Below are positions 1 to 64,000 of a stretch of 64,000 nt of DNA, one piece after another. The DNA lies in the NCBI RefSeq assembly GCF_029626235.1, contig NZ_JARUBO010000005.1, positions 1,954,501 to 2,018,500 of the forward strand, read 5' to 3'. The position numbers were made by a program, and so were the translations under genes. The stretch's first letter is position 1. Each line of letters starts with the position of its first letter. This DNA is from Micromonospora sp. WMMD1120. Lineage in GTDB: Bacteria > Actinomycetota > Actinomycetes > Mycobacteriales > Micromonosporaceae. The notes under the pieces are model-generated. The model worked only from the letters and a program-made list of their open reading frames with translations, made no database searches and had not been told where the DNA came from.

Positions 1-3000
1 CCACGGTGCGGCCGTGCTTCTGCAACGCCTGGATGATCCGCACCTTGTGGGCCGGCGTGCAGCGGGCCACGACGTCGGTGTTCGTCAATTGGTCGGCGAG
101 CGCGTCGTCGTCGAGTTTGTCGAGTTCAGCGGCGGTGACCACCCGCTGGTCGTCGTGCTCGCTGATGGTGGCGGCGATGGCCTCGGCGGTGGCCGGATGA
201 TCGCCGGTGATCATGATGGTGTGCACACCGGCCTGCCGGATCCGGCGTACCGCCGGGGCGGCGCTCTCCCGGACCCCGTCCGCGAGGGCCAGGAAACCCA
301 CGAAGGTCAGGCCCCGGACGTCCTCGTCGGTCACCGTCGGGTCGGCCACCGGGCACTCGGCCACGGCCAGGATGCGGTTTCCCGCCCCGGCCCGGTCGGC
401 GAGCACCCGCTCCAGCTCGGCGCGGCCGGCGTCGTCCAACGGTTCCTGCCGGCCGTCGGCGCGCCGGGACGAACAGCGCGGCAACACCGTCTCCGGTGCC
501 CCCTTGACGCTCAACAACAGGTGGCCGTCGGTCTCGCCGATGCTCGCGTGGTATCCCCGGGACGGCTCGAACGGCAGCCCTCCGGCCGCCCGCCAGCCGG
601 CGGCGCCGGTCTCCTCCACGACCCCGGCCTCCCCGGCGCCCCGCCGGACCGCCCGGTCGGTCTGCAGGGCCAACTCCTCGGGGTTCGCGGCGGCGGGAGT
701 GGCACGAAGCGCCGCAGCCAGCGTCAACCGCAGCCGGTCGTCCAGCCGGTCCACCGGGGCGTACCGCTCGCCGATGCCGTCACCGACGCCGGCAAGCAGC
801 AACTGCCCCTCGGTGAGGGTGCCGGTCTTGTCGAAGCAGAGCACGTCCACCCGGCCCAACGCCTCGATCGTGCGCGGGTTGCGGACCAACGCGCCGTGCT
901 CGGCCAGCCGCCGGGCGGCGGCCAGCTGCGCGGCACTGACCAGGAACGGCAGCCCTTCCGGCACCGACGCGACGGCCAGGTTCGCGGCGGTCGCCGCCGT
1001 TTCGGCAAGGGGTACGCCCCGAAGCAACCCCGCGCCGGCCACCGCCACCGCCGAGCCGGCGGCCAACGGAATGGCGGTCCTGGTCAGCGAGCCGAGCCGG
1101 GCTTCCACCCCGCTGGCCGGCGGTGCCTGGCGGACCAACGCCAGGCTGCGCCCGGACTCCGTGTCGCTGCCGGTGGCCACCACGACGGCGGTGCCGTGCC
1201 CGGCCGCGACGGTGGTGCCCTCGTACAGCATCGAGTGCCGCTCGGCGATGGCGGCGGCGACCACCGGCCGGTTGGACTTGGCGACCGGCAGCGACTCGCC
1301 GGTGAGCGACGACTCGTCCGCCTCGAGACCCACCGTGTCGAGGACGCGGCAGTCGGCGGGCACCGAGTCACCCGGTTCGAGGGAGATGACGTCGCCGAGC
1401 ACCAGATCCTCGGCGGCCACCACCTGCTCGGCACCGTCCCGACGGACCCGTGCGGTCACCGCCGAGCGGGACAGCAGCTCCGCCAGCGACCGCTCCGTGT
1501 TGCGTTCGTGCACCGCGCCGACCAGGGCGGAGCCACCGACGACGCTGCCCACCAGCGCCGCGTCGACGAGCGAGCCGAACGACGCGGAGAGCACCGCGCC
1601 GGCGGCCAGCACCGGGGTGAGCGGGTTGGAGAGCTCGTCCACGAACGCGCGGAGCAGCCCGCCGCTGCCGGGTGTGCCGCCGCCGTCGCTGCGGTGGGCC
1701 TCCTGCCGGCGTCGTACCTCGTCGCCCGTCAGTCCGTCCGGCGTGGAGCGCAGCTGGTCCAGGACGGTACCGACCGGCATCAGGTGCCAGGCGGTCGTCA
1801 CGGGCGCCGGCGTGTCCGACTGGTCGTGCAACCGGCGGGCCTGCCAGACCCCGTTCGCGAAGGCCAGCCCGGCGGCGCCGTTGACCGCCACGGCCGCCCG
1901 TTGCGGCAGTTGGGTCGGTGGGGCGGTGAGCGCGGCGAGCGCTCCGAGGCCGGTGCCGGCCATGGACAGCCTGATGCTCTGCTGGGCCGTCCGACGGGCC
2001 ACCCCGGTCGCCTCGATTATCAGGGCCACCACCCGAAGGTCCGCACCGACCAGCAGGTGCGCGCCCCACGGCGGCGGCTGCTCCGGACCGGCGAACCCGA
2101 GACCACAGTCGGACACGCCCAGCGCCCTGCGGTCCGCGGAGACCACCATCACCACCGCGCCCTCGCGTTGCAACGCGCGTACCGAATCGACCAACCGGTC
2201 GCCGCCGGGCAGCACCGCGTCGGCGAAGCCGTACCGCTGCTCGTCACCGCCGGCCACCACCAGCCGAAGGCCGGCCTCGCGGGCGGCGGTCGGGAGGCCG
2301 TCGACGCCGGGCGCGGGCTCCGGCTCGACCCGCAACAGCGCGGCGAGCCGGTCGCCGTGGGCGAGGCCCAGCAGTTGGCCGCCGGCGGAGCGGAGCCGGT
2401 CGGCGTCCGGGATGTCGTCCAGGTTGCTCGACGGCAGTTGGCCCAGGGGTCCGATGCGCCATCCGTCCGCTGCCCGGGAGGCGCCCGGATCGTCGGCGTC
2501 GAACAGCGCGAACGCCCGCTCGGCGATCTGGTCGACGTCCGCGTCGGGGGCCGGCGCCAGATCGGCCAGTACGCCCCGGTCCGAGCCGAGCACCGCGGCG
2601 TCGAGCACGATCGTGTCGATCCGGTCCAGCTCCCGCAGCACGCTGCGGTCCATCGCGATCACGCCCCGCCTGGCCAGCATGCGGCCGAGCTGGGCGGCGT
2701 ACCCCTCGCGGCCGCTCCCGGGCGCCTTGGGCAGCACCGACAGGCCCAGCGCGGTGGCCCGCTTCGGTCCGGTGAACGGTGTCGCCGCCGCTCCGGCGGC
2801 CACACCCGCCGCGAGCACGCTGTTGATGTACCGCTCGACCGGGCCGTCCGGCATCGGCCGGGGACGTTCGATCACCGGCCAGCGCGCGACAGCGCGTTCC
2901 GGGTCGCCGGTCAGCCGTGGCTCGGCCCGCACCCAGGCGGAGAGCTGCGCCCGCGCCTCACCCCACAGCACCAGCCGCTGCGCGCCGTCCAGGACGATCC

Positions 3001-3658
3001 CGGTCCAGCGGCCGGTCAGACCCTGCACCACCGCCTCGGCCAGCGGGAAGAGGATGTCGGCGCGCGGATCGGACCGCAGCCGTTTGCCGATGAACTCGTG
3101 CACCTTGGGCTGCAGGTCCGCCGCGGCGAGCAGACCGGCCACCTCACCGGGTAGCGGAGCGAACGGCAGCACCCGGGTGGCGGCCCAGATGGTCAGCCCC
3201 AGCGCGTCCGAGGCGAGCGCGCCCAGGGTGCGCGGGGTCCGGGGACCCTCCTCGGGTGGGTGCGGCGGTGGGATCTCCGGGTCGGGCTCGTGGTCACAGG
3301 TCCGCTCGACCCGGCTGATCGTGTTGATCAGGTCGCTCAGGGTCGGCTCGGGGGCCTCGACGGCGACCACCACCCGGCTGGACGGCGCGTTCACCCGGGC
3401 CCAGGCGACCCCGGGCATCCGCTCCAGCGCGTCCTCCACCTGGACTGCCAGCTTGTTGCCGCCCGTCTCGCACACGCCGTGCACCTCGATGTGGTGCCGG
3501 CCCGGGCGGGACCAGACCCGACGCCGGGTCAACCCGGCCGTACGGGCCAGCCGCGTCGCGGCCGAGCCGACGGTCCGCGTCGCCTCCCCGATCAGGTGCG
3601 GTACGCCCAGGGACGGCAGAATGCGGCCGGCAGCGCGACCTGCCGCCGTCATCGCCAT
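1..3658 (-). CDS. P-type cation-translocating ATPase, CtpI-like (C-terminus cut by window edge)
   Basis: This membrane pump would use an aspartyl-phosphate intermediate to move a cation; the ion is not evident. Read on the minus strand, the A-domain motif LTGES is followed by the transmembrane motif VPEGLP, the phosphorylation motif CFDKTGTLT and the hinge region ITGDHPATAEAIA. The N-terminal part (about 1-400) is long and carries a ferredoxin-like metal-binding-type domain (HHIEVHGVCETGG region), as in large mycobacterial CtpI pumps. More than 1219 residues are present and the C-terminal transmembrane helices lie beyond base 1. The start ATG at 3658 is preceded by GGGAGGGCA. The gene is divergent from the small membrane protein gene at 3811. 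A P2-like ATPase is certain; the CtpI label is inferred from size and motif style. Confidence 0.88.
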   Translation of the reverse strand, partial: MAMTAAGRAAGRILPSLGVPHLIGEATRTVGSAATRLARTAGLTRRRVWSRPGRHHIEVHGVCETGGNKLAVQVEDALERMPGVAWARVNAPSSRVVVAVEAPEPTLSDLINTISRVERTCDHEPDPEIPPPHPPEEGPRTPRTLGALASDALGLTIWAATRVLPFAPLPGEVAGLLAAADLQPKVHEFIGKRLRSDPRADILFPLAEAVVQGLTGRWTGIVLDGAQRLVLWGEARAQLSAWVRAEPRLTGDPERAVARWPVIERPRPMPDGPVERYINSVLAAGVAAGAAATPFTGPKRATALGLSVLPKAPGSGREGYAAQLGRMLARRGVIAMDRSVLRELDRIDTIVLDAAVLGSDRGVLADLAPAPDADVDQIAERAFALFDADDPGASRAADGWRIGPLGQLPSSNLDDIPDADRLRSAGGQLLGLAHGDRLAALLRVEPEPAPGVDGLPTAAREAGLRLVVAGGDEQRYGFADAVLPGGDRLVDSVRALQREGAVVMVVSADRRALGVSDCGLGFAGPEQPPPWGAHLLVGADLRVVALIIEATGVARRTAQQSIRLSMAGTGLGALAALTAPPTQLPQRAAVAVNGAAGLAFANGVWQARRLHDQSDTPAPVTTAWHLMPVGTVLDQLRSTPDGLTGDEVRRRQEAHRSDGGGTPGSGGLLRAFVDELSNPLTPVLAAGAVLSASFGSLVDAALVGSVVGGSALVGAVHERNTERSLAELLSRSAVTARVRRDGAEQVVAAEDLVLGDVISLEPGDSVPADCRVLDTVGLEADESSLTGESLPVAKSNRPVVAAAIAERHSMLYEGTTVAAGHGTAVVVATGSDTESGRSLALVRQAPPASGVEARLGSLTRTAIPLAAGSAVAVAGAGLLRGVPLAETAATAANLAVASVPEGLPFLVSAAQLAAARRLAEHGALVRNPRTIEALGRVDVLCFDKTGTLTEGQLLLAGVGDGIGERYAPVDRLDDRLRLTLAAALRATPAAANPEELALQTDRAVRRGAGEAGVVEETGAAGWRAAGGLPFEPSRGYHASIGETDGHLLLSVKGAPETVLPRCSSRRADGRQEPLDDAGRAELERVLADRAGAGNRILAVAECPVADPTVTDEDVRGLTFVGFLALADGVRESAAPAVRRIRQAGVHTIMITGDHPATAEAIAATISEHDDQRVVTAAELDKLDDDALADQLTNTDVVARCTPAHKVRIIQALQKHGRTV

Positions 3659-3810
3659 TTGCCCTCCCACCGCACCGACGTCCGGCGGCCTGGCTTCCCG
3701 ACCTGCCATCCGTTATGCCCCCCGAGGGGCGGAAGTTTCCGGCGCGGCGAGTGCATGGACGGGGTGCACCGTGGAATCCGACCACCGTCACCGGATACGG
3801 GGAGGCCGGC

Positions 3811-4071
3811 ATGAGCACGTTGACGCGACACCTCAACGGGTCGCACGAGAACGTCCGGATGTACAGCCGACGGGTCGATCTGCCGATGCTGGGCGAGGTG
3901 GCGGTGCCGCCGCCGGACAAGGTCGCCTACTACGCCGGTCTCGGGGTGCTCGCCGCGCTCCAGGTCATCGAGTGGCCGATCGCCCTGGTCATCACCGCCG
4001 GCCATCTGCTGGCCGACCAGCATTTTTCCGGGCTGGTCCGCGGGGTCGGGGAGGCACTGGAGAACGCCTGA
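3811..4071 (+). CDS. Small membrane-associated protein divergent from the P-type ATPase
   Basis: This 86-residue protein starts MSTLTRHLNG and is preceded by GGGGAGGCCGGC. An upstream in-frame ATG at 3715 gives a longer version with no ribosome-binding site, so the shorter start was chosen. Residues about 32-65 (KVAYYAGLGVLAALQVIEWPIALVITAGHLL) form one long hydrophobic stretch ending in a His. I do not recognise a family. The divergent arrangement with a large P-type ATPase suggests it could be an accessory micropeptide, but that is inference. It may equally be an independent conserved hypothetical protein. Confidence 0.65.
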   Translation: MSTLTRHLNGSHENVRMYSRRVDLPMLGEVAVPPPDKVAYYAGLGVLAALQVIEWPIALVITAGHLLADQHFSGLVRGVGEALENA

Positions 4072-4121
4072 CCGGAGCCCGCGGTTGACCTGAATCCGGG
4101 TTGAGGTCGCATGCTCGGCTG

Positions 4122-5513
4122 ATGTCGAGCACAGTCGTCACGCCCGTACCGTCCGCGTCGGGGTTGTTCGCACCCCGGCTGCGGGCGATGACGGTGGGCA
4201 GCGTCGCGTTGATCTCGCTCCTCGCGTTCGAGGCGTTGGCGGTCGGTACGGCGATGCCGACCGTCGCCCGCAGCCTGGACGGGTTGGCGCTGTACGGGAT
4301 CGCCTTCGGCGGGCCGTTCGCCACCGGTGTGCTGGCGATGGTGGTCTCCGGCATCTGGTCCGACGCCCGGGGCCCGCGCGCACCGATGTGGCACGGGGTC
4401 GCCTGGTTCGTCGTCGGGTTGCTGATCGCGGGCACCGCCAACGCGATGAGCGCGCTCGTCGTCGGGCGGGTCGTGCAGGGCTTCGGCTCCGGGCTGCTCT
4501 CGGTGGCGCTCTACGTCATCGTCGGGCAGGCGTACCCCCAGGAGTTGCACCGGCGGATCTTCGCCGCGTTCGCGGCGGCGTGGGTCGTACCGTCGCTGGT
4601 CGGGCCGGCTGTGGCCGGCCTGATCGTGGAACACCTCGGGTGGCGGTGGGTCTTCCTGGCGGTGCCGGCGGTGGCGGTGCCGGCGGTCCTTCTGATCCAC
4701 CCGGGTCTGCGGTCGCTGGGCGGCAGCGCGGCGACCAGCCTGCCGGCCGGCGCGGTGGCGCGCATCGGCTGGGCGTGCGGGGCCGCCGTGAGCGCCGCGC
4801 TGCTGCACATCGGGGGTCAGCAGCGCGGCGGCACGGCCCTGGCGCTGATCGCGGTCGCCGTGGTCGGTCTCCTGGTGTGCGCTCCGCGCCTGCTCCCGGC
4901 CGGGTTCCTCCGGGCGGCCCGGGGACTGCCCACCGTGGTCGGCTTGCGCGGTCTGGCGTCGGCGGCGTTCGTCGGCGCCGAGGTGGTCATTCCGTTGCTG
5001 CTCTCCCGGGAGCGGGGTCTCTCGCCGACGGCGGCCGGGCTGGTCCTCACCGTCGGCGCGCTGGCGTGGTCGGTGGGCTCCTGGTTGCAGGGCCGGCTGC
5101 CGGTGCCGGTCTCCCGGGCCACGCTGCCGCGCGTCGGGTTGAGCTGCATCACGGTGGGCACCGCCACCGTGGCGTTGGCCGTCCGGCCCGAACTGCCGGT
5201 GGCCGTCGCCGTGGTCGGCTGGGCGGTCGCCGGCCTGGGCATGGGGCTGCTCTACCCGTCGCTCTCGGTGCTCACACTGGAGTTGTCAGCACCCGGCGAG
5301 CAGGGCCGCAACAGCTCCTCGCTGCAACTCGGCGACTCGCTCTTCGCGGCGACGGTGCTCGCGCTGACCGGGGCCGTCCTGGCCGCCGGGAGCGCGCCGG
5401 GTCCGGCCAGCTACGCGGTGACGCTCGTGGTGGCCGCGGGACTGGCACTGCTCGGGGCGGTCCTTGCCGGCCGGGTGGTGGTGGCGGGCGGGGGCCGACG
5501 GCCGCTCGGTTGA
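4122..5513 (+). CDS. MFS transporter (drug-exporter-like)
   Basis: This is a 463-residue integral membrane protein with about 14 hydrophobic segments. The loop after the second helix carries the MFS signature GIWSDARGPRAPMW, a variant of GxLADRxGRR, and the fourth helix carries GRVVQGFGSGLLS. The family exports drugs or other small molecules by proton antiport; the substrate is unknown. The ATG at 4122 was chosen over the TTG at 4101 because family members start just before the first helix. There is no dedicated regulator beside it. It is followed about 50 bp later by a second small membrane-protein gene on the same strand. Confidence 0.85.
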   Translation: MSSTVVTPVPSASGLFAPRLRAMTVGSVALISLLAFEALAVGTAMPTVARSLDGLALYGIAFGGPFATGVLAMVVSGIWSDARGPRAPMWHGVAWFVVGLLIAGTANAMSALVVGRVVQGFGSGLLSVALYVIVGQAYPQELHRRIFAAFAAAWVVPSLVGPAVAGLIVEHLGWRWVFLAVPAVAVPAVLLIHPGLRSLGGSAATSLPAGAVARIGWACGAAVSAALLHIGGQQRGGTALALIAVAVVGLLVCAPRLLPAGFLRAARGLPTVVGLRGLASAAFVGAEVVIPLLLSRERGLSPTAAGLVLTVGALAWSVGSWLQGRLPVPVSRATLPRVGLSCITVGTATVALAVRPELPVAVAVVGWAVAGLGMGLLYPSLSVLTLELSAPGEQGRNSSSLQLGDSLFAATVLALTGAVLAAGSAPGPASYAVTLVVAAGLALLGAVLAGRVVVAGGGRRPLG

Positions 5514-5564
5514 TCCGCTGATTCGCCCGCGTCCGACCCGCACGGGCCGGGAAGATGACGGGCG

Positions 5565-6233
5565 ATGAACCTCCTGACCGTCCTGCCGCTGGCCGTGGTC
5601 ATGGTGGCCGGTACGCAGCTGGTGGTGGCGGTCTTCCTCGCCTCGGCGGACCGCCCCCGGGCCGCGTCGCTGGGTTTCCTCGCGGGCGCCGGGCTGGTGG
5701 TCACCGCGGGGGTGACAGTGGGGTGGCTGCTGACCCGGTTGGTGGGCGGGTTGGTGGCCGACGCTGGCGCCGTCGCCGGGAGGGTCGATCGCGGGCCCGT
5801 CATCGACCTGGTGGTGCTCGCCCTGCTCGTCGTCCTCGCGGTGCTGGTCTGGGCGCGGCGGGACCGGTCGGGTCCACCGAAATGGTTGGGGAGCATCGAG
5901 CACGCCGGTCCGCGTTCGGCGCTGCGGCTGGGCGCGCTGCTCTTCGTGGTGACGCCCACCGATGACCTGACGATGGCGGCCGTGGGGGCCAGCGTGGCTC
6001 GCCATGATCTGCCATGGTGGCACCTGACGCCGTTCGTTCTGCTCACCGTTCTCCTGCTCGCGCTGCCCCTGCTGGCGTTGCTGCTGCTCGGGCCGAGGGC
6101 GGCGCGGGTGTTGACGCGGATGCGGGAGTGGGCCGAGGGTCACGCGTGGATCGTGAACGAGATCGTGATCGCGTTCTTCGCGCTGCTGACGGTGGTGGAT
6201 CTGCTGCGTTCGGGGAGTGGGAGGACGACATGA
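5565..6233 (+). CDS. GAP-family (Sap/DUF2910-like) integral membrane protein
   Basis: This 222-residue protein has six hydrophobic segments and a central hydrophilic loop (about 85-115, containing ARRDRSGPPKWLG). The pattern resembles actinobacterial GAP/Sap proteins, LysE-fold membrane proteins implicated in lipid or peptidolipid export in mycobacteria. The PTDDLTMAAVGAS stretch after the third or fourth helix is typical of that group. Its stop overlaps the ATG of the next gene (ATGA at 6230-6233), so the two are translationally coupled. Function is assigned at family level only. Confidence 0.7.
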   Translation: MNLLTVLPLAVVMVAGTQLVVAVFLASADRPRAASLGFLAGAGLVVTAGVTVGWLLTRLVGGLVADAGAVAGRVDRGPVIDLVVLALLVVLAVLVWARRDRSGPPKWLGSIEHAGPRSALRLGALLFVVTPTDDLTMAAVGASVARHDLPWWHLTPFVLLTVLLLALPLLALLLLGPRAARVLTRMREWAEGHAWIVNEIVIAFFALLTVVDLLRSGSGRTT

Positions 6234-7012
6234 AGGTTCTGGTCACCGGTGCGAGCGGCAACCTGGGCCGCCCGGTGCTGGCGCGGCTGCTCGACGACGG
6301 GGCCACCGTCCGGGCCACCAGCCGGCGAACGAGGAGCGGCGCCGACGTGGAGTGGGTGGTGGCCGACCTGGCCACCGGCGCCGGGTTGGCCGAGGCGGTG
6401 GCCGGGGTGGACGCGGTGCTGCACCTGGCGTCCGCGCCCCGGGGGCGGCAGACCCACCAGGTGGACGTGCTGGGCACCCGCCACCTGGTGGTGGCCGCCG
6501 GAGCGGCAGGGGTGGGACACATCGTCTACACCTCGATCGTCGGGGTGGATCGGGTGCCGTTCGCGTACTACAAGCAGAAGCTCGCCGCCGAGCAGGCGAT
6601 CACCGCCGGTCCGGTGCCGTGGTCGGTGCTACGGGCGACCCAGTTCCCCCAGTTCCTGGAGAAGCTGCTGACGATCAGCTCCCGACTGGGCCCGGTGATC
6701 GCGGACGGGGCGATCCTCGGCCAGCCGGTCGACCCGGGCGAGGTGGCGGAGCGGTTGGTGGCGCGGCTGTTCGCCGGTCCGCTTCGCGGCATCGAGGAGT
6801 TCGGCGGGCCGGAGGTGCTGCGGCTCGACGAGGCCGCCCGGGCGTGGCGCGAGGCCCGCGGATCGCGCCGACCTCTGCTGCCGGTGCGGGTTCCCGGCCG
6901 GCTCGGCAGCGAGTTGCGCGCTGGCGGCCTGTGCACCGATGCGCTGCCCCGGGGTGTGCGTACCTGGGCCGACTACCTCACGGACACGTACGGGGGAACC
7001 GGCCGGAAATGA
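6230..7012 (+). CDS. NAD(P)-binding SDR / NmrA-like protein
   Basis: This 260-residue protein opens with the Rossmann glycine motif VLVTGASGNLGRPV and continues with the VLHLASAPRG segment of extended SDR/NmrA-like proteins. The YYKQKLAAEQ segment contains the YxxxK catalytic pair. Such proteins reduce small carbonyls or act as NAD(P)H sensors; the substrate is unknown. The ATG at 6230 overlaps the stop of the upstream membrane-protein gene by four bases, indicating co-transcription. Length fits atypical SDRs of the NmrA/TMR type (about 250-300). Confidence 0.82.
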   Translation: MKVLVTGASGNLGRPVLARLLDDGATVRATSRRTRSGADVEWVVADLATGAGLAEAVAGVDAVLHLASAPRGRQTHQVDVLGTRHLVVAAGAAGVGHIVYTSIVGVDRVPFAYYKQKLAAEQAITAGPVPWSVLRATQFPQFLEKLLTISSRLGPVIADGAILGQPVDPGEVAERLVARLFAGPLRGIEEFGGPEVLRLDEAARAWREARGSRRPLLPVRVPGRLGSELRAGGLCTDALPRGVRTWADYLTDTYGGTGRK

Positions 7013-7049
7013 GCGCAAGAGCCGTTCACGTTCGTCTTACCGTGACGCC

Positions 7050-7244
7050 ATGTTCGCTGTCGTCACCACTGTGATCCTCTACGTCTTCGGCTTCGTCTTC
7101 CTCTACGGCGTGATCCGGCTGGGTGTCCGGCACGCGTTCGAGGACCTGGAGCTGCAACGGGCCAAGGCCCAGCGCGAGGAGGAGTTGGCGGCCGCCCGCG
7201 ACCGCTCCTTCCTGCGTGACAACGCGTTCCTCGCCGGCAGTTGA
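7050..7244 (+). CDS. Small single-pass membrane protein
   Basis: This 64-residue protein has one N-terminal transmembrane helix (about residues 2-25, VVTTVILYVFGFVFLYGVI) and a charged, probably helical tail (AFEDLELQRAKAQREEELAAARD) that could form a coiled coil. I chose the ATG at 7050 because the hydrophobic helix begins directly after it. No family is recognised. It stands between the SDR gene and the YbaK gene with gaps under 100 bp and may share their transcript. Confidence 0.55.
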   Translation: MFAVVTTVILYVFGFVFLYGVIRLGVRHAFEDLELQRAKAQREEELAAARDRSFLRDNAFLAGS

Positions 7245-7339
7245 GCACCGGATCGGTCCGCCCCGGGCCGGTGGGGTCGCCGGGTCGCCCGGGAGCCGCC
7301 GGGCGGTCCGGCGTGGCGGATGCGAGGATCGCACCCGTG

Positions 7340-7888
7340 ATGGGAACGCTCAAGACCGAACCGGCCCGCGCCCGCCTGGACCTGCTCGCGCCGCCGGTGG
7401 CGGAGGCCGTCGCGCAGTGGCCCGCCGACGCTCCGGTGGACGTCGACGACGTGCTGGTCGCGCCGATCGACGCCGACCTCGCCGACACCGCCGCGTTCTG
7501 CGCGGCGTACGAGGTGGGGCTGGACGTCTCGGCGAACTGTGTCGTGGTGGCGGGCAAACGCGACGGAGTGGTCCGTTACGCGGCCTGCGTCGTGCTGTCC
7601 ACCACCCGGGCCGACGTGAACGGGGTGGCCCGCCGGGCGCTGGACGTCCGCAAGGCGAGCTTCGCCCCGATGGCCGACGCGGTTGAGATGACCGCCATGG
7701 AGTACGGCGGCATCACCCCGATCGGGCTGCCGGCGCAGTGGCCGATCCTGGTGGACGCGCGGGTCATCGCCACGCCGCACGTGATCGTCGGGTCCGGTGT
7801 GCGGCACAGCAAGATCGCGCTACCCGGTCCGGCGCTGGGCGCGTTGCCCGGCGCACGGGTGGTGGAAGGGCTGGCCAGGCCCGCCTGA
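7340..7888 (+). CDS. YbaK/EbsC-family aminoacyl-tRNA deacylase-like protein
   Basis: This 182-residue free-standing editing-domain protein resembles the YbaK/ProX fold, which hydrolyses mischarged aminoacyl-tRNAs. Supporting stretches are the NCVVVAGKRDG strand, the DVRKASFAP helix and the EYGGITPIGLP loop, corresponding to the conserved GGxxPxG region of YbaK proteins. Prolyl-tRNA synthetase is encoded about 2 kb away, so a link to proline-tRNA quality control is possible but not shown. Start ATG 7340; GTG at 7337 is an alternative. It converges on the FrnE-like gene, with a parS-like site in the gap. Confidence 0.78.
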   Translation: MGTLKTEPARARLDLLAPPVAEAVAQWPADAPVDVDDVLVAPIDADLADTAAFCAAYEVGLDVSANCVVVAGKRDGVVRYAACVVLSTTRADVNGVARRALDVRKASFAPMADAVEMTAMEYGGITPIGLPAQWPILVDARVIATPHVIVGSGVRHSKIALPGPALGALPGARVVEGLARPA

Positions 7889-7908
7889 CCAGCGAACGAC
7901 ATCGATGT

Positions 7909-7924
7909 TGTTGCACGTGAAACA
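7909..7924. other. parS-like ParB-binding site (near-consensus)
   Basis: The 16-mer TGTTGCACGTGAAACA matches the parS consensus TGTTTCACGTGAAACA at 15 of 16 positions. It lies in the 62-bp gap between two convergent genes and is flanked on both sides by CATCGATG, itself a palindrome. ParB nucleates at such sites near oriC to organise chromosome segregation. The origin-proximal gene content at the right of this window fits. No other close match was noticed here. Confidence 0.75.
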
Positions 7925-7950
7925 TCGTGATCATCGATGCCGACGCCGGG

Positions 7951-8586
7951 TCAGCGCGCGGCGGCCTCGCGCTGCTCGACCTCGCTGAACGCGGCGAGCA
8001 ACGTCTGCGTCTCCTGCGCGCCGGAGACCGCGTACTTCCCAGCCAGGACGAAGGTCGGCACGCTGGTGATGCCCAGGTCCCGGGCGGCGGCCAGTTGCGC
8101 GGAGACGTCGGCGACGCGCTCCTCGGAGTCGAGGAACCGTCGGGCGTCGGCCACGTCCAGACCGACCTCGCCGGCCAGGGTGGCCAGGGCCTCGCGCGAG
8201 CCGACGTCGACGCCGTCGTGGAAGTGCGCCTGGTACAGCGCGTCCACCATCTCCGCCGCCCGCCCCTGCCCGGTGGCGTACGCGACCAGCCGGTGCGCGT
8301 CGAAGGTGTTGGCGGCGACCGCCCTGTCGTAGTTCAGCCGCAGCCCGTCCGCCGCCGCGACCTGGGTCACGTGGGCGACCATCTGCTGGGCGCGCGCCGG
8401 ACCGCCGAACTTGGCGGCCAGCGCCTCCACCAGCGGGCGGGGTTCGGGCACCGGCGACGGGTCGAGCTGGAACGGCCGGTAACGGACCGTCACCTCGCCC
8501 TGGTACGCGGCCAGCGCCGCATCCAGGCGGCGCTTGCCGATGTAGCACCACGGGCAGATGACGTCGGCGTAGATCTCGATCTCCAC
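7951..8586 (-). CDS. DsbA-family oxidoreductase, FrnE-like
   Basis: This 211-residue protein has a thioredoxin-fold redox motif CPWC (Cys11, Cys14) within DVICPWCYIGKRRLD, then the inserted helical domain and the cis-Pro loop TSVPTFVLAGKYAVSGAQ typical of FrnE/DsbA2 proteins. There is no signal peptide, so it is probably cytoplasmic, where FrnE proteins act as disulfide isomerases in oxidative stress. GTG at 8586 was chosen; a TTG a few codons upstream is possible. It lies 20 bp downstream of sufE on the same strand and probably shares its transcript. Confidence 0.85.
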   Translation of the reverse strand: MEIEIYADVICPWCYIGKRRLDAALAAYQGEVTVRYRPFQLDPSPVPEPRPLVEALAAKFGGPARAQQMVAHVTQVAAADGLRLNYDRAVAANTFDAHRLVAYATGQGRAAEMVDALYQAHFHDGVDVGSREALATLAGEVGLDVADARRFLDSEERVADVSAQLAAARDLGITSVPTFVLAGKYAVSGAQETQTLLAAFSEVEQREAAAR

Positions 8587-8606
8587 GACCGGTGGCAACT
8601 GCGTGC

Positions 8607-9035
8607 TCAGCCGAGTTGTTCCCGGATCTGGCGCTTGAGTCGGGCCAGGATCGCCGTGCCGCCGCGTACCCGCAGCGGGCTGATCGCCTGCGCGAGCCCC
8701 ATCCGTTGGTAGAGGTCGTCGGGGACCGCCAGCACCTGCTCGGCGCTCGCGCCCGCCAGCCCTTCGGCGAGGATGCCCGCGAACGCCCGGGTGGTGGGCG
8801 CCTCCGGCGGGCAGTCGAAGAGGGTCTGCACGGTGCCGTCGGCGGCCACCCGGGCGCGCAGGAAGAACGCCGTCTGGCACTCGGGCACCTGCTCCATGCC
8901 CTCGCGCTCGACGCTGCCCTCCGGCAGCGCCGGGATGACGTCCGCATACTCCAGCAGCATCTCGAGCACCAGGTCGCGGGGCGCGGCGGCGAACTCGTCG
9001 ACGATCTCGGCCAGTCGGGCCGGCATGTCAGCCAT
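8607..9035 (-). CDS. SufE-family cysteine desulfurase sulfur acceptor
   Basis: This 142-residue protein is the usual SufE length. The sulfur-accepting cysteine is Cys53 in the motif VPECQTAFFL, matching the V-x-G/E-C-x-S/T loop of SufE. SufE takes persulfide sulfur from a SufS-type desulfurase for Fe-S cluster assembly. Actinobacterial sufE genes often sit near thiosulfate sulfurtransferase genes; here sseA lies 3.9 kb away, separated by proS and others. The gene is followed by the FrnE-type oxidoreductase. Confidence 0.88.
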   Translation of the reverse strand: MADMPARLAEIVDEFAAAPRDLVLEMLLEYADVIPALPEGSVEREGMEQVPECQTAFFLRARVAADGTVQTLFDCPPEAPTTRAFAGILAEGLAGASAEQVLAVPDDLYQRMGLAQAISPLRVRGGTAILARLKRQIREQLG

Positions 9036-9070
9036 GCGTCGAGGCTACCGCCGCCGCGCCGGAGGGCCGG

Positions 9071-9496
9071 TCACACAGTGGGCGACTGCTCGCTGATCTC
9101 ACTGAGCGCGCTGGTGGGGTCGAGCTGCATGGCCAGGTCACCGAGCGAGACGATGCCGACCAGCTTGCGGTCGCTGTCACAGACCAGCACCCGCCGGATG
9201 CCCCGGTCCCGCATCAGCGCCGCCGCCTCACCGGCGGTGCAGTGCTGCTCGATCATGACGACCTCCCGGGTGACGATCGACCCGATGGTGGTGGCCGCGG
9301 GGGAGCTGTTCTCCGCCACGGCCCGCACCACGATGTCCCGGTCGGTCAGCATGCCGGCGAGGCTCGAGCCGTCGGTGACCACCACGTCGCCGATGTCCGC
9401 CTCCTTCATCACCCTGGCCGCCTCGTCCAGGGTGGTCTCCGCCGGCAGGTACACCACCTGCTTGGTCATCACGTCACTGACCCGGTAACCGGTCAT
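9071..9496 (-). CDS. CBS-domain pair protein
   Basis: This 141-residue protein consists almost entirely of two CBS motifs (about 5-60 and 70-128). Repeats of the type GMLTDRDIVVRAV and GIVSLGDLAM mark the end of each motif. CBS pairs bind adenosyl nucleotides and act as cellular energy or stress sensors, as in the mycobacterial Hrp1-like proteins. The start ATG at 9496 follows GGGAGG six to seven bases upstream; a longer in-frame start at 9565 lacks this. It lies downstream of proS on the same strand. Confidence 0.88.
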   Translation of the reverse strand: MTGYRVSDVMTKQVVYLPAETTLDEAARVMKEADIGDVVVTDGSSLAGMLTDRDIVVRAVAENSSPAATTIGSIVTREVVMIEQHCTAGEAAALMRDRGIRRVLVCDSDRKLVGIVSLGDLAMQLDPTSALSEISEQSPTV

Positions 9497-9548
9497 CAGA
9501 GCCTCCCGTTCCACCCGATCGGACTGGACTACCCCCGTGACCCGACGG

Positions 9549-11318
9549 CTACACCAGGTTGGCACGTTCCTGGCGCACGTCGTGGACGAGTCGTTCCACC
9601 AGACCGTCCAACGCCAGTTCGCCGCGCGCGTCGCCGGCCCGCTCGCGCAGCTCGACGTACCCGTCGGTGAGCCGGCGACCGACCACGACGGCCCGGGGGA
9701 TGCCGATCAGCTCGGCGTCGGTGAACTTGACCCCGGCCGAGACGTGCGCGCGGTCGTCGACGAGCACCCGCAGGCCGGCGGCGGCGAGGCGTCCGCCGAG
9801 CTCCAGCGCCGCGTCGAGCTGCGGGCCCTTGCCCGCCACCACGAGGTGTACGTCACACGGCGCGACCGCCGCCGGCCAGATGAGTCCCCGGTCGTCGTGG
9901 TGCTGCTCGGCGATGGCGGCGACCGCCCGGGAGATCCCGATGCCGTAGCAGCCCATCGTGGGCCGCACCGGCTTGCCGGCCGGGCCGAGCACGTCGACGG
10001 TGAACGCGTCCGTGTAGCGGCGACCGAGCTGGAAGATGTGCCCGATCTCGATGCCGCGCCGGATGGTCAGCTCGCCGTCGCCACACTCGGGGCAGGGGTC
10101 ACCGGCGCGCACCTCGGCCGCCTCGATCGTGCCGTCGGGCGTGAAGTCCCGCCCGCAGACCACGTCGGTGGCGTGCCGGCCCGGCTCGTTCGCACCGGTC
10201 AGCCACGCGGAACCGGTCACCACCCGGGGATCGACCAGGTAGCGGATGCCCAGCTTGTCGAGCAGCTGGGGCCCGATGTAGCCGCGTACCAGCTCCGGAT
10301 GCTCGGCCCAGTCCTCGAAGACGGCCACCTGCGCGGGCTCCAGCGCGGCACCGACCCGCTTGAGGTCGACCTCGCGGTCGCCGGGCAGCCCGATGACCAC
10401 GGGCTCGGCCCCCTCGGCACCCGGTTGGCGGACCGCCAGCACGACGTTCTTCAACGTGTCGGCGGCCGTCCACGTGCTCCGGCCACCCAGTCGGCGGGTG
10501 TTGGCCAGCTCGACCTGGCTGGCGATCGTCGGGGTCTCGGGGGTGTCGTGCGCCTCGGCGGGGCGCTGCGCGTCCGGGTCGCCGGCAGCGGGCGCCCGGG
10601 TGACCACGGCCTCGGTGTTCGCCGCGTAGTCGCAGGCCGTGCAGCCGACGAACGTGTCCTCACCGACGGGTGTCGCGGCCAGGAACTCCTCCGACGCGGA
10701 GCCGCCCATCGCGCCGGACATCGCCCGCACCACCGTGTGGTCCAGACCCAACCGGTCGAAGATCCGCCGGTACGCCGCCCGGTGCCGGGCGTACGCGTCC
10801 CCCAACCCCGCCTCGTCCAGGTCGAAGGAGTACGCGTCCTTCATCAGGAACTCCCGGCCCCGCAGCAGGCCGGCACGGGGCCGGGCCTCGTCGCGGAACT
10901 TCGTCTGCACCTGGAACAGCGTCACCGGAAAGTCCCGGTACGAGGTGAACACGTCCTTGACCAGTAGCGCCGCCATCTCCTCGTGGGTCGGCGCCAACAG
11001 GTGCTCGGCGCCGCGCCGGTCGGCGAGGGTGAAGATGTCGTCGCCGTACTCCGTCCACCGGCCGCTGGTGCGGTAGGGCTCGGCCGGCAGCAGCGCCGGG
11101 AAGTGCACCTCCTGGTCGCCGATCGCGGTCAGCTCGCCACGCACCACCTCGGTGATCCGGTCCAGCACCAGCTTGCCCAGCGGCAGCCACGTGTAGCCAC
11201 CCGGTGCGGCGCGACGGATGTAACCGGCGCGCAGCAGCAGCCGATGGCTCGGCACCTCCGCGTCGGCCGGGTCCTCGCGAAGGGTCCGCAGCAACAGTGT
11301 CGACATGCGTAGCAGCAT
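9549..11318 (-). CDS. proS: Prolyl-tRNA synthetase (bacterial type)
   Basis: This 589-residue class II synthetase charges tRNA-Pro. The N-terminus [10 protein letters not shown] and motif 2 region [21 protein letters not shown] match actinobacterial ProS. A YbaK-like editing domain is inserted at about 220-400, where [17 protein letters not shown] begins and [10 protein letters not shown] lies. The C-terminal class-II core ([17 protein letters not shown]) and anticodon-binding domain follow. Length fits the bacterial type with editing insertion. Start ATG 11318 was chosen over an upstream GTG-initiated extension because family members begin here. Confidence 0.97.
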
Positions 11319-11476
11319 GAAGCGAACAGTAGGGCCAGCCAGGCGCTGGAAGCGAGGCAATTCGTCCGGTACGACGGGTCTCCGCGTGGCACGCCCCACA
11401 CGTTTCGGGCGGTGACCCGGCCAGCCCTCGGTGACAGACTGGTCGCCGCAGGCAACGATGGCGTGAGGGGGCGCGG

Positions 11477-12244
11477 GTGCGCTGGGGCAGTTTCGTCGCG
11501 GTCGGAGACAGCTTCACCGAGGGCATGGACGACGCGTACCCGGACGGCACCTTCCGGGGCTGGGCCGACCTGGTGGCGACCAGGCTCGCCGCCGAGGCCG
11601 GTCCCGACTTCCGGTACGCGAACCTGGCGATCCGGGGTCGGCTCTTCCCAAACGTGGTCGCCGAGCAGGTGCCGGCGGCGGTGGCGATGAAGCCCGACCT
11701 GATCAGCTTCGCGGCCGGCGGCAACGACGTGCTGCGCCGCACCTTCGACCCGCACACGCTGGTCGCCCGCTTCGACGAGGTGGTCCGGCAACTGCGCTCG
11801 GGCGGCGCTGACGTGCTCCTCTTCCGGTTCGCGGACGTGATGGCCCGACTGCCCGGCCAACGCCTCGTCGCCCCCCGGGTGCAGCTGCTCAACCAGGCGG
11901 TCGGTGAGACCGCCGAGCGGCACGGCGCGATCATGGTCGACCTGTACGCCGACGACACCTTCCTCAACCCGATGCTCTGGAGCACCGACCGGTTGCACCT
12001 CTCCCCGGCCGGGCACCGGCGGGTCGCCGGCCAGGTGTTGAACGCCCTGGGGGTTGGTTGCGACGAGGAGTGGCTGATGGTCCCGCCGCACCCGGCACCC
12101 TCGCCGTGGCTGGCCGCCCGCGCCGCCGACCTGCGCTGGGCCGGTCAGCACCTCGCCCCGTGGGTGAAGCGGCGGTTGACCGGTCGGTCGTCCGGCGACA
12201 CGGTGACCGCGAAGCGCCCGCACCTCGGCCCGCTCGTCGACTGA
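11477..12244 (+). CDS. SGNH/GDSL-family hydrolase
   Basis: This 255-residue esterase or lipase-like protein has block [13 protein letters not shown] (nucleophile Ser12), block [13 protein letters not shown] and block [13 protein letters not shown], which together supply the Ser, Gly/Asn and Asp-His elements of the SGNH active site. There is no signal peptide, so it is probably cytoplasmic. It starts with GTG. The substrate is unknown; actinobacterial relatives are mostly uncharacterised. It is separated by two bases from the amidohydrolase-remnant gene that follows and is likely co-transcribed with it. Confidence 0.9.
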
Positions 12245-12246
12245 GC

Positions 12247-12693
12247 GTGCTCACCCTGCACAGCGCGGCCCTGCTGTGCCGCGTCCGGGACGGCGAACCG
12301 GTGCCGGAGCACGCCGTGCTGGTCGACGGCGACCGGGTCGCGGCCGTCGGCCCGCTGGCCGAGCTGAGTGCGGCGTACACCGGTGCCCGGGTTCGCGGTT
12401 GGCCCGGGACGCTGGGGCCGGGTCTGCTGCACGACGGTCCGCTGCCGCCCGCACCGACGCCGCGCGAACGGGTGCACGCGCTGCTGCATACCGGGGTGAC
12501 GGCGGTCCTGGCGGAACACTTGGCCGACCCGGCGCTGCGGGCCGCCGCCGAGCGGAGCGACCTGCTGGTGCTGCCCACCGCCGTGGTGCCGACGCTGCGT
12601 CCGGACGGTCGGGCCGACCTCGCGGTGCACGGCGACGACGGCACCTGTCTGGTGACGGTGATAGCCGGTCGGATCGTCCACCGCCGCGCCTGA
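12247..12693 (+). CDS. Amidohydrolase-like composite-domain protein lacking the TIM barrel
   Basis: This 148-residue protein resembles the two ends of an imidazolonepropionase-like amidohydrolase joined together. The N-terminal beta-sandwich strand [17 protein letters not shown] and [12 protein letters not shown] correspond to the region before the barrel, and [10 protein letters not shown] plus [10 protein letters not shown] correspond to the C-terminal sandwich strands. The metal-binding HxH and barrel residues are missing, so hydrolase activity is unlikely. It starts with GTG three bases after the SGNH hydrolase stop. It could be a degenerate enzyme kept for a binding role; function is unknown. 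Confidence 0.6.
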
Positions 12694-12750
12694 GCAGGCC
12701 CCCGACAGCTCCATTGTGGAGTGCCTTCTTCGTCGGCAACCAACCGCCGA

Positions 12751-12843
12751 GCAGCTGGGGCGTGTGTCAAAGCCCCTGGCCGGACCGCCGCCCGGACTCC
12801 GCCTCGGCTCGACCGAGGACCCTGACACACGCCCCAGGGCTGC
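12751..12843. repeat. Nested inverted repeat upstream of sseA
   Basis: Arms CTGGGGCGTGTGTCA (within 12751-12769) and TGACACACGCCCCAG (within 12823-12843) are exactly complementary over 15 bp and extend past a two-base bulge by GCAG/CTGC. Inside is a second hairpin CCTCGG-CTCGA-CCGAGG (12802-12818). The element fills most of the 220-bp gap between the amidohydrolase remnant and sseA. It could be a terminator, a folded leader of sseA or a small palindromic repeat; it has no T-run. Confidence 0.55.
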
Positions 12844-12913
12844 TGCCCGGCCGGGCGATCGTGACCCGGCGTTACAGCGGTCGTGGACGGCGATCCGGCG
12901 TACCTTTGGGCTC

Positions 12914-13816
12914 ATGTCTGTGCCGAACGATAGTGATCCCCGCCTCCAGTCGTACGCGGACCCGCAGCGGCTCGTCACCACCGAGTGGCTGGCCGAGCAC
13001 CTGGGCGACGAGGGTCTCGTCGTCGTCGAGTCCGACGAGGACGTGCTGCTCTACGAATCCGGGCACATTCCCGGCGCCGTCAAGGTCGACTGGCACCTGG
13101 AGCTGAACGACCAGGTGACCCGGGACTACCTGGACGCCAAGAGCTTCGCCGAGCTGTGTGCCGCCAAGGGCATCGGCCGGGACGACACAGTCGTCTTCTA
13201 CGGCGACAACTTCAACTGGTGGGCGGCGTACGCCCTCTGGGTGTTCTCGCTCTTCGGCCACGCCGACGTGCGGCTGCTCGACGGCGGTCGGCAGAAGTGG
13301 GTCGCCGAGGGGCGCGAGCTGACCCGGGACAAGCCGGCCCGCCCGCGCGCCGACTACCCGGTGCCGGTGCGCGACGACGCGCCGCTGCGGGCGTACCGCG
13401 AGCAGGTCATGGCGCACGTCGCCGCCGGCCGGCCGCTCGTCGACGTCCGGTCGCCGGGTGAGTACACCGGCGAGATGCTGCACATGCCGGACTACCCGCA
13501 GGAGGGCGCGCTGCGCGGCGGGCACATCCCGGGGGCGCTGAGCAAGCCGTGGAAGTCCGCCGCCAACGAGGACGGCACGTTCAAGTCCGCCGACGAGCTG
13601 AAGGCGATCTACGCCGACCAGCTCGGGCTCAGCCCCGACGACGACGTGATCGCCTACTGCCGGATCGGTGAGCGCTCCAGCCACACCTGGTTCGTGCTGC
13701 GGCACCTGCTGGGTTACCCGCAGGTGCGCAACTACGACGGCTCGTGGACCGAGTGGGGCAACCTGGTCCGGGCGCCAGTGGTCAAGGGCGACCAGCCCGG
13801 CGGCCTCGCCGCCTGA
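12914..13816 (+). CDS. sseA: Thiosulfate sulfurtransferase (two-domain rhodanese), SseA-like
   Basis: This 300-residue tandem rhodanese transfers sulfane sulfur via a persulfide on Cys249 in the active-site loop CRIGERSS, which is the mycobacterial SseA-type loop. The N-terminal rhodanese domain (about 20-140) has an inactive loop FYGDNFNWW without cysteine, as expected of the structural half. The ATG at 12914 begins [10 protein letters not shown]. It may work with the SufE protein encoded at 8607. A 20-bp direct repeat spans the stop codon, and a strong hairpin terminates the transcript. Confidence 0.92.
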
Positions 13817-13841
13817 ACCGGCCCGGCGGCCTCGCCGCCTG
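13796..13841 (+). repeat. 20-bp direct repeat across the sseA stop codon
   Basis: CCCGGCGGCCTCGCCGCCTG occurs at 13796-13815 and again at 13822-13841, a period of 26 bp. The first copy encodes the last residues of SseA and its stop codon; the second lies just after it. It is probably a recent short tandem duplication. Confidence 0.85.
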
Positions 13842-13849
13842 CGACGGGA

Positions 13850-13884
13850 CCGTCCCCGCGCGACAGTACGTCGCGCGGGGACGG
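13850..13884. terminator. Bidirectional terminator between sseA and the convergent gene
   Basis: A perfect 15-bp stem (CCGTCCCCGCGCGAC with its complement) encloses the five-base loop AGTAC. It sits between two convergent stop codons and can serve both strands. There is no long T-run, as is usual in high-GC actinomycetes. Confidence 0.85.
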
Positions 13885-13888
13885 GTGT

Positions 13889-15082
13889 TCAGCCGGCGAG
13901 CGCGATCACCCCGCGCAGGTCGCGGAGGATGCCGGTGATCTCGCCGGTATCCGGGTTCCACCGCGCCAGGGCGGCCGGTTCCAGCCGGAGCAGCACCGCG
14001 CCCCAGCCGTCCCAACCCAGCACCGGACAGCAGCCCTTGGCGCGCTCCCGGCCCAGGTTGAGCAGGTGGGTCACGGCGCCCGTGCGCGCGTCCAGCACCG
14101 CCACCCCCTCGGCGCCGTCGATCTGGCCGCTGGTGATCCAGGCCGCCTGGGCCAGGCGTTGGCCGTGCAGCCAGCCCCGGCCGTAGAACTCGTTCACCTG
14201 GTAGGGCAGGGGCAGCGCCGAGCCGCTGACCCGCTGCTCGGAACGGATCGTGCCACCGCCGGCGTCCCGGCTGCGCAGCTTCGGGCCACCCCACTCGCCG
14301 ACCGACTCGACGAGCCCCGCCGCACTGCCGGCGGACGGGTCCGGGGCGACCACGTCCCAGGCCGACACGTCGATCGGGCTGGCGGCCCCGCTGATCCGGT
14401 CTACCGCGTACGTCCGGCTGTCGCCGCCGACGAGCACCCGGTCGCCCGCCCAGACCGCCAACTCCAGGTAGCCGTCGAGGGGGGTCCGGCGTACGGCGGC
14501 GGTGGTGAGGTCGACCATGATCAGCTCACCGGTCTGCGGGAAAGCCGCCGACCTGCCGTCCGGTGACAGCACCCCCGGCTTCAGGGCCGCCGCCTCGTTG
14601 CCGCCCGCGTCCCGGGTGGGCGCGAGCGTCACCACGTCCAGACCGCGTACCACCCCGTCGTCGCCGAGCACCCGCACCGGGCCGTCCGCGCGCCCCTCCT
14701 CGTCCAACGGCTGGAACAGCGCCAGGGCCCGCTGGACCGGTCGTTCGGAGAGCGGCACGGTCACCGGATCGCCGAGCCGGGCCAGCGGATCGGGCCGGAA
14801 GGTCAGCTCGGCGGGCGGCCGCTGCACCGGCCCGGTGGCCCTGGGGCCGGCGCTCGGCGTCACCGTCGAGGCGATCGGGGGCACCAGCACGGGCTGGTCG
14901 GGCGGTCGCAGGGCGGCCACCGTGCCACCGCCGGCCAGTGCCACGGCCAGGGCGACCGCTCCGGCCGCCCGCCGGTTGCGCCGGGTACGGCCGGCCCGCT
15001 CCCACCCGGCGGTGGCCGGCTGGCTGGGCAGCACGTCCTCGACGCTGCTCGTCAACAGGTGGCGTAGCTCCTGCTCGTTCAC
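13889..15082 (-). CDS. Membrane-anchored partner of SigE-family sigma factor (beta-propeller-like sensor domain)
   Basis: This 397-residue protein has a short cytoplasmic N-terminus (MNEQELRHLLTSSVEDVLPS), one transmembrane helix at about 40-58 and a long extracellular domain. The latter has repeated strands such as GVLSPDGRSAAFPQTGELIMVD and WAGDRVLVGGDSRTYAV, which suggest a WD40/PD40-like propeller. Its start overlaps the sigma-factor stop (ATGA, 15079-15082), so it is made together with the sigma factor. This gene order is that of a sigma/anti-sigma pair, although no zinc-binding anti-sigma motif is seen. The anti-sigma role is inference. Confidence 0.72.
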   Translation of the reverse strand: MNEQELRHLLTSSVEDVLPSQPATAGWERAGRTRRNRRAAGAVALAVALAGGGTVAALRPPDQPVLVPPIASTVTPSAGPRATGPVQRPPAELTFRPDPLARLGDPVTVPLSERPVQRALALFQPLDEEGRADGPVRVLGDDGVVRGLDVVTLAPTRDAGGNEAAALKPGVLSPDGRSAAFPQTGELIMVDLTTAAVRRTPLDGYLELAVWAGDRVLVGGDSRTYAVDRISGAASPIDVSAWDVVAPDPSAGSAAGLVESVGEWGGPKLRSRDAGGGTIRSEQRVSGSALPLPYQVNEFYGRGWLHGQRLAQAAWITSGQIDGAEGVAVLDARTGAVTHLLNLGRERAKGCCPVLGWDGWGAVLLRLEPAALARWNPDTGEITGILRDLRGVIALAG

Positions 15083-15627
15083 GGGTTCACCTCCAGGCCG
15101 TTGTTCACGTCGGCCGGACCCTGACCCGGCCGGGTGTCCCGAGCGAGCTCCGGCGCGACCTCACGGAGCCGGCGCAGCGCCGCGTGACACTGGCTCTTCA
15201 CGGTGCCGACGGTCACCCCGAGCGCCTCGGCGGTGGCGGTCTCGGTCAGGTCCTCGTAGTAGCGCAGGACCAGCACGGCCCGCTGCCGGGGAGGCAGCAG
15301 CCCCAGAGCGTGGTGCATGGTCAGCCGCAAAGCGCCGTCCCGGTCGTGGGCCACCTGCTCCGGCGGCGCGGCGCTGAGCCACTCCCGCCGCCGTCGCCGC
15401 CACCACGACACGGCGTCCCGGTAGAGGATGGACCGCACGTACGCGGCCGGATCACCGCCACGGACCGAGGACCAGCGCAGTGCCAACTTGAGCAGCGCGT
15501 CCTGGAGAAGGTCCTCGGCCTGGTGCCGGTTGCCGCAGATCAGGTAGGCCGCGCGGAGCAGCCGGTGCTGGTGGCTCTCCACGAAGGCGAGGTAGCCGTC
15601 CCGGCCGTCGTTCCCCGTCGCTGCCAT
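15079..15627 (-). CDS. SigE-family ECF RNA polymerase sigma factor
   Basis: This 182-residue ECF sigma factor has region 2 (EDLLQDALLKLALRW and AYVRSILYRDAVSWWRRRRR) and region 4 (LPPRQRAVLVLRYYEDLTE, then the recognition helix VTVGTVKSQCHAALRRLRE). These are the hallmarks of the actinobacterial SigE family (ECF41/42-adjacent groups without an extra domain). The ATG is preceded by GGAAGGGGGGCGG. It is translationally coupled to a membrane protein that may sequester it. Target promoters are unknown. Confidence 0.92.
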   Translation of the reverse strand: MAATGNDGRDGYLAFVESHQHRLLRAAYLICGNRHQAEDLLQDALLKLALRWSSVRGGDPAAYVRSILYRDAVSWWRRRRREWLSAAPPEQVAHDRDGALRLTMHHALGLLPPRQRAVLVLRYYEDLTETATAEALGVTVGTVKSQCHAALRRLREVAPELARDTRPGQGPADVNNGLEVNP

Positions 15628-15695
15628 CCGCCCCCCTTCCGGCCGTCGCGGTGCGCGTCACCTGGCAGACGCACGGGAGGCGGCAAAAGGTTGGG

Positions 15696-16277
15696 TCAAT
15701 TCGACGGCGTTCCGGTCAGGTAGCGCTGAAGCGTCGGTGCGATCCAGCGGACCAGCTCCTCGGGCGTCGTGTCCACCATGGGTGGTAGGCGGACGATGTA
15801 CCTGGTGAAGGCGAGGCCGAGGATCTGACTTGCCACCAGGCCGGCTCGTCGGGCGGTCGTCTCCGCGTCGGTGCCGAACACGGCGACGGCGGCGGTGAGC
15901 TGGTCGGCGAAGATGCCGCGCATGCGTTCGGCGGCGCCGGGGTTGGTGCTGGCGGCCCGCAGCAGCGCCACCAGCGTCTCGTCGCCCTCCCAGCGGGCGA
16001 GGAAGTGCCGGACCAGCACCGCACCGAGGTCGTGTGGCGGGACCGCGCTCAGGTCGGGCAGCCGCAGGTCGAACTCGGCCGCCGCCGCGAAGAGCCCTTC
16101 CTTGCTGCCGTAGTAGCGCATGACCATCGACGGGTCGATCTGGGCGTCGGCGGCGATGGCCCGGATGGTGGCGCGCTCGTAACCGTCCGCGGCGAACCTT
16201 TCCCGGGCCGCGCGCAGGATCGCCGCCCGGGTGGCGTCCGAGCGACGGGACTGGGTCGGCGACGCCGGTGAGGTCAT
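15696..16277 (-). CDS. TetR-family repressor of the adjacent monooxygenase
   Basis: This 193-residue TetR protein has an N-terminal HTH (TRAAILRAARERFAADGYERATIRAIAADAQIDPSMVMRYYGSKEGLF region, residues about 15-62) and a TetR-type ligand-binding C-terminal part ending RWIAPTLQRYLTG. Start ATG at 16277 was chosen; a longer in-frame frame at 16313 would run into the operator. It is divergent from the FAD monooxygenase gene. The gap contains TGCCAAC-type palindromes, the outermost overlapping its own start, so it probably represses both genes. Confidence 0.88.
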   Translation of the reverse strand: MTSPASPTQSRRSDATRAAILRAARERFAADGYERATIRAIAADAQIDPSMVMRYYGSKEGLFAAAAEFDLRLPDLSAVPPHDLGAVLVRHFLARWEGDETLVALLRAASTNPGAAERMRGIFADQLTAAVAVFGTDAETTARRAGLVASQILGLAFTRYIVRLPPMVDTTPEELVRWIAPTLQRYLTGTPSN

Positions 16278-16364
16278 GCCAACAACCGTAGGCCAACGCC
16301 TGTTGACACGCAATCGGGGAGCGTCCTAGCGTTGCCAACAACCGTTTGCCAACAATCGTTGGCA
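16277..16364. promoter_or_regulatory. TetR operators between repressor and monooxygenase genes
   Basis: A palindrome TGCCAAC-AATC-GTTGGCA (16347-16364) has perfect 7-bp arms. Imperfect copies of the same box, TGCCAACAACCGT, begin at 16277 and 16333. The copies flank a 106-bp divergent gap, with one touching the TetR start codon and one just upstream of the monooxygenase ribosome-binding site. This is the classic layout for autoregulated TetR control. Confidence 0.75.
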
Positions 16365-16383
16365 TCGACTGGCGGAGGTTGTC

Positions 16384-17544
16384 ATGCTGCCCACGAGCAC
16401 CGACGTCCTGGTGGTGGGGGCCGGCCCCACCGGTCTGGCCACCGCGCTGACGCTCGCCCGGCGCGGAGTCGACGTGACGGTGGTGGACCGGTTGGCCGGG
16501 CCGCCGACGACCTCCCGCGCCGCCGTCGTGCACGCGTACACCCTGGAGGTGCTGGACCGGATCGACGCCGCCGCGCCGCTGATCGCGCAGGCGGTGCGGA
16601 CGCCGCGTTTCACGGTGCGGGACAGGGACCGGGTGCTGCTGTCGGTGCCGTTCCACGAACTGCCCTCCCGCTTCCCGTACGCGCTGCTGGTCTCCCAGGC
16701 GGTCACCGAGACGGTGCTGACCGGGAAGCTGGCAGACCTCGGTGTCCAGGTGCGACGCCCGTGCCGGTTGACCGGGCTGGACACCGCCGGCGACCACGTG
16801 GTGGCGCGGGTGGACGGGTTGGCGCTGCGCGCCCGCTTCGTGGTCGGCGCGGACGGCCTGCACAGCACCGTCCGCCAGGCGGCCGGCATCGGCTTCACCG
16901 GCCCGGACGACGACGAGGAGTCGTTCGTCCTCGCCGACGTGCGGGTGCGCAGCGACCTGCCCCGCAACGAGGCGGCGCTCTTCCTCGCCCGCCCGGGACC
17001 GCTGGTGTGGGCGCCGCTCCCCGGCGGGGTGGTGCGGCTGGTCGCCGCCGTGGCGACCGCGCCCGCCGACCCGGACCGGGCCTACCTCCAGGCGCTGCTC
17101 GACGAGCGCGGCCCGGCACGACGACCGGATCGGGTCACCGAGGTGCTGTGGGGTTCGCGGTTCCGGGTGCACCACCGGATCGCCGATACCTTCCGCGCCG
17201 GGCGGGTGCTGCTGGCCGGTGACGCCGCGCACGTGCACAGCCCGGCCGGCGGACAGGGCATGAACCTCGGCATCTGCGACGCGGTGGCGGTGGGCACGGC
17301 CCTGGCGGACGTGCTCGACGGCGGCCCGGACACGCTGCTCGACGACTATGCCGCGCGGCAGCGGCCGATGGCCGAGGACGTGTTGAGCTTCGCCGCCGGG
17401 CTGACCCGGCTGGCCGCCACGCCGCCGGTCCGGCGGCCCGCGCGGGACGCCCTGCTCCGGCTCTTCGGTGCCGTGCCGCCGGTCCGGCGGAGGATCGCGC
17501 TACGCCTGTCCGGGCTGTCCCACCGGGAACGAAGGCCCGGCTAG
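16384..17544 (+). CDS. FAD-dependent monooxygenase (PHBH family)
   Basis: This 386-residue flavoprotein hydroxylase has the N-terminal dinucleotide motif VVGAGPTGLATALTLARRG, the FAD/NAD(P)H motif FVVGADGLHSTVR and the second FAD motif VLLAGDAAHVHSPAGGQG. Length fits the group A hydroxylases that act on phenols or polyketides. The substrate is unknown; control by the divergent TetR suggests it is induced by a small aromatic or drug-like ligand (inference). The start ATG has GGAGG upstream. Its stop shares the four-base CTAG with the convergent MFS gene. Confidence 0.9.
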   Translation: MLPTSTDVLVVGAGPTGLATALTLARRGVDVTVVDRLAGPPTTSRAAVVHAYTLEVLDRIDAAAPLIAQAVRTPRFTVRDRDRVLLSVPFHELPSRFPYALLVSQAVTETVLTGKLADLGVQVRRPCRLTGLDTAGDHVVARVDGLALRARFVVGADGLHSTVRQAAGIGFTGPDDDEESFVLADVRVRSDLPRNEAALFLARPGPLVWAPLPGGVVRLVAAVATAPADPDRAYLQALLDERGPARRPDRVTEVLWGSRFRVHHRIADTFRAGRVLLAGDAAHVHSPAGGQGMNLGICDAVAVGTALADVLDGGPDTLLDDYAARQRPMAEDVLSFAAGLTRLAATPPVRRPARDALLRLFGAVPPVRRRIALRLSGLSHRERRPG

Positions 17545-18758
17545 GCCAGACTGTCGGCAGCCGGCCGTAGTGCCCGCCACCCGGCTGCGGTGACCAGGGC
17601 GACTGTTCCCGCCGCCGCCGCCATGACCGGGCCCGTGCCGTAGCTCGCCGCGGCCAGCCCGGCGAGCGCGGCCCCGAGCGGCGCGGTGAGCAGCCCCACC
17701 ATCCGCTGCGCCGCACCGACCCGACCGAGCAGATCGTGCGGCACGTGCCGCTGCCCGTACGACGCCCACAGGCTGTTCCAGACGACGGTCCCGGCGGCGA
17801 AGACGGCGAGCGCGAGCCCGCCCGGCACCGGGTGCCGGGCCAGCGCGAAACCGACCAGCGCCACGGTCTCCACGGCGAGCACCGCGCGCAGCGCCGGCAT
17901 CGTGCCGAGGCGGGCGGCGATTCGACCCGACCCGAGGGCGCCCGCCACGCCCCCGACGATGGCGGCGGCGGCGAACAGGCCGTACCCGGCCGGCGGCACC
18001 CGCAGCACGTCCAGCGCGTAGAGCACCTGCACCGCCAGGATTCCGCTGATCGCCAGGTTGCTCGCGGCGGTCAGCAGCGTGACCTGCCACAGCGTCCGGT
18101 GCCCGCGCAGCCAGCGCATCCCCTCGACGATCTCGCTCCACACCGACCGGCGCCCCGCGCCGGGCCGGGCGGTCGCGTCCGCGACGGGCGCCGGGGTGAG
18201 AGCCAGCACGAGCAGGGCGGCGGCGGCGAAGGTGACGGCGTCCAGGGCGAACGGTAGGGCCGGGGCGACGGCGAACAGCACGCCGGCGGCGGGCGCCCCG
18301 AGGAACCCGCCGGCGATCGCGGACCCCGCCTGGAGCCGCCCGTTCGCCCGGGGCAGCGCGTCCGGCGGCACCAGCGCGGGCAGTAGCGCGAACGAGGCGG
18401 CGTCGAAGAGGGTGCCCGACGCGGCGAGCAGGAACGCCGCCACCAGCAGCACGGCGACGTCGACCCGGTGCAGGGCGACCGCCACGGCCAGCGCCGCCAC
18501 CGCCGCGGCCCGTACCCCGTCGACCAGCGCCATCGTCCGCCGGCGGTCCCACCGGTCCGCGTACACGCCGCCGAGCAGGCCGAAGAGCAGCGGCGGCAAC
18601 TGGCCGGCCACGGTGATCGCCGCGATGGCCCGGGGATCGCGGGTCACCGTCGCGGCCAGCAGGGCCAGTGCCGGGGTACGCAGCGCGTCGCCGAACCGCG
18701 ACGAGACGGCGGCGGACCAGAGCAGCCGGAAGTCCCGGCCGAGAGCGGTGGCAGTCAT
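17541..18758 (-). CDS. MFS transporter (EntS-like exporter)
   Basis: This 405-residue transporter has about 12 hydrophobic segments. The loop motif GGVYADRWDRRRTM after the second helix is the MFS signature, and the start FRLLWSAAVSSRFGDALRTPALALLA resembles EntS/MFS_3 exporters. Substrate is unknown. Its stop codon overlaps the convergent monooxygenase stop within CTAG (17541-17544). Both genes could belong to one detoxification set, but they are not co-oriented. Confidence 0.85.
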   Translation of the reverse strand: MTATALGRDFRLLWSAAVSSRFGDALRTPALALLAATVTRDPRAIAAITVAGQLPPLLFGLLGGVYADRWDRRRTMALVDGVRAAAVAALAVAVALHRVDVAVLLVAAFLLAASGTLFDAASFALLPALVPPDALPRANGRLQAGSAIAGGFLGAPAAGVLFAVAPALPFALDAVTFAAAALLVLALTPAPVADATARPGAGRRSVWSEIVEGMRWLRGHRTLWQVTLLTAASNLAISGILAVQVLYALDVLRVPPAGYGLFAAAAIVGGVAGALGSGRIAARLGTMPALRAVLAVETVALVGFALARHPVPGGLALAVFAAGTVVWNSLWASYGQRHVPHDLLGRVGAAQRMVGLLTAPLGAALAGLAAASYGTGPVMAAAAGTVALVTAAGWRALRPAADSLA

Positions 18759-18863
18759 GCGGTGACCGTGCGGGTTCGACCGGGTCGAGGGTCAAGCGGC
18801 CACACTGCGGAACGGCGGTCACCGCCGGCCCCGGGCAGCCGGCACGCGGTCTAGGCTTGCCCG

Positions 18864-19463
18864 GTGACGGTCGAGCAGCAGGCACGGGGTGCGGCGGGTG
18901 CGGGCCGGCGCAGGTCCCGCAAGGACGAGATCCTGGAGATCGCGGTCGGCCTGTTCGCCGCCCGTGGCTACCACGGTGTGTCGATGGACGACATCGGCGC
19001 GGCCGCCGGGGTCACCGGCCCGGCGCTCTACCACCACTTCGCCGGCAAGGAGGCCATGCTGGCCGCCGCGCTGATCCCGGTCAGCGAGGGGCTGCTGGCC
19101 GGCGGGCGGGAACGCGCCGCCGGGCATCCGGACGACCCGCGCGGCGTGCTGGAGTCGCTCATCGACTTCCACGTCGAGTTCGCGCTCGCCAACCCCGCGG
19201 TGATCGCGCTGCACCTGCACGAGTTGGATCGCCTGCCCGACGAGCCGAGGCGGCGGATCCGCCGCCTGCAACGCCTCTATGTCGAGGAGTGGGTGACGGT
19301 GCTCACCGCGCTGCACCCGGGCATGCCGGACGGGGAGGCGCGGGTGCTCGCGCACGCCGCGTTCGGCCTGATGAACTCGACGCCGTTCCTCGGTGGCGAG
19401 GTGGACCGGCGACGGCGGGCGGAACTGCTGCGCGGCGCGACGCTGGCCGCGCTGCTCGCCTGA
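18864..19463 (+). CDS. TetR-family regulator upstream of the acyl-CoA catabolism genes
   Basis: This 199-residue protein starts with GTG. The HTH lies at about 20-70 (GYHGVSMDDIGAAAGVTGPALYHHFAGKEAML), as in TetR proteins that control fatty-acid or branched-chain acyl-CoA genes. The ligand-binding domain contains EFALANPAVIALHLHELDRLP. It is followed by biotin carboxylase and HMG-CoA lyase genes on the same strand and is the natural candidate regulator for them. No matching palindrome was found in its own promoter; one lies before the carboxyltransferase gene at 37450. Confidence 0.87.
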   Translation: MTVEQQARGAAGAGRRRSRKDEILEIAVGLFAARGYHGVSMDDIGAAAGVTGPALYHHFAGKEAMLAAALIPVSEGLLAGGRERAAGHPDDPRGVLESLIDFHVEFALANPAVIALHLHELDRLPDEPRRRIRRLQRLYVEEWVTVLTALHPGMPDGEARVLAHAAFGLMNSTPFLGGEVDRRRRAELLRGATLAALLA

Positions 19464-19566
19464 GCCGACGCCGTTCGCCGGGCGGCTTCGCGGAGCCCGG
19501 CTCGGCAGGAGCGTGCCGGTCATGATTCCCTGACATCGTCCCACCATCCGGACGCTGGGAGAAAAC

Positions 19567-20946
<1,380 letters not shown>

Positions 20947-20966
20947 CCCCGCGTCCCCGGCCGTCG

Positions 20967-20988
20967 TGCCCGGCGGCCTGGCCGGGCA
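20967..20988 (+). terminator. Terminator-like hairpin after the biotin carboxylase gene
   Basis: TGCCCGGC and GCCGGGCA form an 8-bp stem around the six-base loop GGCCTG, 20 bp after the stop codon. There is no T-run. It is followed directly by a much longer hairpin. Confidence 0.5.
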
Positions 20989-21003
20989 AGACTGGTTCGC
21001 GCG

Positions 21004-21088
21004 CCCTTTGCTCTGCTGCCCTCTATGCGACAGTGGTTACCCCGACGACGGACAGTAACTGTCGCGCATAGGGCGGCAGAGCAAAGGG
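21004..21088. repeat. Long imperfect inverted repeat between biotin carboxylase and HMG-CoA lyase genes
   Basis: The arms CCCTTTGCTCTGC and GCAGAGCAAAGGG are exactly complementary, and pairing continues inward with small bulges for about 30 bp per arm (through CTATGCG/CGCATAG and ACAGT/ACTGT) around a short loop. The element fills the intergenic space. It may be a dispersed palindromic repeat of this genus or a transcript-processing hairpin; only one copy was seen here. Confidence 0.7.
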
Positions 21089-21130
21089 ATTCCACAGCTG
21101 TCCCGATCCGACGTCACAGCGAGGTGACCG

Positions 21131-22051
21131 ATGAGTCAACTGCCAGATTCCGTCTCCATCCGCGAGGTGGGGCCCCGGGACGGGTTGCAGAACGAGGACC
21201 CGATCCCGACCGACGCGAAGGTGCGGCTGCTCGACGCGCTCTCCGCCACCGGCGTCCGCCGGATCGAGGCGGTGTCGTTCGTGCACCCGAAGGCGATCCC
21301 CCAGATGGCCGACGCCGACGAGGTGTGGCGGCGGGCGGTCAAGGCCGACGGGGTGCGCTACTCCGCGCTGGTGCCGAACAGCCGGGGCGCCCAGCGGGCC
21401 CTCGCCGCCGGTTTCACCGACATCGAGGTGGTGGTCTCGGCCAGCGACACGCACAACCGGCGCAATGTCAACCGGTCCACCGACGAGTCGCTCGACGACA
21501 TCGCCGAGCTGATCGACCTGCTGCACGGGGCGTCCGCGCGGGTAGAGGTGATCATCGCGACCAGCTTCGGCTGCCCGTACGAGGGGGACGTCGACCCGCA
21601 CCGGGTGGCCGGCATCGTCGACCGGGTCGTCCGCGACGGGGCGGACCGGGTGGCCTTCGGCGACACCACCGGCATGGGCACTCCGCGCCGGGTCCGCGAG
21701 CTGCTCACCGCGGTACGCGACCGCAACGCGCACGTGCCGGTGCTGCTGCACTTCCACAACACCAGGGGTACCGCGCTGGCCAACCTGTTGACGGCGTTGG
21801 AGCTGGGGGTGACCGAGTTCGACGCCAGCGTCGGTGGCTTGGGCGGCTGCCCGTACGCGCCGGGGGCGAGCGGCAACCTGGCGACCGAGGAGGCAGTGCA
21901 CATGCTGCACGACATGGGCATCGACACCGGCATCGACCTGGCCGCCCTGATCGAGGTGGCGGAGTTGGCCGAGGAGTTGCTCGGCAAGAGGTTGCCGTCC
22001 GGCGTGCTGCGCGCCGGCCCGCGTACCCGGCTGACGCCACTGCCGGGCTGA
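21131..22051 (+). CDS. mvaB: Hydroxymethylglutaryl-CoA lyase
   Basis: This 306-residue TIM-barrel lyase cleaves HMG-CoA to acetyl-CoA and acetoacetate, the last step of leucine catabolism. The N-terminal REVGPRDGLQNE motif carries metal and substrate residues. The C-terminal signature GGLGGCPYAPGASGN contains the catalytic-loop cysteine, and HFHNTRG supplies the metal-binding histidines. Length matches bacterial enzymes. It lies downstream of the biotin carboxylase, and the usual partners (carboxyltransferase, acyl-CoA dehydrogenase) appear 15 kb further on, beyond the biosynthetic operon. Start ATG 21131 follows GAGGTGACCG. Confidence 0.95.
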   Translation: MSQLPDSVSIREVGPRDGLQNEDPIPTDAKVRLLDALSATGVRRIEAVSFVHPKAIPQMADADEVWRRAVKADGVRYSALVPNSRGAQRALAAGFTDIEVVVSASDTHNRRNVNRSTDESLDDIAELIDLLHGASARVEVIIATSFGCPYEGDVDPHRVAGIVDRVVRDGADRVAFGDTTGMGTPRRVRELLTAVRDRNAHVPVLLHFHNTRGTALANLLTALELGVTEFDASVGGLGGCPYAPGASGNLATEEAVHMLHDMGIDTGIDLAALIEVAELAEELLGKRLPSGVLRAGPRTRLTPLPG

Positions 22052-22064
22052 CCGCGCGTACACG

Positions 22065-22100
22065 GGACAGGGGCCGACCCGCGTGGGCCGGCCCCTGTCC
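22065..22100. terminator. Bidirectional terminator after mvaB
   Basis: GGACAGGGGCCG pairs with CGGCCCCTGTCC, and the stem continues past one mismatch for three more pairs, leaving a tight GCG-type loop. It lies between the convergent stops of mvaB and the protease gene. Confidence 0.85.
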
Positions 22101-22115
22101 GACGTGCCTGGTCGG

Positions 22116-22691
22116 TCAGCTCACCGGGGTGAGCATGCTCGGCCAGCTGTCCCGGAAGATGTCCGCTCCGGCGCTGTCGGTGCTGCGTTCGGTGGCGATC
22201 CGGGTGCCGGCGAAGAGGCTGCTGACCCGGTTCGCCTCGGTGCTGCTCGGGTACGGGTTGGTGCAGCTGGTGCCGGCGCTGCCGCCGGACATCAGGATCG
22301 CGCAGTTGCCGTTGTAGTTGTCCGGCAGACCGAGGATGTGCCCGATCTCGTGGGTCATGATCCGCAGTGGGCTGTACTGCGCTGCCTGCTGGGTGTCGAT
22401 GTAGACCCGGCCGTTGCCGAGGCTGGTCCGTACGGCGTAGGAGCCGCCGCCGGTGATCTGGTAGATCCGCAGGTTGGAGCCGCAGTTGGCGGAGAGGGTC
22501 AGGTTGACTGTGGCGTTGTTCCAGATCGATGCGGCCTGGTTGGCGGTGCCGGCGTAGCTGCCTGCCTGGCTGGTGTTGTAGCAGATCGTCATGGCGGCGC
22601 TGGCGGGCGCGGGGTTGGCGACCGTGACGCCGAGGGTGGCACCCGCCGTCGCCACCAGGGCGACCGCAAGCCGACTGAGTCGTGAGGTCAT
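22116..22691 (-). CDS. Secreted snapalysin-like zinc metalloprotease (M7)
   Basis: This 191-residue extracellular protease has a signal peptide (about 1-33, with a hydrophobic core LAVALVATAGATLGV and an Ala-rich cleavage region). The metzincin motif HEIGHILGLPD binds zinc through His114, His118 and Asp124, with Glu115 as the base. The small catalytic domain and the ICYNTSQAGSYAG start match Streptomyces snapalysins. The ATG at 22691 was chosen because it places the signal peptide at the N-terminus. A palindrome overlies its promoter. Streptomyces relatives are controlled by LysR regulators, but none is adjacent here. Confidence 0.88.
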   Translation of the reverse strand: MTSRLSRLAVALVATAGATLGVTVANPAPASAAMTICYNTSQAGSYAGTANQAASIWNNATVNLTLSANCGSNLRIYQITGGGSYAVRTSLGNGRVYIDTQQAAQYSPLRIMTHEIGHILGLPDNYNGNCAILMSGGSAGTSCTNPYPSSTEANRVSSLFAGTRIATERSTDSAGADIFRDSWPSMLTPVS

Positions 22692-22722
22692 CGCTGACTC
22701 CAATCCGGAAGGGGGTGCCAGG

Positions 22723-22760
22723 AGCCTAGCCACAGACATTAGTAAATATCAATGTCTGTG
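22723..22760 (-). promoter_or_regulatory. Promoter of the snapalysin gene covered by a perfect inverted repeat
   Basis: CACAGACATT (22731-22740) and AATGTCTGTG (22751-22760) are perfect 10-bp arms around an AT-rich 10-base centre. On the minus strand, TTGATA (22752-22747), an 18-bp spacer and TAGGCT (22728-22723) form a good -35/-10 pair, so the repeat covers the -35 and spacer and would suit a repressor or LysR-type regulator. It could also act as a terminator for the operon ending at 22811, but no T-run follows. Confidence 0.65.
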
Positions 22761-22810
22761 GCGCCGACTCCTGGTCGTCCGCCCTCCGGACGAGCGCCGA
22801 GCCACCGCCG

Positions 22811-23794
22811 CTACTGGGACCACCAGGTCGGCTGACGCGACCAGCGGTGCCGACGCAGGGTCGCCAGCACCTCCGGCTCCAGTGACCTCCCGTCGCTCAC
22901 CGCGATGTTGCTCTCGACGTGCGCGATCCGCCGCATCCCCGGGATCGTGGTGCAGACCCGACTGTCGGCCAGGATGAAGCGCAACGCCGCCTCCGGCATC
23001 GACATCCCGGGCGGCAGGTCCGCGCGCAGCGCCTCCGCCTTCGCGACGCTCTCGGCCAGGTTCTCCGGCACGAAGTACGAGTTGCGCCAGTCTCCCTCCG
23101 GCCACGTCGTGTCGACAGTCAACGTGCCGGTCAGCGTGCCCTCGTCGAACGGCACCCGGGCGATGACCGCGACGTCCTGCGCCGTCGCCGCCGGGAACAG
23201 CTCGTCCTCCGGGTCCTGGTCGAAGATGTTGTAGATGACCTGGACGGCGTCGATCAGCCCGGTCTCGATCGCCCGTACGCCGTTCCACGCCTCCCAGCGG
23301 TTGACCGAGATGCCGATCCCGCCGATCAGGCCGCTGTCCCGCAACTTCGTGAGGGTGTCCTGCCAGCGGCTGTCGTCCGCCCAGGAGTCCTCCCAGACGT
23401 GCAGTTGCAGCAGGTCGATCGACTCCAGCCCGAGATTGGCGAGGCTCTTGTGGACGTACTCCTCGATGTGTTCGGGAGGGAAGACGTCGTCGAGCGTCGA
23501 CTCGCGGGTCGACGGCCACCGCATGTCCTTCGGCGGCACCTTCGTGGCCACGTACAGCCGGGTGTCGGGGTTCGCCCGCACCAGGTCGCCGAGCACCCGC
23601 TCGCTGTGCCCGCGCCCGTACACCCAGGCGGTGTCGAAGAAGTTGCAACCCAGGTCGACGGCCCGCTGGAGCGCGGCGACCTTCTCGTCGTCCTCGACGC
23701 CGGTCCAGCCGTGCAGGCCGCCGCCGACGCCCCACATGCCGTACGAGACCTCACTTACCTGCCAGCCCAGCCGGCCGAACCTCCGATAGCGCAT
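22811..23794 (-). CDS. Aldo/keto reductase, last gene of the biosynthetic operon
   Basis: This 327-residue NADPH-dependent reductase has the AKR catalytic set Asp54, Tyr59 (FDTAWVYG), Lys85 (VATKVPP) and His132 (LLQLHVWED). The N-terminus MRYRRFGRLGWQVSEVSYG is typical of the family. The ATG at 23794 lies inside the end of the upstream gene (44-bp overlap), with AGGAAGG before it. In this operon it is a candidate to reduce the aldehyde released by the NRPS reductase domain, or another carbonyl (inference). A transcript-end hairpin is not obvious. Confidence 0.88.
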   Translation of the reverse strand: MRYRRFGRLGWQVSEVSYGMWGVGGGLHGWTGVEDDEKVAALQRAVDLGCNFFDTAWVYGRGHSERVLGDLVRANPDTRLYVATKVPPKDMRWPSTRESTLDDVFPPEHIEEYVHKSLANLGLESIDLLQLHVWEDSWADDSRWQDTLTKLRDSGLIGGIGISVNRWEAWNGVRAIETGLIDAVQVIYNIFDQDPEDELFPAATAQDVAVIARVPFDEGTLTGTLTVDTTWPEGDWRNSYFVPENLAESVAKAEALRADLPPGMSMPEAALRFILADSRVCTTIPGMRRIAHVESNIAVSDGRSLEPEVLATLRRHRWSRQPTWWSQ

Positions 23795-24983
23795 CGTCGC
23801 CTTCCTGCTGCGAGGGGATGGTGGGGGCGGGCCCGCCCCAGATCCGGACCGCCTGCCGGTAGTCCGAACCATCGATGGCGAAGGCCCGGGTCAGCTCGTC
23901 GGAGACGTCCGCCGGAGGCCGAACCAGGCCCGCCGTCCAGCGTGGCTCGGCGCCGCGGGCGCGCTTCGCACCGTAGGTGCCGGCGCCGAGATGCACCCCC
24001 GGCAGGCCCCGCTCCGCCGCGAGATCGCGGGGACGGTACATGGTCAGGTTGAAGTAGGAGTACGCCGCCGCCCGCTGCCCGAAGCCGGCCGCGCGGACGT
24101 ACACCCCGTCCGGCCACAGGTAGTTGAGGCTGAACCCGACCGCCTCGTCGCCGGCGAACTCCAGGAGCACCAGGCTGTACGCGTCCAACGCCGGCACCTG
24201 GGAGGCGAAGTAGCGGCGCATGTCGGCGTCGCTGTCCGGCCCACCGTACTTGCGCTGGGTGGCGCCGAGCAGTGGAGCGATCACGTCCACGCACTCGGCG
24301 AGCCGAACGGTCTCCACCCGGTCCACGGCGTCGTCGTAGCGCCGCCGTTCGCGCCGCCACTCCCGCCGGTCCGCCGCCTCGACGGTCCGGTCACCGCCCG
24401 GCGCGGGCAACACCGCCTCGGCCGAGAGCATCGCCGCCACCGGACCGCGGCCGGCCGGGCCGACCGCGCGATGCCACGCCTTCGAGTACGCGGCCACGTG
24501 TGCCACTGGCGTGTAGAGCAGTGCGACACAGGCCGCCCCGAGTCGTGCGGCGAGTGCCTCCACCTCGACGAAGAGGGCGGTCAGCACGGCGTCCCGCCGG
24601 TCGGCCGGCAGGTCCTTGGAGATGGCGACGGCACCGTGGTAGCCGGCCCGCGAACCCACCAGCAGCGCGGGCAGGAACGCGGCGTGCTCCTCGGCCGACA
24701 GCGACCGTTGCAGGTTCTCCTCGGCGATGTGACCCGGGCTGTACGCCAGGTTCATCGACGGCACGCTCGCGCCGTTCCACAGGTAGGTGGCCACCGCCGC
24801 GACGATGGCGCCCGAGGCGTCCCGGGCAACCAGGTAGGTGGTGACGAACGACGGGTCGGTCTCGGCCCAGGCCAGCCACGGGTAACCGCTGTAGAACCCC
24901 TCACCCTCGGCGAGGTCGTTCCACACCCGTTCGCCGATCTCGCGGATCGAGCGCAGGGCCGTGACCGACACGTCGCCGTCCAT
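23751..24983 (-). CDS. FemAB/GNAT-like acyl- or aminoacyltransferase
   Basis: This 410-residue protein fits the FemAB/peptidogalycan-biosynthesis type, with two GNAT-like folds. Supporting stretches are FYSGYPWLAWAETDPS and LNLAYSPG-like strands in the first half, and ALDAYSLVLLEFAGDEAVGFSLNYLWPD with HLGAGTYGAKRARGAEPRWTAGLV in the second; the last is the substrate-binding end seen in such proteins. Related enzymes move an amino acid from aminoacyl-tRNA or an acyl group from CoA to an amine. Its start shares one base with the upstream decarboxylase stop (TGATG), so it is translationally coupled. The substrate is unknown. Confidence 0.65.
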   Translation of the reverse strand: MDGDVSVTALRSIREIGERVWNDLAEGEGFYSGYPWLAWAETDPSFVTTYLVARDASGAIVAAVATYLWNGASVPSMNLAYSPGHIAEENLQRSLSAEEHAAFLPALLVGSRAGYHGAVAISKDLPADRRDAVLTALFVEVEALAARLGAACVALLYTPVAHVAAYSKAWHRAVGPAGRGPVAAMLSAEAVLPAPGGDRTVEAADRREWRRERRRYDDAVDRVETVRLAECVDVIAPLLGATQRKYGGPDSDADMRRYFASQVPALDAYSLVLLEFAGDEAVGFSLNYLWPDGVYVRAAGFGQRAAAYSYFNLTMYRPRDLAAERGLPGVHLGAGTYGAKRARGAEPRWTAGLVRPPADVSDELTRAFAIDGSDYRQAVRIWGGPAPTIPSQQEGDDALSEVRPAGLAGK

Positions 24984-26299
24984 CAGCCGTCCCGGTCGCT
25001 GCCGTCGTCGAGCAGTTCCAGCGCCACCAGGTCGTCGTACGTCTCCCGCCGTCGGATCAGCGAGACCTGGTCGCCGTGCACGAGCACCTCGGCGGGGCGC
25101 AACTGGCTGTTGTAGTTGCTCGTCATCGTCATGCCGTACGCGCCGGCCGTGAAGATCGCGAAGTGGTCACCGGCATTCAGCGTCGGCAATGACCGGCCCC
25201 GGGCCAGGTAGTCACTCGACTCGCAGATCGGGCCCACCACGTCGTACGTCGTGAGCCCCGTCAGGCCCGACACGTCACGGGAGGCGGGAACCGACTCGAC
25301 CGGCGGTCGCACCGGCCACATGAAGTGGTAGCTGTCGTACATCGCCGCGCGGGCGATGTGCGTCATGCCGGCGTCGATCACGGCGAGTTGGTGGTCACCG
25401 GCCTGCTTGAGATAGCGGACAGTGCTGAGCAGAATTCCGGCATTGGCGGCGATGGTGCGGCCCGGCTCGAAAATGACCTGACCACCCTGCCGGGTGAAGC
25501 CGGTGAGCCGGTGCACGATCACCTCGGCGAAATCGTCCCAGCTCGGCGCGGTGCGGTCGATGTATTCGGCGGGGAAACCGCCGCCCAGGTTGAGCGTCGT
25601 GATGCGGTGCCCGGCCGCCTCCAGCCGGCTGACGAGGTCGAGCAGTCGGTCCAGCGCGGTGGCGTAGACCTGCGGGTCGAAGATCGGGCTACCCAGGTGG
25701 ATGTGGAAACCCTCGATCCGCAGCGCGTCGTCGGCGGCGGCCCGCTCGAACAACGCCCCGGCCCGCTCGATGTCGACACCGAACTTGCCGCCCCGGGTGC
25801 CGGTCGTGGTGCGGGCCGGAGTGCGCTGGTCAGGGGCGACATCGGGGTTGACCCGGATCGCCAGCCGAGGACGCGCTCCCTCCTCGCGGGCGATCCGGGA
25901 CAGCAGCTCGACCTCCGCCTCGGACTCGACGTTGATGCAGCGGATGTTGCGACGGACCGCCTCCCGAAGCTCGCTCTCGGACTTGCCCACCCCGGCCAGC
26001 ACCGTCCGCTCGCTGTCGATCCCCGCCACCATCGCGCGGTGCAGCTCGCCCCCGCTGACCGCGTCGATCCCGGCGCCCTCCCGCCCGAGCAGCCGGAGCA
26101 GATGAACGTTGCCCAGCGCTTTCGCGGAGAAGCAGACCAATGGGCTGACCGGGTCGAAGGCCTTGGCGAATCGGCGATAATGATCAATCAGGGTGCTCGC
26201 GGAGTAGACGTATGTGGGTGTGCCGTAGCGCTCGGCCACCGCTGTCAGCGACACTCCTTCGCACCAGAGGGAACCGTCGCGATAGGTGAACTCATCCAT
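24983..26299 (-). CDS. LysA-type PLP decarboxylase with altered substrate loop
   Basis: This 438-residue fold type III PLP enzyme resembles diaminopimelate decarboxylase. The PLP lysine is Lys60 in CFSAKALGN; other marks are DAVSGGELHRAM, GFHIHLGS, NLGGGFPAEY, EPGRTIAANAGILL and VGPICESSDYLARG with the catalytic Cys359-Glu360 pair. The loop that holds diaminopimelate in LysA (DAGMNDLIRPALYDAYH type) reads DAGMTHIARAAMYDSYH, losing the usual Asn-Asp and Pro. It may therefore decarboxylate a different basic or carrier-bound amino acid, as BtrK does in butirosin. ATG 26299 was chosen for its GAGG; a GTG at 26341 is the alternative. Confidence 0.82.
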   Translation of the reverse strand: MDEFTYRDGSLWCEGVSLTAVAERYGTPTYVYSASTLIDHYRRFAKAFDPVSPLVCFSAKALGNVHLLRLLGREGAGIDAVSGGELHRAMVAGIDSERTVLAGVGKSESELREAVRRNIRCINVESEAEVELLSRIAREEGARPRLAIRVNPDVAPDQRTPARTTTGTRGGKFGVDIERAGALFERAAADDALRIEGFHIHLGSPIFDPQVYATALDRLLDLVSRLEAAGHRITTLNLGGGFPAEYIDRTAPSWDDFAEVIVHRLTGFTRQGGQVIFEPGRTIAANAGILLSTVRYLKQAGDHQLAVIDAGMTHIARAAMYDSYHFMWPVRPPVESVPASRDVSGLTGLTTYDVVGPICESSDYLARGRSLPTLNAGDHFAIFTAGAYGMTMTSNYNSQLRPAEVLVHGDQVSLIRRRETYDDLVALELLDDGSDRDG

Positions 26300-26359
26300 C
26301 AAATCCTCATTCGGGAGATCAGCGCTCAGGATATCGCCCACCCAACGGGGATCTACCCC

Positions 26360-28561
26360 TTATCGGGACTCGTACAGGCCGTTGTGTTCGAGAGCGCGAA
26401 TCCGCTGGTAGTCCTCCTCCAGGCGGGCCGGGTCGTCGGCGATCAGGTAGAGGTGACCGGGTGAGGTGAACAGGTCGACGGTCCGGTGCACGGGGGTGCC
26501 CGGCACCAGATCCAACGCCGTACCGCAGAAGATCGACGGGATCTCGGCCAGTCGCTGGGCAGCGCCCTCGGCGACAGTGCCGTCGTACGGCGCCACCAGG
26601 CAGACGACCATCAGGGCCCGCTGCCGTTGGTAGCCGGCGCCGATCCGCCGGGCGAAGCGTTCCGGGTCGGTGTACCGCTCGACGGTCAGCGACAACTGGC
26701 TCACCCCGGTCGCCCGCTCCGGCCCGGCCGGGGTGACACCGCCCTCCAGGCGCGCGCCGGACTCGATCAGGACCGGTCCCCGGTCGTCCACGAGCAGTTC
26801 GGTGTGCGCCGGGCCGGTACGCACGCCGAGCGCGTCCAGCACCCCCTCCACGAACGGCCGAAGGACGCCCTCGGTCTCACCGGTCCCGTCCAGCAGGAGT
26901 TGCCTGTCGTACACCGGACGGCCCTCGATGAAGAAGCGGTCGTCGCGCCAGATCTCGTGGATGTGGTGCCGGCCGTCGAGGCTCACGCTGTTGACGAAGT
27001 ACTGCTGGCCGACGAGTTGCTCCTGCACCAGCAGCGAGTCGTTGGGCTGGCCCATCGCGTTGGTGGCCCCGAGCAGCTTCGCCGTCGCGGATCGGGCCTG
27101 GGCCTCGTCCGCGCAGAAGTAGACGCCCTCCGAGCCGGCGCTGGCCGCGGGCTTGACCACCACCGGCAGCACCCGGCTGGCCGTCAGGAAGTCGTCCAGG
27201 TCCTCGACGCTGCCCACCCGCGCGCCGAGCGGCACCCGCAACCCCGCGCGGGCGACCGCCTCCATCATCGCGGGCTTCTCCCGCCGGGGTCGGTCGGCCG
27301 AGTGGACGTTGCCGGGCAGACCCAACAGGTGCGCGAGGTCGTCGGCCACGTTGACGCCCCACTCGCTGCCGGCGATCACCTCGACCGGGCGCATCGGGGC
27401 GAGCAGTTCGGCGGTGGCGTCGAGTGCCTGCGGGGACTCACCGCGCACTGTCAACACGGTCAGGAAGTCGTCGCGGCGCAGACCGGCGGCGTACCGCTCG
27501 TTGATGGTGCCGGTGAGGACCGCGACGCAGCGCCGGCCCTGCCTGTTGAAGGCGGGCGCCAGCATCGCGCCGGTCGAGAACGGGTCGACGATCACGACGA
27601 CCTCACCAGCGGCCACCCCGGCGGCCGGTGGCTGCACGACGGTCTCGGTGACGAACGGGGCATGGTACGGGCGCAGGTCGAGACCGTGGGCCGGGCGGAG
27701 CACGTCCAGCCGCATCGGCAGCGGGTCCGCCCAGGTGGCGAGCCGGTCCGGCGGCCGGGCGTAGCAGAGGCTCAGGGCCGGCTCGCCGAGCCGTTCGGTG
27801 CTGAGCACCAGTTCCGCCTCGTCGCAGCCGTCGTCGTCGGGGTCGAGGTGGTGCAGCGGCACCGGCACGAAGCCGAGTCGGCTCTTGAAGGTGAACAGGC
27901 CGGCCTGGACGATGTGCCCGTACAGGGTGGGGTCGGTGCCGAGCGAGACCCAGGTGAAGGCACGCCGGCGGGCCTCCTCGAACGCCGCCAGGTAGAGCGC
28001 CCGGCTGATCATCGCGTGGCGGACCTGTGGCCGGGCGGCCGAGAAGGCCACCCGCATCGCCGGGTCGGACGCGGCGACCCGGCAGACCACACCGGCGGTC
28101 AACTCGTCCCCGGTGCGCGCGGAGACGAAGAAGTAGTCGGCGAGCCCGGCCTCGGTGGCGACGACGGAGTGCGCCGCCGGCAGGCCGTGCGGCATGGTGG
28201 CGAGCTGCGCGTCGTAGACGGTCAGGAACTCGGCGAACAACTCCGGGGTGAGCCTGGCGTGCACCTCGATGGTGATCGCCTTCCGGTCGACGTACCGCCG
28301 TACGTCCCGGAAGTTGCGCCGTTCCGCCTTGGAGAGCCCGGCGAGGAAGTCCTCCGCGTGGGCCGGGGTGCGCCTCCCCCAGGTCACCCACCGCGGCTTG
28401 ATCCGGAAGCCGGCGGCCTGCAGATTCGCCCAGTGCTCCCGGGGTGGGTCGGTCACGACGACCACGTCCGCGTCGTCCGCCCACCGTCGGTCCAGTGCCT
28501 CCTGCGCCGTCACCATGGATCTGCGCAGGCCGTAGTAGTCGTGCGCGCCGTTTCCGGACAC
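26360..28561 (-). CDS. GNAT/FemAB-like domain fused to an ATP-grasp amino-acid ligase
   Basis: This 733-residue two-domain protein has a FemAB/GNAT-like module at about residues 70-240, with GLSKAERRNFRDVRRY and the closing GLFTFKSRLGFVP. The ATP-grasp module at about 320-660 has Lys470 (VVVKP), the loop SAGSEGV, LVQEQLVGQQYFVN, and Mg ligands Glu588 and Glu600 in HTELL and VLIESGARLEGG. The ATP-grasp part belongs with L-amino-acid ligases that join two amino acids through acyl phosphate. One protein could thus make two amide bonds. It starts with GTG after a G-rich leader. It is fourth from the end of the biosynthetic operon; the substrates are unknown. Confidence 0.8.
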   Translation of the reverse strand: MSGNGAHDYYGLRRSMVTAQEALDRRWADDADVVVVTDPPREHWANLQAAGFRIKPRWVTWGRRTPAHAEDFLAGLSKAERRNFRDVRRYVDRKAITIEVHARLTPELFAEFLTVYDAQLATMPHGLPAAHSVVATEAGLADYFFVSARTGDELTAGVVCRVAASDPAMRVAFSAARPQVRHAMISRALYLAAFEEARRRAFTWVSLGTDPTLYGHIVQAGLFTFKSRLGFVPVPLHHLDPDDDGCDEAELVLSTERLGEPALSLCYARPPDRLATWADPLPMRLDVLRPAHGLDLRPYHAPFVTETVVQPPAAGVAAGEVVVIVDPFSTGAMLAPAFNRQGRRCVAVLTGTINERYAAGLRRDDFLTVLTVRGESPQALDATAELLAPMRPVEVIAGSEWGVNVADDLAHLLGLPGNVHSADRPRREKPAMMEAVARAGLRVPLGARVGSVEDLDDFLTASRVLPVVVKPAASAGSEGVYFCADEAQARSATAKLLGATNAMGQPNDSLLVQEQLVGQQYFVNSVSLDGRHHIHEIWRDDRFFIEGRPVYDRQLLLDGTGETEGVLRPFVEGVLDALGVRTGPAHTELLVDDRGPVLIESGARLEGGVTPAGPERATGVSQLSLTVERYTDPERFARRIGAGYQRQRALMVVCLVAPYDGTVAEGAAQRLAEIPSIFCGTALDLVPGTPVHRTVDLFTSPGHLYLIADDPARLEEDYQRIRALEHNGLYESR

Positions 28562-28615
28562 GTGCCCCCCCGCTGTTTCCGTCCACCCCGGGCGTTGTTC
28601 GACCTCGCTGTCCCG

Positions 28616-29878
28616 TCACGCTCCGCTGTCGGCAGTGACCAATGAATCGACGGCGCTCAGCGTAGACCGCATCGACAAGACGGCCGCGAACGCGATCAGG
28701 GCGGCCGTCGGGGACAGCAGGCGCGCCTCGGTGGGGCCGAGCCAGCCCAGCACCGCCCCCGCCGCGAGCGTCCCGGCCGCGCTGCCCACCGCCATCATCG
28801 TCGCCGCGAGGGCGAACGACTCGTTGATCACCGTCTTCGGCACCAGGCTGCCGAGCAGGCCGAACTCCTCGGAGCTGAGCGCCGCCAGCGGCAGACCGGC
28901 GAGGAACAGGCAGCCCGCGAGCACCGGCACCGACGTGGCGAAGACCAGCGGCACCATGCACGCGAACGCCACCGCCAGCAGCACGAGGTAGCGGTTGACC
29001 GGCAGTCGACTGTGCTGCCGAGCGCCGTACACCAGTCCACCGAGGACGCTGGCCGCCGGGGGCAGCGAGAGCAGCGCCACGCCGGTCGCTGCGGCGTCGC
29101 CGTGCGCCGACACGGTCGCGGGCACTGTCACCTCGAGGACGGCGAACGCCGCGGCGGCCCCACCGGCGGCCACCAGGATCGCCACGACCCCGGGGATGCG
29201 CCACGGTCTCCGTTCACCCCGGGGGTGGCCGGCGCCGCCCCCGGCCGCGCCCGGCTCGGCGCCGTCGGTTTCCCGACGCATCGTCGCCACGGCCGGCGCG
29301 GTGCCGTACAGGAGGGAGCCGACCACGAGCATCCCGCCGGCCAGCAGTGTCGTGGTGAGTGCGCTGAAGACACCTGTCAACAGGCCGGTCAGGGCCGGGC
29401 CGATCACGAAGAAGACCTCGACCAGCACCGCCTCCAGTGCGTTGGCGGTGTTGAGCGCCGGGCCGGGCGGCAGGATCAGCGCCCAGGCCGCGCGGACGGT
29501 CGAGCCCACCGGGGCCATGGTCAGCGCGACGGGCGCGACCGAGGCCACCAGTAGCCAGGACGGGCCGCTGCCCGCGACAACGAACAGGGCCAGCGCCGCC
29601 GTGTGCAGCGCCGCCAGGGTCAGCAACACGACCCGCAACCCGCGCCGGTCGATCAGTCGGCCGTGCAGGGGCCAGGCGACGGCCAGCGCCGCCGAGAAGA
29701 CGCCGAGGGCCGTCGCGCCGGCCGTGTAGGAGCCGGTCTCGGCGCTGATGTGCAGGAAGATCGCCAGCGGTTCGATGGCCACCGGCAGCCGGGCGAGCAT
29801 GGCGGGCAGCATCACCCGGGGGACGCCGGGCGTACGCCAGAGTGCGGCGTAACGCCCGACGGCTTCACCCAGTGACAT
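28616..29878 (-). CDS. MFS exporter of the biosynthetic operon
   Basis: This 420-residue protein has about 12 hydrophobic segments and the MFS loop WPLHGRLIDRRGLRVV. A hydrophilic stretch rich in Gly, Arg and Glu (about 200-230) forms the central cytoplasmic loop. Its position inside the operon, 11 bp after the first radical SAM gene and 54 bp before the ATP-grasp gene, suggests it exports the product and may provide self-protection. The ATG at 29878 was chosen. The substrate is inferred from context only. Confidence 0.85.
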   Translation of the reverse strand: MSLGEAVGRYAALWRTPGVPRVMLPAMLARLPVAIEPLAIFLHISAETGSYTAGATALGVFSAALAVAWPLHGRLIDRRGLRVVLLTLAALHTAALALFVVAGSGPSWLLVASVAPVALTMAPVGSTVRAAWALILPPGPALNTANALEAVLVEVFFVIGPALTGLLTGVFSALTTTLLAGGMLVVGSLLYGTAPAVATMRRETDGAEPGAAGGGAGHPRGERRPWRIPGVVAILVAAGGAAAAFAVLEVTVPATVSAHGDAAATGVALLSLPPAASVLGGLVYGARQHSRLPVNRYLVLLAVAFACMVPLVFATSVPVLAGCLFLAGLPLAALSSEEFGLLGSLVPKTVINESFALAATMMAVGSAAGTLAAGAVLGWLGPTEARLLSPTAALIAFAAVLSMRSTLSAVDSLVTADSGA

Positions 29879-29889
29879 CAGTCACCAGT

Positions 29890-31464
29890 TCAGACAACGG
29901 GGACGGACTCCTTCTGCGCATGCGGCCGGTAGATGCCGTCGTACTGGTCGATGAGGGAGCCGTTCAGCGCCTCGGTGAGCCGGAGGCGTTGCTCGAACAG
30001 CTCGTAGTAGGAGAGGTGGTTCGACGGCATCGGCGAGAGGTAGACGCTGATCACTTCCGGCGTCTCCTCGATGTTGAACGATAGTCGATCCGCCTTCTTG
30101 CGGAAGTCCGCGGTCCCCGGGAGCAGGGTCCGGTTGAAGACATTGAAGTAGCTGGTCGCCTCGGTGCTGGCCTCGTGGAGCCGGGCCTTGAGTTGCAGGC
30201 AGCGGTCGAGGTACATGTCGATCATCGCCTGGTCGTCGTCGTCATGCCCGATCAGCATGTTGAAGGTCAGATACCGGACGCCGAGGTCCAGCATCGAGGT
30301 GACGATCTGTAGCTGCTCCTGGAACGGCCGCAGCTTGTTGAACTTCTTGGTGGGCTCGTCGCCGAGGTATTCCAGCGGGATCTGCACCCGGTAGCAGCCG
30401 ACCCAGCGGTCCCCGCTGGTGTCGTTCCAGAACAGGGTCTCCATCAACTCCCTGTCCACCTCGCCCAGGTCGAGGAACTTGCCGAACTCGAGCCCGTTGG
30501 CGAACTCCCAGGAGAAGCCCATCTCGCGGGCCATCCGGAAGATCGCCAGCGTGTCCTCCCGCCCGCTGTCGTGCAGCAGCGTTCCCCGCCCGGAGCGCTG
30601 GATCCGGGAGAGCGTGTTGTCCTCCTGGAACAGGATGTTCGAGATCCCCATCGACTTCAGGTACTCGAAGTGCCGGCGTACGACCTCCGGCTTCATGTAG
30701 CGGTAGTGCCCGCGCATCGGGGTCGCGCAGAACGAGCACGTCCGGTAGCAGCCACGCGAGGTCTCGAAGCAGGTGAACGGGGGGCGTACCGTCATCGGCG
30801 GCTGGCCCTCGCCGGTGTCGTCGTAGACCGACAGGTCGTCGATCAGGTCGAGCGCCATCGGTGGCAACTCGGCCAGGTTCAGCTGGGCGCCACCCATGAT
30901 GACGAGGCCGTCGCCGACGCGCCGGGTCATCACCATGCTCTCGATGGGCTGACCGGTCGCCCTCGCCTGGATCAGCTTGGCGAAGGTCAGCTCACCCTCG
31001 AGCTGGATCACCACGTCGAAACCGTTGGCCAGGTACCACTCCGGTCGCGCGGTGACGTCCATGCCGCCGCCGACGACGAGCGCGTTCGGGTTCACCTGCT
31101 TGAGGAACGTGGCGAACTCGGTCACCACCCGCGCCGAGTTGGTGAAGTTGTTGGAGATTCCGATGATGTCGGCGGCACGGGCCTCGTCGGCGTACGCCTC
31201 GAACGGGCCGCCGTAGCGGTGGCAGTCGATGGTGCGCGGCCCGTACTGGAACGAGGCGTAGTGCTCCGGTTCACCGGCGTCGACCTGGGTGTCGACGATC
31301 TTGAACTCCGCGTCGACGCCCCACTCGCGCAGGTAGGCGCGGGCGCCCGCGGCCAGCGTGACGAGGGCGCTCTTGGGGTTGCGGACACGCACCGGGCTGA
31401 TGGTCGTGTCCTCGTCGCGGAACGACTGCCCGGGGTACGGGGCGTACAACAGGGTGACGCGCAT
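29890..31464 (-). CDS. B12-binding radical SAM enzyme 1
   Basis: This 524-residue enzyme has an N-terminal cobalamin-binding Rossmann-like domain (about 1-165), then a radical SAM barrel with the iron-sulfur motif CYRTCSFC (Cys239, Cys243, Cys246) preceded by ETSRG. Class B radical SAM enzymes use methylcobalamin and SAM to methylate unactivated carbons or, less often, to rearrange or cyclise. A C-terminal segment of about 120 residues is shared with its neighbour. The ATG is preceded by AGGAGGT. It lies 16 bp after its paralogue, so the two may act in sequence or as partners. There is no precursor peptide nearby, so the target is probably a small molecule or carrier-bound amino acid. Confidence 0.9.
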   Translation of the reverse strand: MRVTLLYAPYPGQSFRDEDTTISPVRVRNPKSALVTLAAGARAYLREWGVDAEFKIVDTQVDAGEPEHYASFQYGPRTIDCHRYGGPFEAYADEARAADIIGISNNFTNSARVVTEFATFLKQVNPNALVVGGGMDVTARPEWYLANGFDVVIQLEGELTFAKLIQARATGQPIESMVMTRRVGDGLVIMGGAQLNLAELPPMALDLIDDLSVYDDTGEGQPPMTVRPPFTCFETSRGCYRTCSFCATPMRGHYRYMKPEVVRRHFEYLKSMGISNILFQEDNTLSRIQRSGRGTLLHDSGREDTLAIFRMAREMGFSWEFANGLEFGKFLDLGEVDRELMETLFWNDTSGDRWVGCYRVQIPLEYLGDEPTKKFNKLRPFQEQLQIVTSMLDLGVRYLTFNMLIGHDDDDQAMIDMYLDRCLQLKARLHEASTEATSYFNVFNRTLLPGTADFRKKADRLSFNIEETPEVISVYLSPMPSNHLSYYELFEQRLRLTEALNGSLIDQYDGIYRPHAQKESVPVV

Positions 31465-31480
31465 GGCCGGTACCTCCTGG

Positions 31481-33034
31481 TCAGCCCGCGTAGATGCCGT
31501 CGTAGAGACGGTGCATCTCGCGATCGTTGAGCATGGTCGTCATCTCAAGACGCTTCTGGTAGATGTCCCAGTAGGTGAAGTGATCGGTGTTGATCGCCGA
31601 CAGGAAGATCCCGATCACCTCCGGGTTCTCGTCGATGTCGAACTGGAGCAGGGAGTGCAGCGTGGTCCAGTCCCGGGCGCCCGGGAGCAGCGACAGGTTG
31701 AACACGTTGAAGTACGGCTGGTACCTCCCCTGCCCGACGGACGTCAGCTCCTCCTTCAACCGCAGGCAGTAGTCGGTGAACATGTCGATGCCCTCGCGGT
31801 CGTGCTCGGGATAGCCGATGAACAGGTCGTACGTCTGGTGGCCGACGCCGTGGTCGGTGAGCATCGTGGCCAGCACGTCGACCTGCTCGTCGAAGCCGAG
31901 CAGCTTCGGGAACCGGCGCTTCTTGACGTTCATGTTGTCCAGCGGGATCTGCACGCGGTAGCAACCGACCCAGCGGCCGTCGACCATCTTGCTGCCGAGC
32001 AGGGCGTCGGCGAGTTCGTGGTCGAAGCTGCCGTTCTGCATGAACTTGCCGAACTCGATGCCGTTGGCGAACTCCCAGGCGAAGCCGTAGTCCCGGAACA
32101 TGTGGAACATCGCGAGCACGTCCTCGCGCCCGGAGTCGTACAGGTAGCGGCCGGTGCCGTTCTGTTGGATCCGGGACAGCGGGTTGTCCTCCTGCCACAC
32201 GATCGTCTTGATGCCGTACTCCTGGAACGTCTTGAGGTGTTTCTCCATCGTCGGCAGGCTCATGTAGCGGTAGCCGCCCCGGGACGGGGCGGTGCAGAAC
32301 GAGCACCGCCACGCGCAGCCGCGGGACGTCTCCCAGCAGATGAAGCTGCCCTGCACGCCCTCCGGCGGCGGCCCCTCGGCGGTGTCCGTGTAGACGGAGA
32401 GGTCGGGGATCAGGTCCAGGGCCATCGGCTCGATCGAGTCCATCGGAATGGTCTCGCCGGTGTCCACCTTCGTGGGGATGAGCCGGCCCCGGAGCGAGAT
32501 GTTCGGCACGGTGCCGAGGTCCTGCTTACGGTTCAGCGCGTCGATGATCCGGGCGAAGGTCAGCTCGCCCTCGCCGCGCACCACCACGTCCGCGCCCCGG
32601 GCGAGGTAGTACTGCGGACGGGCGGTGCAGTCGACCCCGCCCACCACGACGAGGGCCTTCGGGTTGACCCGCTTGATGTGCTGGGCGAGGTCGCTGACGA
32701 TGTTCGCGCTGTTGGTGAAGTTGCAGGTGATCCCGTGCACCTCGGCCGAGCGGATCTTCTCGTCGGCCTCCTCGAACGGGGTGCCGTACCGGAAACAGTC
32801 CATGATCCGAGGGCCGTACGGCAGCGACTTGTACTTGACCCGTTGCCCACCGAGCTGGAGGTCGATGATCTCGATGTCGCAGGAGTAGCCAAAGTGCGGG
32901 GCGTACGCCCGCAGCCCGGCGGCGATGGTGGTCAGCGCGCTCTTCGGGTTGAGTGGCCGCTCGGTGTTGATCGGCTCGCTCTCCCCCTGGAAGATCTGCG
33001 AGGGGAAGGGGGCGTAGTAGAGGTTCACCTTCAT
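31481..33034 (-). CDS. B12-binding radical SAM enzyme 2
   Basis: This 517-residue protein is collinear with the neighbouring radical SAM enzyme. It has an N-terminal B12-binding domain (about 1-165) and the cluster motif CAWRCSFC (Cys240, Cys244, Cys247) after ETSRG. Blocks shared with the neighbour include WVGCYRVQIPL, SGREDVLAMF and EFANGIEFGKF, which mark a tandem duplication followed by divergence. The ATG follows CAGGAGACGCC. It lies 28 bp after the NRPS gene. The enzyme could methylate the substrate held on the NRPS carrier or a free amino acid; which is not visible from sequence. Confidence 0.9.
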   Translation of the reverse strand: MKVNLYYAPFPSQIFQGESEPINTERPLNPKSALTTIAAGLRAYAPHFGYSCDIEIIDLQLGGQRVKYKSLPYGPRIMDCFRYGTPFEEADEKIRSAEVHGITCNFTNSANIVSDLAQHIKRVNPKALVVVGGVDCTARPQYYLARGADVVVRGEGELTFARIIDALNRKQDLGTVPNISLRGRLIPTKVDTGETIPMDSIEPMALDLIPDLSVYTDTAEGPPPEGVQGSFICWETSRGCAWRCSFCTAPSRGGYRYMSLPTMEKHLKTFQEYGIKTIVWQEDNPLSRIQQNGTGRYLYDSGREDVLAMFHMFRDYGFAWEFANGIEFGKFMQNGSFDHELADALLGSKMVDGRWVGCYRVQIPLDNMNVKKRRFPKLLGFDEQVDVLATMLTDHGVGHQTYDLFIGYPEHDREGIDMFTDYCLRLKEELTSVGQGRYQPYFNVFNLSLLPGARDWTTLHSLLQFDIDENPEVIGIFLSAINTDHFTYWDIYQKRLEMTTMLNDREMHRLYDGIYAG

Positions 33035-33062
33035 GGCGTCTCCTGGGCCGGTAGGTCGCGGT

Positions 33063-36000
33063 TCACTGGACTGTCGCGGTGGACAGGTGCGGACGGTTCA
33101 CCGACCGGTGGGCCCTCGTGAGACGGTCGATCATCGTGTCGATCTCCGCGTCCCGACGGGTTGCCCAGTCGAGGCCGAGGTCCCGGGCCAGCCGGGCGGC
33201 GCGGACCGTGTCGGTGCCGACCAGGGCGTCGTGGCACACCCCGGTCAGTGCGTCGGTCGCCGCGGCGCTGCGGGGCCGAAGAACAGCGAGACAGCGGGCT
33301 GTCTCGTCATCGCCGACCAGGTCGGCGGCCCGGTCGAGGAACCGGTCGTACGGGACTTCCGGCAGCGCGCCCGCATCGGTGCGGAGCCGGGACAGCAGAT
33401 CGGACACCGGCACCGACCCCGGCGCCACCACGTTCAGCACGGTGCCCGGTGGCACCGGGTCGGTGAGCGCGGCGACCACCCGTGCGACCAGGTCGACAGG
33501 GGTCCAGTCCACGTGCAGGCCGGTCGGTGGCCGTACGCCGAGCCGCAGGCAGAGCCGCAGCATCATGGTCACCGAGGACCGCGGGTTGGCGTGCCCGGTG
33601 CGTGCGTGGGCGGCGACCTCTCCCAGCCGGACGACGGCGCACGGCACACCCTGCTCGGTGGCTGTCCGCAGCAGTTGCTCACCGACCCATTTGGACTGGC
33701 TGTAGCCGTCGGGCGGCAGCGCGGACCAGCGCGGCAGGAACGACTCGGCGAGGGGCGCGCCGGGGGCGTGCCGCACCGTTGTCGTCGACAGCGAGATGAT
33801 CCGCTTGCGGACGTGGGTGCCGGCGAGGTGGATGAGGGTGCGCAGGCCGTGCACGTTGGTGGTGCGGAGGTCGGCGTAGTCGCGCAGGGTGTCGACCCGA
33901 CCGCCGGCGTCGACGAGGGTGCCGACCTGTCGGCAGAGCCGCCGCCAGTCCGCGGACACCAGCCCGAGGTGGGGCTTCTCCAGGTCACCGGCGAGCGCCG
34001 ACCATCCGGTCAGTTCGGCCGGTCGGTAGCCGGCGGCCGCCAGCCCGGACGCGACCCGGTGCCGGGCCGCCTCGTCGTCGGTGGCGCGGACCAGGCAGAC
34101 GATCGGCCGGTCACCGTGTGCCGAGAGCGCGGCCAGCACGTGCGAACCGATGAAGCCGGTCGCGCCGACCAGCAGTATCGATCCCCTGTCGCCCGGCCGC
34201 CGGACCCGCATCCGGCCCAGCTCGCCGAGGCGCAGGTCGTCGGCGAGTTCGTGGGGCGCCACCGCGGGCGGGGGCAGCGGGCTGCCCCGCCGGACCAGCT
34301 CGGCCTGCGCCGCGATGGTCGCCGAACGGATCAGGTCGCGGACGTCCAGTCGGATTCCGAACGCGCGCTCGAACTCGACAGCGAGTCGGGCCGCCCCGAG
34401 CGAGGTGCCACCCAGGCAGTAGAAGTCGTCGTCGTTGGCGCTGAAGCCCAGCACCCGTGCCCAGATCTCGGCGATCCGCGCCTCGACGCTGTCCGCCGGG
34501 TAGCCGGCCTCGGGCTCGGCGGTCTTCGGCGCGGTGCCGGCCAGCCGGCGGCGCAGGCGTTCCTGGTCGACCTTGCCGTTGGAGAGCAGCGGCAGGGTGG
34601 CGAGGCGGACGAACCTGCCGGGCACCAGCGCGGCGGGGAGCGCGGCCCGGACGTGCCCGCGCAGCGCGTCCTCGGTCACCAGGCGGTCGGCCGAGTAGAA
34701 GCAGACCATCGTCGACGACGCGCCGGCGTCGTCGACGATCACCTTCACCTGGTGTACGCCGGGCAGCGTGGTGATCGCGCACTCGACCTCGCCCAGGTCG
34801 ACGCGCATGCCGGCGATCTGGACCTGCGCGTCGCGGCGGCCGCTGAACATGAGCAGGCCGTCCTCGCGTACCCAGCCGAAGTCCCCGGTGCGGTAGAGCA
34901 GGTCGCCGGCGACCTCGTCGTACGGGTTCGGGACGAAGACCTGCCGGGTCCGCTGGACGTCGCCGTGGTAGCCGGCGCCGAGGCAGACGCCGGCGAGATG
35001 GATCTCGCCGATCTCGCCCCGGGGGGTCGGGAGACCGTGCTGGTCGAGGAGGAGCACCGACGTGTTGGGCAGCGGCAGACCGAGTGGGATGACCTGGCGG
35101 TCGTCGTCGGTCACGGCGTGGAAGACCGAGCCGATCGACGCCTCCGTCGGGCCGTAGGTGTTCGTCACGCGGATGTCGGCGAACATCCGCCGGAAGGCCT
35201 GCACCGTGTGCGGTTTGGCGGCCTCACCGCCGATGAAGACCTGACGCATCGACGCCAGCAGGTGCCGGTCCTGTGGGCGGTGCTCCAGGCGTTCGACGAG
35301 CAGGTCGAAGATGCTGGGAACGAAGTCGGTCATGGTGACGCCGTGCCGGTGGATCTGGGCCAGCGTCGCGTCGAAGTCGAGGATCCCGGTGCGGTCCGGG
35401 ATGACCACGGTGCCGCCGCGGGTCAGCGGCCAGAGCAGCTGCCAGATCGACGAGTCGAAGGTGTGCGCCGAGTTCTGCAGGACCACGGCGCCGTCGGCGG
35501 CGAACCGTTCGGTCATCGACAGGAAGCGGTTGACCAGGCCGTGGTGCAGGTTGACAGCGCACTTGGGCAGCCCGGTGGAGCCGCTGGTGAAGAACGCGTA
35601 GATGGGGTCGTCCGGCCGGGCCCGACCGGTGGTGGGCACCCGGCGGCGGAGCGTGGTCGGCGTCGTCCGCACGTCGATCACCGGCAGGTCGGGCGCGCCG
35701 TCCGGTGGCGTCGACCCGACGGCGGCCACCGGGCGGAGCCCGTCGAGCATCCGCACCTGGCGGAGGGTCGGCCAGGTCTTGTCGAACGGCACGAACGCGG
35801 CGCCTGACCGCATGGTGCCGAGCATCGCGACGAGGAGCCCGACCCGGTCGTCGAGCAGGAGCGCGACGAAATCACCCTGCCGCGCGCCGACGGCGAGCAG
35901 GTCGGCTGTGACGGCGTCGGCCAGCCGGTCCACGTCCCGGTAGGTGAGTGTGCCGGTGGGGTGGATGACCGCCGTGTCGTCGGGGTGCCGGCGGATCGTC

Positions 36001-36110
36001 TCGTCGATGAGGTCGACGACCGTCTGGTGGATAGGACGTGGCCGGACTGGTCCGTTGAGAAGAGCGCCGAGCTGGGTGGGGCTGGGGCGCTCTGTCCGCG
36101 CGATGGTCAA
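33063..36110 (-). CDS. Single-module NRPS: adenylation, carrier and thioester reductase, no condensation domain
   Basis: Counting from the TTG at 36110 gives 1015 residues. The adenylation domain (about 30-520) has FTSGSTGLPK, NTYGPTE, YRTGD and NGKVD (Lys513). The carrier domain has LGGTSL with Ser570. The reductase domain (640-1015) has VGATGFIG and the YSQSK pair Tyr803/Lys807, so release as an aldehyde or alcohol is expected. Aligned to GrsA, the specificity positions read D-S-W-D-F-G-T-I-G-K; Asp at the fourth place is seen in lysine and arginine codes, so a basic amino acid is a weak guess. A Cys replaces the usual Gly in the PKG motif. The start is uncertain: ATG 36215 or further upstream are possible, but that DNA is AT-rich and promoter-like. 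Confidence 0.9.
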   Translation of the reverse strand: MTIARTERPSPTQLGALLNGPVRPRPIHQTVVDLIDETIRRHPDDTAVIHPTGTLTYRDVDRLADAVTADLLAVGARQGDFVALLLDDRVGLLVAMLGTMRSGAAFVPFDKTWPTLRQVRMLDGLRPVAAVGSTPPDGAPDLPVIDVRTTPTTLRRRVPTTGRARPDDPIYAFFTSGSTGLPKCAVNLHHGLVNRFLSMTERFAADGAVVLQNSAHTFDSSIWQLLWPLTRGGTVVIPDRTGILDFDATLAQIHRHGVTMTDFVPSIFDLLVERLEHRPQDRHLLASMRQVFIGGEAAKPHTVQAFRRMFADIRVTNTYGPTEASIGSVFHAVTDDDRQVIPLGLPLPNTSVLLLDQHGLPTPRGEIGEIHLAGVCLGAGYHGDVQRTRQVFVPNPYDEVAGDLLYRTGDFGWVREDGLLMFSGRRDAQVQIAGMRVDLGEVECAITTLPGVHQVKVIVDDAGASSTMVCFYSADRLVTEDALRGHVRAALPAALVPGRFVRLATLPLLSNGKVDQERLRRRLAGTAPKTAEPEAGYPADSVEARIAEIWARVLGFSANDDDFYCLGGTSLGAARLAVEFERAFGIRLDVRDLIRSATIAAQAELVRRGSPLPPPAVAPHELADDLRLGELGRMRVRRPGDRGSILLVGATGFIGSHVLAALSAHGDRPIVCLVRATDDEAARHRVASGLAAAGYRPAELTGWSALAGDLEKPHLGLVSADWRRLCRQVGTLVDAGGRVDTLRDYADLRTTNVHGLRTLIHLAGTHVRKRIISLSTTTVRHAPGAPLAESFLPRWSALPPDGYSQSKWVGEQLLRTATEQGVPCAVVRLGEVAAHARTGHANPRSSVTMMLRLCLRLGVRPPTGLHVDWTPVDLVARVVAALTDPVPPGTVLNVVAPGSVPVSDLLSRLRTDAGALPEVPYDRFLDRAADLVGDDETARCLAVLRPRSAAATDALTGVCHDALVGTDTVRAARLARDLGLDWATRRDAEIDTMIDRLTRAHRSVNRPHLSTATVQ

Positions 36111-36555
36111 GGTTTTTCTGAGGACACCACGGAGGCACCTCTCCCGAGCTGAAACAATATGCCGTTGCGGCGACACCGTAGGCAGGATTGATAGTCCCCG
36201 TTGACTCCAACGCATCGTAACTACGAAGTTTTGAAATTGTCTATGCATCGATAGTGGTGATTTACCACCGCCGAACAGGGCGAAGCGTCGATATCGGTAG
36301 TGTCGAATTTGCCCCGGTTGGTCGCTGGTGCGGCACCGGCCCGTCGCCAGGTCGTCAGTTTCCGCGGATAGCAGCGGAAACCCAATGCTGTCAACGATTC
36401 TCAGTCCTCGGGACCAACGATCTTGTGGTGTCGATCCCACTGTCGGGGCGGACCCGCCGGTCAGTGCTTTTGGATCTGGTCCGCAATCCTCGGAATCAGG
36501 TACGGTCCCACTGCCGCCACCCTGTCCTCCCGATACCTCGGGGAAACGAAGGGGT
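36111..36555. promoter_or_regulatory. Divergent control region between the NRPS operon and the binding-protein gene
   Basis: This 445-bp gap holds the only notably AT-rich stretch near the cluster (about 36140-36260), with candidate promoter sequences for the minus strand and a GGGAGAGG ribosome-site-like run at about 36137-36145. On the plus side there is a hairpin TTTCCGC-GGATAGCA-GCGGAAA (36359-36380). Short imperfect duplications around TCCCACTG occur near 36440 and 36510. I could not recognise a cobalamin riboswitch (no B12 box), although the adjacent operon needs B12. Confidence 0.45.
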
Positions 36556-37380
36556 ATGAATGTGATTGTCAACATGCCGGTTCGAATCGTCGGTCTTCTT
36601 CTTGGCGTCGGCGCGCTCGCCCTCGGCGCCGGATGCGCCAAAAAGGATCAGGGCGAGGTGCAGGGCAGCGGGGTCAAACTGATCAAGGCGGGCACCCTCA
36701 CCGTCTGCACCCACCTGCCGTACGCGCCGTTCCAGTCGAAGGACGCCAGGGGCGAGGTGGTCGGGTTCGACGTCGACGTGATGGAGTTGGTCGCCAAGAA
36801 GTTGGGCGTCAAGCAGGCGATCGTCGACACGCCGTTCGAGGGCATCAAGTCCGGTCAGGACCTGAACACCGGCAAGTGCGACGCCGCCGCCGCGGGCATG
36901 ACGATCACCGAGGAGCGGCAGAAGGTGATGGACTTCTCCGTCCCCTACTTCGATGCCACCCAGGCGATGCTGGTCAAGGTCGGCAAGCCGTACCGGTCGC
37001 TGGACGACCTGCGGGGCCGCAAGGTGGGCGTGCAGGCGGCGACCACGGGCCGTGACTACGCCCGCGGGTTCGAGAAGGAGAAGGGCCTCCAACTCGTCGA
37101 GTTCGAGGACCTCGCCGCCGAGCAGCAGGCGCTCGCCACCGGGCAGATCGAGGCCGCCATCAACGACCTGCCGGTCTGGGCCGAGTACATCAAGGAGAAC
37201 CCGGGCGGCTTCGAGGTGGCGGCCGAGTTCAACACCGGCGAGCAGTACGGCATCTCGGTGAAGAAGGGCGGCAACCCGGAGCTGCTCAGGACGATCAACG
37301 AGGAGTTGACCAGGGCGAAGCAGGACGGCACGTACGACACGCTCTACGAGAAGTGGATCGGCAGGAAGCCGAACGCCTGA
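36556..37380 (+). CDS. Orphan amino-acid-binding lipoprotein (ABC solute-binding protein, family 3)
   Basis: This 274-residue lipoprotein has a lipobox ending LGAGC (Cys near residue 27), then a periplasmic-binding fold of the polar-amino-acid type. Marks include GTLTVCTHLPYAPFQSKD, GFDVDVMELVAKKLGV, MTITEERQKVMDFSVPYFDATQ and VGVQAATTGRDYA. It would bind an amino acid or similar ligand outside the cell and deliver it to a permease. No permease or ATPase gene lies nearby. It is divergent from the NRPS operon and precedes the carboxyltransferase gene. A role in product or precursor uptake is speculation. Confidence 0.85.
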   Translation: MNVIVNMPVRIVGLLLGVGALALGAGCAKKDQGEVQGSGVKLIKAGTLTVCTHLPYAPFQSKDARGEVVGFDVDVMELVAKKLGVKQAIVDTPFEGIKSGQDLNTGKCDAAAAGMTITEERQKVMDFSVPYFDATQAMLVKVGKPYRSLDDLRGRKVGVQAATTGRDYARGFEKEKGLQLVEFEDLAAEQQALATGQIEAAINDLPVWAEYIKENPGGFEVAAEFNTGEQYGISVKKGGNPELLRTINEELTRAKQDGTYDTLYEKWIGRKPNA

Positions 37381-37398
37381 GCCGTCCCGCCACGCCGT

Positions 37399-37415
37399 CC
37401 GCGCGCCGCGCGCGG
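37399..37415 (+). terminator. Weak GC hairpin after the binding-protein gene
   Basis: CCGCGCG-CCG-CGCGCGG forms a 7-bp stem with a three-base loop, 18 bp past the stop codon. There is no T-run, and it may be incidental in such GC-rich sequence. Confidence 0.3.
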
Positions 37416-37449
37416 CGGTTGGCCGTCGCGGCTTTCCCGGGTACGTTAG

Positions 37450-37466
37450 CCTAACGATCGTTTAGG
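37450..37466. promoter_or_regulatory. TetR-type operator candidate upstream of the acyl-CoA carboxylase beta gene
   Basis: CCTAACGATCGTTTAGG contains the perfect 10-bp palindrome AACGATCGTT (37453-37462) with CCTAA/TTAGG outside it. It lies 57 bp before the GTG start in a locally AT-richer stretch. Such ACG-N-CGT palindromes are typical TetR operators; the TetR at 18864 is one candidate binder. Confidence 0.55.
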
Positions 37467-37522
37467 TCGGTCGGCGTGCCCAGCGCGGCTGCCGGCCGGG
37501 GTGGCGGCAGTAGGGGGTCGGC

Positions 37523-39055
37523 GTGACGCTCGACGGTGAGGCGCTGGAACAGCTGCGCAAGCGGGCCCGGTCCGGCGGCGCGGACAAGTACCACGCCGCC
37601 AACGCGGCCAAGGGCAAGCTCTTCGCCCGGGAGCGGGTCGCGCTCCTGGTCGACGAGGGTTCGTTCGTCGAGGACGGCCTCTACGCCAACGCGCTCGCCG
37701 ACGGGTTGCCCGCCGACGGCGTGGTCACCGGCACGGCCACCATCGACGGCCGGCAGGTCTGCCTGATGGCCAACGACTCCACGGTCAAGGCCGGCAGCTG
37801 GGGCGCCCGCACCGTCGAGAAGATCATCCGGATCATCGAGCGGGCGTACGGCGCCGGCGTGCCGATGGTCTACCTGGTCGACTCGGCCGGCGCCCGGATC
37901 ACCGACCAGGTCGACCTCTTCCCCGGCCGCCGCGGCGCCGGCAAGATCTTCTGGAACCAGGTCCGCGCCTCCGGCTCGATCCCGCAGGTCTGCGCGCTGT
38001 TCGGCCCGAGCGCCGCCGGTGGGGCGTACATTCCGGCGTTCTGCGACGTGGTGGCGCTCGTCGACGGCAACGCGAGCATGTATCTCGGCTCCGATCGCAT
38101 GGTCGAGATGGTGACCGGCGAGAAGACCACCCTGGAGGCGATGGGCGGGGCCAGGGTGCACACCGCCGAGTCCGGCGTCGGGCACTTCCTCTGCAAGACC
38201 GAGGCCGACGCGCTCGACGTGGTGAAGACCTACCTGTCGTACCTCCCGGCGAACTGGACCCAGACGCCGCCGGCCGCGCCGGCCGTCCCCGCGCCCGCGA
38301 AGGCCGACCTGGCCGCGCTGGTGCCGGCCAGCGAGCGGCAGGCGTTCGACATGCGGCGGTACGCCAGGGGCCTGCTCGACGAGGGTTCCTTCTTCGAGAT
38401 CCAGGCCCTCTGGGCCAAGGAGCTGACCATCGGCTTCGGCCGCCTGGACGGGCAGGTCGTCGGCGTGGTCGGCAACAACTCGATGTTCAAGGGCGGCGTG
38501 CTCTTCGTCGACTCGGCCGACAAGGCCACCCGCTTCGTGCAGCTCTGCGACGCGTTCAACGTGCCCCTGCTGTTCCTCAGCGACGTGCCCGGGTTCATGG
38601 TGGGCAGCGCCGTGGAGAAGCAGGGCATCATCCGGCACGGCGCCAAGATGATCACCGCGATCTCCGAGGCGACGGTGCCGAAGATCTGCGTGGTGGTCCG
38701 CAAGGCGTACGGCGCGGGCCTCTACGCGATGGCCGGCCCCGGGTTCGAGCCGGACGCCACCATTGCGCTGCCGACCGCGAAGATCGCGGTGATGGGGGCC
38801 GAGGCCGCTGTGAACGCCGTCTACGCCAACAAGATCGCCGCTATTCCGGACGAGGACGAGCGGGCCGCCTTCGTCGCCGCCAAGCGCGCCGAGTACGAGC
38901 AGGACATCGACGTCGTCCGGCTCGCCAGCGAACTGGTCGTGGACGCCATCGTCGAGCCGCACGACCTGCGCGCCGAACTGGTCCGGCGGTTCGCGGCCGC
39001 GCGGACGAAGGACCGGCACTTCTCCCGCCGCAGGCACGGCGTCACCCCGGTCTGA
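37523..39055 (+). CDS. Acyl-CoA carboxylase beta (carboxyltransferase) subunit, probably methylcrotonyl-CoA type
   Basis: This 510-residue crotonase-superfold enzyme has paired carboxyltransferase halves. It transfers CO2 from carboxybiotin to an acyl-CoA. Marks include VYLVDSAGARITDQVDLFPGRRGAG, the acyl-CoA oxyanion region GPSAAGGAYIPAFCD, and in the C-terminal half LFLSDVPGFMVG and KAYGAGLYAMAGPGFEPD. The start is GTG. Neighbours (HMG-CoA lyase and biotin carboxylase across the insertion, acyl-CoA dehydrogenase after it) suggest methylcrotonyl-CoA, though propionyl- or acetyl-CoA cannot be excluded from sequence alone. It is followed 78 bp later by the dehydrogenase. Confidence 0.9.
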   Translation: MTLDGEALEQLRKRARSGGADKYHAANAAKGKLFARERVALLVDEGSFVEDGLYANALADGLPADGVVTGTATIDGRQVCLMANDSTVKAGSWGARTVEKIIRIIERAYGAGVPMVYLVDSAGARITDQVDLFPGRRGAGKIFWNQVRASGSIPQVCALFGPSAAGGAYIPAFCDVVALVDGNASMYLGSDRMVEMVTGEKTTLEAMGGARVHTAESGVGHFLCKTEADALDVVKTYLSYLPANWTQTPPAAPAVPAPAKADLAALVPASERQAFDMRRYARGLLDEGSFFEIQALWAKELTIGFGRLDGQVVGVVGNNSMFKGGVLFVDSADKATRFVQLCDAFNVPLLFLSDVPGFMVGSAVEKQGIIRHGAKMITAISEATVPKICVVVRKAYGAGLYAMAGPGFEPDATIALPTAKIAVMGAEAAVNAVYANKIAAIPDEDERAAFVAAKRAEYEQDIDVVRLASELVVDAIVEPHDLRAELVRRFAAARTKDRHFSRRRHGVTPV

Positions 39056-39133
39056 CAGTCGACCACCGCCCCACAGCGACCCCGTCCCGGCGTCACGAGC
39101 GCCCGGGGCGGACCGTCCTTACAGGAGGATGAG

Positions 39134-40282
39134 ATGGACTTTCGGCTCACCGACGAACAAGCGGCGCTGCGGGAGAGTGTGCGGGAATTCGCGCGCGAGG
39201 TCGTCGCCCCGGTCATCGCCGAGCACTACGAGAAGCACACCTTCCCGTACGAGGTGATCCGGCAGATGGGCAAGATGGGCCTTTTCGGCCTGCCCTTCGA
39301 CGAGGAGCACGGCGGCATGGGCGGCGACTACTTCGCGCTCTGCCTGGCGCTGGAGGAGCTGGCCCGGGTCGATTCCAGCGTGGCCATCACGCTGGAGGCG
39401 GCGGTCTCGCTGGGCGCGATGCCGATCTACCGCTTCGGCACCGCGGAGCAGAAGGCGACCTGGTTGCCCCGGCTGCTCAGCGGTGAGGCGCTCGCCGGCT
39501 TCGGGCTAACCGAGCCCGGCACCGGCTCGGACGCCGCCGGCACCCAGACGCGGGCGGTACTGGACGGCGACGAGTGGGTGATCAACGGCTCGAAGGCGTT
39601 CATCACGAACTCGGGGACCGACATCACGGCGATGGTCACCGTCACCGCGGTCACCGGCACGAACCCGGACGGCTCCAAGGAGCTGTCGACGATCATCGTG
39701 CCGACCGGCACTCCCGGGTTCACCGTCGCGCCGGGCTACTCCAAGGTGGGCTGGACCGCCTCGGACACCCACGAGCTCACCTTCGACGACTGTCGGGTGC
39801 CGGCCGCGAACCTGCTGGGCGCACGGGGTCGGGGCTTCGCCCAGTTCCTGCGCATCCTGGACGAGGGCCGGATCGCCATCGCCGCGTTGGCGGTCGGGCT
39901 CGCGCAGGGCTGCGTCGACGAGTCGATCACGTACGCGAAGGAGCGGCACGCCTTCGGGCAGCCGATCGGCGCGAACCAGGCCATCCAGTTCAAGATCGCG
40001 GACATGGAGTTGAAGGCGCACACCGCCCGGTTGGCCTACTACGACGCCGCCGCGCGGATGCTCGCCGGTGAGCCGTTCAAGCGGCAGGCGGCCATCGCCA
40101 AGCTGCACGCCAGCACGATCGCCGTCGACAACGCCCGGGAGGCCACCCAGATCCACGGCGGCTACGGCTTCATGAACGAGTACCCGGTGGCCCGCTTCTG
40201 GCGGGACTCCAAGATCCTGGAGATCGGCGAGGGCACCAGCGAGGTGCAGCGGATGATCATCGCTCGCGATCTCGGTCTCTGA
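39134..40282 (+). CDS. Acyl-CoA dehydrogenase
   Basis: This 382-residue FAD enzyme oxidises an acyl-CoA to the enoyl-CoA. It carries the family signatures GFGLTEPGTGSDAAG and QIHGGYGFMNEYPVARFWRDSK. The catalytic-base position near the C-terminus reads GEGTSEVQ, that is Glu at the medium/short-chain site. Isovaleryl-CoA dehydrogenases usually have a non-acidic residue there and place the Glu elsewhere. The enzyme is therefore better called a short or branched-chain acyl-CoA dehydrogenase, despite its leucine-pathway neighbours. The ATG follows AGGAGGATGAG. Confidence 0.92.
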   Translation: MDFRLTDEQAALRESVREFAREVVAPVIAEHYEKHTFPYEVIRQMGKMGLFGLPFDEEHGGMGGDYFALCLALEELARVDSSVAITLEAAVSLGAMPIYRFGTAEQKATWLPRLLSGEALAGFGLTEPGTGSDAAGTQTRAVLDGDEWVINGSKAFITNSGTDITAMVTVTAVTGTNPDGSKELSTIIVPTGTPGFTVAPGYSKVGWTASDTHELTFDDCRVPAANLLGARGRGFAQFLRILDEGRIAIAALAVGLAQGCVDESITYAKERHAFGQPIGANQAIQFKIADMELKAHTARLAYYDAAARMLAGEPFKRQAAIAKLHASTIAVDNAREATQIHGGYGFMNEYPVARFWRDSKILEIGEGTSEVQRMIIARDLGL

Positions 40283-40415
40283 CCGGTTCAGCGCGGCCAC
40301 TCCACCGGCCGTACCGGGTGGGCTGACCGTACGGCTGTCGGATATCGGCGAGCGGACGTCAGTAGCCCGACGTTCGACTGCCGATGGTCGGGGGCCATCC
40401 GTACTCTTCGTGCCC

Positions 40416-43052
40416 ATGACTCCGGATCACGACCGGTCGCGGAGCCCGGCTGGTCGTACCACACTGCCGGAGCTGCTCCGCGGGCATCGACGGGCCGCCG
40501 GCCTGACCCAGGCCGAGCTGGCCTTTCGGGCCGGCGTGGGCGTACGGACCGTACGGGACCTGGAGCGCGGCCGATCGAACCGGCCACAACGCACCACCGT
40601 CGAGCTGCTCGCCGGGGCGCTGGCGCTGACCGGCGTCAGCCGGGCGGCGTTCCTCGTCGCGGCCCGCGGCGCCGGCACCGAGTCCAGCTCGCCGGAGACC
40701 GGCTCGACGGCGTTCGCGGTAAGTGGCAGCCAGACCACCGAGGCGGTACCGGTCAGTCCACCGGTGGCCCTGCCGCCGCCGGTCGCGCTCATCGGCCGGG
40801 AGCGTGACCTCACCGAGCTGACCGGGATGCTGGCAGCGGAGCGCGGACCCCGACTGGTGAGCCTTGTCGGCCTGGCCGGAGTCGGCAAGACCGCCCTGGC
40901 GACGTCGGTGGCGCACCTGGTCGCCTCCGCCTACCCGGCCGGCGTGGCCGGCGTGCTGATCGGTGAGGGCTCGGACGGGCCGGACGTCCTCGTCGCCTCG
41001 ATGTCCGTCCTCGGTGGGGCTCGGCTGCCGGAACTCGTCGCCCGGCTCGCCGGCCGGCCGGCGCTGTTGGTGATGGACGCTGTGGAGCGTGCCCCGGGTC
41101 CGGTGGCCGCGACCCTGCACCAACTGATCGGCGCGGTGCCCGCGCTGCGGGTGCTGGCGACCGGGCGACACCCGGTCGGGCTTTCGGGCGAGCGGGTCTG
41201 GCCCGTCACGCCACTCGACGTGCCACCACCGGACGCCGAACACGACGGGCCGTCCGCGCACGAGGCGTCGCCGGCGGTCGAGTTGTTCACCGCCCGGCTC
41301 GCGCAGGTGCGCCGCGAGCCGCCCACCCCGGACGAACTGCCCGCGCTCGCCGCGCTGGTGCGCCGGTTGGGTGGACTGCCGCTGGCCATCGAGCTGATGG
41401 CCGCCCGGGGTCGGCTCCTCGACCTCACCGAGTTGCTCGACAGGTACGGCGACCGGGTGCTCGACCTCGCCACGAAGGAGATGTCGGCGCATCCCGGCTG
41501 GGACGTACCGGAGAATCACCGCGCGGACGGGACGGTGGCGGTCACCCTCCGGGACGCTGTCGCCTTCAGCTACCGGCTGCTGGCGCCGAACGAGCGGGCC
41601 GCGCTGCGCCAACTCGCCGTGTTCGGCAACCGCTGGTCCGTGGAGTTGGCCGAGGAGATGCTCGCCGACGAGGGCGACCCGGACGGCACCGTGGCGATCG
41701 ATCCGGTCCCGCTGCTGGACCGGTTCGTCGAGCTGGGGCTGCTGAGCGTACGCGGGGCCGGAGCGTTCCGGTTCCGGCTGCTCGACGCGGTACGGGACTA
41801 CGCCGTCGAGCAGGCGGCCGGCGCCGGCGAGCTGCCCGGCATCCGGCGTCGGCACGCCGAGGTGATCGCGCGTCTGGTGGCACGGACCGCCACCGACCTG
41901 GTCGGTCCACGGTTGCCCGACGCGGTGCACCGGCTGGACGAGATGACCAGTGACATCAGCTCGTCGCTGGCACACGCGGTCGGCGACGACCCGCTGACCG
42001 CGCTCCGGCTGGCGGCGTGCCTCACGCGTTGGTGGCGGTTGCGCGGGCGCGACGTCGTCGGGCGGCAGTGGCTCCGGCGGCTGTTGGCCGACCCGCGTAC
42101 CGCCGACGCCGATCCCCTCCTGCGTGCCTGGGCGAGTCTCGGGGTGGCCCGGTTGGCGGCCGAGCACGGTGCCGGCGCCGAGGAGTTGTCGACGGCGCGA
42201 TCGGCGTTGGACATCTTCCGGCAGCTCGGCGACATCACCGGGGAGTTGGAGGCGCGCAACGTGCTCGACACGTTGCTCGTCTCCGTGGGGCGGCAGGACG
42301 AGGCGCGCGAGCAGGCCGAGGCGGTGCTGCGGTTGGCCGCCCGTAACGGTCGTACGCGGGATCTCGCGGTGGCCCAGAACAGCCTCGCCTGGCACGAGAT
42401 CCGATCAGGTGACCTGGCCGCGGCCCGCCGCCGACTGGCCGCCGTGGACCGACTCGCCGCCGAGAGCGGGGAACAGCGACTGCGGGTGTTGGGCTGGGCC
42501 AACCGGGCCGAGGTCGCCCGCCTGGAGGGCCGGTACGCGGACGCCATCGACCAGGGGCGCGGCGCGATCGCCGCGTTGACGGAGCTGGGTGATCCCGGGC
42601 GCCGCCGTCGGGTGCTCGGCACCGTCGGTTTGGCGCTCGCCCAGGACGGGCGGGTGGCCGAGGCGACCGAGGTGCTGGCCGAGTTGCGGGCAGGTTCGGC
42701 GGCTGCCGTACCCATGGGTAGGGCGGTGCCGCGACCCCGGTCGGACGACGCGAGCCTGACCTGGGGAGGACCCGAGGCGGGGCTCTGCGCGTTGATCGAG
42801 GGCAACCTGGCGCTGCACCGGGGTGATCGGGAGTTGGCCGCCGAGTGGTTCGCCGCCGCGGCCGACGACGCGGGTCAGGAGCGCCGCGACGCGGTGGAGG
42901 CGCTGGTGGGACTGGCAGCGAGCACCGCGGATCTGGCGGTGCTCGATCGGCTGGAACGGGTCTGCCAGGCGAACGGCATCCGGCTGTTGCCGCAGGAGTC
43001 CGGGTTGCTCTACGCGTTGATCGCCGCTCGGGGCGGGCCGGCGGTCCAGTAG
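40416..43052 (+). CDS. XRE-type HTH regulator with NB-ARC/AAA ATPase and TPR-like repeats
   Basis: This 878-residue STAND-type protein has an N-terminal helix-turn-helix (about 18-70, LRGHRRAAGLTQAELAFRAGVGVRTVRDLERG). An ATPase module at about 125-430 has the P-loop GLAGVGKTAL and the GLPLAIELMAARG motif of the ARC region. The C-terminal half is alanine- and leucine-rich helical repeats likely to be TPR. Such proteins are ATP-dependent switches controlling secondary metabolism or stress genes. It has no clear partner; it starts 133 bp after the dehydrogenase. Start ATG 40416 (GTG at 40410 is possible). Confidence 0.88.
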   Translation: MTPDHDRSRSPAGRTTLPELLRGHRRAAGLTQAELAFRAGVGVRTVRDLERGRSNRPQRTTVELLAGALALTGVSRAAFLVAARGAGTESSSPETGSTAFAVSGSQTTEAVPVSPPVALPPPVALIGRERDLTELTGMLAAERGPRLVSLVGLAGVGKTALATSVAHLVASAYPAGVAGVLIGEGSDGPDVLVASMSVLGGARLPELVARLAGRPALLVMDAVERAPGPVAATLHQLIGAVPALRVLATGRHPVGLSGERVWPVTPLDVPPPDAEHDGPSAHEASPAVELFTARLAQVRREPPTPDELPALAALVRRLGGLPLAIELMAARGRLLDLTELLDRYGDRVLDLATKEMSAHPGWDVPENHRADGTVAVTLRDAVAFSYRLLAPNERAALRQLAVFGNRWSVELAEEMLADEGDPDGTVAIDPVPLLDRFVELGLLSVRGAGAFRFRLLDAVRDYAVEQAAGAGELPGIRRRHAEVIARLVARTATDLVGPRLPDAVHRLDEMTSDISSSLAHAVGDDPLTALRLAACLTRWWRLRGRDVVGRQWLRRLLADPRTADADPLLRAWASLGVARLAAEHGAGAEELSTARSALDIFRQLGDITGELEARNVLDTLLVSVGRQDEAREQAEAVLRLAARNGRTRDLAVAQNSLAWHEIRSGDLAAARRRLAAVDRLAAESGEQRLRVLGWANRAEVARLEGRYADAIDQGRGAIAALTELGDPGRRRRVLGTVGLALAQDGRVAEATEVLAELRAGSAAAVPMGRAVPRPRSDDASLTWGGPEAGLCALIEGNLALHRGDRELAAEWFAAAADDAGQERRDAVEALVGLAASTADLAVLDRLERVCQANGIRLLPQESGLLYALIAARGGPAVQ

Positions 43053-43287
43053 GCGAGCACGCCGACGGGACGGGAACCGCTCGGGCCGGGAGAGTGGCGC
43101 GGGCGAAGAGCCCCCTTGGTGCTACCCCTCGCTGATCGCCCGCGCCGTCACCCCCCGGTGATCCCCGGTGCTCGAAGCCTGCCACCGCGCCAGTGGCGGA
43201 AAGTCGGCTTAGGTCGAATTCTCCGGCTTGGCCGGCCCAGTTCTGCCGGTCTTTCTGCCGGTGCCGCCGTCCGTCGACATCCGGCTC

Positions 43288-43806
43288 TCAGGCCCGGGTG
43301 GCGCCATCGGTGGTGGCGGCCAACTGCTCCGGACTGACGTCGTCGCTGCCGGCGGTGGCGCACGGGTGCGCGGCGTCGCGGACCCGGCGCAGCCCGTCCA
43401 GGAGCGCCGCCAGCGCGTCGGGGCTGAGCTGGCCGGTGAACCACTGCTCGATGATCTGGAGGTGACCGGGCAGCGTCTCGTTCAGGCGCTGCATCCCGGC
43501 CGCGGTGACGACCGCGTAGGAGCTGCGCCTGTCGTTCGGACAGGCCCGCCGGGTGAGCAGGCCGTCGCGTTCCATCCGGTCCACCACCCTCGTCACTCCG
43601 CTCGTCGACAGGGAGGTCTGGGCGGCGAGGTCGGTCATGCGTAGTTGGTTGCCCGGCGAGCGGGCCAGTCGGGTGATGACCTCGAACTCGACCGCGGAGA
43701 GGCCGTGCTCCTCGAGTTGGGCGGTGAACCGGGCCGACAGCCCGGCGTGGGCCTCGAAGAGCAGGCCGACGGCGGTGATCCGGGGATCGTCGAAGACGTT
43801 GGTCAC
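43288..43806 (-). CDS. MarR-family regulator divergent from yceI
   Basis: This 172-residue winged-helix regulator has HTH and wing at about 45-105 (RMTDLAAQTSLSTSGVTRVVDRMERDGLLTRR, then CPNDRRSSYAVVTAAG), matching the MarR DNA-binding lobe. It starts with GTG at 43806. It is divergent from the YceI gene, an arrangement common in actinomycetes. The gap holds a palindrome at 43845-43863 over the likely promoter, so it probably represses yceI and itself. The ligand is unknown. The 235 bp between it and the NB-ARC gene show no clear element. Confidence 0.9.
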   Translation of the reverse strand: MTNVFDDPRITAVGLLFEAHAGLSARFTAQLEEHGLSAVEFEVITRLARSPGNQLRMTDLAAQTSLSTSGVTRVVDRMERDGLLTRRACPNDRRSSYAVVTAAGMQRLNETLPGHLQIIEQWFTGQLSPDALAALLDGLRRVRDAAHPCATAGSDDVSPEQLAATTDGATRA

Positions 43807-43825
43807 TCGTTCATCCTACCAGTAC

Positions 43826-43863
43826 TTGACACGGGGAATGTTGTTGAAGTTATATTTGCTTCA
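43826..43863 (+). promoter_or_regulatory. Promoter and MarR operator upstream of yceI
   Basis: TTGACA (43826-43831) and TATATT (43851-43856) lie 19 bp apart as a -35/-10 pair. The inverted repeat TGAAG-N9-CTTCA (43845-43863) straddles the -10 and extends imperfectly outward (TTG/CAG). The position fits repression by the divergent MarR protein. Confidence 0.6.
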
Positions 43864-43906
43864 GCAGTCGTTGGGCCACTAATCAACCTTCCTGGAGGAC
43901 AGCAGC

Positions 43907-44488
43907 ATGACCAGCAGCACCGATGCGGTTACCCGCGACTGGGACGGCCTTACCATCCCGGCGGCCGGCACCTACGTGCTCGACGCGGCGCACAAGCGGG
44001 TTGGCTTCGTCGCCCGGCACATGATGGTCAGCAAGGTTCGCGGTGAGTTCAACGAGGCGACCGCCACGATCACCGTCGCCGAGGACCCGCTGCAGTCCTC
44101 GGTCGTCGCCACCATCCAGGCCGCCAGCATCGACACCACCCAGGCCGACCGGGACGCGCACCTGCGCAGCCCCGAGTTCCTGGACGCGGAGAAGTTCCCG
44201 ACGCTCGAGTTTCGCAGCACCGGGGTCAAGTCCCACAGTGGCAGCGAGTTCGTGCTGACCGGTGACCTGACCATCCGCGACGTCACCCGGCCCGTCGAGC
44301 TGGAGGTCGAGTTCGAGGGCGTCGGGCGCAGCCCGTTCGGCCAGGACATCTTCGGCTTCTCCGCGAGCACCGAGATCGACCGCGAGGAGTTCGGCCTGAC
44401 CTGGAACGTCGCGCTGGAGACCGGCGGCGTGCTGGTCAGCCGCAAGATCAAGATCGAGATCGAGGGCGAGGCCCTCCGCCAGGCCTGA
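43907..44488 (+). CDS. YceI-family lipocalin-like protein
   Basis: This 193-residue protein has no signal peptide. The YceI fold is a beta-barrel that binds polyisoprenoid or fatty amide ligands. Marks are TYVLDAAHKRVGFVARHMMVSKVRGEF near the N-terminus and the repeated strands LTGDLTIRDVTRPVELEVEFEG and FGFSASTEIDREEFGLTWNV. Length fits cytoplasmic actinobacterial members. The ATG follows GGAGGACAGCAGC. A strong terminator with a T-run follows at 44501. Physiological role is unknown; the divergent MarR gene suggests control by a stress signal. Confidence 0.92.
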   Translation: MTSSTDAVTRDWDGLTIPAAGTYVLDAAHKRVGFVARHMMVSKVRGEFNEATATITVAEDPLQSSVVATIQAASIDTTQADRDAHLRSPEFLDAEKFPTLEFRSTGVKSHSGSEFVLTGDLTIRDVTRPVELEVEFEGVGRSPFGQDIFGFSASTEIDREEFGLTWNVALETGGVLVSRKIKIEIEGEALRQA

Positions 44489-44500
44489 CCGTCGCGTACC

Positions 44501-44540
44501 CAGGGCCCGCGCCGAACCCGGCGCGGGCCCTGCGTCTTTT
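44501..44540 (+). terminator. Rho-independent terminator after yceI
   Basis: CAGGGCCCGCGCCG pairs perfectly with CGGCGCGGGCCCTG around the loop AACC and is followed by TGCGTCTTTT-type sequence. This is one of the few hairpins in the window with a T-run. Confidence 0.9.
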
Positions 44541-44766
44541 CCAGGCGGACCTCGTGGTAATTGTCACGACTTGTTCGCAGCCTCGTCGAGTCCACCAGGC
44601 CGGCCGCTGGGTACAAGTGGCACCACGAGCGCCGCCGCTTCGGCCGATGTCGGATCCCCGCTGTGCCCTCTGGCCCCGGTCCGGTGGGCGCTCTTACCGT
44701 TGATGCTGCACAATGCGCTTTCCGGGACGGCAGGATCCCGACCGCGCCGGCCGTCGGGAGGACACA

Positions 44767-46245
44767 ATGGGCAGGGACGTCGCAGAAGGCGCCTTCACCC
44801 GGGACGATCGGGCCCGCTATCGCCAGAAGGTGCGGCGGTGCCTGGACGTCTTCGCCCTGATGCTCGACGACTTCGGTTTCGACGCCGATCGGCCGATGAC
44901 CGGTCTGGAGATCGAACTCAACCTGGTCGACTCGGCTGCCCAGCCGGCGATGCGCAACGAGGAGATCCTCGCCGACATCGCCGACCCGCTCTTCCAGACC
45001 GAGCTGGGGCAGTTCAACCTGGAACTCAACGCCGAGCCCCGGCTGATCGAGGGTGCCGGCTTCGCCGACTACGAGCACGACCTGCGCAGCAGCCTCACCC
45101 GCGCCGACGAGCGCGCGGCCCGGTCCGACGCGAAGATCGTTCTGGTCGGCATCCTGCCCACCCTCACCGAGGGGCACCTGGTCGAGGACAACCTCTCCAC
45201 CAACGAGCGCTACCGGGTGCTCAACGACCAGATCGTCGGCGCCCGTGGTGAGGACATCGAGCTGGACATCCGCGGCGTCGAGCAGTTGCGCGCGCACACC
45301 GACTCGATCGCGCCCGAGGCCGCCTGCACCAGCCTCCAGTTCCACCTCCAGGTGGCCCCGGACAGCTTCGCCGACTACTGGAACGCCTCCCAGGCCGTCG
45401 CCGGCGTACAGGTGGCGGTCGGCGCGAACAGCCCCTTCCTGTACGGCCGCCAACTCTGGGCCGAGACGCGGATCGCCCTGTTCCAGCAGGCCACCGACAC
45501 CCGTCCCGACGAACTCAAGGCCCAGGGGGTACGGCCACGGGTGTGGTTCGGTGAGCGGTGGATCACCTCGATCTTCGACCTGTTCGAGGAGAACGTCCGG
45601 TATTTTCCGCCGCTGCTCCCGATCTGCGAGGACGAGGACCCGGTGGAGGTGCTGCACGCCGGCGGTGTGCCGAAGCTCGGCGAGTTGCGGCTGCACAACG
45701 GCACCGTCTACCGGTGGAACCGCCCGGTCTACGACATCATGAACAGCCGCCCCCACCTGCGTGTGGAGAACCGGGTGCTGCCCGCCGGCCCCACCGTGGT
45801 GGACATGCTGGCCAACGCCGCCCTCTATTTCGGGCTGGTACGCGGCCTGGCCGAAGCCGACCGTCCCATCTGGAGCCAGCTCACCTTCAGCTCCGCCGAG
45901 GAGAACTTCCACGCCGCCGCCCGACGTGGCCTCAACGCCGTGCTGCACTGGCCCGGACTCGGCGACGTACCGGTCACCAAGCTGGTGATGGATCAACTGC
46001 TGCCCACCGCCGCGGCCGGCCTGGACGGGTTCGGTGTCGCCGCGGCGCAGCGGGACCGGCTGCTCGGCATCATCGAGCAGCGCTGCCGTACCGGCCGCAA
46101 CGGCGCGGTCTGGCAGACCGAGACGGTCTGGGCCGCCGAACACCACCACGGCATGGACCGCCAGGCCGCGCTGCACCACATGGTCCAGCGCTACGCCGAG
46201 CTACAACGCACAAACGAACCAGTCCACACCTGGCCAGTCCCCTAA
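44767..46245 (+). CDS. Glutamate-cysteine ligase family protein (GshA/EgtA-like)
   Basis: This 492-residue protein belongs to the GCS2-type carboxylate-amine ligases. The N-terminal MTGLEIELNLVD strand and QFNLELNAEPRLI carry the acidic metal ligands, and ACTSLQFHLQVAP and SRPHLRVENRVLPAGPTVVDMLANAAL follow as in this family. Members join glutamate to cysteine or similar amines with ATP. Mycothiol-producing actinomycetes usually lack glutathione; EgtA makes the same bond for ergothioneine, but no egtB-D genes are adjacent. The exact product is thus open. The ATG follows GGGAGGACACA; an upstream frame start at 44713 was rejected. Confidence 0.82.
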   Translation: MGRDVAEGAFTRDDRARYRQKVRRCLDVFALMLDDFGFDADRPMTGLEIELNLVDSAAQPAMRNEEILADIADPLFQTELGQFNLELNAEPRLIEGAGFADYEHDLRSSLTRADERAARSDAKIVLVGILPTLTEGHLVEDNLSTNERYRVLNDQIVGARGEDIELDIRGVEQLRAHTDSIAPEAACTSLQFHLQVAPDSFADYWNASQAVAGVQVAVGANSPFLYGRQLWAETRIALFQQATDTRPDELKAQGVRPRVWFGERWITSIFDLFEENVRYFPPLLPICEDEDPVEVLHAGGVPKLGELRLHNGTVYRWNRPVYDIMNSRPHLRVENRVLPAGPTVVDMLANAALYFGLVRGLAEADRPIWSQLTFSSAEENFHAAARRGLNAVLHWPGLGDVPVTKLVMDQLLPTAAAGLDGFGVAAAQRDRLLGIIEQRCRTGRNGAVWQTETVWAAEHHHGMDRQAALHHMVQRYAELQRTNEPVHTWPVP

Positions 46246-46303
46246 CCCCTCGCCAAGCCCCCCGCCCTCCCCCTCCCACCCTCCCTCCTCTCCCCTCACC
46301 CTC

Positions 46304-46382
46304 CTCTCCCCGGTTGATCATGAAGTTATGGCCACGACTCGCCGCGCGAACTGGCCATAACTTCATGATCAACCGGGGAGAG
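46304..46382. repeat. 31-bp perfect inverted repeat (palindromic element)
   Basis: The left arm (46304-46334) contains GGTTGATCATGAAGTTATGG and the right arm (46352-46382) is its exact complement, leaving a 17-base loop. Flanking DNA is strongly polypyrimidine on the left and polypurine on the right. It lies between two convergent genes and would terminate both. Its perfection and AT-containing core, unlike the surroundings, suggest a dispersed repeat family. Confidence 0.85.
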
Positions 46383-46446
46383 GGGAGAGGGGGGAGGCCA
46401 GGGGGAGGCCAGGGGAGGCCGGGTGGGGGTGGGGGTGGGGGTGGGG

Positions 46447-47904
46447 TCAGTTTGGGGCGGTGCGGCGGTTGGCGCGGCTGCGGCGGGGGGCTGGGGTAGC
46501 GGCCTCCGCTGACGGGGTTGGGGACGGGTGGTCGGGGTCCGTGCGGGGGGCGGGTACCCGGGGCGTGTCGGTGGCCTCCGGCGGTGTGGCATCGGACCTG
46601 CCGCGCCGGCCGCGTGCGCTGACCGAGGTACCGCCGGAGGGTGGACCGCCGGCCGTCGGAGCGCCGACCGCGGGAACACCGGCCGAGGAGTCACTGGCCG
46701 AGGAGCCACCGGCCGAGGAGCTGCCGGCCGAGGAGCTGCCGACCGACGAGCTGCCGACCGAGGGAGCGCCGACCGAGGGAGCGCCGGCCGGCGGGCCGTT
46801 CGTTGACGAGGCGGCTGCCGGCCGCGCCGGGTCGGCGTCATCGGCAGGGTCGACGGCAGCCGCGACAGCAGGGTCCGGGTCCGTCGTCGGGTGCGGCACA
46901 GCGGTCGGCCCCGGGACGACCGCCGCTGGCTCGATCCCACTCCGCGCGGCCGCCGCACCGCCGCGGTGCCGCCCGGCTCGCTCGGCGAGGACGGCGGCCA
47001 GCACCGAGCCGCCGATGCCGGCGATCATCGCGTACGGGGCGATCAGTTGGGTGGACAGTTGCGCGGGACCCAGCGTCGACCAGTGCGGCAGGGTGGTCAG
47101 GTAGGCGAGCGCGACGAGCGCCGGACCGGCCCCGCCCGAGGCCGCCGCGCCGACGCGGTGCCCGTCGGACCGGGCGGCCCGGCGAGCGGCCAGCAGGCCG
47201 ATCAGCAGCGCGGGCACCAGCGCCAGCAGCGCGCCGGGCCAGTAGAGCTGGCCCCCGATCCAGTACCGGGAGTGGTCCGGGTCGAGCTGCCAGGTGCCGA
47301 GCTGGGCGCCGGTCAGGCCGCGTCCGACGCGTACCCCGTCGATCACCGAGACCACCGCGAGCAGCCACAGCCAGGCGGCCGTCGCCGTCACGTTCGTTGC
47401 GGCGGCCCGTGACCGGAGCGCCCAGAGCGCGACGAGGACGCCGAGCAGGATGCCCGCCGTAGCCTGTACGGCTGCCGTCCGTTGCGGGGCGCCGGTGTCA
47501 GCGCCGGTGGCCACCCGTGCGGGTACGGCGATCAGCAGCACCGTGACCAGCCCGCCGATTCCGGCGCCGAGGGCGAGAGCGATTCGCCGCAGCAGACCGC
47601 CGTCGCCGGTCGAGGGGTGGGCGCGGCGCGCAGCCGGGCCGCCCGGATGGGCGGCGTCGGTTGTCGCCGGGGCACTGCGTTGCTGGAGTCGCTGCGCGCA
47701 GACCGCGCCGAGGACCGTCGAGCTGGCGGCGAGCCAGGTGGCCCAGGCGAGGCCGTCCGCCCAGGCCGTGTCGGTCGCTCCGGCCTCGGTGGGCGTCCAG
47801 GTGATGACGCCCAGCCCGTACCCGAAGCCCAGCTGCGCGGCACCCGCGCCGGCAGCGATCCCGATCGCGGTCGCGATCGACACTCCCCAGCCCTGTCTGG
47901 CCAT
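46447..47904 (-). CDS. Multi-pass membrane protein with Ser/Ala/Pro-rich repetitive tail
   Basis: This 485-residue protein has about six to eight hydrophobic segments in residues 1-315 (for example [15 protein letters not shown] and [20 protein letters not shown]). The C-terminal 170 residues are low complexity, with five-residue repeats of the GSSSA/GAPSV kind and a basic end [12 protein letters not shown]. The tail is encoded by 15-bp tandem repeats (46677-46796). I do not recognise a functional family. It is convergent with the glutamate-cysteine ligase gene and divergent from the PASTA-protein gene. Confidence 0.7.
46677..46796. repeat. 15-bp tandem repeats coding for a Ser-rich tail
   Basis: Variants of GGCCGAGGAGCTGCC repeat about seven to eight times with a 15-bp period on the plus strand. 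On the minus strand they encode the five-residue repeats of the membrane protein's tail. Copy number is likely to vary between strains. Confidence 0.75.
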
Positions 47905-48026
47905 GCCGGGCAGCGTAACGTCCCGTGGTCGGCGCGGCGAGTGGCGACGACCCGCCGGTGTGGACGGCCGGTGCGGCGGATTGGGCGGCGGGCGGTACGG
48001 TCGCCGGTGATGAGGCGGTGGGCGTT

Positions 48027-48725
48027 ATGACTGACACGAACACGGGCCGGCAGGAGGCCGTTGGCGGTCGGGACGGTGCCGGTCCGGGTCGGGCCAGCAT
48101 CGTGCTCGGTGGTGGGTTGGCGGCGGTGCTGCTGGCCGCGATCGGCGCGACCGGCGGCTGGCTGCTGGCCGGCGAGGACGACGCGCCTGACGAGAATCCG
48201 CTGGCGGTAGCGACCACGACCGCCCCACCCAGCGAACGGGCGACGGCGTCCCGGCCGAGTACCGGCCGCGCCACGCCGACGGCGGTCCGTACCTCCGCCA
48301 CCGCCACGAAGGGGACGGGTCTGACCGTTCCGCCGGTGGTCGGCACCGACTTCGAGCAGGCCCGGGACATGCTGCGCGAGCGGCGGCTCGGTTGGCGGTT
48401 GGTGTTCGGCGGCGGTTCCGGTCGTACAGTGCAGAGCAGCACGCCGGCCGTGGGCGCCGAGATCACCCGGGGTACGACGGTGCAGCTCCAGGTCGCCGGG
48501 CCGGCGCCCGCCGCCGAGGTGCCGGACCTGATCGGCGCGGACTGCGCCGACGCCGCGGACGAGCTGGTTGAGGAGGGCCTGTACCCGCGCTACGTCACCG
48601 GACGCAGCGGGAAGGTCAGCCGACAGGAGCCGGCGGAGGACGGTCCGGCCCGGTGGAACGACCAGGTGAGCATCTGGTGTGGCGCGGGCTCCGCCGAGCA
48701 GCCGACCGTGAAACCCACAGTCTGA
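48027..48725 (+). CDS. Single-pass PASTA-domain protein
   Basis: This 232-residue protein has a short cytoplasmic N-terminus, one transmembrane helix (about 27-50, ASIVLGGGLAAVLLAAIGATGGWLLAG), a Thr/Ser/Pro-rich linker and two PASTA domains. The first PASTA runs from VPPVVGTDFEQARDMLRERRLGWR; the second from VPDLIGADCADAADELVEEGL. PASTA domains bind peptidoglycan fragments, usually on PknB kinases or PBPs; here there is no kinase. Start ATG 48027 is chosen because the helix follows soon after. A second PASTA protein gene lies 130 bp downstream. Confidence 0.82.
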   Translation: MTDTNTGRQEAVGGRDGAGPGRASIVLGGGLAAVLLAAIGATGGWLLAGEDDAPDENPLAVATTTAPPSERATASRPSTGRATPTAVRTSATATKGTGLTVPPVVGTDFEQARDMLRERRLGWRLVFGGGSGRTVQSSTPAVGAEITRGTTVQLQVAGPAPAAEVPDLIGADCADAADELVEEGLYPRYVTGRSGKVSRQEPAEDGPARWNDQVSIWCGAGSAEQPTVKPTV

Positions 48726-48857
48726 TCCGGTCGTACATCCGCCTCGCCGTGCTGGCGGCCCGCCGCCCGGCACGCTGATCCCGGCCGATGGCGGTGTGGG
48801 CGACTAACCTCGCGGTCGAGGGCCGTGACGCCCGTCGGGTCCGGGAAGGGACGTGCC

Positions 48858-49721
48858 ATGAGCGACGACCGCCAGGAACCTTCCGCCGACGAGCACGACG
48901 ACGACCGGACCCGCCCCCTGCCACCCGCCGCGGCCCGGCCCGAGTCGCCGGGAACCGGGCCCGAGCCGCCGGCCCGGCCCGAGTCGCCGGGAACCGGGCC
49001 CGGGTCGCCGGCGGTCCGGCCTGCCGCCGGTCCGGACGCGACGGCGCCGATCGACCGCGCCGCCCCGGCCGAAGCGGACCAGACCGTGCCGATCGATCGT
49101 CGGGCCGGCACCCGCCCGGCCGCACCGGCGGACCGGACGGCCCAGATACCGCCCGCGTGGTCCGGACGGGCCGAGGTGCGGTCGCCTGCTCCGACCGACC
49201 CCGCTGGTGAGTGGTACGTCGAGGAGCAGGGCCGCCGGTGGTGGTTGCCGATCCTCTGGGGCGTACTCGCGCTGTTGCTCGCCGGTCTGCTCGGTGGCGC
49301 GCTCTGGTTCGCGCTGGCCGGACGGGACGACGACACGGACGACCCGGGGAGCACTCCCTCGGTTCCGTCGGCGTCGCCCAGCAGTGCGACACCGACCAGC
49401 GCGTCCCCGAGTTCGGCGGCGCCGACCAGCGAGACGCCGAGCAGCCCGGCGACCAGCGCCGCGCCGCTCGACGTGCCGGTGCCACCGCTTGTCGGTCTGC
49501 CGCAAGCCACCGCGGAGGGCTTGCTGGACCGGCTCGGCCTGACGCACCGGGTGGTCTACCGGACGTCGGAGCTGCCACCGGGGACCGTGGTCGGCACCGA
49601 GCCGGGGGCCGGCACACCGGTGGCGACCGACGACGAGGTGTTGTTGATCATCTCGGCGGCCCTGCCGTCGACCGAGGCGAGCCCGAGGACCCCGAGCCCC
49701 ACCGTGACGAGCACGCCCTGA
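48858..49721 (+). CDS. Single-pass protein with one PASTA domain and Pro/Thr-rich linkers
   Basis: This 287-residue protein has a long acidic and Pro-rich cytoplasmic region (about 1-125) containing the repeat PESPGTGP, one transmembrane helix (about 132-158, WWLPILWGVLALLLAGLLGGALWFALAG) and a Ser/Thr/Pro-rich linker. A PASTA domain follows (VPPLVGLPQATAEGLLDRLGL through PVATDDEVLLIIS). Like its neighbour it lacks a kinase domain. The ATG at 48858 follows GGGAAGGGACGTGCC. It probably senses or binds cell-wall fragments together with the upstream protein. Confidence 0.82.
   Translation: MSDDRQEPSADEHDDDRTRPLPPAAARPESPGTGPEPPARPESPGTGPGSPAVRPAAGPDATAPIDRAAPAEADQTVPIDRRAGTRPAAPADRTAQIPPAWSGRAEVRSPAPTDPAGEWYVEEQGRRWWLPILWGVLALLLAGLLGGALWFALAGRDDDTDDPGSTPSVPSASPSSATPTSASPSSAAPTSETPSSPATSAAPLDVPVPPLVGLPQATAEGLLDRLGLTHRVVYRTSELPPGTVVGTEPGAGTPVATDDEVLLIISAALPSTEASPRTPSPTVTSTP
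48932..49002 (+). repeat. 32-bp direct repeat with 39-bp period inside the PASTA-protein gene
   Basis: A 32-base sequence beginning GGCCCGGCCCGAGTCGCCGG at 48932 recurs exactly at 48971. It encodes the ARPESPGTGP duplication in the cytoplasmic part and keeps the reading frame. Confidence 0.8.
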
Positions 49722-49727
49722 TCGCTG

Positions 49728-50174
49728 TCACCACATCCGACGGCGGGTGCCGACCAGGCCGAGACCGGCCAGCGAGATGGCGAGGCCGAAGATCCCCGAC
49801 CAGAACAGGGAGCGCCGGACGTCGGTGGCGCTGTGTCCGGTCGGACCAGCTTCGGTGATCTCCGGCTGGCCGCTGGACTCGCCACCCGCCCCGAGGCCGG
49901 CGACCGGGCCGGTCGGTCCGGCGGCTCCGGCGTGGTCAGCGGGGTCGTCCGCGCCGATCCAGGACGACGAGTCGTCGCCCGTCGGCGGATAGGAGTCGAT
50001 GACGGTGATCTCCGGTGCGGGCACCGGCACTGTCAGCCGGGTGGACGACATCGCCGGGTCGCGGACGAGGACCAGGAGTGCCGCCATCGCCCCGAGGAGG
50101 GCGAGGAGTCCGAAGGCGTAGGCGATACGGGAGCGGTGGTGCCGCCGCAGGGCGGGCTGATTGACCATGACCAT
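49728..50174 (-). CDS. Small membrane protein with two transmembrane helices
   Basis: This 148-residue protein has an N-terminal transmembrane helix (about 17-37, IAYAFGLLALLGAMAALLVLV), an extracellular Pro/Ser/Asp-rich loop (about 45-118) and a C-terminal helix (SLFWSGIFGLAISLAGLGLVG) ending in basic residues. The C-terminal layout resembles surface proteins, but no LPXTG sortase motif is present. No family is recognised. Met codons at 50174 and 50168 are both possible starts. It is convergent with the second PASTA-protein gene and may share its transcript unit with the small gene upstream. Confidence 0.6.
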   Translation of the reverse strand: MVMVNQPALRRHHRSRIAYAFGLLALLGAMAALLVLVRDPAMSSTRLTVPVPAPEITVIDSYPPTGDDSSSWIGADDPADHAGAAGPTGPVAGLGAGGESSGQPEITEAGPTGHSATDVRRSLFWSGIFGLAISLAGLGLVGTRRRMW

Positions 50175-50272
50175 CCCAGGGTCAGGGTCCTGGACGAGCG
50201 GGTGGAACGTGCCGGGGTGGGCGTACCGATTCTATGGCGACGGCACGCCCACCGGCGGCGGATTGGGGCCGG

Positions 50273-50557
50273 TCAACCCACCCGGAGTGGGGTGCGGGCG
50301 ACCGGTCGGCGGGCCCGCACGGTGTGCGGGCGGGGCTCGGGGGCGGCCTGCAACCGTTGCAGGCCCTCCCGCTGGACGAAGATCGACCGTCGGGTGACCG
50401 CGTCGCCCGCGGCGTTCAACTCGTAGCCGTCGAGCCAGAGCCAGCCGTCGTAGGTGGGCCAGTCGAGCACCCGGATCACCCGGAACTTGAACGGCCTGAG
50501 GAACTGGACACTCGCCGCGCGAGTCACGTGCAGTACGTCACCGGTGCGGGGAAGCAC
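50273..50557 (-). CDS. Small conserved-looking hypothetical protein
   Basis: This 94-residue protein starts with GTG after AGGAGCCCAT, a good ribosome-binding site. Its sequence has beta-rich strands with tryptophans (FRVIRVLDWPTYDGWLWLDGYELN) and ends in a basic tail. It has no membrane segment and no family I recognise. A composition unlike the arginine- and proline-rich antisense frames supports it as a real gene. Its nearest neighbour on the same strand is the membrane-protein gene 99 bp downstream. Confidence 0.55.
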   Translation of the reverse strand: MLPRTGDVLHVTRAASVQFLRPFKFRVIRVLDWPTYDGWLWLDGYELNAAGDAVTRRSIFVQREGLQRLQAAPEPRPHTVRARRPVARTPLRVG

Positions 50558-51182
50558 ATGGGCTCCTGGGGAGGATCGGCCGGCGGTTGCGCCGGAGGTG
50601 CCTGAACGGGGGACGTCTCGGCCGGTGACGGGGTCGTGCCTCGTGGACCGGTGGTGCGGGATGGCGGTGGTCGGGCCGTACTCCGCTGGTGGCGTGCCGC
50701 CACCCGACCACCACCCGGTTGCTTCCGGGACCGCGCCCGCCGCCGCAGCCTGCGGCTTGCAGCGGTGGGGTCTTTATCCCGGAGCACGTCTCGTTGTCGT
50801 CGGCCGGAACCGTGTCGCGCCTGGCGTCCTCGGCTCGGTGGGGTCACCACTCCGAGAGATCAGACCGGGACGCTGAGTGATCCGTGCCATACGGACAGAG
50901 TGCATCAGCGACGTGCTTCATGCAAGTTGCACGTCGAGTTTTGCCAATACGTGAGCGTGTTGCGCGAAAGGGCTATTGATGCCGTCCGGTTACGGACGGC
51001 ACACTGAGATCCGGTTTCGCCCGTCGCGGCCGGCCGAGGACCGGCACCACTCCCTTCGTCGCGAACGCTCGCCGGCCGACGGTCGCGCCCCCGGCGGGTG
51101 CCGCCCAGTGGCGCGTGACCGGAGGTAGCCCGAGTGGGGTCGAGCAGCCAGCGGCGAGGACCAGCGACGGACGGGTTGCGCC
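50558..51182. promoter_or_regulatory. 625-bp region without a convincing gene; inverted repeats near the HTH gene
   Basis: Open frames here have the composition of GC-rich noise. The right half is AT-richer and holds two inverted repeats: CGACGTGC-N12-GCACGTCG (50909-50936) and TGCCGTCCG-GTTA-CGGACGGCA (50980-51001). They lie 180-270 bp before the HTH regulator gene and may be its operator or a transcript-end signal for the gene at 50557. Confidence 0.5.
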
Positions 51183-52064
51183 ATGAGTGAGCGGCGCAGC
51201 CCCACCATCAGACGGCGGCGGCTCGGCGCCGAGCTGCGTCGGCAGCGGGAGTCCGCCGGGATCACCATCGAGGTGGTCGCCGAACAGTTGGAGTGTTCGG
51301 CGTCGAAGGTCTCCCGCATCGAGACCGGGCACACCACGGCCACGCCTCGCGACGTCCGGGACATGCTGCGGATCTACGGCGTGGTCGGTGCCGAGAGCGA
51401 CGAGCTCGTCCAGATTGCCCGGGAGGCCCGCCAGAAGGGCTGGTGGCATCCGTACAGCACGGTGCTCGTCGGCGCGTACGTCGGGCTGGAGGCGGCGGCG
51501 AGCTCCATCCGGGCGTACGAACAGCAGGTCGTTCCGGGCCTTCTGGAGACCGAGGAGTACGCCGGTGCCATGATCCGCGCCGCCCGGCCGGATTTCACCG
51601 CCGATCAGGTGCACCAGAGGGTGCGTGTCCGTTTGGGTCGTCAGTCGTTATTGACCCAGGACGATCCGGTCGATCTGTGGGTGGTGCTCGATGAGGCGGT
51701 GGTGAGTCGGCCGGTGGGCGGGGACGAGGTGATGCGCGGCCAACTCAGGCGGTTGGTCGAGGTGGCCGAGTTGCCGAACGTGACGCTGCAGATCCTGCCC
51801 TTCGAGGTGGGTGCGCATGCCGGCATGGATGGCACGTTCACGATCCTCAGCTTCCCTGAGCCCGGTGATCCGGATGTTGTGTACGCGGAGAACGCCACGG
51901 GTGGGCTCTTCCTGGAGAAGAGCGACGAGCTACAGAAGTACAGCTTCATCTTCGATCACATCCGCGCTGCGGCCATACGTCCCGAGGAGTCCGTCGCACA
52001 CATCGCAAAACTGGCAGAGGAGCCGTTGTGGAAATGGCGACCAAGGGGTTCCCCGTGGACCTGA
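51183..52064 (+). CDS. XRE-family regulator with DUF5753 domain
   Basis: This 293-residue regulator has an N-terminal HTH (about 12-65, LRRQRESAGITIEVVAEQLECSASKVSRIETG) followed by the actinobacterial DUF5753 ligand/partner domain. The latter is marked by EQQVVPGLLETEEYA, LWVVLDEAVVSRPVGG, MRGQLRRLVEVAELPNVTLQILPF and LSFPEPGDPDVVYAE. Such proteins act with small DUF397 partners in developmental and antibiotic control. The downstream DUF397 gene overlaps its 3' end by 37 bp. The ATG at 51183 was chosen; upstream inverted repeats may serve autoregulation. Confidence 0.92.
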   Translation: MSERRSPTIRRRRLGAELRRQRESAGITIEVVAEQLECSASKVSRIETGHTTATPRDVRDMLRIYGVVGAESDELVQIAREARQKGWWHPYSTVLVGAYVGLEAAASSIRAYEQQVVPGLLETEEYAGAMIRAARPDFTADQVHQRVRVRLGRQSLLTQDDPVDLWVVLDEAVVSRPVGGDEVMRGQLRRLVEVAELPNVTLQILPFEVGAHAGMDGTFTILSFPEPGDPDVVYAENATGGLFLEKSDELQKYSFIFDHIRAAAIRPEESVAHIAKLAEEPLWKWRPRGSPWT

Positions 52065-52255
52065 CGCAGGCAGCCTGGTTCAAGAGCTCGAAGAGCGGAC
52101 CGAACTGCGACAACTGCGTGGAGGTGGCGTACGTGACGGGGGCGGTCGGAGTGCGGGACTCGAAGGACAAGGCCGGCCCGGCCCTGGTCTTCGCGCCGGG
52201 TGACTGGCACGCCTTCGTCGCCGGAACCCGGGGCGGCGCGTTCGGCGCGGCCTGA
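52028..52255 (+). CDS. DUF397 partner protein
   Basis: This 75-residue protein carries the DUF397 pattern WFKSSKSGPNCDNCVEVAYV then VGVRDSKDKAGPALVFAPGDWHAFV. These small proteins are genetic partners of DUF5753/HTH regulators (abaA, whiJ-type systems) and often antagonise them. It starts with GTG inside the regulator's coding end, or ATG at 52034; overlap implies coupled translation. A 16-bp stem terminator follows. Confidence 0.95.
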   Translation: MEMATKGFPVDLTQAAWFKSSKSGPNCDNCVEVAYVTGAVGVRDSKDKAGPALVFAPGDWHAFVAGTRGGAFGAA

Positions 52256-52267
52256 CCAACCCAACGA

Positions 52268-52304
52268 ACGAGTCCCCGTCCGGTTCCACCGGACGGGGAC
52301 TCGT
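52268..52304 (+). terminator. Terminator after the HTH/DUF397 pair
   Basis: ACGAGTCCCCGTCCGG and its exact complement form a 16-bp stem around the loop TTCCA, 12 bp after the DUF397 stop codon. Confidence 0.88.
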
Positions 52305-52456
52305 CCGTGTACGAGGGTGCGTGGCGGACGGCGGCCCGCCGATGTTCCGTCGGGAATCCCGTCGCCAGAGCGCACCCGTCGTCGTTGAACCGGTCGGTAC
52401 GGCGCTGGTCGACGACCCGCCGCATGGACCCGCAACCGAGCGAGTAGGCGAGACGG

Positions 52457-52858
52457 ATGACGACGATCGGCTCAGAAAACCTCACCAACGGCCCGGCCAA
52501 GCCGGAGCGGTTCGGTGGCAAGTACCGCGGCGCCCGTCGGGACACCGTGCTGACCGAGGTGGTGTCGAGCGACGAGGAGTCGAGTGGGCGGGAGGGCGTC
52601 TCCGAGGCGACCGACCCGCCGCTCTCGCTGCCCTCGCTGGACCCGAACCCGCTCATCGAGCCGTCGTTCCCGCCGTCCGGGTGGCCGATGGAGCCCGCCG
52701 AGTCGTTCGCGGACCACCCGTTGTTGCGAGGGCTGCTGATGGAGTTGCCGCCGAAGGGCAGCCTGCCGTCGCAGGACTGGCTGGACCGCTGGTTCGAGGC
52801 GACCAGGGCGATCCTGGAGTTGCTATACGTGCAGGGCGCCGCCAGCCGCCCGCGCTGA
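52457..52858 (+). CDS. Hypothetical soluble protein
   Basis: This 133-residue protein has a basic N-terminus (ERFGGKYRGARRD), a Ser/Pro/Glu-rich middle and a Trp-containing helical end (LPSQDWLDRWFEATRAILELLYVQ). No family is recognised. The residue mix (balanced, with discrete helices) supports a real gene. Its 3' end overlaps the convergent membrane-protein gene by 36 bp. Confidence 0.55.
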   Translation: MTTIGSENLTNGPAKPERFGGKYRGARRDTVLTEVVSSDEESSGREGVSEATDPPLSLPSLDPNPLIEPSFPPSGWPMEPAESFADHPLLRGLLMELPPKGSLPSQDWLDRWFEATRAILELLYVQGAASRPR

Positions 52859-53425
52859 CGGCGCCGCGGCGGGTTGCGCCCGCTCGGCGAGGCGGCTGTG
52901 CCGGAGCGCGTGGCGGACCCCGATGACGGCCACCGCGAGCGCGCCGATGGTGATCGCCGGCCCGGTGACGCCGGGGTCGGCGCCGAGGTCGGCGCCGGCC
53001 GCCGCGATGACGGCCGGGACCGTGGCAAGCGCGGTCACCTGTAGTGGCAGCCCGATCAGCGGGTGGGCGGCGGCGGCACGGAGCCCGTGCGGCGCGGGGG
53101 TCGCGGGGGCGCTGGCGAACGCGCCCGCGCCGGCCCAGAGCCGGCGGATCCGCCGTACCGAGGAGATCGCCGCCACCAGCGCCGGCCCGAAGGCCACGGT
53201 GAGCCCGGCGGCGGCCTGGTCGACCGGCGCGGTGCCCGCGCTCAGCAGCCCACCGCCCAGCACGGCCGCGGTGAGCCCGACGCCGGTGAGGGTCAGCACC
53301 AACAACCATCCGGTACGCCGGCGCAGCACGCTGGTGTTCTGGAGGCGGGGGAGGCCGTCGGCAACGACGCCGGCGGCCAACCAGACGGCGGCGACCGGGA
53401 GCAGGATGGTGAGCTGACTCTCCAT
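52823..53425 (-). CDS. Integral membrane protein of unknown function
   Basis: This 200-residue protein has about five hydrophobic segments. It begins MESQLTILLPVAAVWLAAGV with a first transmembrane helix at residues 4-22, and ends in a charged cytoplasmic tail (HALRHSRLAERAQ). Its ATG at 53425 matches the start of the first helix. I do not recognise a family. It is convergent with the hypothetical gene at 52457 (36-bp overlap) and divergent from the subtilisin gene, 216 bp away. Confidence 0.65.
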   Translation of the reverse strand: MESQLTILLPVAAVWLAAGVVADGLPRLQNTSVLRRRTGWLLVLTLTGVGLTAAVLGGGLLSAGTAPVDQAAAGLTVAFGPALVAAISSVRRIRRLWAGAGAFASAPATPAPHGLRAAAAHPLIGLPLQVTALATVPAVIAAAGADLGADPGVTGPAITIGALAVAVIGVRHALRHSRLAERAQPAAAPSARAAGGALHV

Positions 53426-53546
53426 GTTCGAGAGTCTTTCCCGAATCGCGGTGCGGCGAATCCGGGCCCGTCCCCCGTTCGCCCCGGACCCCGGGCCCGT
53501 AGGGGGTCATCACCCAAAAGTATGGCCGTTTCGACATGTTTCATCG

Positions 53547-53570
53547 GCTGAGGGCTGCTCTACCCTCAGC
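53547..53570. promoter_or_regulatory. Inverted repeat upstream of the subtilisin gene
   Basis: GCTGAGGG and CCCTCAGC are perfect 8-bp arms around CTGCTCTA. It lies 72 bp before the protease start in the divergent gap and could be an operator; no ligand or regulator gene is adjacent. Confidence 0.45.
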
Positions 53571-53641
53571 TTGATCGGCGCACGTCGATTGATTTTCAGG
53601 GCCGGTGTCACGTTCCGCCGCCGGTCAGAGGGAGGTAGGAG

Positions 53642-55201
53642 ATGGGTCTTCCACGAAGGTCCGTACTGATCGGGGTGGCCACGGCGACGGTGCTCGCCGT
53701 CGGCACCCCGGCCCTGGCCGCCGAACCCGTGGGTGTGGTTCGGGCTGCCGGCGGTGCCACCGCCGTACCGGACAGCTACATCGTCGTGCTGAAGGACGGC
53801 GCGGTGGCCCGGGACAAGGTCGCCGACACCGCCAAGCGGCTCTCCGGCCGCCACGGCGGCGCGGTCGCCCGCACCTACGGCGCGGCGCTGCGCGGCTTCG
53901 AGGTCACCGTCAACGCGAGCGCGGCGGCGCGGATCGCGGCCGACCCGGCGGTGGCGTACGTCGAGCAGAACCACACCGTGTCGATCTCCGGGACGCAGAC
54001 CAACCCGCCCTCCTGGGGTCTGGACCGGATCGACCAGCGCAACCTGCCGCTGGACAGCTCCTACACCTACCCGAACACGGCGAGCAACGTGCACGCCTAC
54101 ATCATCGACACCGGCATCCGGTTCTCGCACAGCGACTTCGGCGGCCGGGCCACCTCGGGCTACGACGCGGTGGACGGCGGGTCGGCCGACGACTGCAACG
54201 GGCACGGCACGCACGTCGCCGGCACCGTCGGTGGCTCCGCGTACGGGGTGGCGAAGGCCGTCCAGCTCGTCGGCGTACGCGTGCTGAACTGCTCCGGCAG
54301 CGGCACCACCGCCGGCGTCATCGCCGGTGTCGACTGGGTCACCCAGAACGCCATCAAGCCCGCGGTGGCCAACATGAGCCTCGGCGGCGGGGCGAACACC
54401 TCGCTGGACAACGCGGTCCGCAACTCGGTCGCCTCGGGTGTGACGTACGGCCTGGCGGCCGGCAACGATACCGGCGCGAACGCGTGCAACACCTCACCGG
54501 CCCGGGTCACCGAGGCGATCACGGTGGGCTCGACGACCAGTTCGGACGCCCGCTCGTCGTTCTCCAACATCGGCACCTGCCTGGACCTCTTCGCGCCCGG
54601 CTCGTCGATCACCTCGGCCTGGTACACGAGCAACACCGCGACGAACACGATCAGCGGCACGTCGATGGCCACGCCGCACGTGGTCGGGGCGGCGGCCCTG
54701 GTGGCCAGCGCCAACCCGAGCTGGACCCCGACGCAGGTGCGCAACCAGTTGGTGTCCAACGCCACGCCCAACGTGATCAGCAACGTCGGCTCGGGCTCAC
54801 CGAACCTGCTGCTCTACGTCGGCAGCGGCGGCACCACCCCGCCGCCGCCCACCGGCTGCACCGGCACCAACGGCACCGACGTGTCGATCCCGGACGCCGG
54901 CTCGGCGGTGACCAGTTCGATCACCATCTCCGGCTGTGGCCGCAACGCCTCCTCGGCGTCCACGGTGGCGGTGAACATCGTGCACACCTACCGAGGTGAC
55001 CTGGTCATCGACCTGCTCGCCCCGGACGGCAGCTCGTACCGGCTGAAGAACAGCAGCACCTCGGACAGCGCCGACAACGTGAACGCCACGTACACGGTGA
55101 ACGTGTCCGGTGAGGCCGCCGACGGCACCTGGCGGCTGCAGGTGCGCGACACCTACTCGGCCGACGTCGGCTACATCAACACCTGGACCCTGACCGTCTG
55201 A
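53642..55201 (+). CDS. Secreted subtilisin-like serine protease with P-domain
   Basis: This 519-residue S8 peptidase has a signal peptide (about 1-27), an I9-type inhibitor prodomain (about 43-112, DSYIVVLKDG), and a catalytic domain with Asp156 (IIDTG), His188 (NGHGTH) and Ser341 (GTSMATP). A C-terminal proprotein-convertase P-domain follows from about 405 (TDVSIPDAGSAVTSSITISG to the end). It would be exported, self-activate by removing the prodomain, and degrade extracellular protein. Proteinase K-like enzymes of actinomycetes share this design. The ATG follows GGGAGGTAGGAG. A bidirectional terminator follows. Confidence 0.95.
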   Translation: MGLPRRSVLIGVATATVLAVGTPALAAEPVGVVRAAGGATAVPDSYIVVLKDGAVARDKVADTAKRLSGRHGGAVARTYGAALRGFEVTVNASAAARIAADPAVAYVEQNHTVSISGTQTNPPSWGLDRIDQRNLPLDSSYTYPNTASNVHAYIIDTGIRFSHSDFGGRATSGYDAVDGGSADDCNGHGTHVAGTVGGSAYGVAKAVQLVGVRVLNCSGSGTTAGVIAGVDWVTQNAIKPAVANMSLGGGANTSLDNAVRNSVASGVTYGLAAGNDTGANACNTSPARVTEAITVGSTTSSDARSSFSNIGTCLDLFAPGSSITSAWYTSNTATNTISGTSMATPHVVGAAALVASANPSWTPTQVRNQLVSNATPNVISNVGSGSPNLLLYVGSGGTTPPPPTGCTGTNGTDVSIPDAGSAVTSSITISGCGRNASSASTVAVNIVHTYRGDLVIDLLAPDGSSYRLKNSSTSDSADNVNATYTVNVSGEAADGTWRLQVRDTYSADVGYINTWTLTV

Positions 55202-55217
55202 CCGGTCCTGCCACGCA

Positions 55218-55253
55218 CGAGGCCCCACCCCGGGCACGCCGGGTGGGGCCTCG
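55218..55253. terminator. Bidirectional terminator after the subtilisin gene
   Basis: CGAGGCCCCACCC pairs with GGGTGGGGCCTCG around a 10-base loop. It separates two convergent stop codons. Confidence 0.88.
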
Positions 55254-55269
55254 TGTCGTGTGGATCGGG

Positions 55270-56076
55270 TCAGACCGCGAAGGTCGCCGGCCGCTCGGTG
55301 GCCGGGGCCGGCGGTCGGGCCTTCCACAGTCCGACCTTCTGCGCGGCGAGCCGGGCCAGGTAGGCCGGGTTGAGGATGACGTAGCGACGCCAGAGCCGCT
55401 TCGGCTCCAGACCGAGACGCCAGAACCACTCCAGGCCGGCGCGCTGCATCCACGGCGGCGGCTGACGCAGCAGTCCCGCGTGGTAGTCGAACGCGGCGCC
55501 GACCGCCATCATCGGCATGTCGAGCAACGGGCGCATGGCGTACGTGAAGACCTCCTGGCGCGGGCAGCCGAGCCCGACCAGGACGAGCCGGGCGCCGCTG
55601 GACCGGATCCGGTCGGCGATCTCGGCGTCCTCGCCCGGCTGGACCGCGCGGAACTTCGACGGCTCCACTCCGGCGATCTTCAGCGCCGGGAACATCCGCT
55701 CCAGGGCCGGGATCAGCCGGGCGAGGGTCTCCTCGGTCGAGCCGTACAGGTAGACCGGCAGGCCCTCGTCGGCGAAACGCGAGAGCACGTGCAGGGTCAG
55801 CGTCGGCCCGTAGACCCGGTCGGTGAGCCCCGCGCGGTGCAGCAGGTTGAGCGCCCAGCGCACCGGCTGCCCGTCCGGCGTGACCACGTCGAAGGAGTTG
55901 AGGCGCGCGTTGTGCGCCGGGTCCAGCACGCCGGTCATCACGCCGTGCACCGCCAACGCGGTGAGCGCGAGGGGGCGCCGCTCGTGTGCCGCGGTCACCA
56001 CCGCGTCGGTGGCAGCGGCGTAGTCGGTGGCGTCGACGAGGACGCCGAGCACGTTGCGCTTGGTTCGCGTGCTCAT
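55270..56076 (-). CDS. WecG/TagA/CpsF-family glycosyltransferase
   Basis: This 268-residue GT26-type enzyme adds an N-acetylmannosaminyl or similar sugar to a lipid-linked acceptor. Marks are [59 protein letters not shown] and [29 protein letters not shown], the last being the family's most conserved block. Its ATG overlaps the epimerase stop (56073-56076), so the pair is coupled. It probably helps build a cell-wall or capsule glycan. Actual sugar donor is unknown. Confidence 0.93.
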
Positions 56077-57146
56077 GCCTTGGCCACCCACTTGTCCACG
56101 TTGGCCTCGTAGATCTCCCGCAGGATCATCGGCACGTCGTACGTGATCTTCCAGTCCGGGTACTGCGCCTCGAACCGGGACATGCTGCTGACGTACCACT
56201 GGTGGTCGCCGGTGCGGTTCTGCTCGACGTAGTTGATCCGTGCCTCGCGGCCGGTGATCTCCTGGGCGATCGCGAACGCCTCGATGTGCGAGGTGTTCGA
56301 GTGCCGGCCGCCGCCGAGGTTGTAGACCTCGGCGGATCGCGGCGCCCGGAAGAACGCCTCGAACGCGGTCAGCACGTCGTGCGAGTGGATCGCGTCGCGG
56401 ACCATCTTGCCCTTGTAGCCGAACAGGTTGTACGTCCGGCCCTCCATCACGCAGCGCATCAGGTAGGCCAGGAACCCGTGCAACTCGGCCGCCGAGTGCG
56501 CCGGGCCGGTCAGCGTGCCACCGCGGAAGCAGGCGGTCTTCATGTCGAAGTAGCGGCCGTACTCCTGGACCATGACGTCCGCCGCGACCTTGGAGGCGCC
56601 GAAGACCGAGTGCAGCGAGTGGTCGATCGACATCTCCTCGGTGATGCCCTCGTACCACCTGTGGTCCTCGGGCAGCTCGTACCGGGTCTCCAGCTCGAGC
56701 AGCGGCAGGCTGTTGGGCCGGTCGCCGTAGACCTTGTTCGTCGAGCAGTGGATGAACGCCGCGTCGATCGCGTGCCGGCGGGTGTTCTCCAGCATGTTGA
56801 GCGTGCCGCCGGCGTTCACGTCGAAGTCCGTGTACGGCTCCTTCGCGGCCCAGTCGTGGCTGGGCTGGGCGGCGCTGTGGATCACCACGGCGATGTCCGA
56901 GCCGTACTTCTTGAACACCTGCTCCAGGCCGTCCCGGTCCCGGATGTCCACCGCGAAGTGGGTGTACGCGTTACCCAGGTCACGGCCGAGCTGTTCCAGG
57001 CTCCACGAGGTGGAGCCGTCCTCGCCGAAGAAGTACCGGCGCATGTCGTTGTCGATGCCGACGACGTCCAGACCGAGGCCGGCGAAGTGCCGGACCGCCT
57101 CGGAGCCGATCAGACCGCCCGACCCTGTCACCAACGCGACACTCAC
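56073..57146 (-). CDS. Nucleotide-sugar epimerase (extended SDR, CDP-paratose 2-epimerase-like)
   Basis: This 357-residue extended SDR has an N-terminal [16 protein letters not shown]ossmann motif, [16 protein letters not shown] and the C-terminal [17 protein letters not shown]. The active-site pair reads FGASK where most family members have YxxSK, so the catalytic tyrosine position is Phe. This is unusual but may be a subfamily trait. It likely supplies a sugar to the coupled WecG-type glycosyltransferase. GTG 57146 was chosen (CAGGAG seven bases upstream); ATG 57164 is an alternative. tRNA-Leu lies upstream. Confidence 0.85.
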
Positions 57147-57251
57147 ACGCCACTCCTGGTCCATCGGAGGCAGAATCCATCGGAGCATAGCGTGACGTCC
57201 GGCACGCCCCAATATGACGGAAGGGCCCCGCTTGCGCGGAGCCCTTACCGG

Positions 57252-57337
57252 TGGTGGGGATGGGGGGAGTTGAACCCCCACGCCCTTTCGGGCACACGGA
57301 CCTGAACCGTGCGCGTCTGCCATTCCGCCACATCCCC
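57252..57337 (-). tRNA. tRNA-Leu (anticodon CAG)
   Basis: On the minus strand, GGGGATG pairs with CATCCCC as acceptor stem, with discriminator A and an encoded CCA. The anticodon arm CACGG-TTCAGGT-CCGTG gives CAG. A long variable arm (GCCCGAAAGGGC) and T-arm with GTTCAAC complete a class II tRNA, as expected of leucine. Confidence 0.95.
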
Positions 57338-57571
57338 GTGGCACAACCCGGAACACTGTAGCCGCCCCGATCCCGCCGTCTCCGGCGGGCCTCGGGAATA
57401 CTACGCTGTTCCCGACGCTCGCCACGAGCGGTTACCGTTCGTGGTGGACGAAAGATTAGCACGAGAGTGCCGGCCCTTCCGAACGGGTCGAGAGCAGGCG
57501 GCCGAGCGGCGTGTGAGCTGCGCGCGCGCCGGCCGGATACCATCATGTCCTCGGGACCCGAGGAGGAGCCG

Positions 57572-58333
57572 GTGAGCGTGCTGCAACGCTTCGAGAAGCG
57601 TCTGGAAGGCCTGGTCGAAGGGGCCTTCGCCAAGGTCTTCAAAGGGGTGGTCCACCCCGTGGAGATCCTCAACGCCATGCAGCGGGAGGCCGAGGCGCAC
57701 AAGGCGATCCTGGCCGGTGGGCGCACGTTGGTGCCCAACCGCTACGTGATCGATCTCTCGCCGTTCGACCACAGTCGGCTGGCGCCGTACGCCGCCGCGC
57801 TGGCCCAGGAGTTGGCCCAGTCGCAGGCGGAGTTCATCGGCGAGCAGGCGTGGACGGTCTACGGCGACGTGATCGTCGAGATCGAGCGAGGCGAGGGCCT
57901 GGACACGGGCATGTTCCGTGTCACGGCCGAGGTCTACACCGGTGGCGAGGTCGCCCCGGTGTCGGCGCCCGGCTACGACGCCGGTCCGCCCGCCTACCCC
58001 GCGTACGACCAGGGTGGCGGCTACGGTCCGCCCCCCGGGCACGGTGGCGGTCGCAACGTGCGACTGGTGTCCGGCGACGGCCGCACCTATCCCCTCCAGA
58101 TGGGGTCGACGGTGATCGGTCGCGGCGACCAGGCCAACCTGCGCCTGCCCGACGTCGGCATCTCCCGACGACACGCCCGGCTGGATTTCGACGGTGGGCA
58201 GGTCGTGCTGACCGATCTGGGCTCGACCAACGGCACCATGGTGAACGGGCAGCGGGTCTCCGCCGTCGCGCTCAACCCCGGTGACATGGTTCAGCTCGGC
58301 ACGACGACGCTGACCTTCCGCGTGGACGGCTGA
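57572..58333 (+). CDS. fhaA: FHA-domain protein FhaA
   Basis: This 253-residue protein begins SVLQRFEKRLEGLVEGAFAKVFKG and has an N-terminal DUF3662 domain (about 1-115). A Gly/Pro/Tyr linker and a C-terminal FHA domain (about 160-250) follow, with GSTVIGRGDQANLRLPD, SRRHARLDF and DLGSTNGTMVNG. FHA domains bind phosphothreonine; FhaA connects PknB signalling to peptidoglycan synthesis. The GTG at 57572 was chosen because AGGAGG ends five bases before it. It heads the fhaA-fhaB-pstP-rodA-pbpA-pkn operon. Confidence 0.95.
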   Translation: MSVLQRFEKRLEGLVEGAFAKVFKGVVHPVEILNAMQREAEAHKAILAGGRTLVPNRYVIDLSPFDHSRLAPYAAALAQELAQSQAEFIGEQAWTVYGDVIVEIERGEGLDTGMFRVTAEVYTGGEVAPVSAPGYDAGPPAYPAYDQGGGYGPPPGHGGGRNVRLVSGDGRTYPLQMGSTVIGRGDQANLRLPDVGISRRHARLDFDGGQVVLTDLGSTNGTMVNGQRVSAVALNPGDMVQLGTTTLTFRVDG

Positions 58334-58339
58334 CCCGCC

Positions 58340-58825
58340 TTGCCGGAGCTGGTCATCACCGTCGCCCGGTTCGGGTTCCTGATCCTCCTGTGGATCTTCG
58401 TGTTCACGGTGGTCGGTGTGATCCGCCGGGATCTCTTCGCGGGCGCCCGGTCCGGTCGCCTGGTGGCCGCGCCGCGCGCGGTGGGCGCCTCGACGGGGCA
58501 GGCGGCCAAGCCGGCGAAGGTGAAGCGGGGCAGGGCGGCGCACCAACTGGTGGTGACAGCGGGTCAGCTGGCCGGCACCAGGATCACTCTCGGTGAAGCG
58601 CAGATCACCATCGGTCGGGCTGAGGACTCCACCCTGGTCATCACCGACGACTACGCCTCCGCGCGACACGCCCGGCTCGTGCCGCGCGACGGGCAGTGGT
58701 ACGTCGAGGATCTCGGCTCGACTAACGGCACGTACCTCGATCGCGCTAAGGTCACCGGACCAACCCCCGTCCCCCTCGGCGTGCCGATCCGGATCGGCCG
58801 CACTTCCCTCGAATTACGGCCATGA
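58340..58825 (+). CDS. fhaB: Membrane-anchored FHA-domain protein FhaB (FipA)
   Basis: This 161-residue protein has one N-terminal transmembrane helix (about 5-27, VARFGFLILLWIFVFTVVGVI) and a C-terminal FHA domain with ITIGRAEDSTLVITD, SARHARLVPRD and DLGSTNGTYLDR. FhaB recruits FtsZ/FtsQ-linked partners after phosphorylation by the kinases. It starts with TTG, a rare start, as the helix begins right after. The following pstP ATG overlaps its stop by four bases. Confidence 0.94.
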   Translation: MPELVITVARFGFLILLWIFVFTVVGVIRRDLFAGARSGRLVAAPRAVGASTGQAAKPAKVKRGRAAHQLVVTAGQLAGTRITLGEAQITIGRAEDSTLVITDDYASARHARLVPRDGQWYVEDLGSTNGTYLDRAKVTGPTPVPLGVPIRIGRTSLELRP

Positions 58826-60291
58826 CTCTGACCCTGCGCTATGCGGCCCACAGCGACCGCGGTCTGATCCGAGACGGCAATCAAGACTCCGTCTACGCCG
58901 GGCCGCGGTTACTCGCCGTTGCCGACGGCATGGGCGGTATGGCCGCCGGTGACGTCGCCAGCAACATCGTCATCGGTGCCATGGCGCCGCTCGACGAGGA
59001 CGTCCCGGGGGACGCCCTCGTCGACGCGTTGCGTTCGGCAGTGGGCACCGCCAACCAACAACTCCGTGACACGGTGGACGCCAACCCTCAGTTGGAGGGG
59101 ATGGGGACCACGCTGACGGCCACCCTCTTCACCGGCAGCAAGCTGGGCATGGTCCACATCGGCGACTCCCGGGCCTATCTGCTGCGCAACGGCGAGTTCG
59201 CGCAGATCACCAAGGACGACACGTACGTCCAGATGCTCGTCGACGAGGGCCGCATCAGCGCCGAGGAGGCGAGCAGCCACCCGCAGCGGTCGCTGCTCAC
59301 CCGTGCGCTCGACGGTCGGGACATCGACCCGGAATACTCGGTGCGGCAGGTCCTGCCCGGTGACCGGTACCTGATCTGTAGCGACGGTCTCTCCGGCGTG
59401 GTCAGCGCCGAGACCATCGGCGACACCATGCGGGAGTACGCCGACCCGCAGCAGTGCGTCGAGCGGCTGGTGCAGCTCGCGCTGCGTGGCGGCGGTCCGG
59501 ACAACATCACCGTGATCATCGCCGACGCGACGGACCAGGACATCGTCGAGGCGAGCCCGATCGTCGGCGGCGCCGCCGCCCGCGACCGGGGCATGGCGAC
59601 CTCCGCCGACGACTCGACCCCGGCCGCCCGGGCCTCGGCGCTCTCCGCGCCGCGTCCGGCCGCGCCCGAGGAGCCGACGGCGTCGGACGACGACCCGGAG
59701 CGGCCGAAGCGCCGTCCGGTACGGACCGCCGCCATGGCGCTGGCCCTGCTGGTCATCGTCGGTGGTGCGGCCTTCGGCGGCTGGACGTACACCCAGCGGC
59801 AGTACTACGTGGGCGCCACCGACGAGGGCCAGATCGCCGTCTTCCGTGGTGTCCAGGGTCAGATCGCCGGGATGGACCTCTCCAGCGTGCACCGTCGCAG
59901 CGGCACCCGACTGGAGGACCTCACCGTCGCCGCGCAGGACACCGTCAAGGTCGGCATCCGGGCCAAGAGCGAGCCGGACGCCGAGCGGCAGCTCGCGGAG
60001 CTGACCAGCGACACGCCGAACAACCCCAACCTGAAGCCGCTCTGCCCGAGCGACCCGAACGCCACGGTGGGCGGCACGCCCACGCCGCCGCCGGTCGGCG
60101 CCACTCCGACCCCGAACGGCAGCCCGAGTGGCCCGGCGACGCCGACGCCCAACGGGGTCGTCAGCGGCAGCCCGACCGTCGGTGCCTCCACCCCGGTCGG
60201 TGCCAACGGCTCGACCACCACACCCGACGTCTCGCCCTCCGACTCGGCCCCGCCGGCGCTCGACCCGGCCGGTTGCCGGTCTCCCGAGTGA
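58822..60291 (+). CDS. pstP: PP2C-family Ser/Thr phosphatase PstP
   Basis: This 489-residue membrane phosphatase has a catalytic domain (about 1-235) with the PP2C metal motifs RDGNQDS, VADGMGGMAAGD, HIGDSRAYL and SDGLSG plus GGPDNITVI. A transmembrane helix near residue 300 (MALALLVIVGGAAFGGW) follows. The extracellular tail ends in a long Pro/Thr/Ser-rich stretch. It reverses phosphorylation by the Pkn kinases. The ATG overlaps the fhaB stop (ATGA). It is the sole PP2C in this operon, as in Mycobacterium. Confidence 0.96.
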   Translation: MTLTLRYAAHSDRGLIRDGNQDSVYAGPRLLAVADGMGGMAAGDVASNIVIGAMAPLDEDVPGDALVDALRSAVGTANQQLRDTVDANPQLEGMGTTLTATLFTGSKLGMVHIGDSRAYLLRNGEFAQITKDDTYVQMLVDEGRISAEEASSHPQRSLLTRALDGRDIDPEYSVRQVLPGDRYLICSDGLSGVVSAETIGDTMREYADPQQCVERLVQLALRGGGPDNITVIIADATDQDIVEASPIVGGAAARDRGMATSADDSTPAARASALSAPRPAAPEEPTASDDDPERPKRRPVRTAAMALALLVIVGGAAFGGWTYTQRQYYVGATDEGQIAVFRGVQGQIAGMDLSSVHRRSGTRLEDLTVAAQDTVKVGIRAKSEPDAERQLAELTSDTPNNPNLKPLCPSDPNATVGGTPTPPPVGATPTPNGSPSGPATPTPNGVVSGSPTVGASTPVGANGSTTTPDVSPSDSAPPALDPAGCRSPE

Positions 60292-60320
60292 GCGTCGGCT
60301 GAGATCCTGAGGACTCACCC

Positions 60321-61811
60321 GTGACCGTAGCGGCCACACCGGCATCCTCGCCCGCCACCGCGGGCGAGCAGTCCGGCGTACGCCTGGCGCGGTCGCGCCG
60401 CAACGCCGAGCTGTCCCTGCTGCTGCTCGCGATGGTGTTGGTGGCCGCCTACGGGGCGACCGTCGAGGCGAACCTGCTGGACACTGTCACCCCGGACTTC
60501 TGGATGCCCGCCGCCGCGCTCGGCGCGGTCTTCCTCGGTCTGCACCTGGTGATCCGATTCCTCGCGCCGTTCGCCGACCCGGCCCTGCTGCCGGCGGTGG
60601 CCCTGCTCAACGGGCTCGGGGTGGGCTTCCTGCGCCGCATCGACCTGGGCGAGGCCCCGGTGGCCGATCGGGAGAGCCTGGCCGTCTTCGCGGGGCAGGG
60701 CGGGCGTCAGTTGGCCTGGACGCTCGGTGCGGTGATCCTCGCCGCCGGCCTGCTCGCCATCATGCGCGACCACCGCTCGATCTCGCGGTACGCGTACACC
60801 CTGGGGTTGGCCGGTATCGTGCTGGTGATGATCCCGGCGGTGCTGCCGTCGAGCATCTCCGAGATCAACGGCGCGAAGCTGTGGGTCCGGGTGGGCAGTT
60901 TCTCCATCCAGCCAGGCGAGTTCGCCAAGTTGGCGCTGCTGGTCTTCTTCGCCTACTACCTGGTGCGTAAGCGCGAGGTGCTGTCGCTGGCCAGCCGACG
61001 CTTCCTCGGCATCGACTTCCCGCGTGGCCGCGACCTCGGCCCGGTGGTCGGCGTCTGGCTGATCAGCGTCCTGGTGCTGGTCTTCGAGAAGGACCTGGGC
61101 ACGTCGCTGCTCTACTTCGGCATGTTCGTGGTGACGCTCTACATCGCCACCGAACGGGTCAGCTGGTTGCTGATCGGCCTGGTGCTCTTCTTCGGCGGCG
61201 CGTACCTCGCCTACGTCCTCGGCTCGACGGTCGGCGGCCCGTTCGCCAACTTCTACCTGCGGGCGGAGATCTGGCTCGACCCGTTCGCCGACCCGACCAA
61301 CAAGGGCTACCAGCTCGTGCAGGGCCTGCTCGCGCTGGGCACTGGCGGCCTCTTCGGCGCGGGTCCCGGCGGTGGTCAGCCGGAGATCCTGCCCGAGGTG
61401 CAGAACGACTTCATCTTCGCCGGTATCGGCGAGGAGATCGGCCTCTTCGGCCTCTCCGCGCTGCTCGTCGTCTACCTGCTGATCGTGGAGCGCGGGCTGC
61501 GCGCCGCGCTCGCGGTGCGGGACTCGTTCGGCAAGCTGCTCGCCGGCGGTCTGGCCTTCACCCTGGGCCTTCAGGTCTTCGTGATCGTCGGCGGGATCAG
61601 CAAGCTCATCCCGCTGACCGGTCAGACCACGCCGTTCCTCTCCGCCGGTGGGTCGTCGCTGATGGCCAACTGGTTGCTGATCGCGGTGCTGTTGCGGGTC
61701 TCCGACGGCGCCCGCCGGCCGGTGACCGGAGGCGGCGGCAAGGCGGTCCGGCCCAGCGGTGGCCAGCCTGAGCAGTTGCACGGTGCCCCCACGGAGGTGA
61801 TCAAGCCGTGA
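60321..61811 (+). CDS. rodA: SEDS-family peptidoglycan glycosyltransferase RodA/FtsW
   Basis: This 496-residue SEDS protein has about ten transmembrane helices. Characteristic regions are WVRVGSFSIQPGEFAKLALLVF, the acidic loop LEKDLG-type (VFEKDLGTSLLYF), and the C-terminal IPLTGQTTPFLSAGGSSLMANW. SEDS proteins polymerise lipid II with a class B PBP, here the next gene. The ortholog in this gene order is called rodA (or ftsW-like) in actinobacteria. It starts with GTG. A Gly-rich tail (GGGGKAVRPSGGQPEQ) follows the last helix. Confidence 0.94.
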   Translation: MTVAATPASSPATAGEQSGVRLARSRRNAELSLLLLAMVLVAAYGATVEANLLDTVTPDFWMPAAALGAVFLGLHLVIRFLAPFADPALLPAVALLNGLGVGFLRRIDLGEAPVADRESLAVFAGQGGRQLAWTLGAVILAAGLLAIMRDHRSISRYAYTLGLAGIVLVMIPAVLPSSISEINGAKLWVRVGSFSIQPGEFAKLALLVFFAYYLVRKREVLSLASRRFLGIDFPRGRDLGPVVGVWLISVLVLVFEKDLGTSLLYFGMFVVTLYIATERVSWLLIGLVLFFGGAYLAYVLGSTVGGPFANFYLRAEIWLDPFADPTNKGYQLVQGLLALGTGGLFGAGPGGGQPEILPEVQNDFIFAGIGEEIGLFGLSALLVVYLLIVERGLRAALAVRDSFGKLLAGGLAFTLGLQVFVIVGGISKLIPLTGQTTPFLSAGGSSLMANWLLIAVLLRVSDGARRPVTGGGGKAVRPSGGQPEQLHGAPTEVIKP

Positions 61812-63313
61812 ACGCACCACTGCGCCGGGTCGGCGTCGTCGTCATGGTCCTGTTCGGCCTGCTCTTCGCCAACCTCAACTGGATCCAGGCGTACAAGGCC
61901 GACGAATATCGGACGAGCGACTACAACGGTCGGGTCCAGGTCGCCGAGTACGACCGCAAGCGCGGCAACATCGAGGCCGGCGGCACGGCCCTGGCCACCA
62001 GCAAGGAGACCACCGGCAACCTGAAGTTCCTGCGCACCTATCCCGGCGGCGCCAAGTACGCCCACGTGCTCGGCTACAAGCCGGTCAACCTGGCGGACCA
62101 GGGCATCGAGCGGGTGGAGAACGACTTCCTGGCCGGCACCAGCGACCAGCTCATCGGCGACCGGTTGAAGGACATGTTCACCGGCGACGACACCGGTGGC
62201 GGCAACGTGCTGCTCACGCTCTCCAAGCGTGCCCAGGACGTGGCGTACGACCAGCTGCGCAACAACGAGGTGGGCGCGAAGCGGGGCGCGGCGATCGCCA
62301 TCGACCCGCGTACCGGGGCGGTGCAGGCGTTGGTGTCCATGCCCAGCTTCGACCCGAACCCGCTGGCCAGTCACAACGGCACCGAGGCGGCGGCCGCGTA
62401 CAGCAAGCTGGAGCAGGACCCGGAGGGCCCGCTGAAGAACCGGGCGCTCTCCGAGACGCTGCCGCCCGGCTCCACCTTCAAGATCGTCGTGGCGGCGGCG
62501 GCGCTGGAGAACGGCGTCACCAAGTCGACCCAGATCCCGGCCGGCCCCAGCTACACCCCGCCCACCTCGGGCAGCCCGATCCGCAACGCCGCCGCGTCGA
62601 TCTGCCCGGAATCGCAGGTCACCCTGCTGAGCGCGGTGACCGAGTCGTGCAACACCGGTTTCGCCCAGCTCGGCGTACGCCTCGGCGCCGACACCATCAA
62701 GGAGAAGGCCCGGCAGTTCGGCTTCGAGCAGGACGACCTCACCGTCGGCCAACTCGGCGAGGACGGGCTGCCCACGGCGGCCAGCCGGACCGGCGACATG
62801 CAGAACCCGGACGGCAGCACCGATCCGGCCGCGCTGGCCCAGTCCTCGATCGGCCAGAACAACGTCCGGATGACGCCGCTGGAGGGCGCGATGATCGCCG
62901 GCGCGATCGCCCACAACGGCAGTCAGATGCGGCCGTACCTGGTCCGGCAGTTGCTCGCCCCGGACCGGACGACCAGCTACTACACCGCCAAGGCCCGGGA
63001 GCTGCGCCAGCCGGTCAGCGCGCAGGTCGCCGGCGACCTGCGGGACATGATGGTCAGCGTGGTCCAGAACGGCACCGGCCGGAAGGCCGCGATCAGCGGC
63101 TACACGGTCGGCGGCAAGACCGGCACCGCCCAGTCCGCTCCGGACCGGCCGGACCACGGCTGGTTCATCGGCTTCGCGCTGGACAAGAACGGCACCCCGG
63201 TCTCCGCGGTCTGCGTCATGCTGGAGCAGGCCGGTCCCGGCGGCAGCGCCGAGGCGGCCCGGATCGCCGGCCAGATCATGCGGGCCGCCATCGCCGATCC
63301 GGGGGGTCGCTGA
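61808..63313 (+). CDS. pbpA: Class B penicillin-binding protein PbpA
   Basis: This 501-residue transpeptidase has an N-terminal transmembrane anchor (about 5-24) and a short pedestal domain. The transpeptidase domain has SxxK at Ser222 (GSTFK), SxN at Ser280 (ESCNTG) and KTG (GGKTGTAQ) near the end. It cross-links peptidoglycan with the upstream RodA; both are elongation or septal-wall enzymes. It starts with GTG, overlapping the rodA stop by four bases. The kinase gene follows one base after its stop. Confidence 0.96.
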   Translation: MNAPLRRVGVVVMVLFGLLFANLNWIQAYKADEYRTSDYNGRVQVAEYDRKRGNIEAGGTALATSKETTGNLKFLRTYPGGAKYAHVLGYKPVNLADQGIERVENDFLAGTSDQLIGDRLKDMFTGDDTGGGNVLLTLSKRAQDVAYDQLRNNEVGAKRGAAIAIDPRTGAVQALVSMPSFDPNPLASHNGTEAAAAYSKLEQDPEGPLKNRALSETLPPGSTFKIVVAAAALENGVTKSTQIPAGPSYTPPTSGSPIRNAAASICPESQVTLLSAVTESCNTGFAQLGVRLGADTIKEKARQFGFEQDDLTVGQLGEDGLPTAASRTGDMQNPDGSTDPAALAQSSIGQNNVRMTPLEGAMIAGAIAHNGSQMRPYLVRQLLAPDRTTSYYTAKARELRQPVSAQVAGDLRDMMVSVVQNGTGRKAAISGYTVGGKTGTAQSAPDRPDHGWFIGFALDKNGTPVSAVCVMLEQAGPGGSAEAARIAGQIMRAAIADPGGR

Positions 63314-63314
63314 C

Positions 63315-64000
63315 ATGCTCAGCCCCGGCGTCCAGCTCGGCAACCGCTACCGTCTCGACGAGCGGATCGCCAGCGGCGGCATGGGCGACGTCTGGCGCGG
63401 CACCGACCAGGTGCTCGGCCGGACGGTCGCGGTGAAGAGCCTGCTCCCGGCGTTGCTCGACGACCCGGACTTCGGCGAGCGGTTCCGCGGCGAGGCCCGC
63501 ACCATGGCCACCATCAACCACCCGGGCGTGGTGGACGTCTACGACTTCGGCAACGACCAGCAGATCGCCTTCCTGGTCATGGAGTACATCGAGGGTGACG
63601 CCCTGTCGTCCACCCTCAGTCGGGTCGGTCGACTCACCCCGGCCCGGACGATGGCCCTCGTCGCGCAGGCCGCCGACGCGCTGCACGCCGCGCACGCGAA
63701 GGGCATCGTGCACCGCGACGTGAAGCCGGGCAACCTGCTGGTCCGACCGAACGGCACGCTGGTGCTCACCGACTTCGGTATCGCCCGCTCCGACCTGGTC
63801 GGTCAGCTCACCGCCGCCGGCTCGGTGCTCGGCACCGCCTCCTACATCTCGCCCGAGCAGGCCACCGGTGGGGTGGCCACTCCGGCATCCGACGTGTACG
63901 CCCTCGGCGTGGTGGCGTACCAGTGCCTGGCCGGTCGGCGGCCGTTCGAGGGTGACAACCCGCTGGACATCGCGATGCGGCACGTCCGGGAGACCCCCCG
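63315..64000 (+). CDS. pknA: Ser/Thr protein kinase, PknA-like (C-terminus cut by window edge)
   Basis: The visible 228 residues form a Hanks-type kinase domain. It has the glycine loop ASGGMGDVWRG, catalytic Lys41 (VAVKSLL), HRDVKPGN, the DFG motif LTDFGIAR and the activation-loop end GTASYISPEQ. The gene follows pbpA in the conserved actinobacterial order, where pknA then pknB come next. The pknA symbol rests on position; the C-terminal portion that would show PASTA domains (pknB) lies outside the window. It should phosphorylate FhaA/FhaB and cell-wall enzymes. Confidence 0.85.
   Translation, partial: MLSPGVQLGNRYRLDERIASGGMGDVWRGTDQVLGRTVAVKSLLPALLDDPDFGERFRGEARTMATINHPGVVDVYDFGNDQQIAFLVMEYIEGDALSSTLSRVGRLTPARTMALVAQAADALHAAHAKGIVHRDVKPGNLLVRPNGTLVLTDFGIARSDLVGQLTAAGSVLGTASYISPEQATGGVATPASDVYALGVVAYQCLAGRRPFEGDNPLDIAMRHVRETP

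Follow-up and report, generated by a model that had tools for sequence, protein, structure and literature searches.

A condensation-less A-T-R NRPS operon with paired cobalamin-binding radical SAM enzymes and candidate amide-forming enzymes in Micromonospora sp. WMMD1120

The window analyzed here is a 64,000-nucleotide stretch of the Micromonospora sp. WMMD1120 genome. Between positions 22,811 and 36,110 it contains eight co-directional genes on the minus strand, here named g1 to g8 in order of transcription. From g1 to g6 the genes are separated by 28, 16, 11, 54 and 18 bp; g6 and g7 overlap by 1 bp, and g7 and g8 overlap as well. An initial annotation made from the sequence alone had proposed this gene set and its organization as an operon. 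Both were confirmed, all eight minus-strand ORFs being found at the proposed place and in the proposed families.

The start of g1 is a TTG at 36,110, which is overlapped by a short leader-like frame. The start of g8 was refined from 23,872 to an internal ATG at 23,794, which is probably the correct one, since alignments with the homologues of M. okii, Tistrella and G950 start at residues 18-27 when the longer frame is used. The overlap of g7 and g8 would thus be 44 bp. Upstream of g1, a promoter-like site TAGACA-18-TACGAT (36,214-36,243, minus strand) was the sole minus-strand match of a consensus scan from 22,700 to 37,520; such a match does not by itself indicate function. Divergent from g1 lies an orphan gene for a substrate-binding protein (36,328-37,380, plus strand; Pfam SBP_bac_3, 129.6 bits).

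The first gene, g1 (33,063-36,110), encodes a free-standing NRPS of 1015 aa with the composition A-T-R. It contains the Pfam domains AMP-binding, PP-binding and NAD_binding_4 and scored above the cut-offs of TIGR01733 (332.2 bits; cut-off 317.4) and of the thioester reductase model TIGR01746 (221.2 bits; cut-off 213.35). Condensation and thioesterase domains were missing in the Pfam and NCBIfam scans. As PF00668 was not among the Pfam matches, the earlier description of a condensation-less NRPS is in agreement with our data. The motifs of the R domain were read from the sequence, and the A domain carries the code DSWDFGTIGK. This code is typical of a widespread family of free-standing A-T-R proteins, in which it is almost invariant. 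No reference of known substrate carrying it was found, and the code occurred in no paper of an open-licence full-text search. A regular expression for the T domain matched 54 of 120 homologues and was left unused. By eye, the N-terminal extensions of the long A-T-R homologues are reminiscent of a condensation-domain tail, although they gave no Pfam matches.

Two cobalamin-binding radical SAM enzymes are encoded by g2 (31,481-33,034; 517 aa) and g3 (29,890-31,464; 524 aa), which share 47% identity. Both exceeded the Pfam cut-offs for B12-binding (47.8 and 46.6 bits, respectively) and Radical_SAM (35.3 and 42.9 bits, respectively), and neither reached any NCBIfam model at its cut-off. The cluster motif reads CAWRCSFC in g2 and CYRTCSFC in g3; the pattern CxxxCxxC was also present in 119 of the 120 listed homologues. 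The N-terminal B12-binding domain followed by a radical SAM domain is shared with the cobalamin-dependent C-methylases TokK and CysS, and g2 matches TokK with an E value of 7.7e-9. Unlike these, g2 and g3 belong to a separate family, whose members are about 520 aa long and are inherited as a pair. Members of the cobalamin-dependent (class B) radical SAM family also carry out chemistry other than methyl transfer to carbon.

The gene g4 (28,616-29,878) encodes an MFS transporter (Pfam MFS_1, 51.6 bits) and thus a probable exporter. It is followed by g5 (26,360-28,561; 733 aa), a fusion for which the ATP-grasp part of the initial description as GNAT/ATP-grasp was retained. The C-terminal ATP-grasp domain (about 26,360-27,604) resembles L-amino acid ligases (PDB 30vh, E 8.4e-62) and passes the cut-off of the PRK07206 subfamily of amino acid ligases (332.6 bits; cut-off 302). 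It differs from dapdiamide A synthase DdaF, for which g5 scored 177 bits against an equivalog cut-off of 840, and also in its fusion to a further domain. This N-terminal domain (about 27,605-28,561) is better described as FemAB-like/Acetyltransf_6 than as GNAT. In the window copy the matches are weak and do not reach the cut-offs (E 0.0011 and 0.0035), the M. alfalfae copy passes the Acetyltransf_6 cut-off, and in M. okii the domain is missing. A structure prediction of g5 had a mean pLDDT of 38.1 and was left unused.

The FemAB-like assignment of g7 (23,751-24,983; 410 aa; Pfam Acetyltransf_6) could be made more exact by comparison of its predicted structure with solved folds. The AlphaFold2 model (pLDDT 87.7, pTM 0.85) has a FemX fold, and Sbb17, FemX and Sba18 were the closest solved folds. 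In the fold ranking, where a structure that was not listed is not taken as absent, tRNA-dependent transferases lead by about 3-5 Z units, and the top Foldseek match is a tRNA-dependent peptide synthase. The modelled fold of g7 is therefore closest to tRNA-dependent amino-acid transferases, a likeness that by itself does not prove the donor. Compared to the streptothricin-type aminoacyl-tRNA-dependent peptide synthases Sbb17 and Sba18 and to peptidoglycan FemX, g7 has 12-15% sequence identity in the alignments made here and stands in another pathway context. We regard it as a candidate aminoacyl-tRNA-dependent amide-forming enzyme.

Leupeptin is a small peptide aldehyde built by separate ligases and not by a multimodular NRPS. 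In a comparable way, both g7 and the N-terminal g5 domain may be acyl-CoA-dependent N-acyltransferases, with the peptide bond formed by the ATP-grasp ligase alone. The predicted fold ranking of g7 speaks against this, and we consider it less probable than a tRNA-dependent role. In either case separate ligases and a peptide aldehyde would be features in common with leupeptin, for whose pathway we know of no radical SAM or LysA-like step.

The last gene, g8 (22,811-23,794), encodes an aldo/keto reductase (Pfam Aldo_ket_red, 170 bits). The aldehyde released from the NRPS could be an intermediate only, reduced by g8 or another step to an amino alcohol or amine without a protease-inhibiting warhead. 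In line with this, g8 is among the better kept genes of the operon, and a similar reductase adjoins the A-T-R gene in two of five unrelated loci (Tistrella and G950). There the reductases are about 65% identical to g8, at an NRPS identity of about 40%. Furthermore, in G908 a class III aminotransferase is found close to the A-T-R gene, although this enzyme also exceeds a general family cut-off. However, the reductase was absent near the other three of the five A-T-R genes examined, and members of the aldo/keto reductase family can act at other pathway steps. We give this reading about the same modest weight as the acyl-CoA alternative.

The Tistrella locus, located on pTM3 of T. mobilis, is of additional interest for comparison. 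Its A-T-R protein has nearly the same code, and besides the reductase it carries an ATP-grasp relative of g5 (40% identity; 391.6 bits for PRK07206). In contrast, the radical SAM pair, the LysA-like and the FemX-like genes are replaced there by a desaturase-like gene, an EamA-like gene and, as judged by eye, a probable Fe/2-oxoglutarate enzyme. No description of this locus was met in the literature examined.

The LysA-like decarboxylase predicted for g6 (24,983-26,341; 452 aa) was confirmed as a PLP-dependent enzyme resembling diaminopimelate (DAP) decarboxylase, with 417.6 bits for TIGR01048 (lysA; cut-off 297.9) and a match to PDB 2p3e (E 1.6e-96). In an alignment with the LysA-like proteins of the same genome, read through the CES motif, g6 retained EPGR, R...Y and CES. 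These residues make up the DAP-decarboxylase signature, and g6 is thus more than a generic decarboxylase. Since the genome holds another LysA-like gene (33% identity to g6) with the same signature, g6 is unlikely to be the housekeeping LysA.

These findings could be accommodated by a pathway in which g2 and g3 alkylate DAP or lysine, g6 removes the D-carboxylate of the altered DAP and g1 reduces the lysine-like amino acid that results. The reduced product would then close, giving a cyclic imine or an amino alcohol instead of an open peptide aldehyde. The lysA score of g6, its retained distal-site signature and its strong selection (dN/dS 0.11-0.13) are consistent with this, as are the other LysA-like gene in the genome and a weaker LysA-like gene (29% identity) next to the A-T-R gene of Embleya. 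However, no LysA-like gene was detected by tblastn in the fetched stretches around the A-T-R genes of Tistrella, G860, G908 and G950, the presence of g6 is equally explained by ordinary lysine supply, and action of the radical SAM enzymes on DAP or lysine found no support. We therefore consider this variant improbable, more so than the two preceding alternatives.

Comparison with related genomes placed the operon and the SBP_bac_3 gene on an insertion of ~14.7 kb (approximately 22,757-37,437) between the genes for HMG-CoA lyase and methylcrotonyl-CoA carboxylase. Flank homology to operon-less Micromonospora (L036, L038 and L045) stops at 22,728-22,757 and restarts at 37,437-37,514. The site was empty in all ten operon-less relatives, where the flanking genes adjoin each other; a link to leucine degradation through these genes was therefore rejected. 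Synteny of the whole set of eight extends to M. tarensis (in whose draft g5 is broken), M. alfalfae, M. acroterricola and M. okii, and the SBP_bac_3 gene adjoins the operon in each of these further carriers (4/4). The operon genes are under purifying selection (dN/dS 0.04-0.34), and the values for the SBP gene were 0.34-0.45.

Outside the genus, radical SAM 1 and 2 are co-inherited, with a mirror-tree r of 0.95 after the pair P0038/P0097 had been left out on account of length. In midpoint-rooted trees the support was 0.41 for the radical SAM 1 grouping and 0.998 for the radical SAM 2 clade. Of the 120 radical SAM rows listed, 96 entered the shared-contig comparison, in which a contig is that of a 90% cluster, together with 11 NRPS rows. 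As the NRPS rows were chosen by eye, a chance estimate applies to the coincidence of radical SAM 1 and 2 only. The initial annotation would have been refuted by genes that do not co-occur in related genomes. This objection fails, since the genes form a unit in five Micromonospora species and are linked outside the genus by mirrored trees and by contigs in common. That unrelated operons, two or more, merely lie side by side by chance is very unlikely, although the divergent, fastest evolving SBP gene and the dispensable N-terminal domain of g5 in M. okii might point to it. This alternative was rejected because of the single clean insertion, the tight spacing, the identical order in five species and, outside the genus, the mirrored trees and the contigs in common.

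Few further carriers came to light in the overlapping genome samples searched, for which a positive control existed inside Micromonospora only. Full-length radical SAM 1 was found in 4 of 101 relatives (own genome included), in 2 of 31 genomes of the genus (own genome and G004), and solely in the own genome among 394 genomes of the class and 376 of the phylum. It was found in none of 392 genomes of the genus taken as Streptomyces by its chaplin genes. The Kitasatospora query gave 0/200 in the same family as that genus, and the Protofrankia query gave 1/348 in the order, again the own genome. Since relatives occur in protein records under the names Streptomyces, Kitasatospora and Protofrankia, the loci are rare there rather than absent. 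Viral contigs yielded 26 pattern matches and no relatives, and none of 20 plasmid records with radical SAM 1 matches covered 80%.

The earlier statement that no pathway with this enzyme set has been described holds within the open-licence papers searched in full text, where none was found. The closest system is livipeptin of Streptomyces lividans 66 (Sli0883-0885, MIBiG BGC0001168). Its three-gene core combines a condensation-less A-T-R NRPS with a tRNA-using L/F transferase (PMC10548850). In both systems the A-T-R protein is free-standing; in livipeptin the separate tRNA-using enzyme makes the amide bond, and the product proposed in that account is likewise a small peptide aldehyde. The pairing of a condensation-less A-T-R NRPS with a tRNA-using amide former is thus already known. 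In contrast to the livipeptin core as described there, which has no radical SAM, ATP-grasp or LysA-like enzymes, the predicted amide formers here are FemX-like and ATP-grasp proteins, and the gene set is extended by two radical SAM enzymes, a LysA-like protein, an aldo/keto reductase and an MFS exporter. No L/F transferase was detected among the eight operon proteins with Pfam at E 0.001. A fusion of A-T-R homologues to such a transferase was also rejected (none in eight long homologues scanned). A leupeptin gene cluster (leup genes) is recorded in gammaproteobacteria (PMC11480411, PMC10548850).

From the enzymes, motifs, synteny and co-inheritance established by sequence we infer the mechanistic steps of a putative pathway. 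The A domain of g1 would load a basic, arginine- or lysine-like amino acid onto the T domain, from which the R domain would release it reductively as an aldehyde, or as an alcohol after g8. Two proteins would form amide bonds to the loaded residue, namely the ATP-grasp ligase of g5 and g7, the latter probably from aminoacyl-tRNA; in addition, the FemAB-like domain of g5 may transfer acyl or aminoacyl groups. The obligate radical SAM pair g2 and g3 would C-methylate either the peptide or one of the amino acids used to build it, g6 would decarboxylate a diaminopimelate-like precursor to a lysine-like residue, and g4 would export the product. With moderate confidence, we thus propose a small peptide-like metabolite, formed without a condensation domain, that is an aldehyde or alcohol. 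It would be derived from a basic amino acid, contain a C-methylated residue and be assembled by ATP-grasp and FemX-type enzymes. By analogy with livipeptin and leupeptin, protease inhibition would be the likeliest activity.

A more specific version, which we put forward as speculative and rather unlikely in all its parts, is that g2 and g3, as an obligate and vertically inherited pair, make a C-alkylated DAP- or lysine-like amino acid, which g6, as a LysA dedicated to the pathway, would decarboxylate D-specifically. The FemX-type protein, with charged tRNA, and the ATP-grasp ligase, with ATP, would join it to other residues, and the A-T-R protein, from a widespread family with a fixed basic-amino-acid code, would convert the end to an aldehyde. 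Such warhead peptides would then define a new, condensation-free family.

If the proposed pathway is true, the sole published logic of a condensation-less NRPS with a tRNA-using enzyme would be extended to a FemX-like family and to ATP-grasp ligation. Radical C-methylation would be added to the logic of peptide aldehydes; we know of no peptide-aldehyde inhibitors carrying this modification. The ten-residue code, near-invariant from Micromonospora to an alphaproteobacterial plasmid, may serve as a genome-mining handle for many small and easily missed clusters, and the radical SAM pair with its mirrored trees offers a testable example of one pathway to which two cobalamin enzymes are tied.

All families that the initial annotation had assigned to the eight minus-strand ORFs between 22,811 and 36,110 were recovered in Pfam and NCBIfam scans. 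In order of transcription, from 36,110 downwards, these are: an adenylation-thiolation-reductase (A-T-R) NRPS (g1), two B12-binding radical SAM proteins (g2 and g3), an MFS transporter (g4), a FemAB-like/ATP-grasp fusion (g5), a LysA-like decarboxylase (g6), an Acetyltransf_6/FemAB-like protein (g7) and an aldo/keto reductase (g8). The first five intergenic gaps measure 28, 16, 11, 54 and 18 bp and are followed by overlaps. Within the scanned stretch (22,700-37,520) the sole minus-strand promoter-like site, a consensus match only, lies directly 5' of g1. The TTG start of g1 is overlapped by the end of a short GTG frame, VVSSEKP (~36,112-36,135, minus strand), a possible translational-coupling leader.

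The operon was found with conserved synteny of all eight genes in M. tarensis, M. alfalfae, M. acroterricola and M. okii (protein identity 78-98%), accompanied in the same four species by a divergent orphan SBP_bac_3 binding-protein gene. In the window this gene (36,328-37,380, plus strand) encodes an amino-acid-type binding protein and has no permease genes adjoining; it may serve in uptake, sensing or self-protection. HMG-CoA lyase and methylcrotonyl-CoA carboxylase beta are 15.5 kb apart here, with flank homology breaking off near 22,757 and picking up again near 37,437. The two genes are separated by ~0.1-0.9 kb in all ten hand-picked operon-less Micromonospora genomes, four of which carry a snapalysin-like gene in between. 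Judging by sequence, the operon and the binding-protein gene are a mobile or inserted unit. In the radical SAM pair dN/dS ranged from 0.04 to 0.15, in g6 from 0.11 to 0.13 and in the remaining operon genes and gene parts from 0.10 to 0.34; the binding-protein gene had the highest values of the insertion (0.34-0.45). Since g5 of M. okii is in frame without the N-terminal FemAB-like domain (locus L023, 14476-15801, versus 27611-28450 in the window), the fusion was gained or lost inside the genus. The g5 frame of M. tarensis is broken near 15766 of locus L021, in a draft contig.

Outside Micromonospora no operon carriers were found in whole-genome samples, and such loci are therefore rare there. 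The relatives listed for g2 came from Streptomyces, Protofrankia and Acidimicrobiales, among other sources; the g7 search gave 18 proteins only, including Protofrankia, Streptomyces and Kitasatospora. Of the 29 g2-like clusters whose longest contig reached 5 kb or more (96 of 120 listed rows entered), 15 matched the longest contig of a g3-like cluster exactly in size, with 0.08 expected overall. Mirrored trees agreed for g2-like and g3-like proteins (r 0.953, 16 pairs, 0 of 2000 permutations) and for NRPS and g3-like proteins (r 0.947, 9 pairs, 1 of 5000). With the same 96 of 120 radical SAM rows, a radical SAM relative co-occurred with an NRPS chosen by eye at nine contig sizes and with a g7 relative at six. 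K. putterlickiae is a counter-case: the contig of its A-T-R, one of the best 120, differs in size from that of its radical SAM and g7 relatives.

The A-T-R family is thinly spread: it occurred in 2 of 45 genomes, the own included, and in 3 of 35 of another sample. The ten-residue A-domain code of g1 is DSWDFGTIGK. Because the code is nearly constant in the best 120 homologues (DSWDLGTIGK 94, DSWDFGTIGK 10, DSWDYGTIGK 5, DAWDLGTIGK 4, DSWDIGGIGK 3, DPWDVGTIGK 2, two others 1 each), a single substrate class is suggested. A domains for basic amino acids often carry Asp at code position four. Eight long homologues (P0181, P0219, P0221, P0229, P0233, P0241, P0246 and P0258) have ~200 extra N-terminal residues, which gave no Pfam match and by eye resemble the end of a condensation domain that was lost. 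P0177 of Amycolatopsis aidingensis joins the A-T-R and an APS-kinase domain in one protein, a fusion suggestive of a phosphorylated variant.

Five A-T-R loci outside the operon were compared. On Tistrella mobilis pTM3 a 65% identical reductase lies immediately 3' of the A-T-R, with a 40% identical ATP-grasp close by. This is a different compact cluster (L058, 13338-22127), which also holds a probable Fe/2-oxoglutarate enzyme, a desaturase-like and an EamA-like protein. Genome G950 likewise carries a 65% identical reductase. Here (L063, 8588-15938) A-T-R and reductase adjoin a LuxR-type regulator and an argininosuccinate-synthase-like protein, whose 237 bits fall short of the argG cut-off (268). 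An Acetyltransf_6 protein is present at the G908 locus, together with an MFS protein and an aminotransferase, and by reading frame at that of G860; no g8-like reductase was found at either. The Embleya locus showed no reductase; one neighbour of its A-T-R is weakly LysA-like.

Decarboxylase g6 scores above the lysA cut-off, has DAP decarboxylases as closest solved structures and retains the EPGR, R...Y and CES signature; its probable substrate is thus DAP or a DAP-like amino acid. One of the four other family members of the genome (33% identical) shares this signature and three lack it. The ATP-grasp half of g5 exceeds the PRK07206 cut-off, and an L-amino acid ligase of solved structure is among its matches. 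For the confident g7 model (pLDDT 87.7, pTM 0.85), the top Foldseek hit was Sbb17 (E 3.6e-10), an aminoacyl-tRNA-dependent peptide synthase, followed by FemX and Sba18. VIA-align gave FemX 22.1 (rmsd 4.0, 300 aligned), Sbb17 20.6, FemA 20.5, MprF/L-PGS 17-19 and acyl-CoA-using relatives 16-17.6. These fold rankings favour a tRNA-dependent enzyme.

Domains, motifs, linkage, selection and fold form the directly supported layer of our operon model. In the proposed pathway g1 would load a basic amino acid and release it reductively, g5 and g7 would make amide bonds, g2 and g3 would C-methylate, g6 would supply a lysine-like residue, g8 would reduce and g4 would export the product. We give this overall pathway class an even chance, and any given substrate a much lower one.

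The initial annotation knew of no described pathway with this enzyme set, and none was found in the full text of open-licence papers. Leupeptin clusters are named in PMC10548850 and PMC11480411, and ATP-grasp assembly of warhead peptides is demonstrated in PMC11427300. For livipeptin of S. lividans 66, PMC10548850 describes an A-T-R NRPS without condensation domain that cooperates with an L/F-transferase and an N-acyltransferase; assembly is RNase-sensitive, the A domain is predicted for arginine and the product is still unsolved there. Our operon likewise pairs such an A-T-R with a probable tRNA-using enzyme (g7), but the Pfam hits of its proteins include no L/F transferase. For this reason it is no member of the livipeptin kind, although in that pairing it would work like it.
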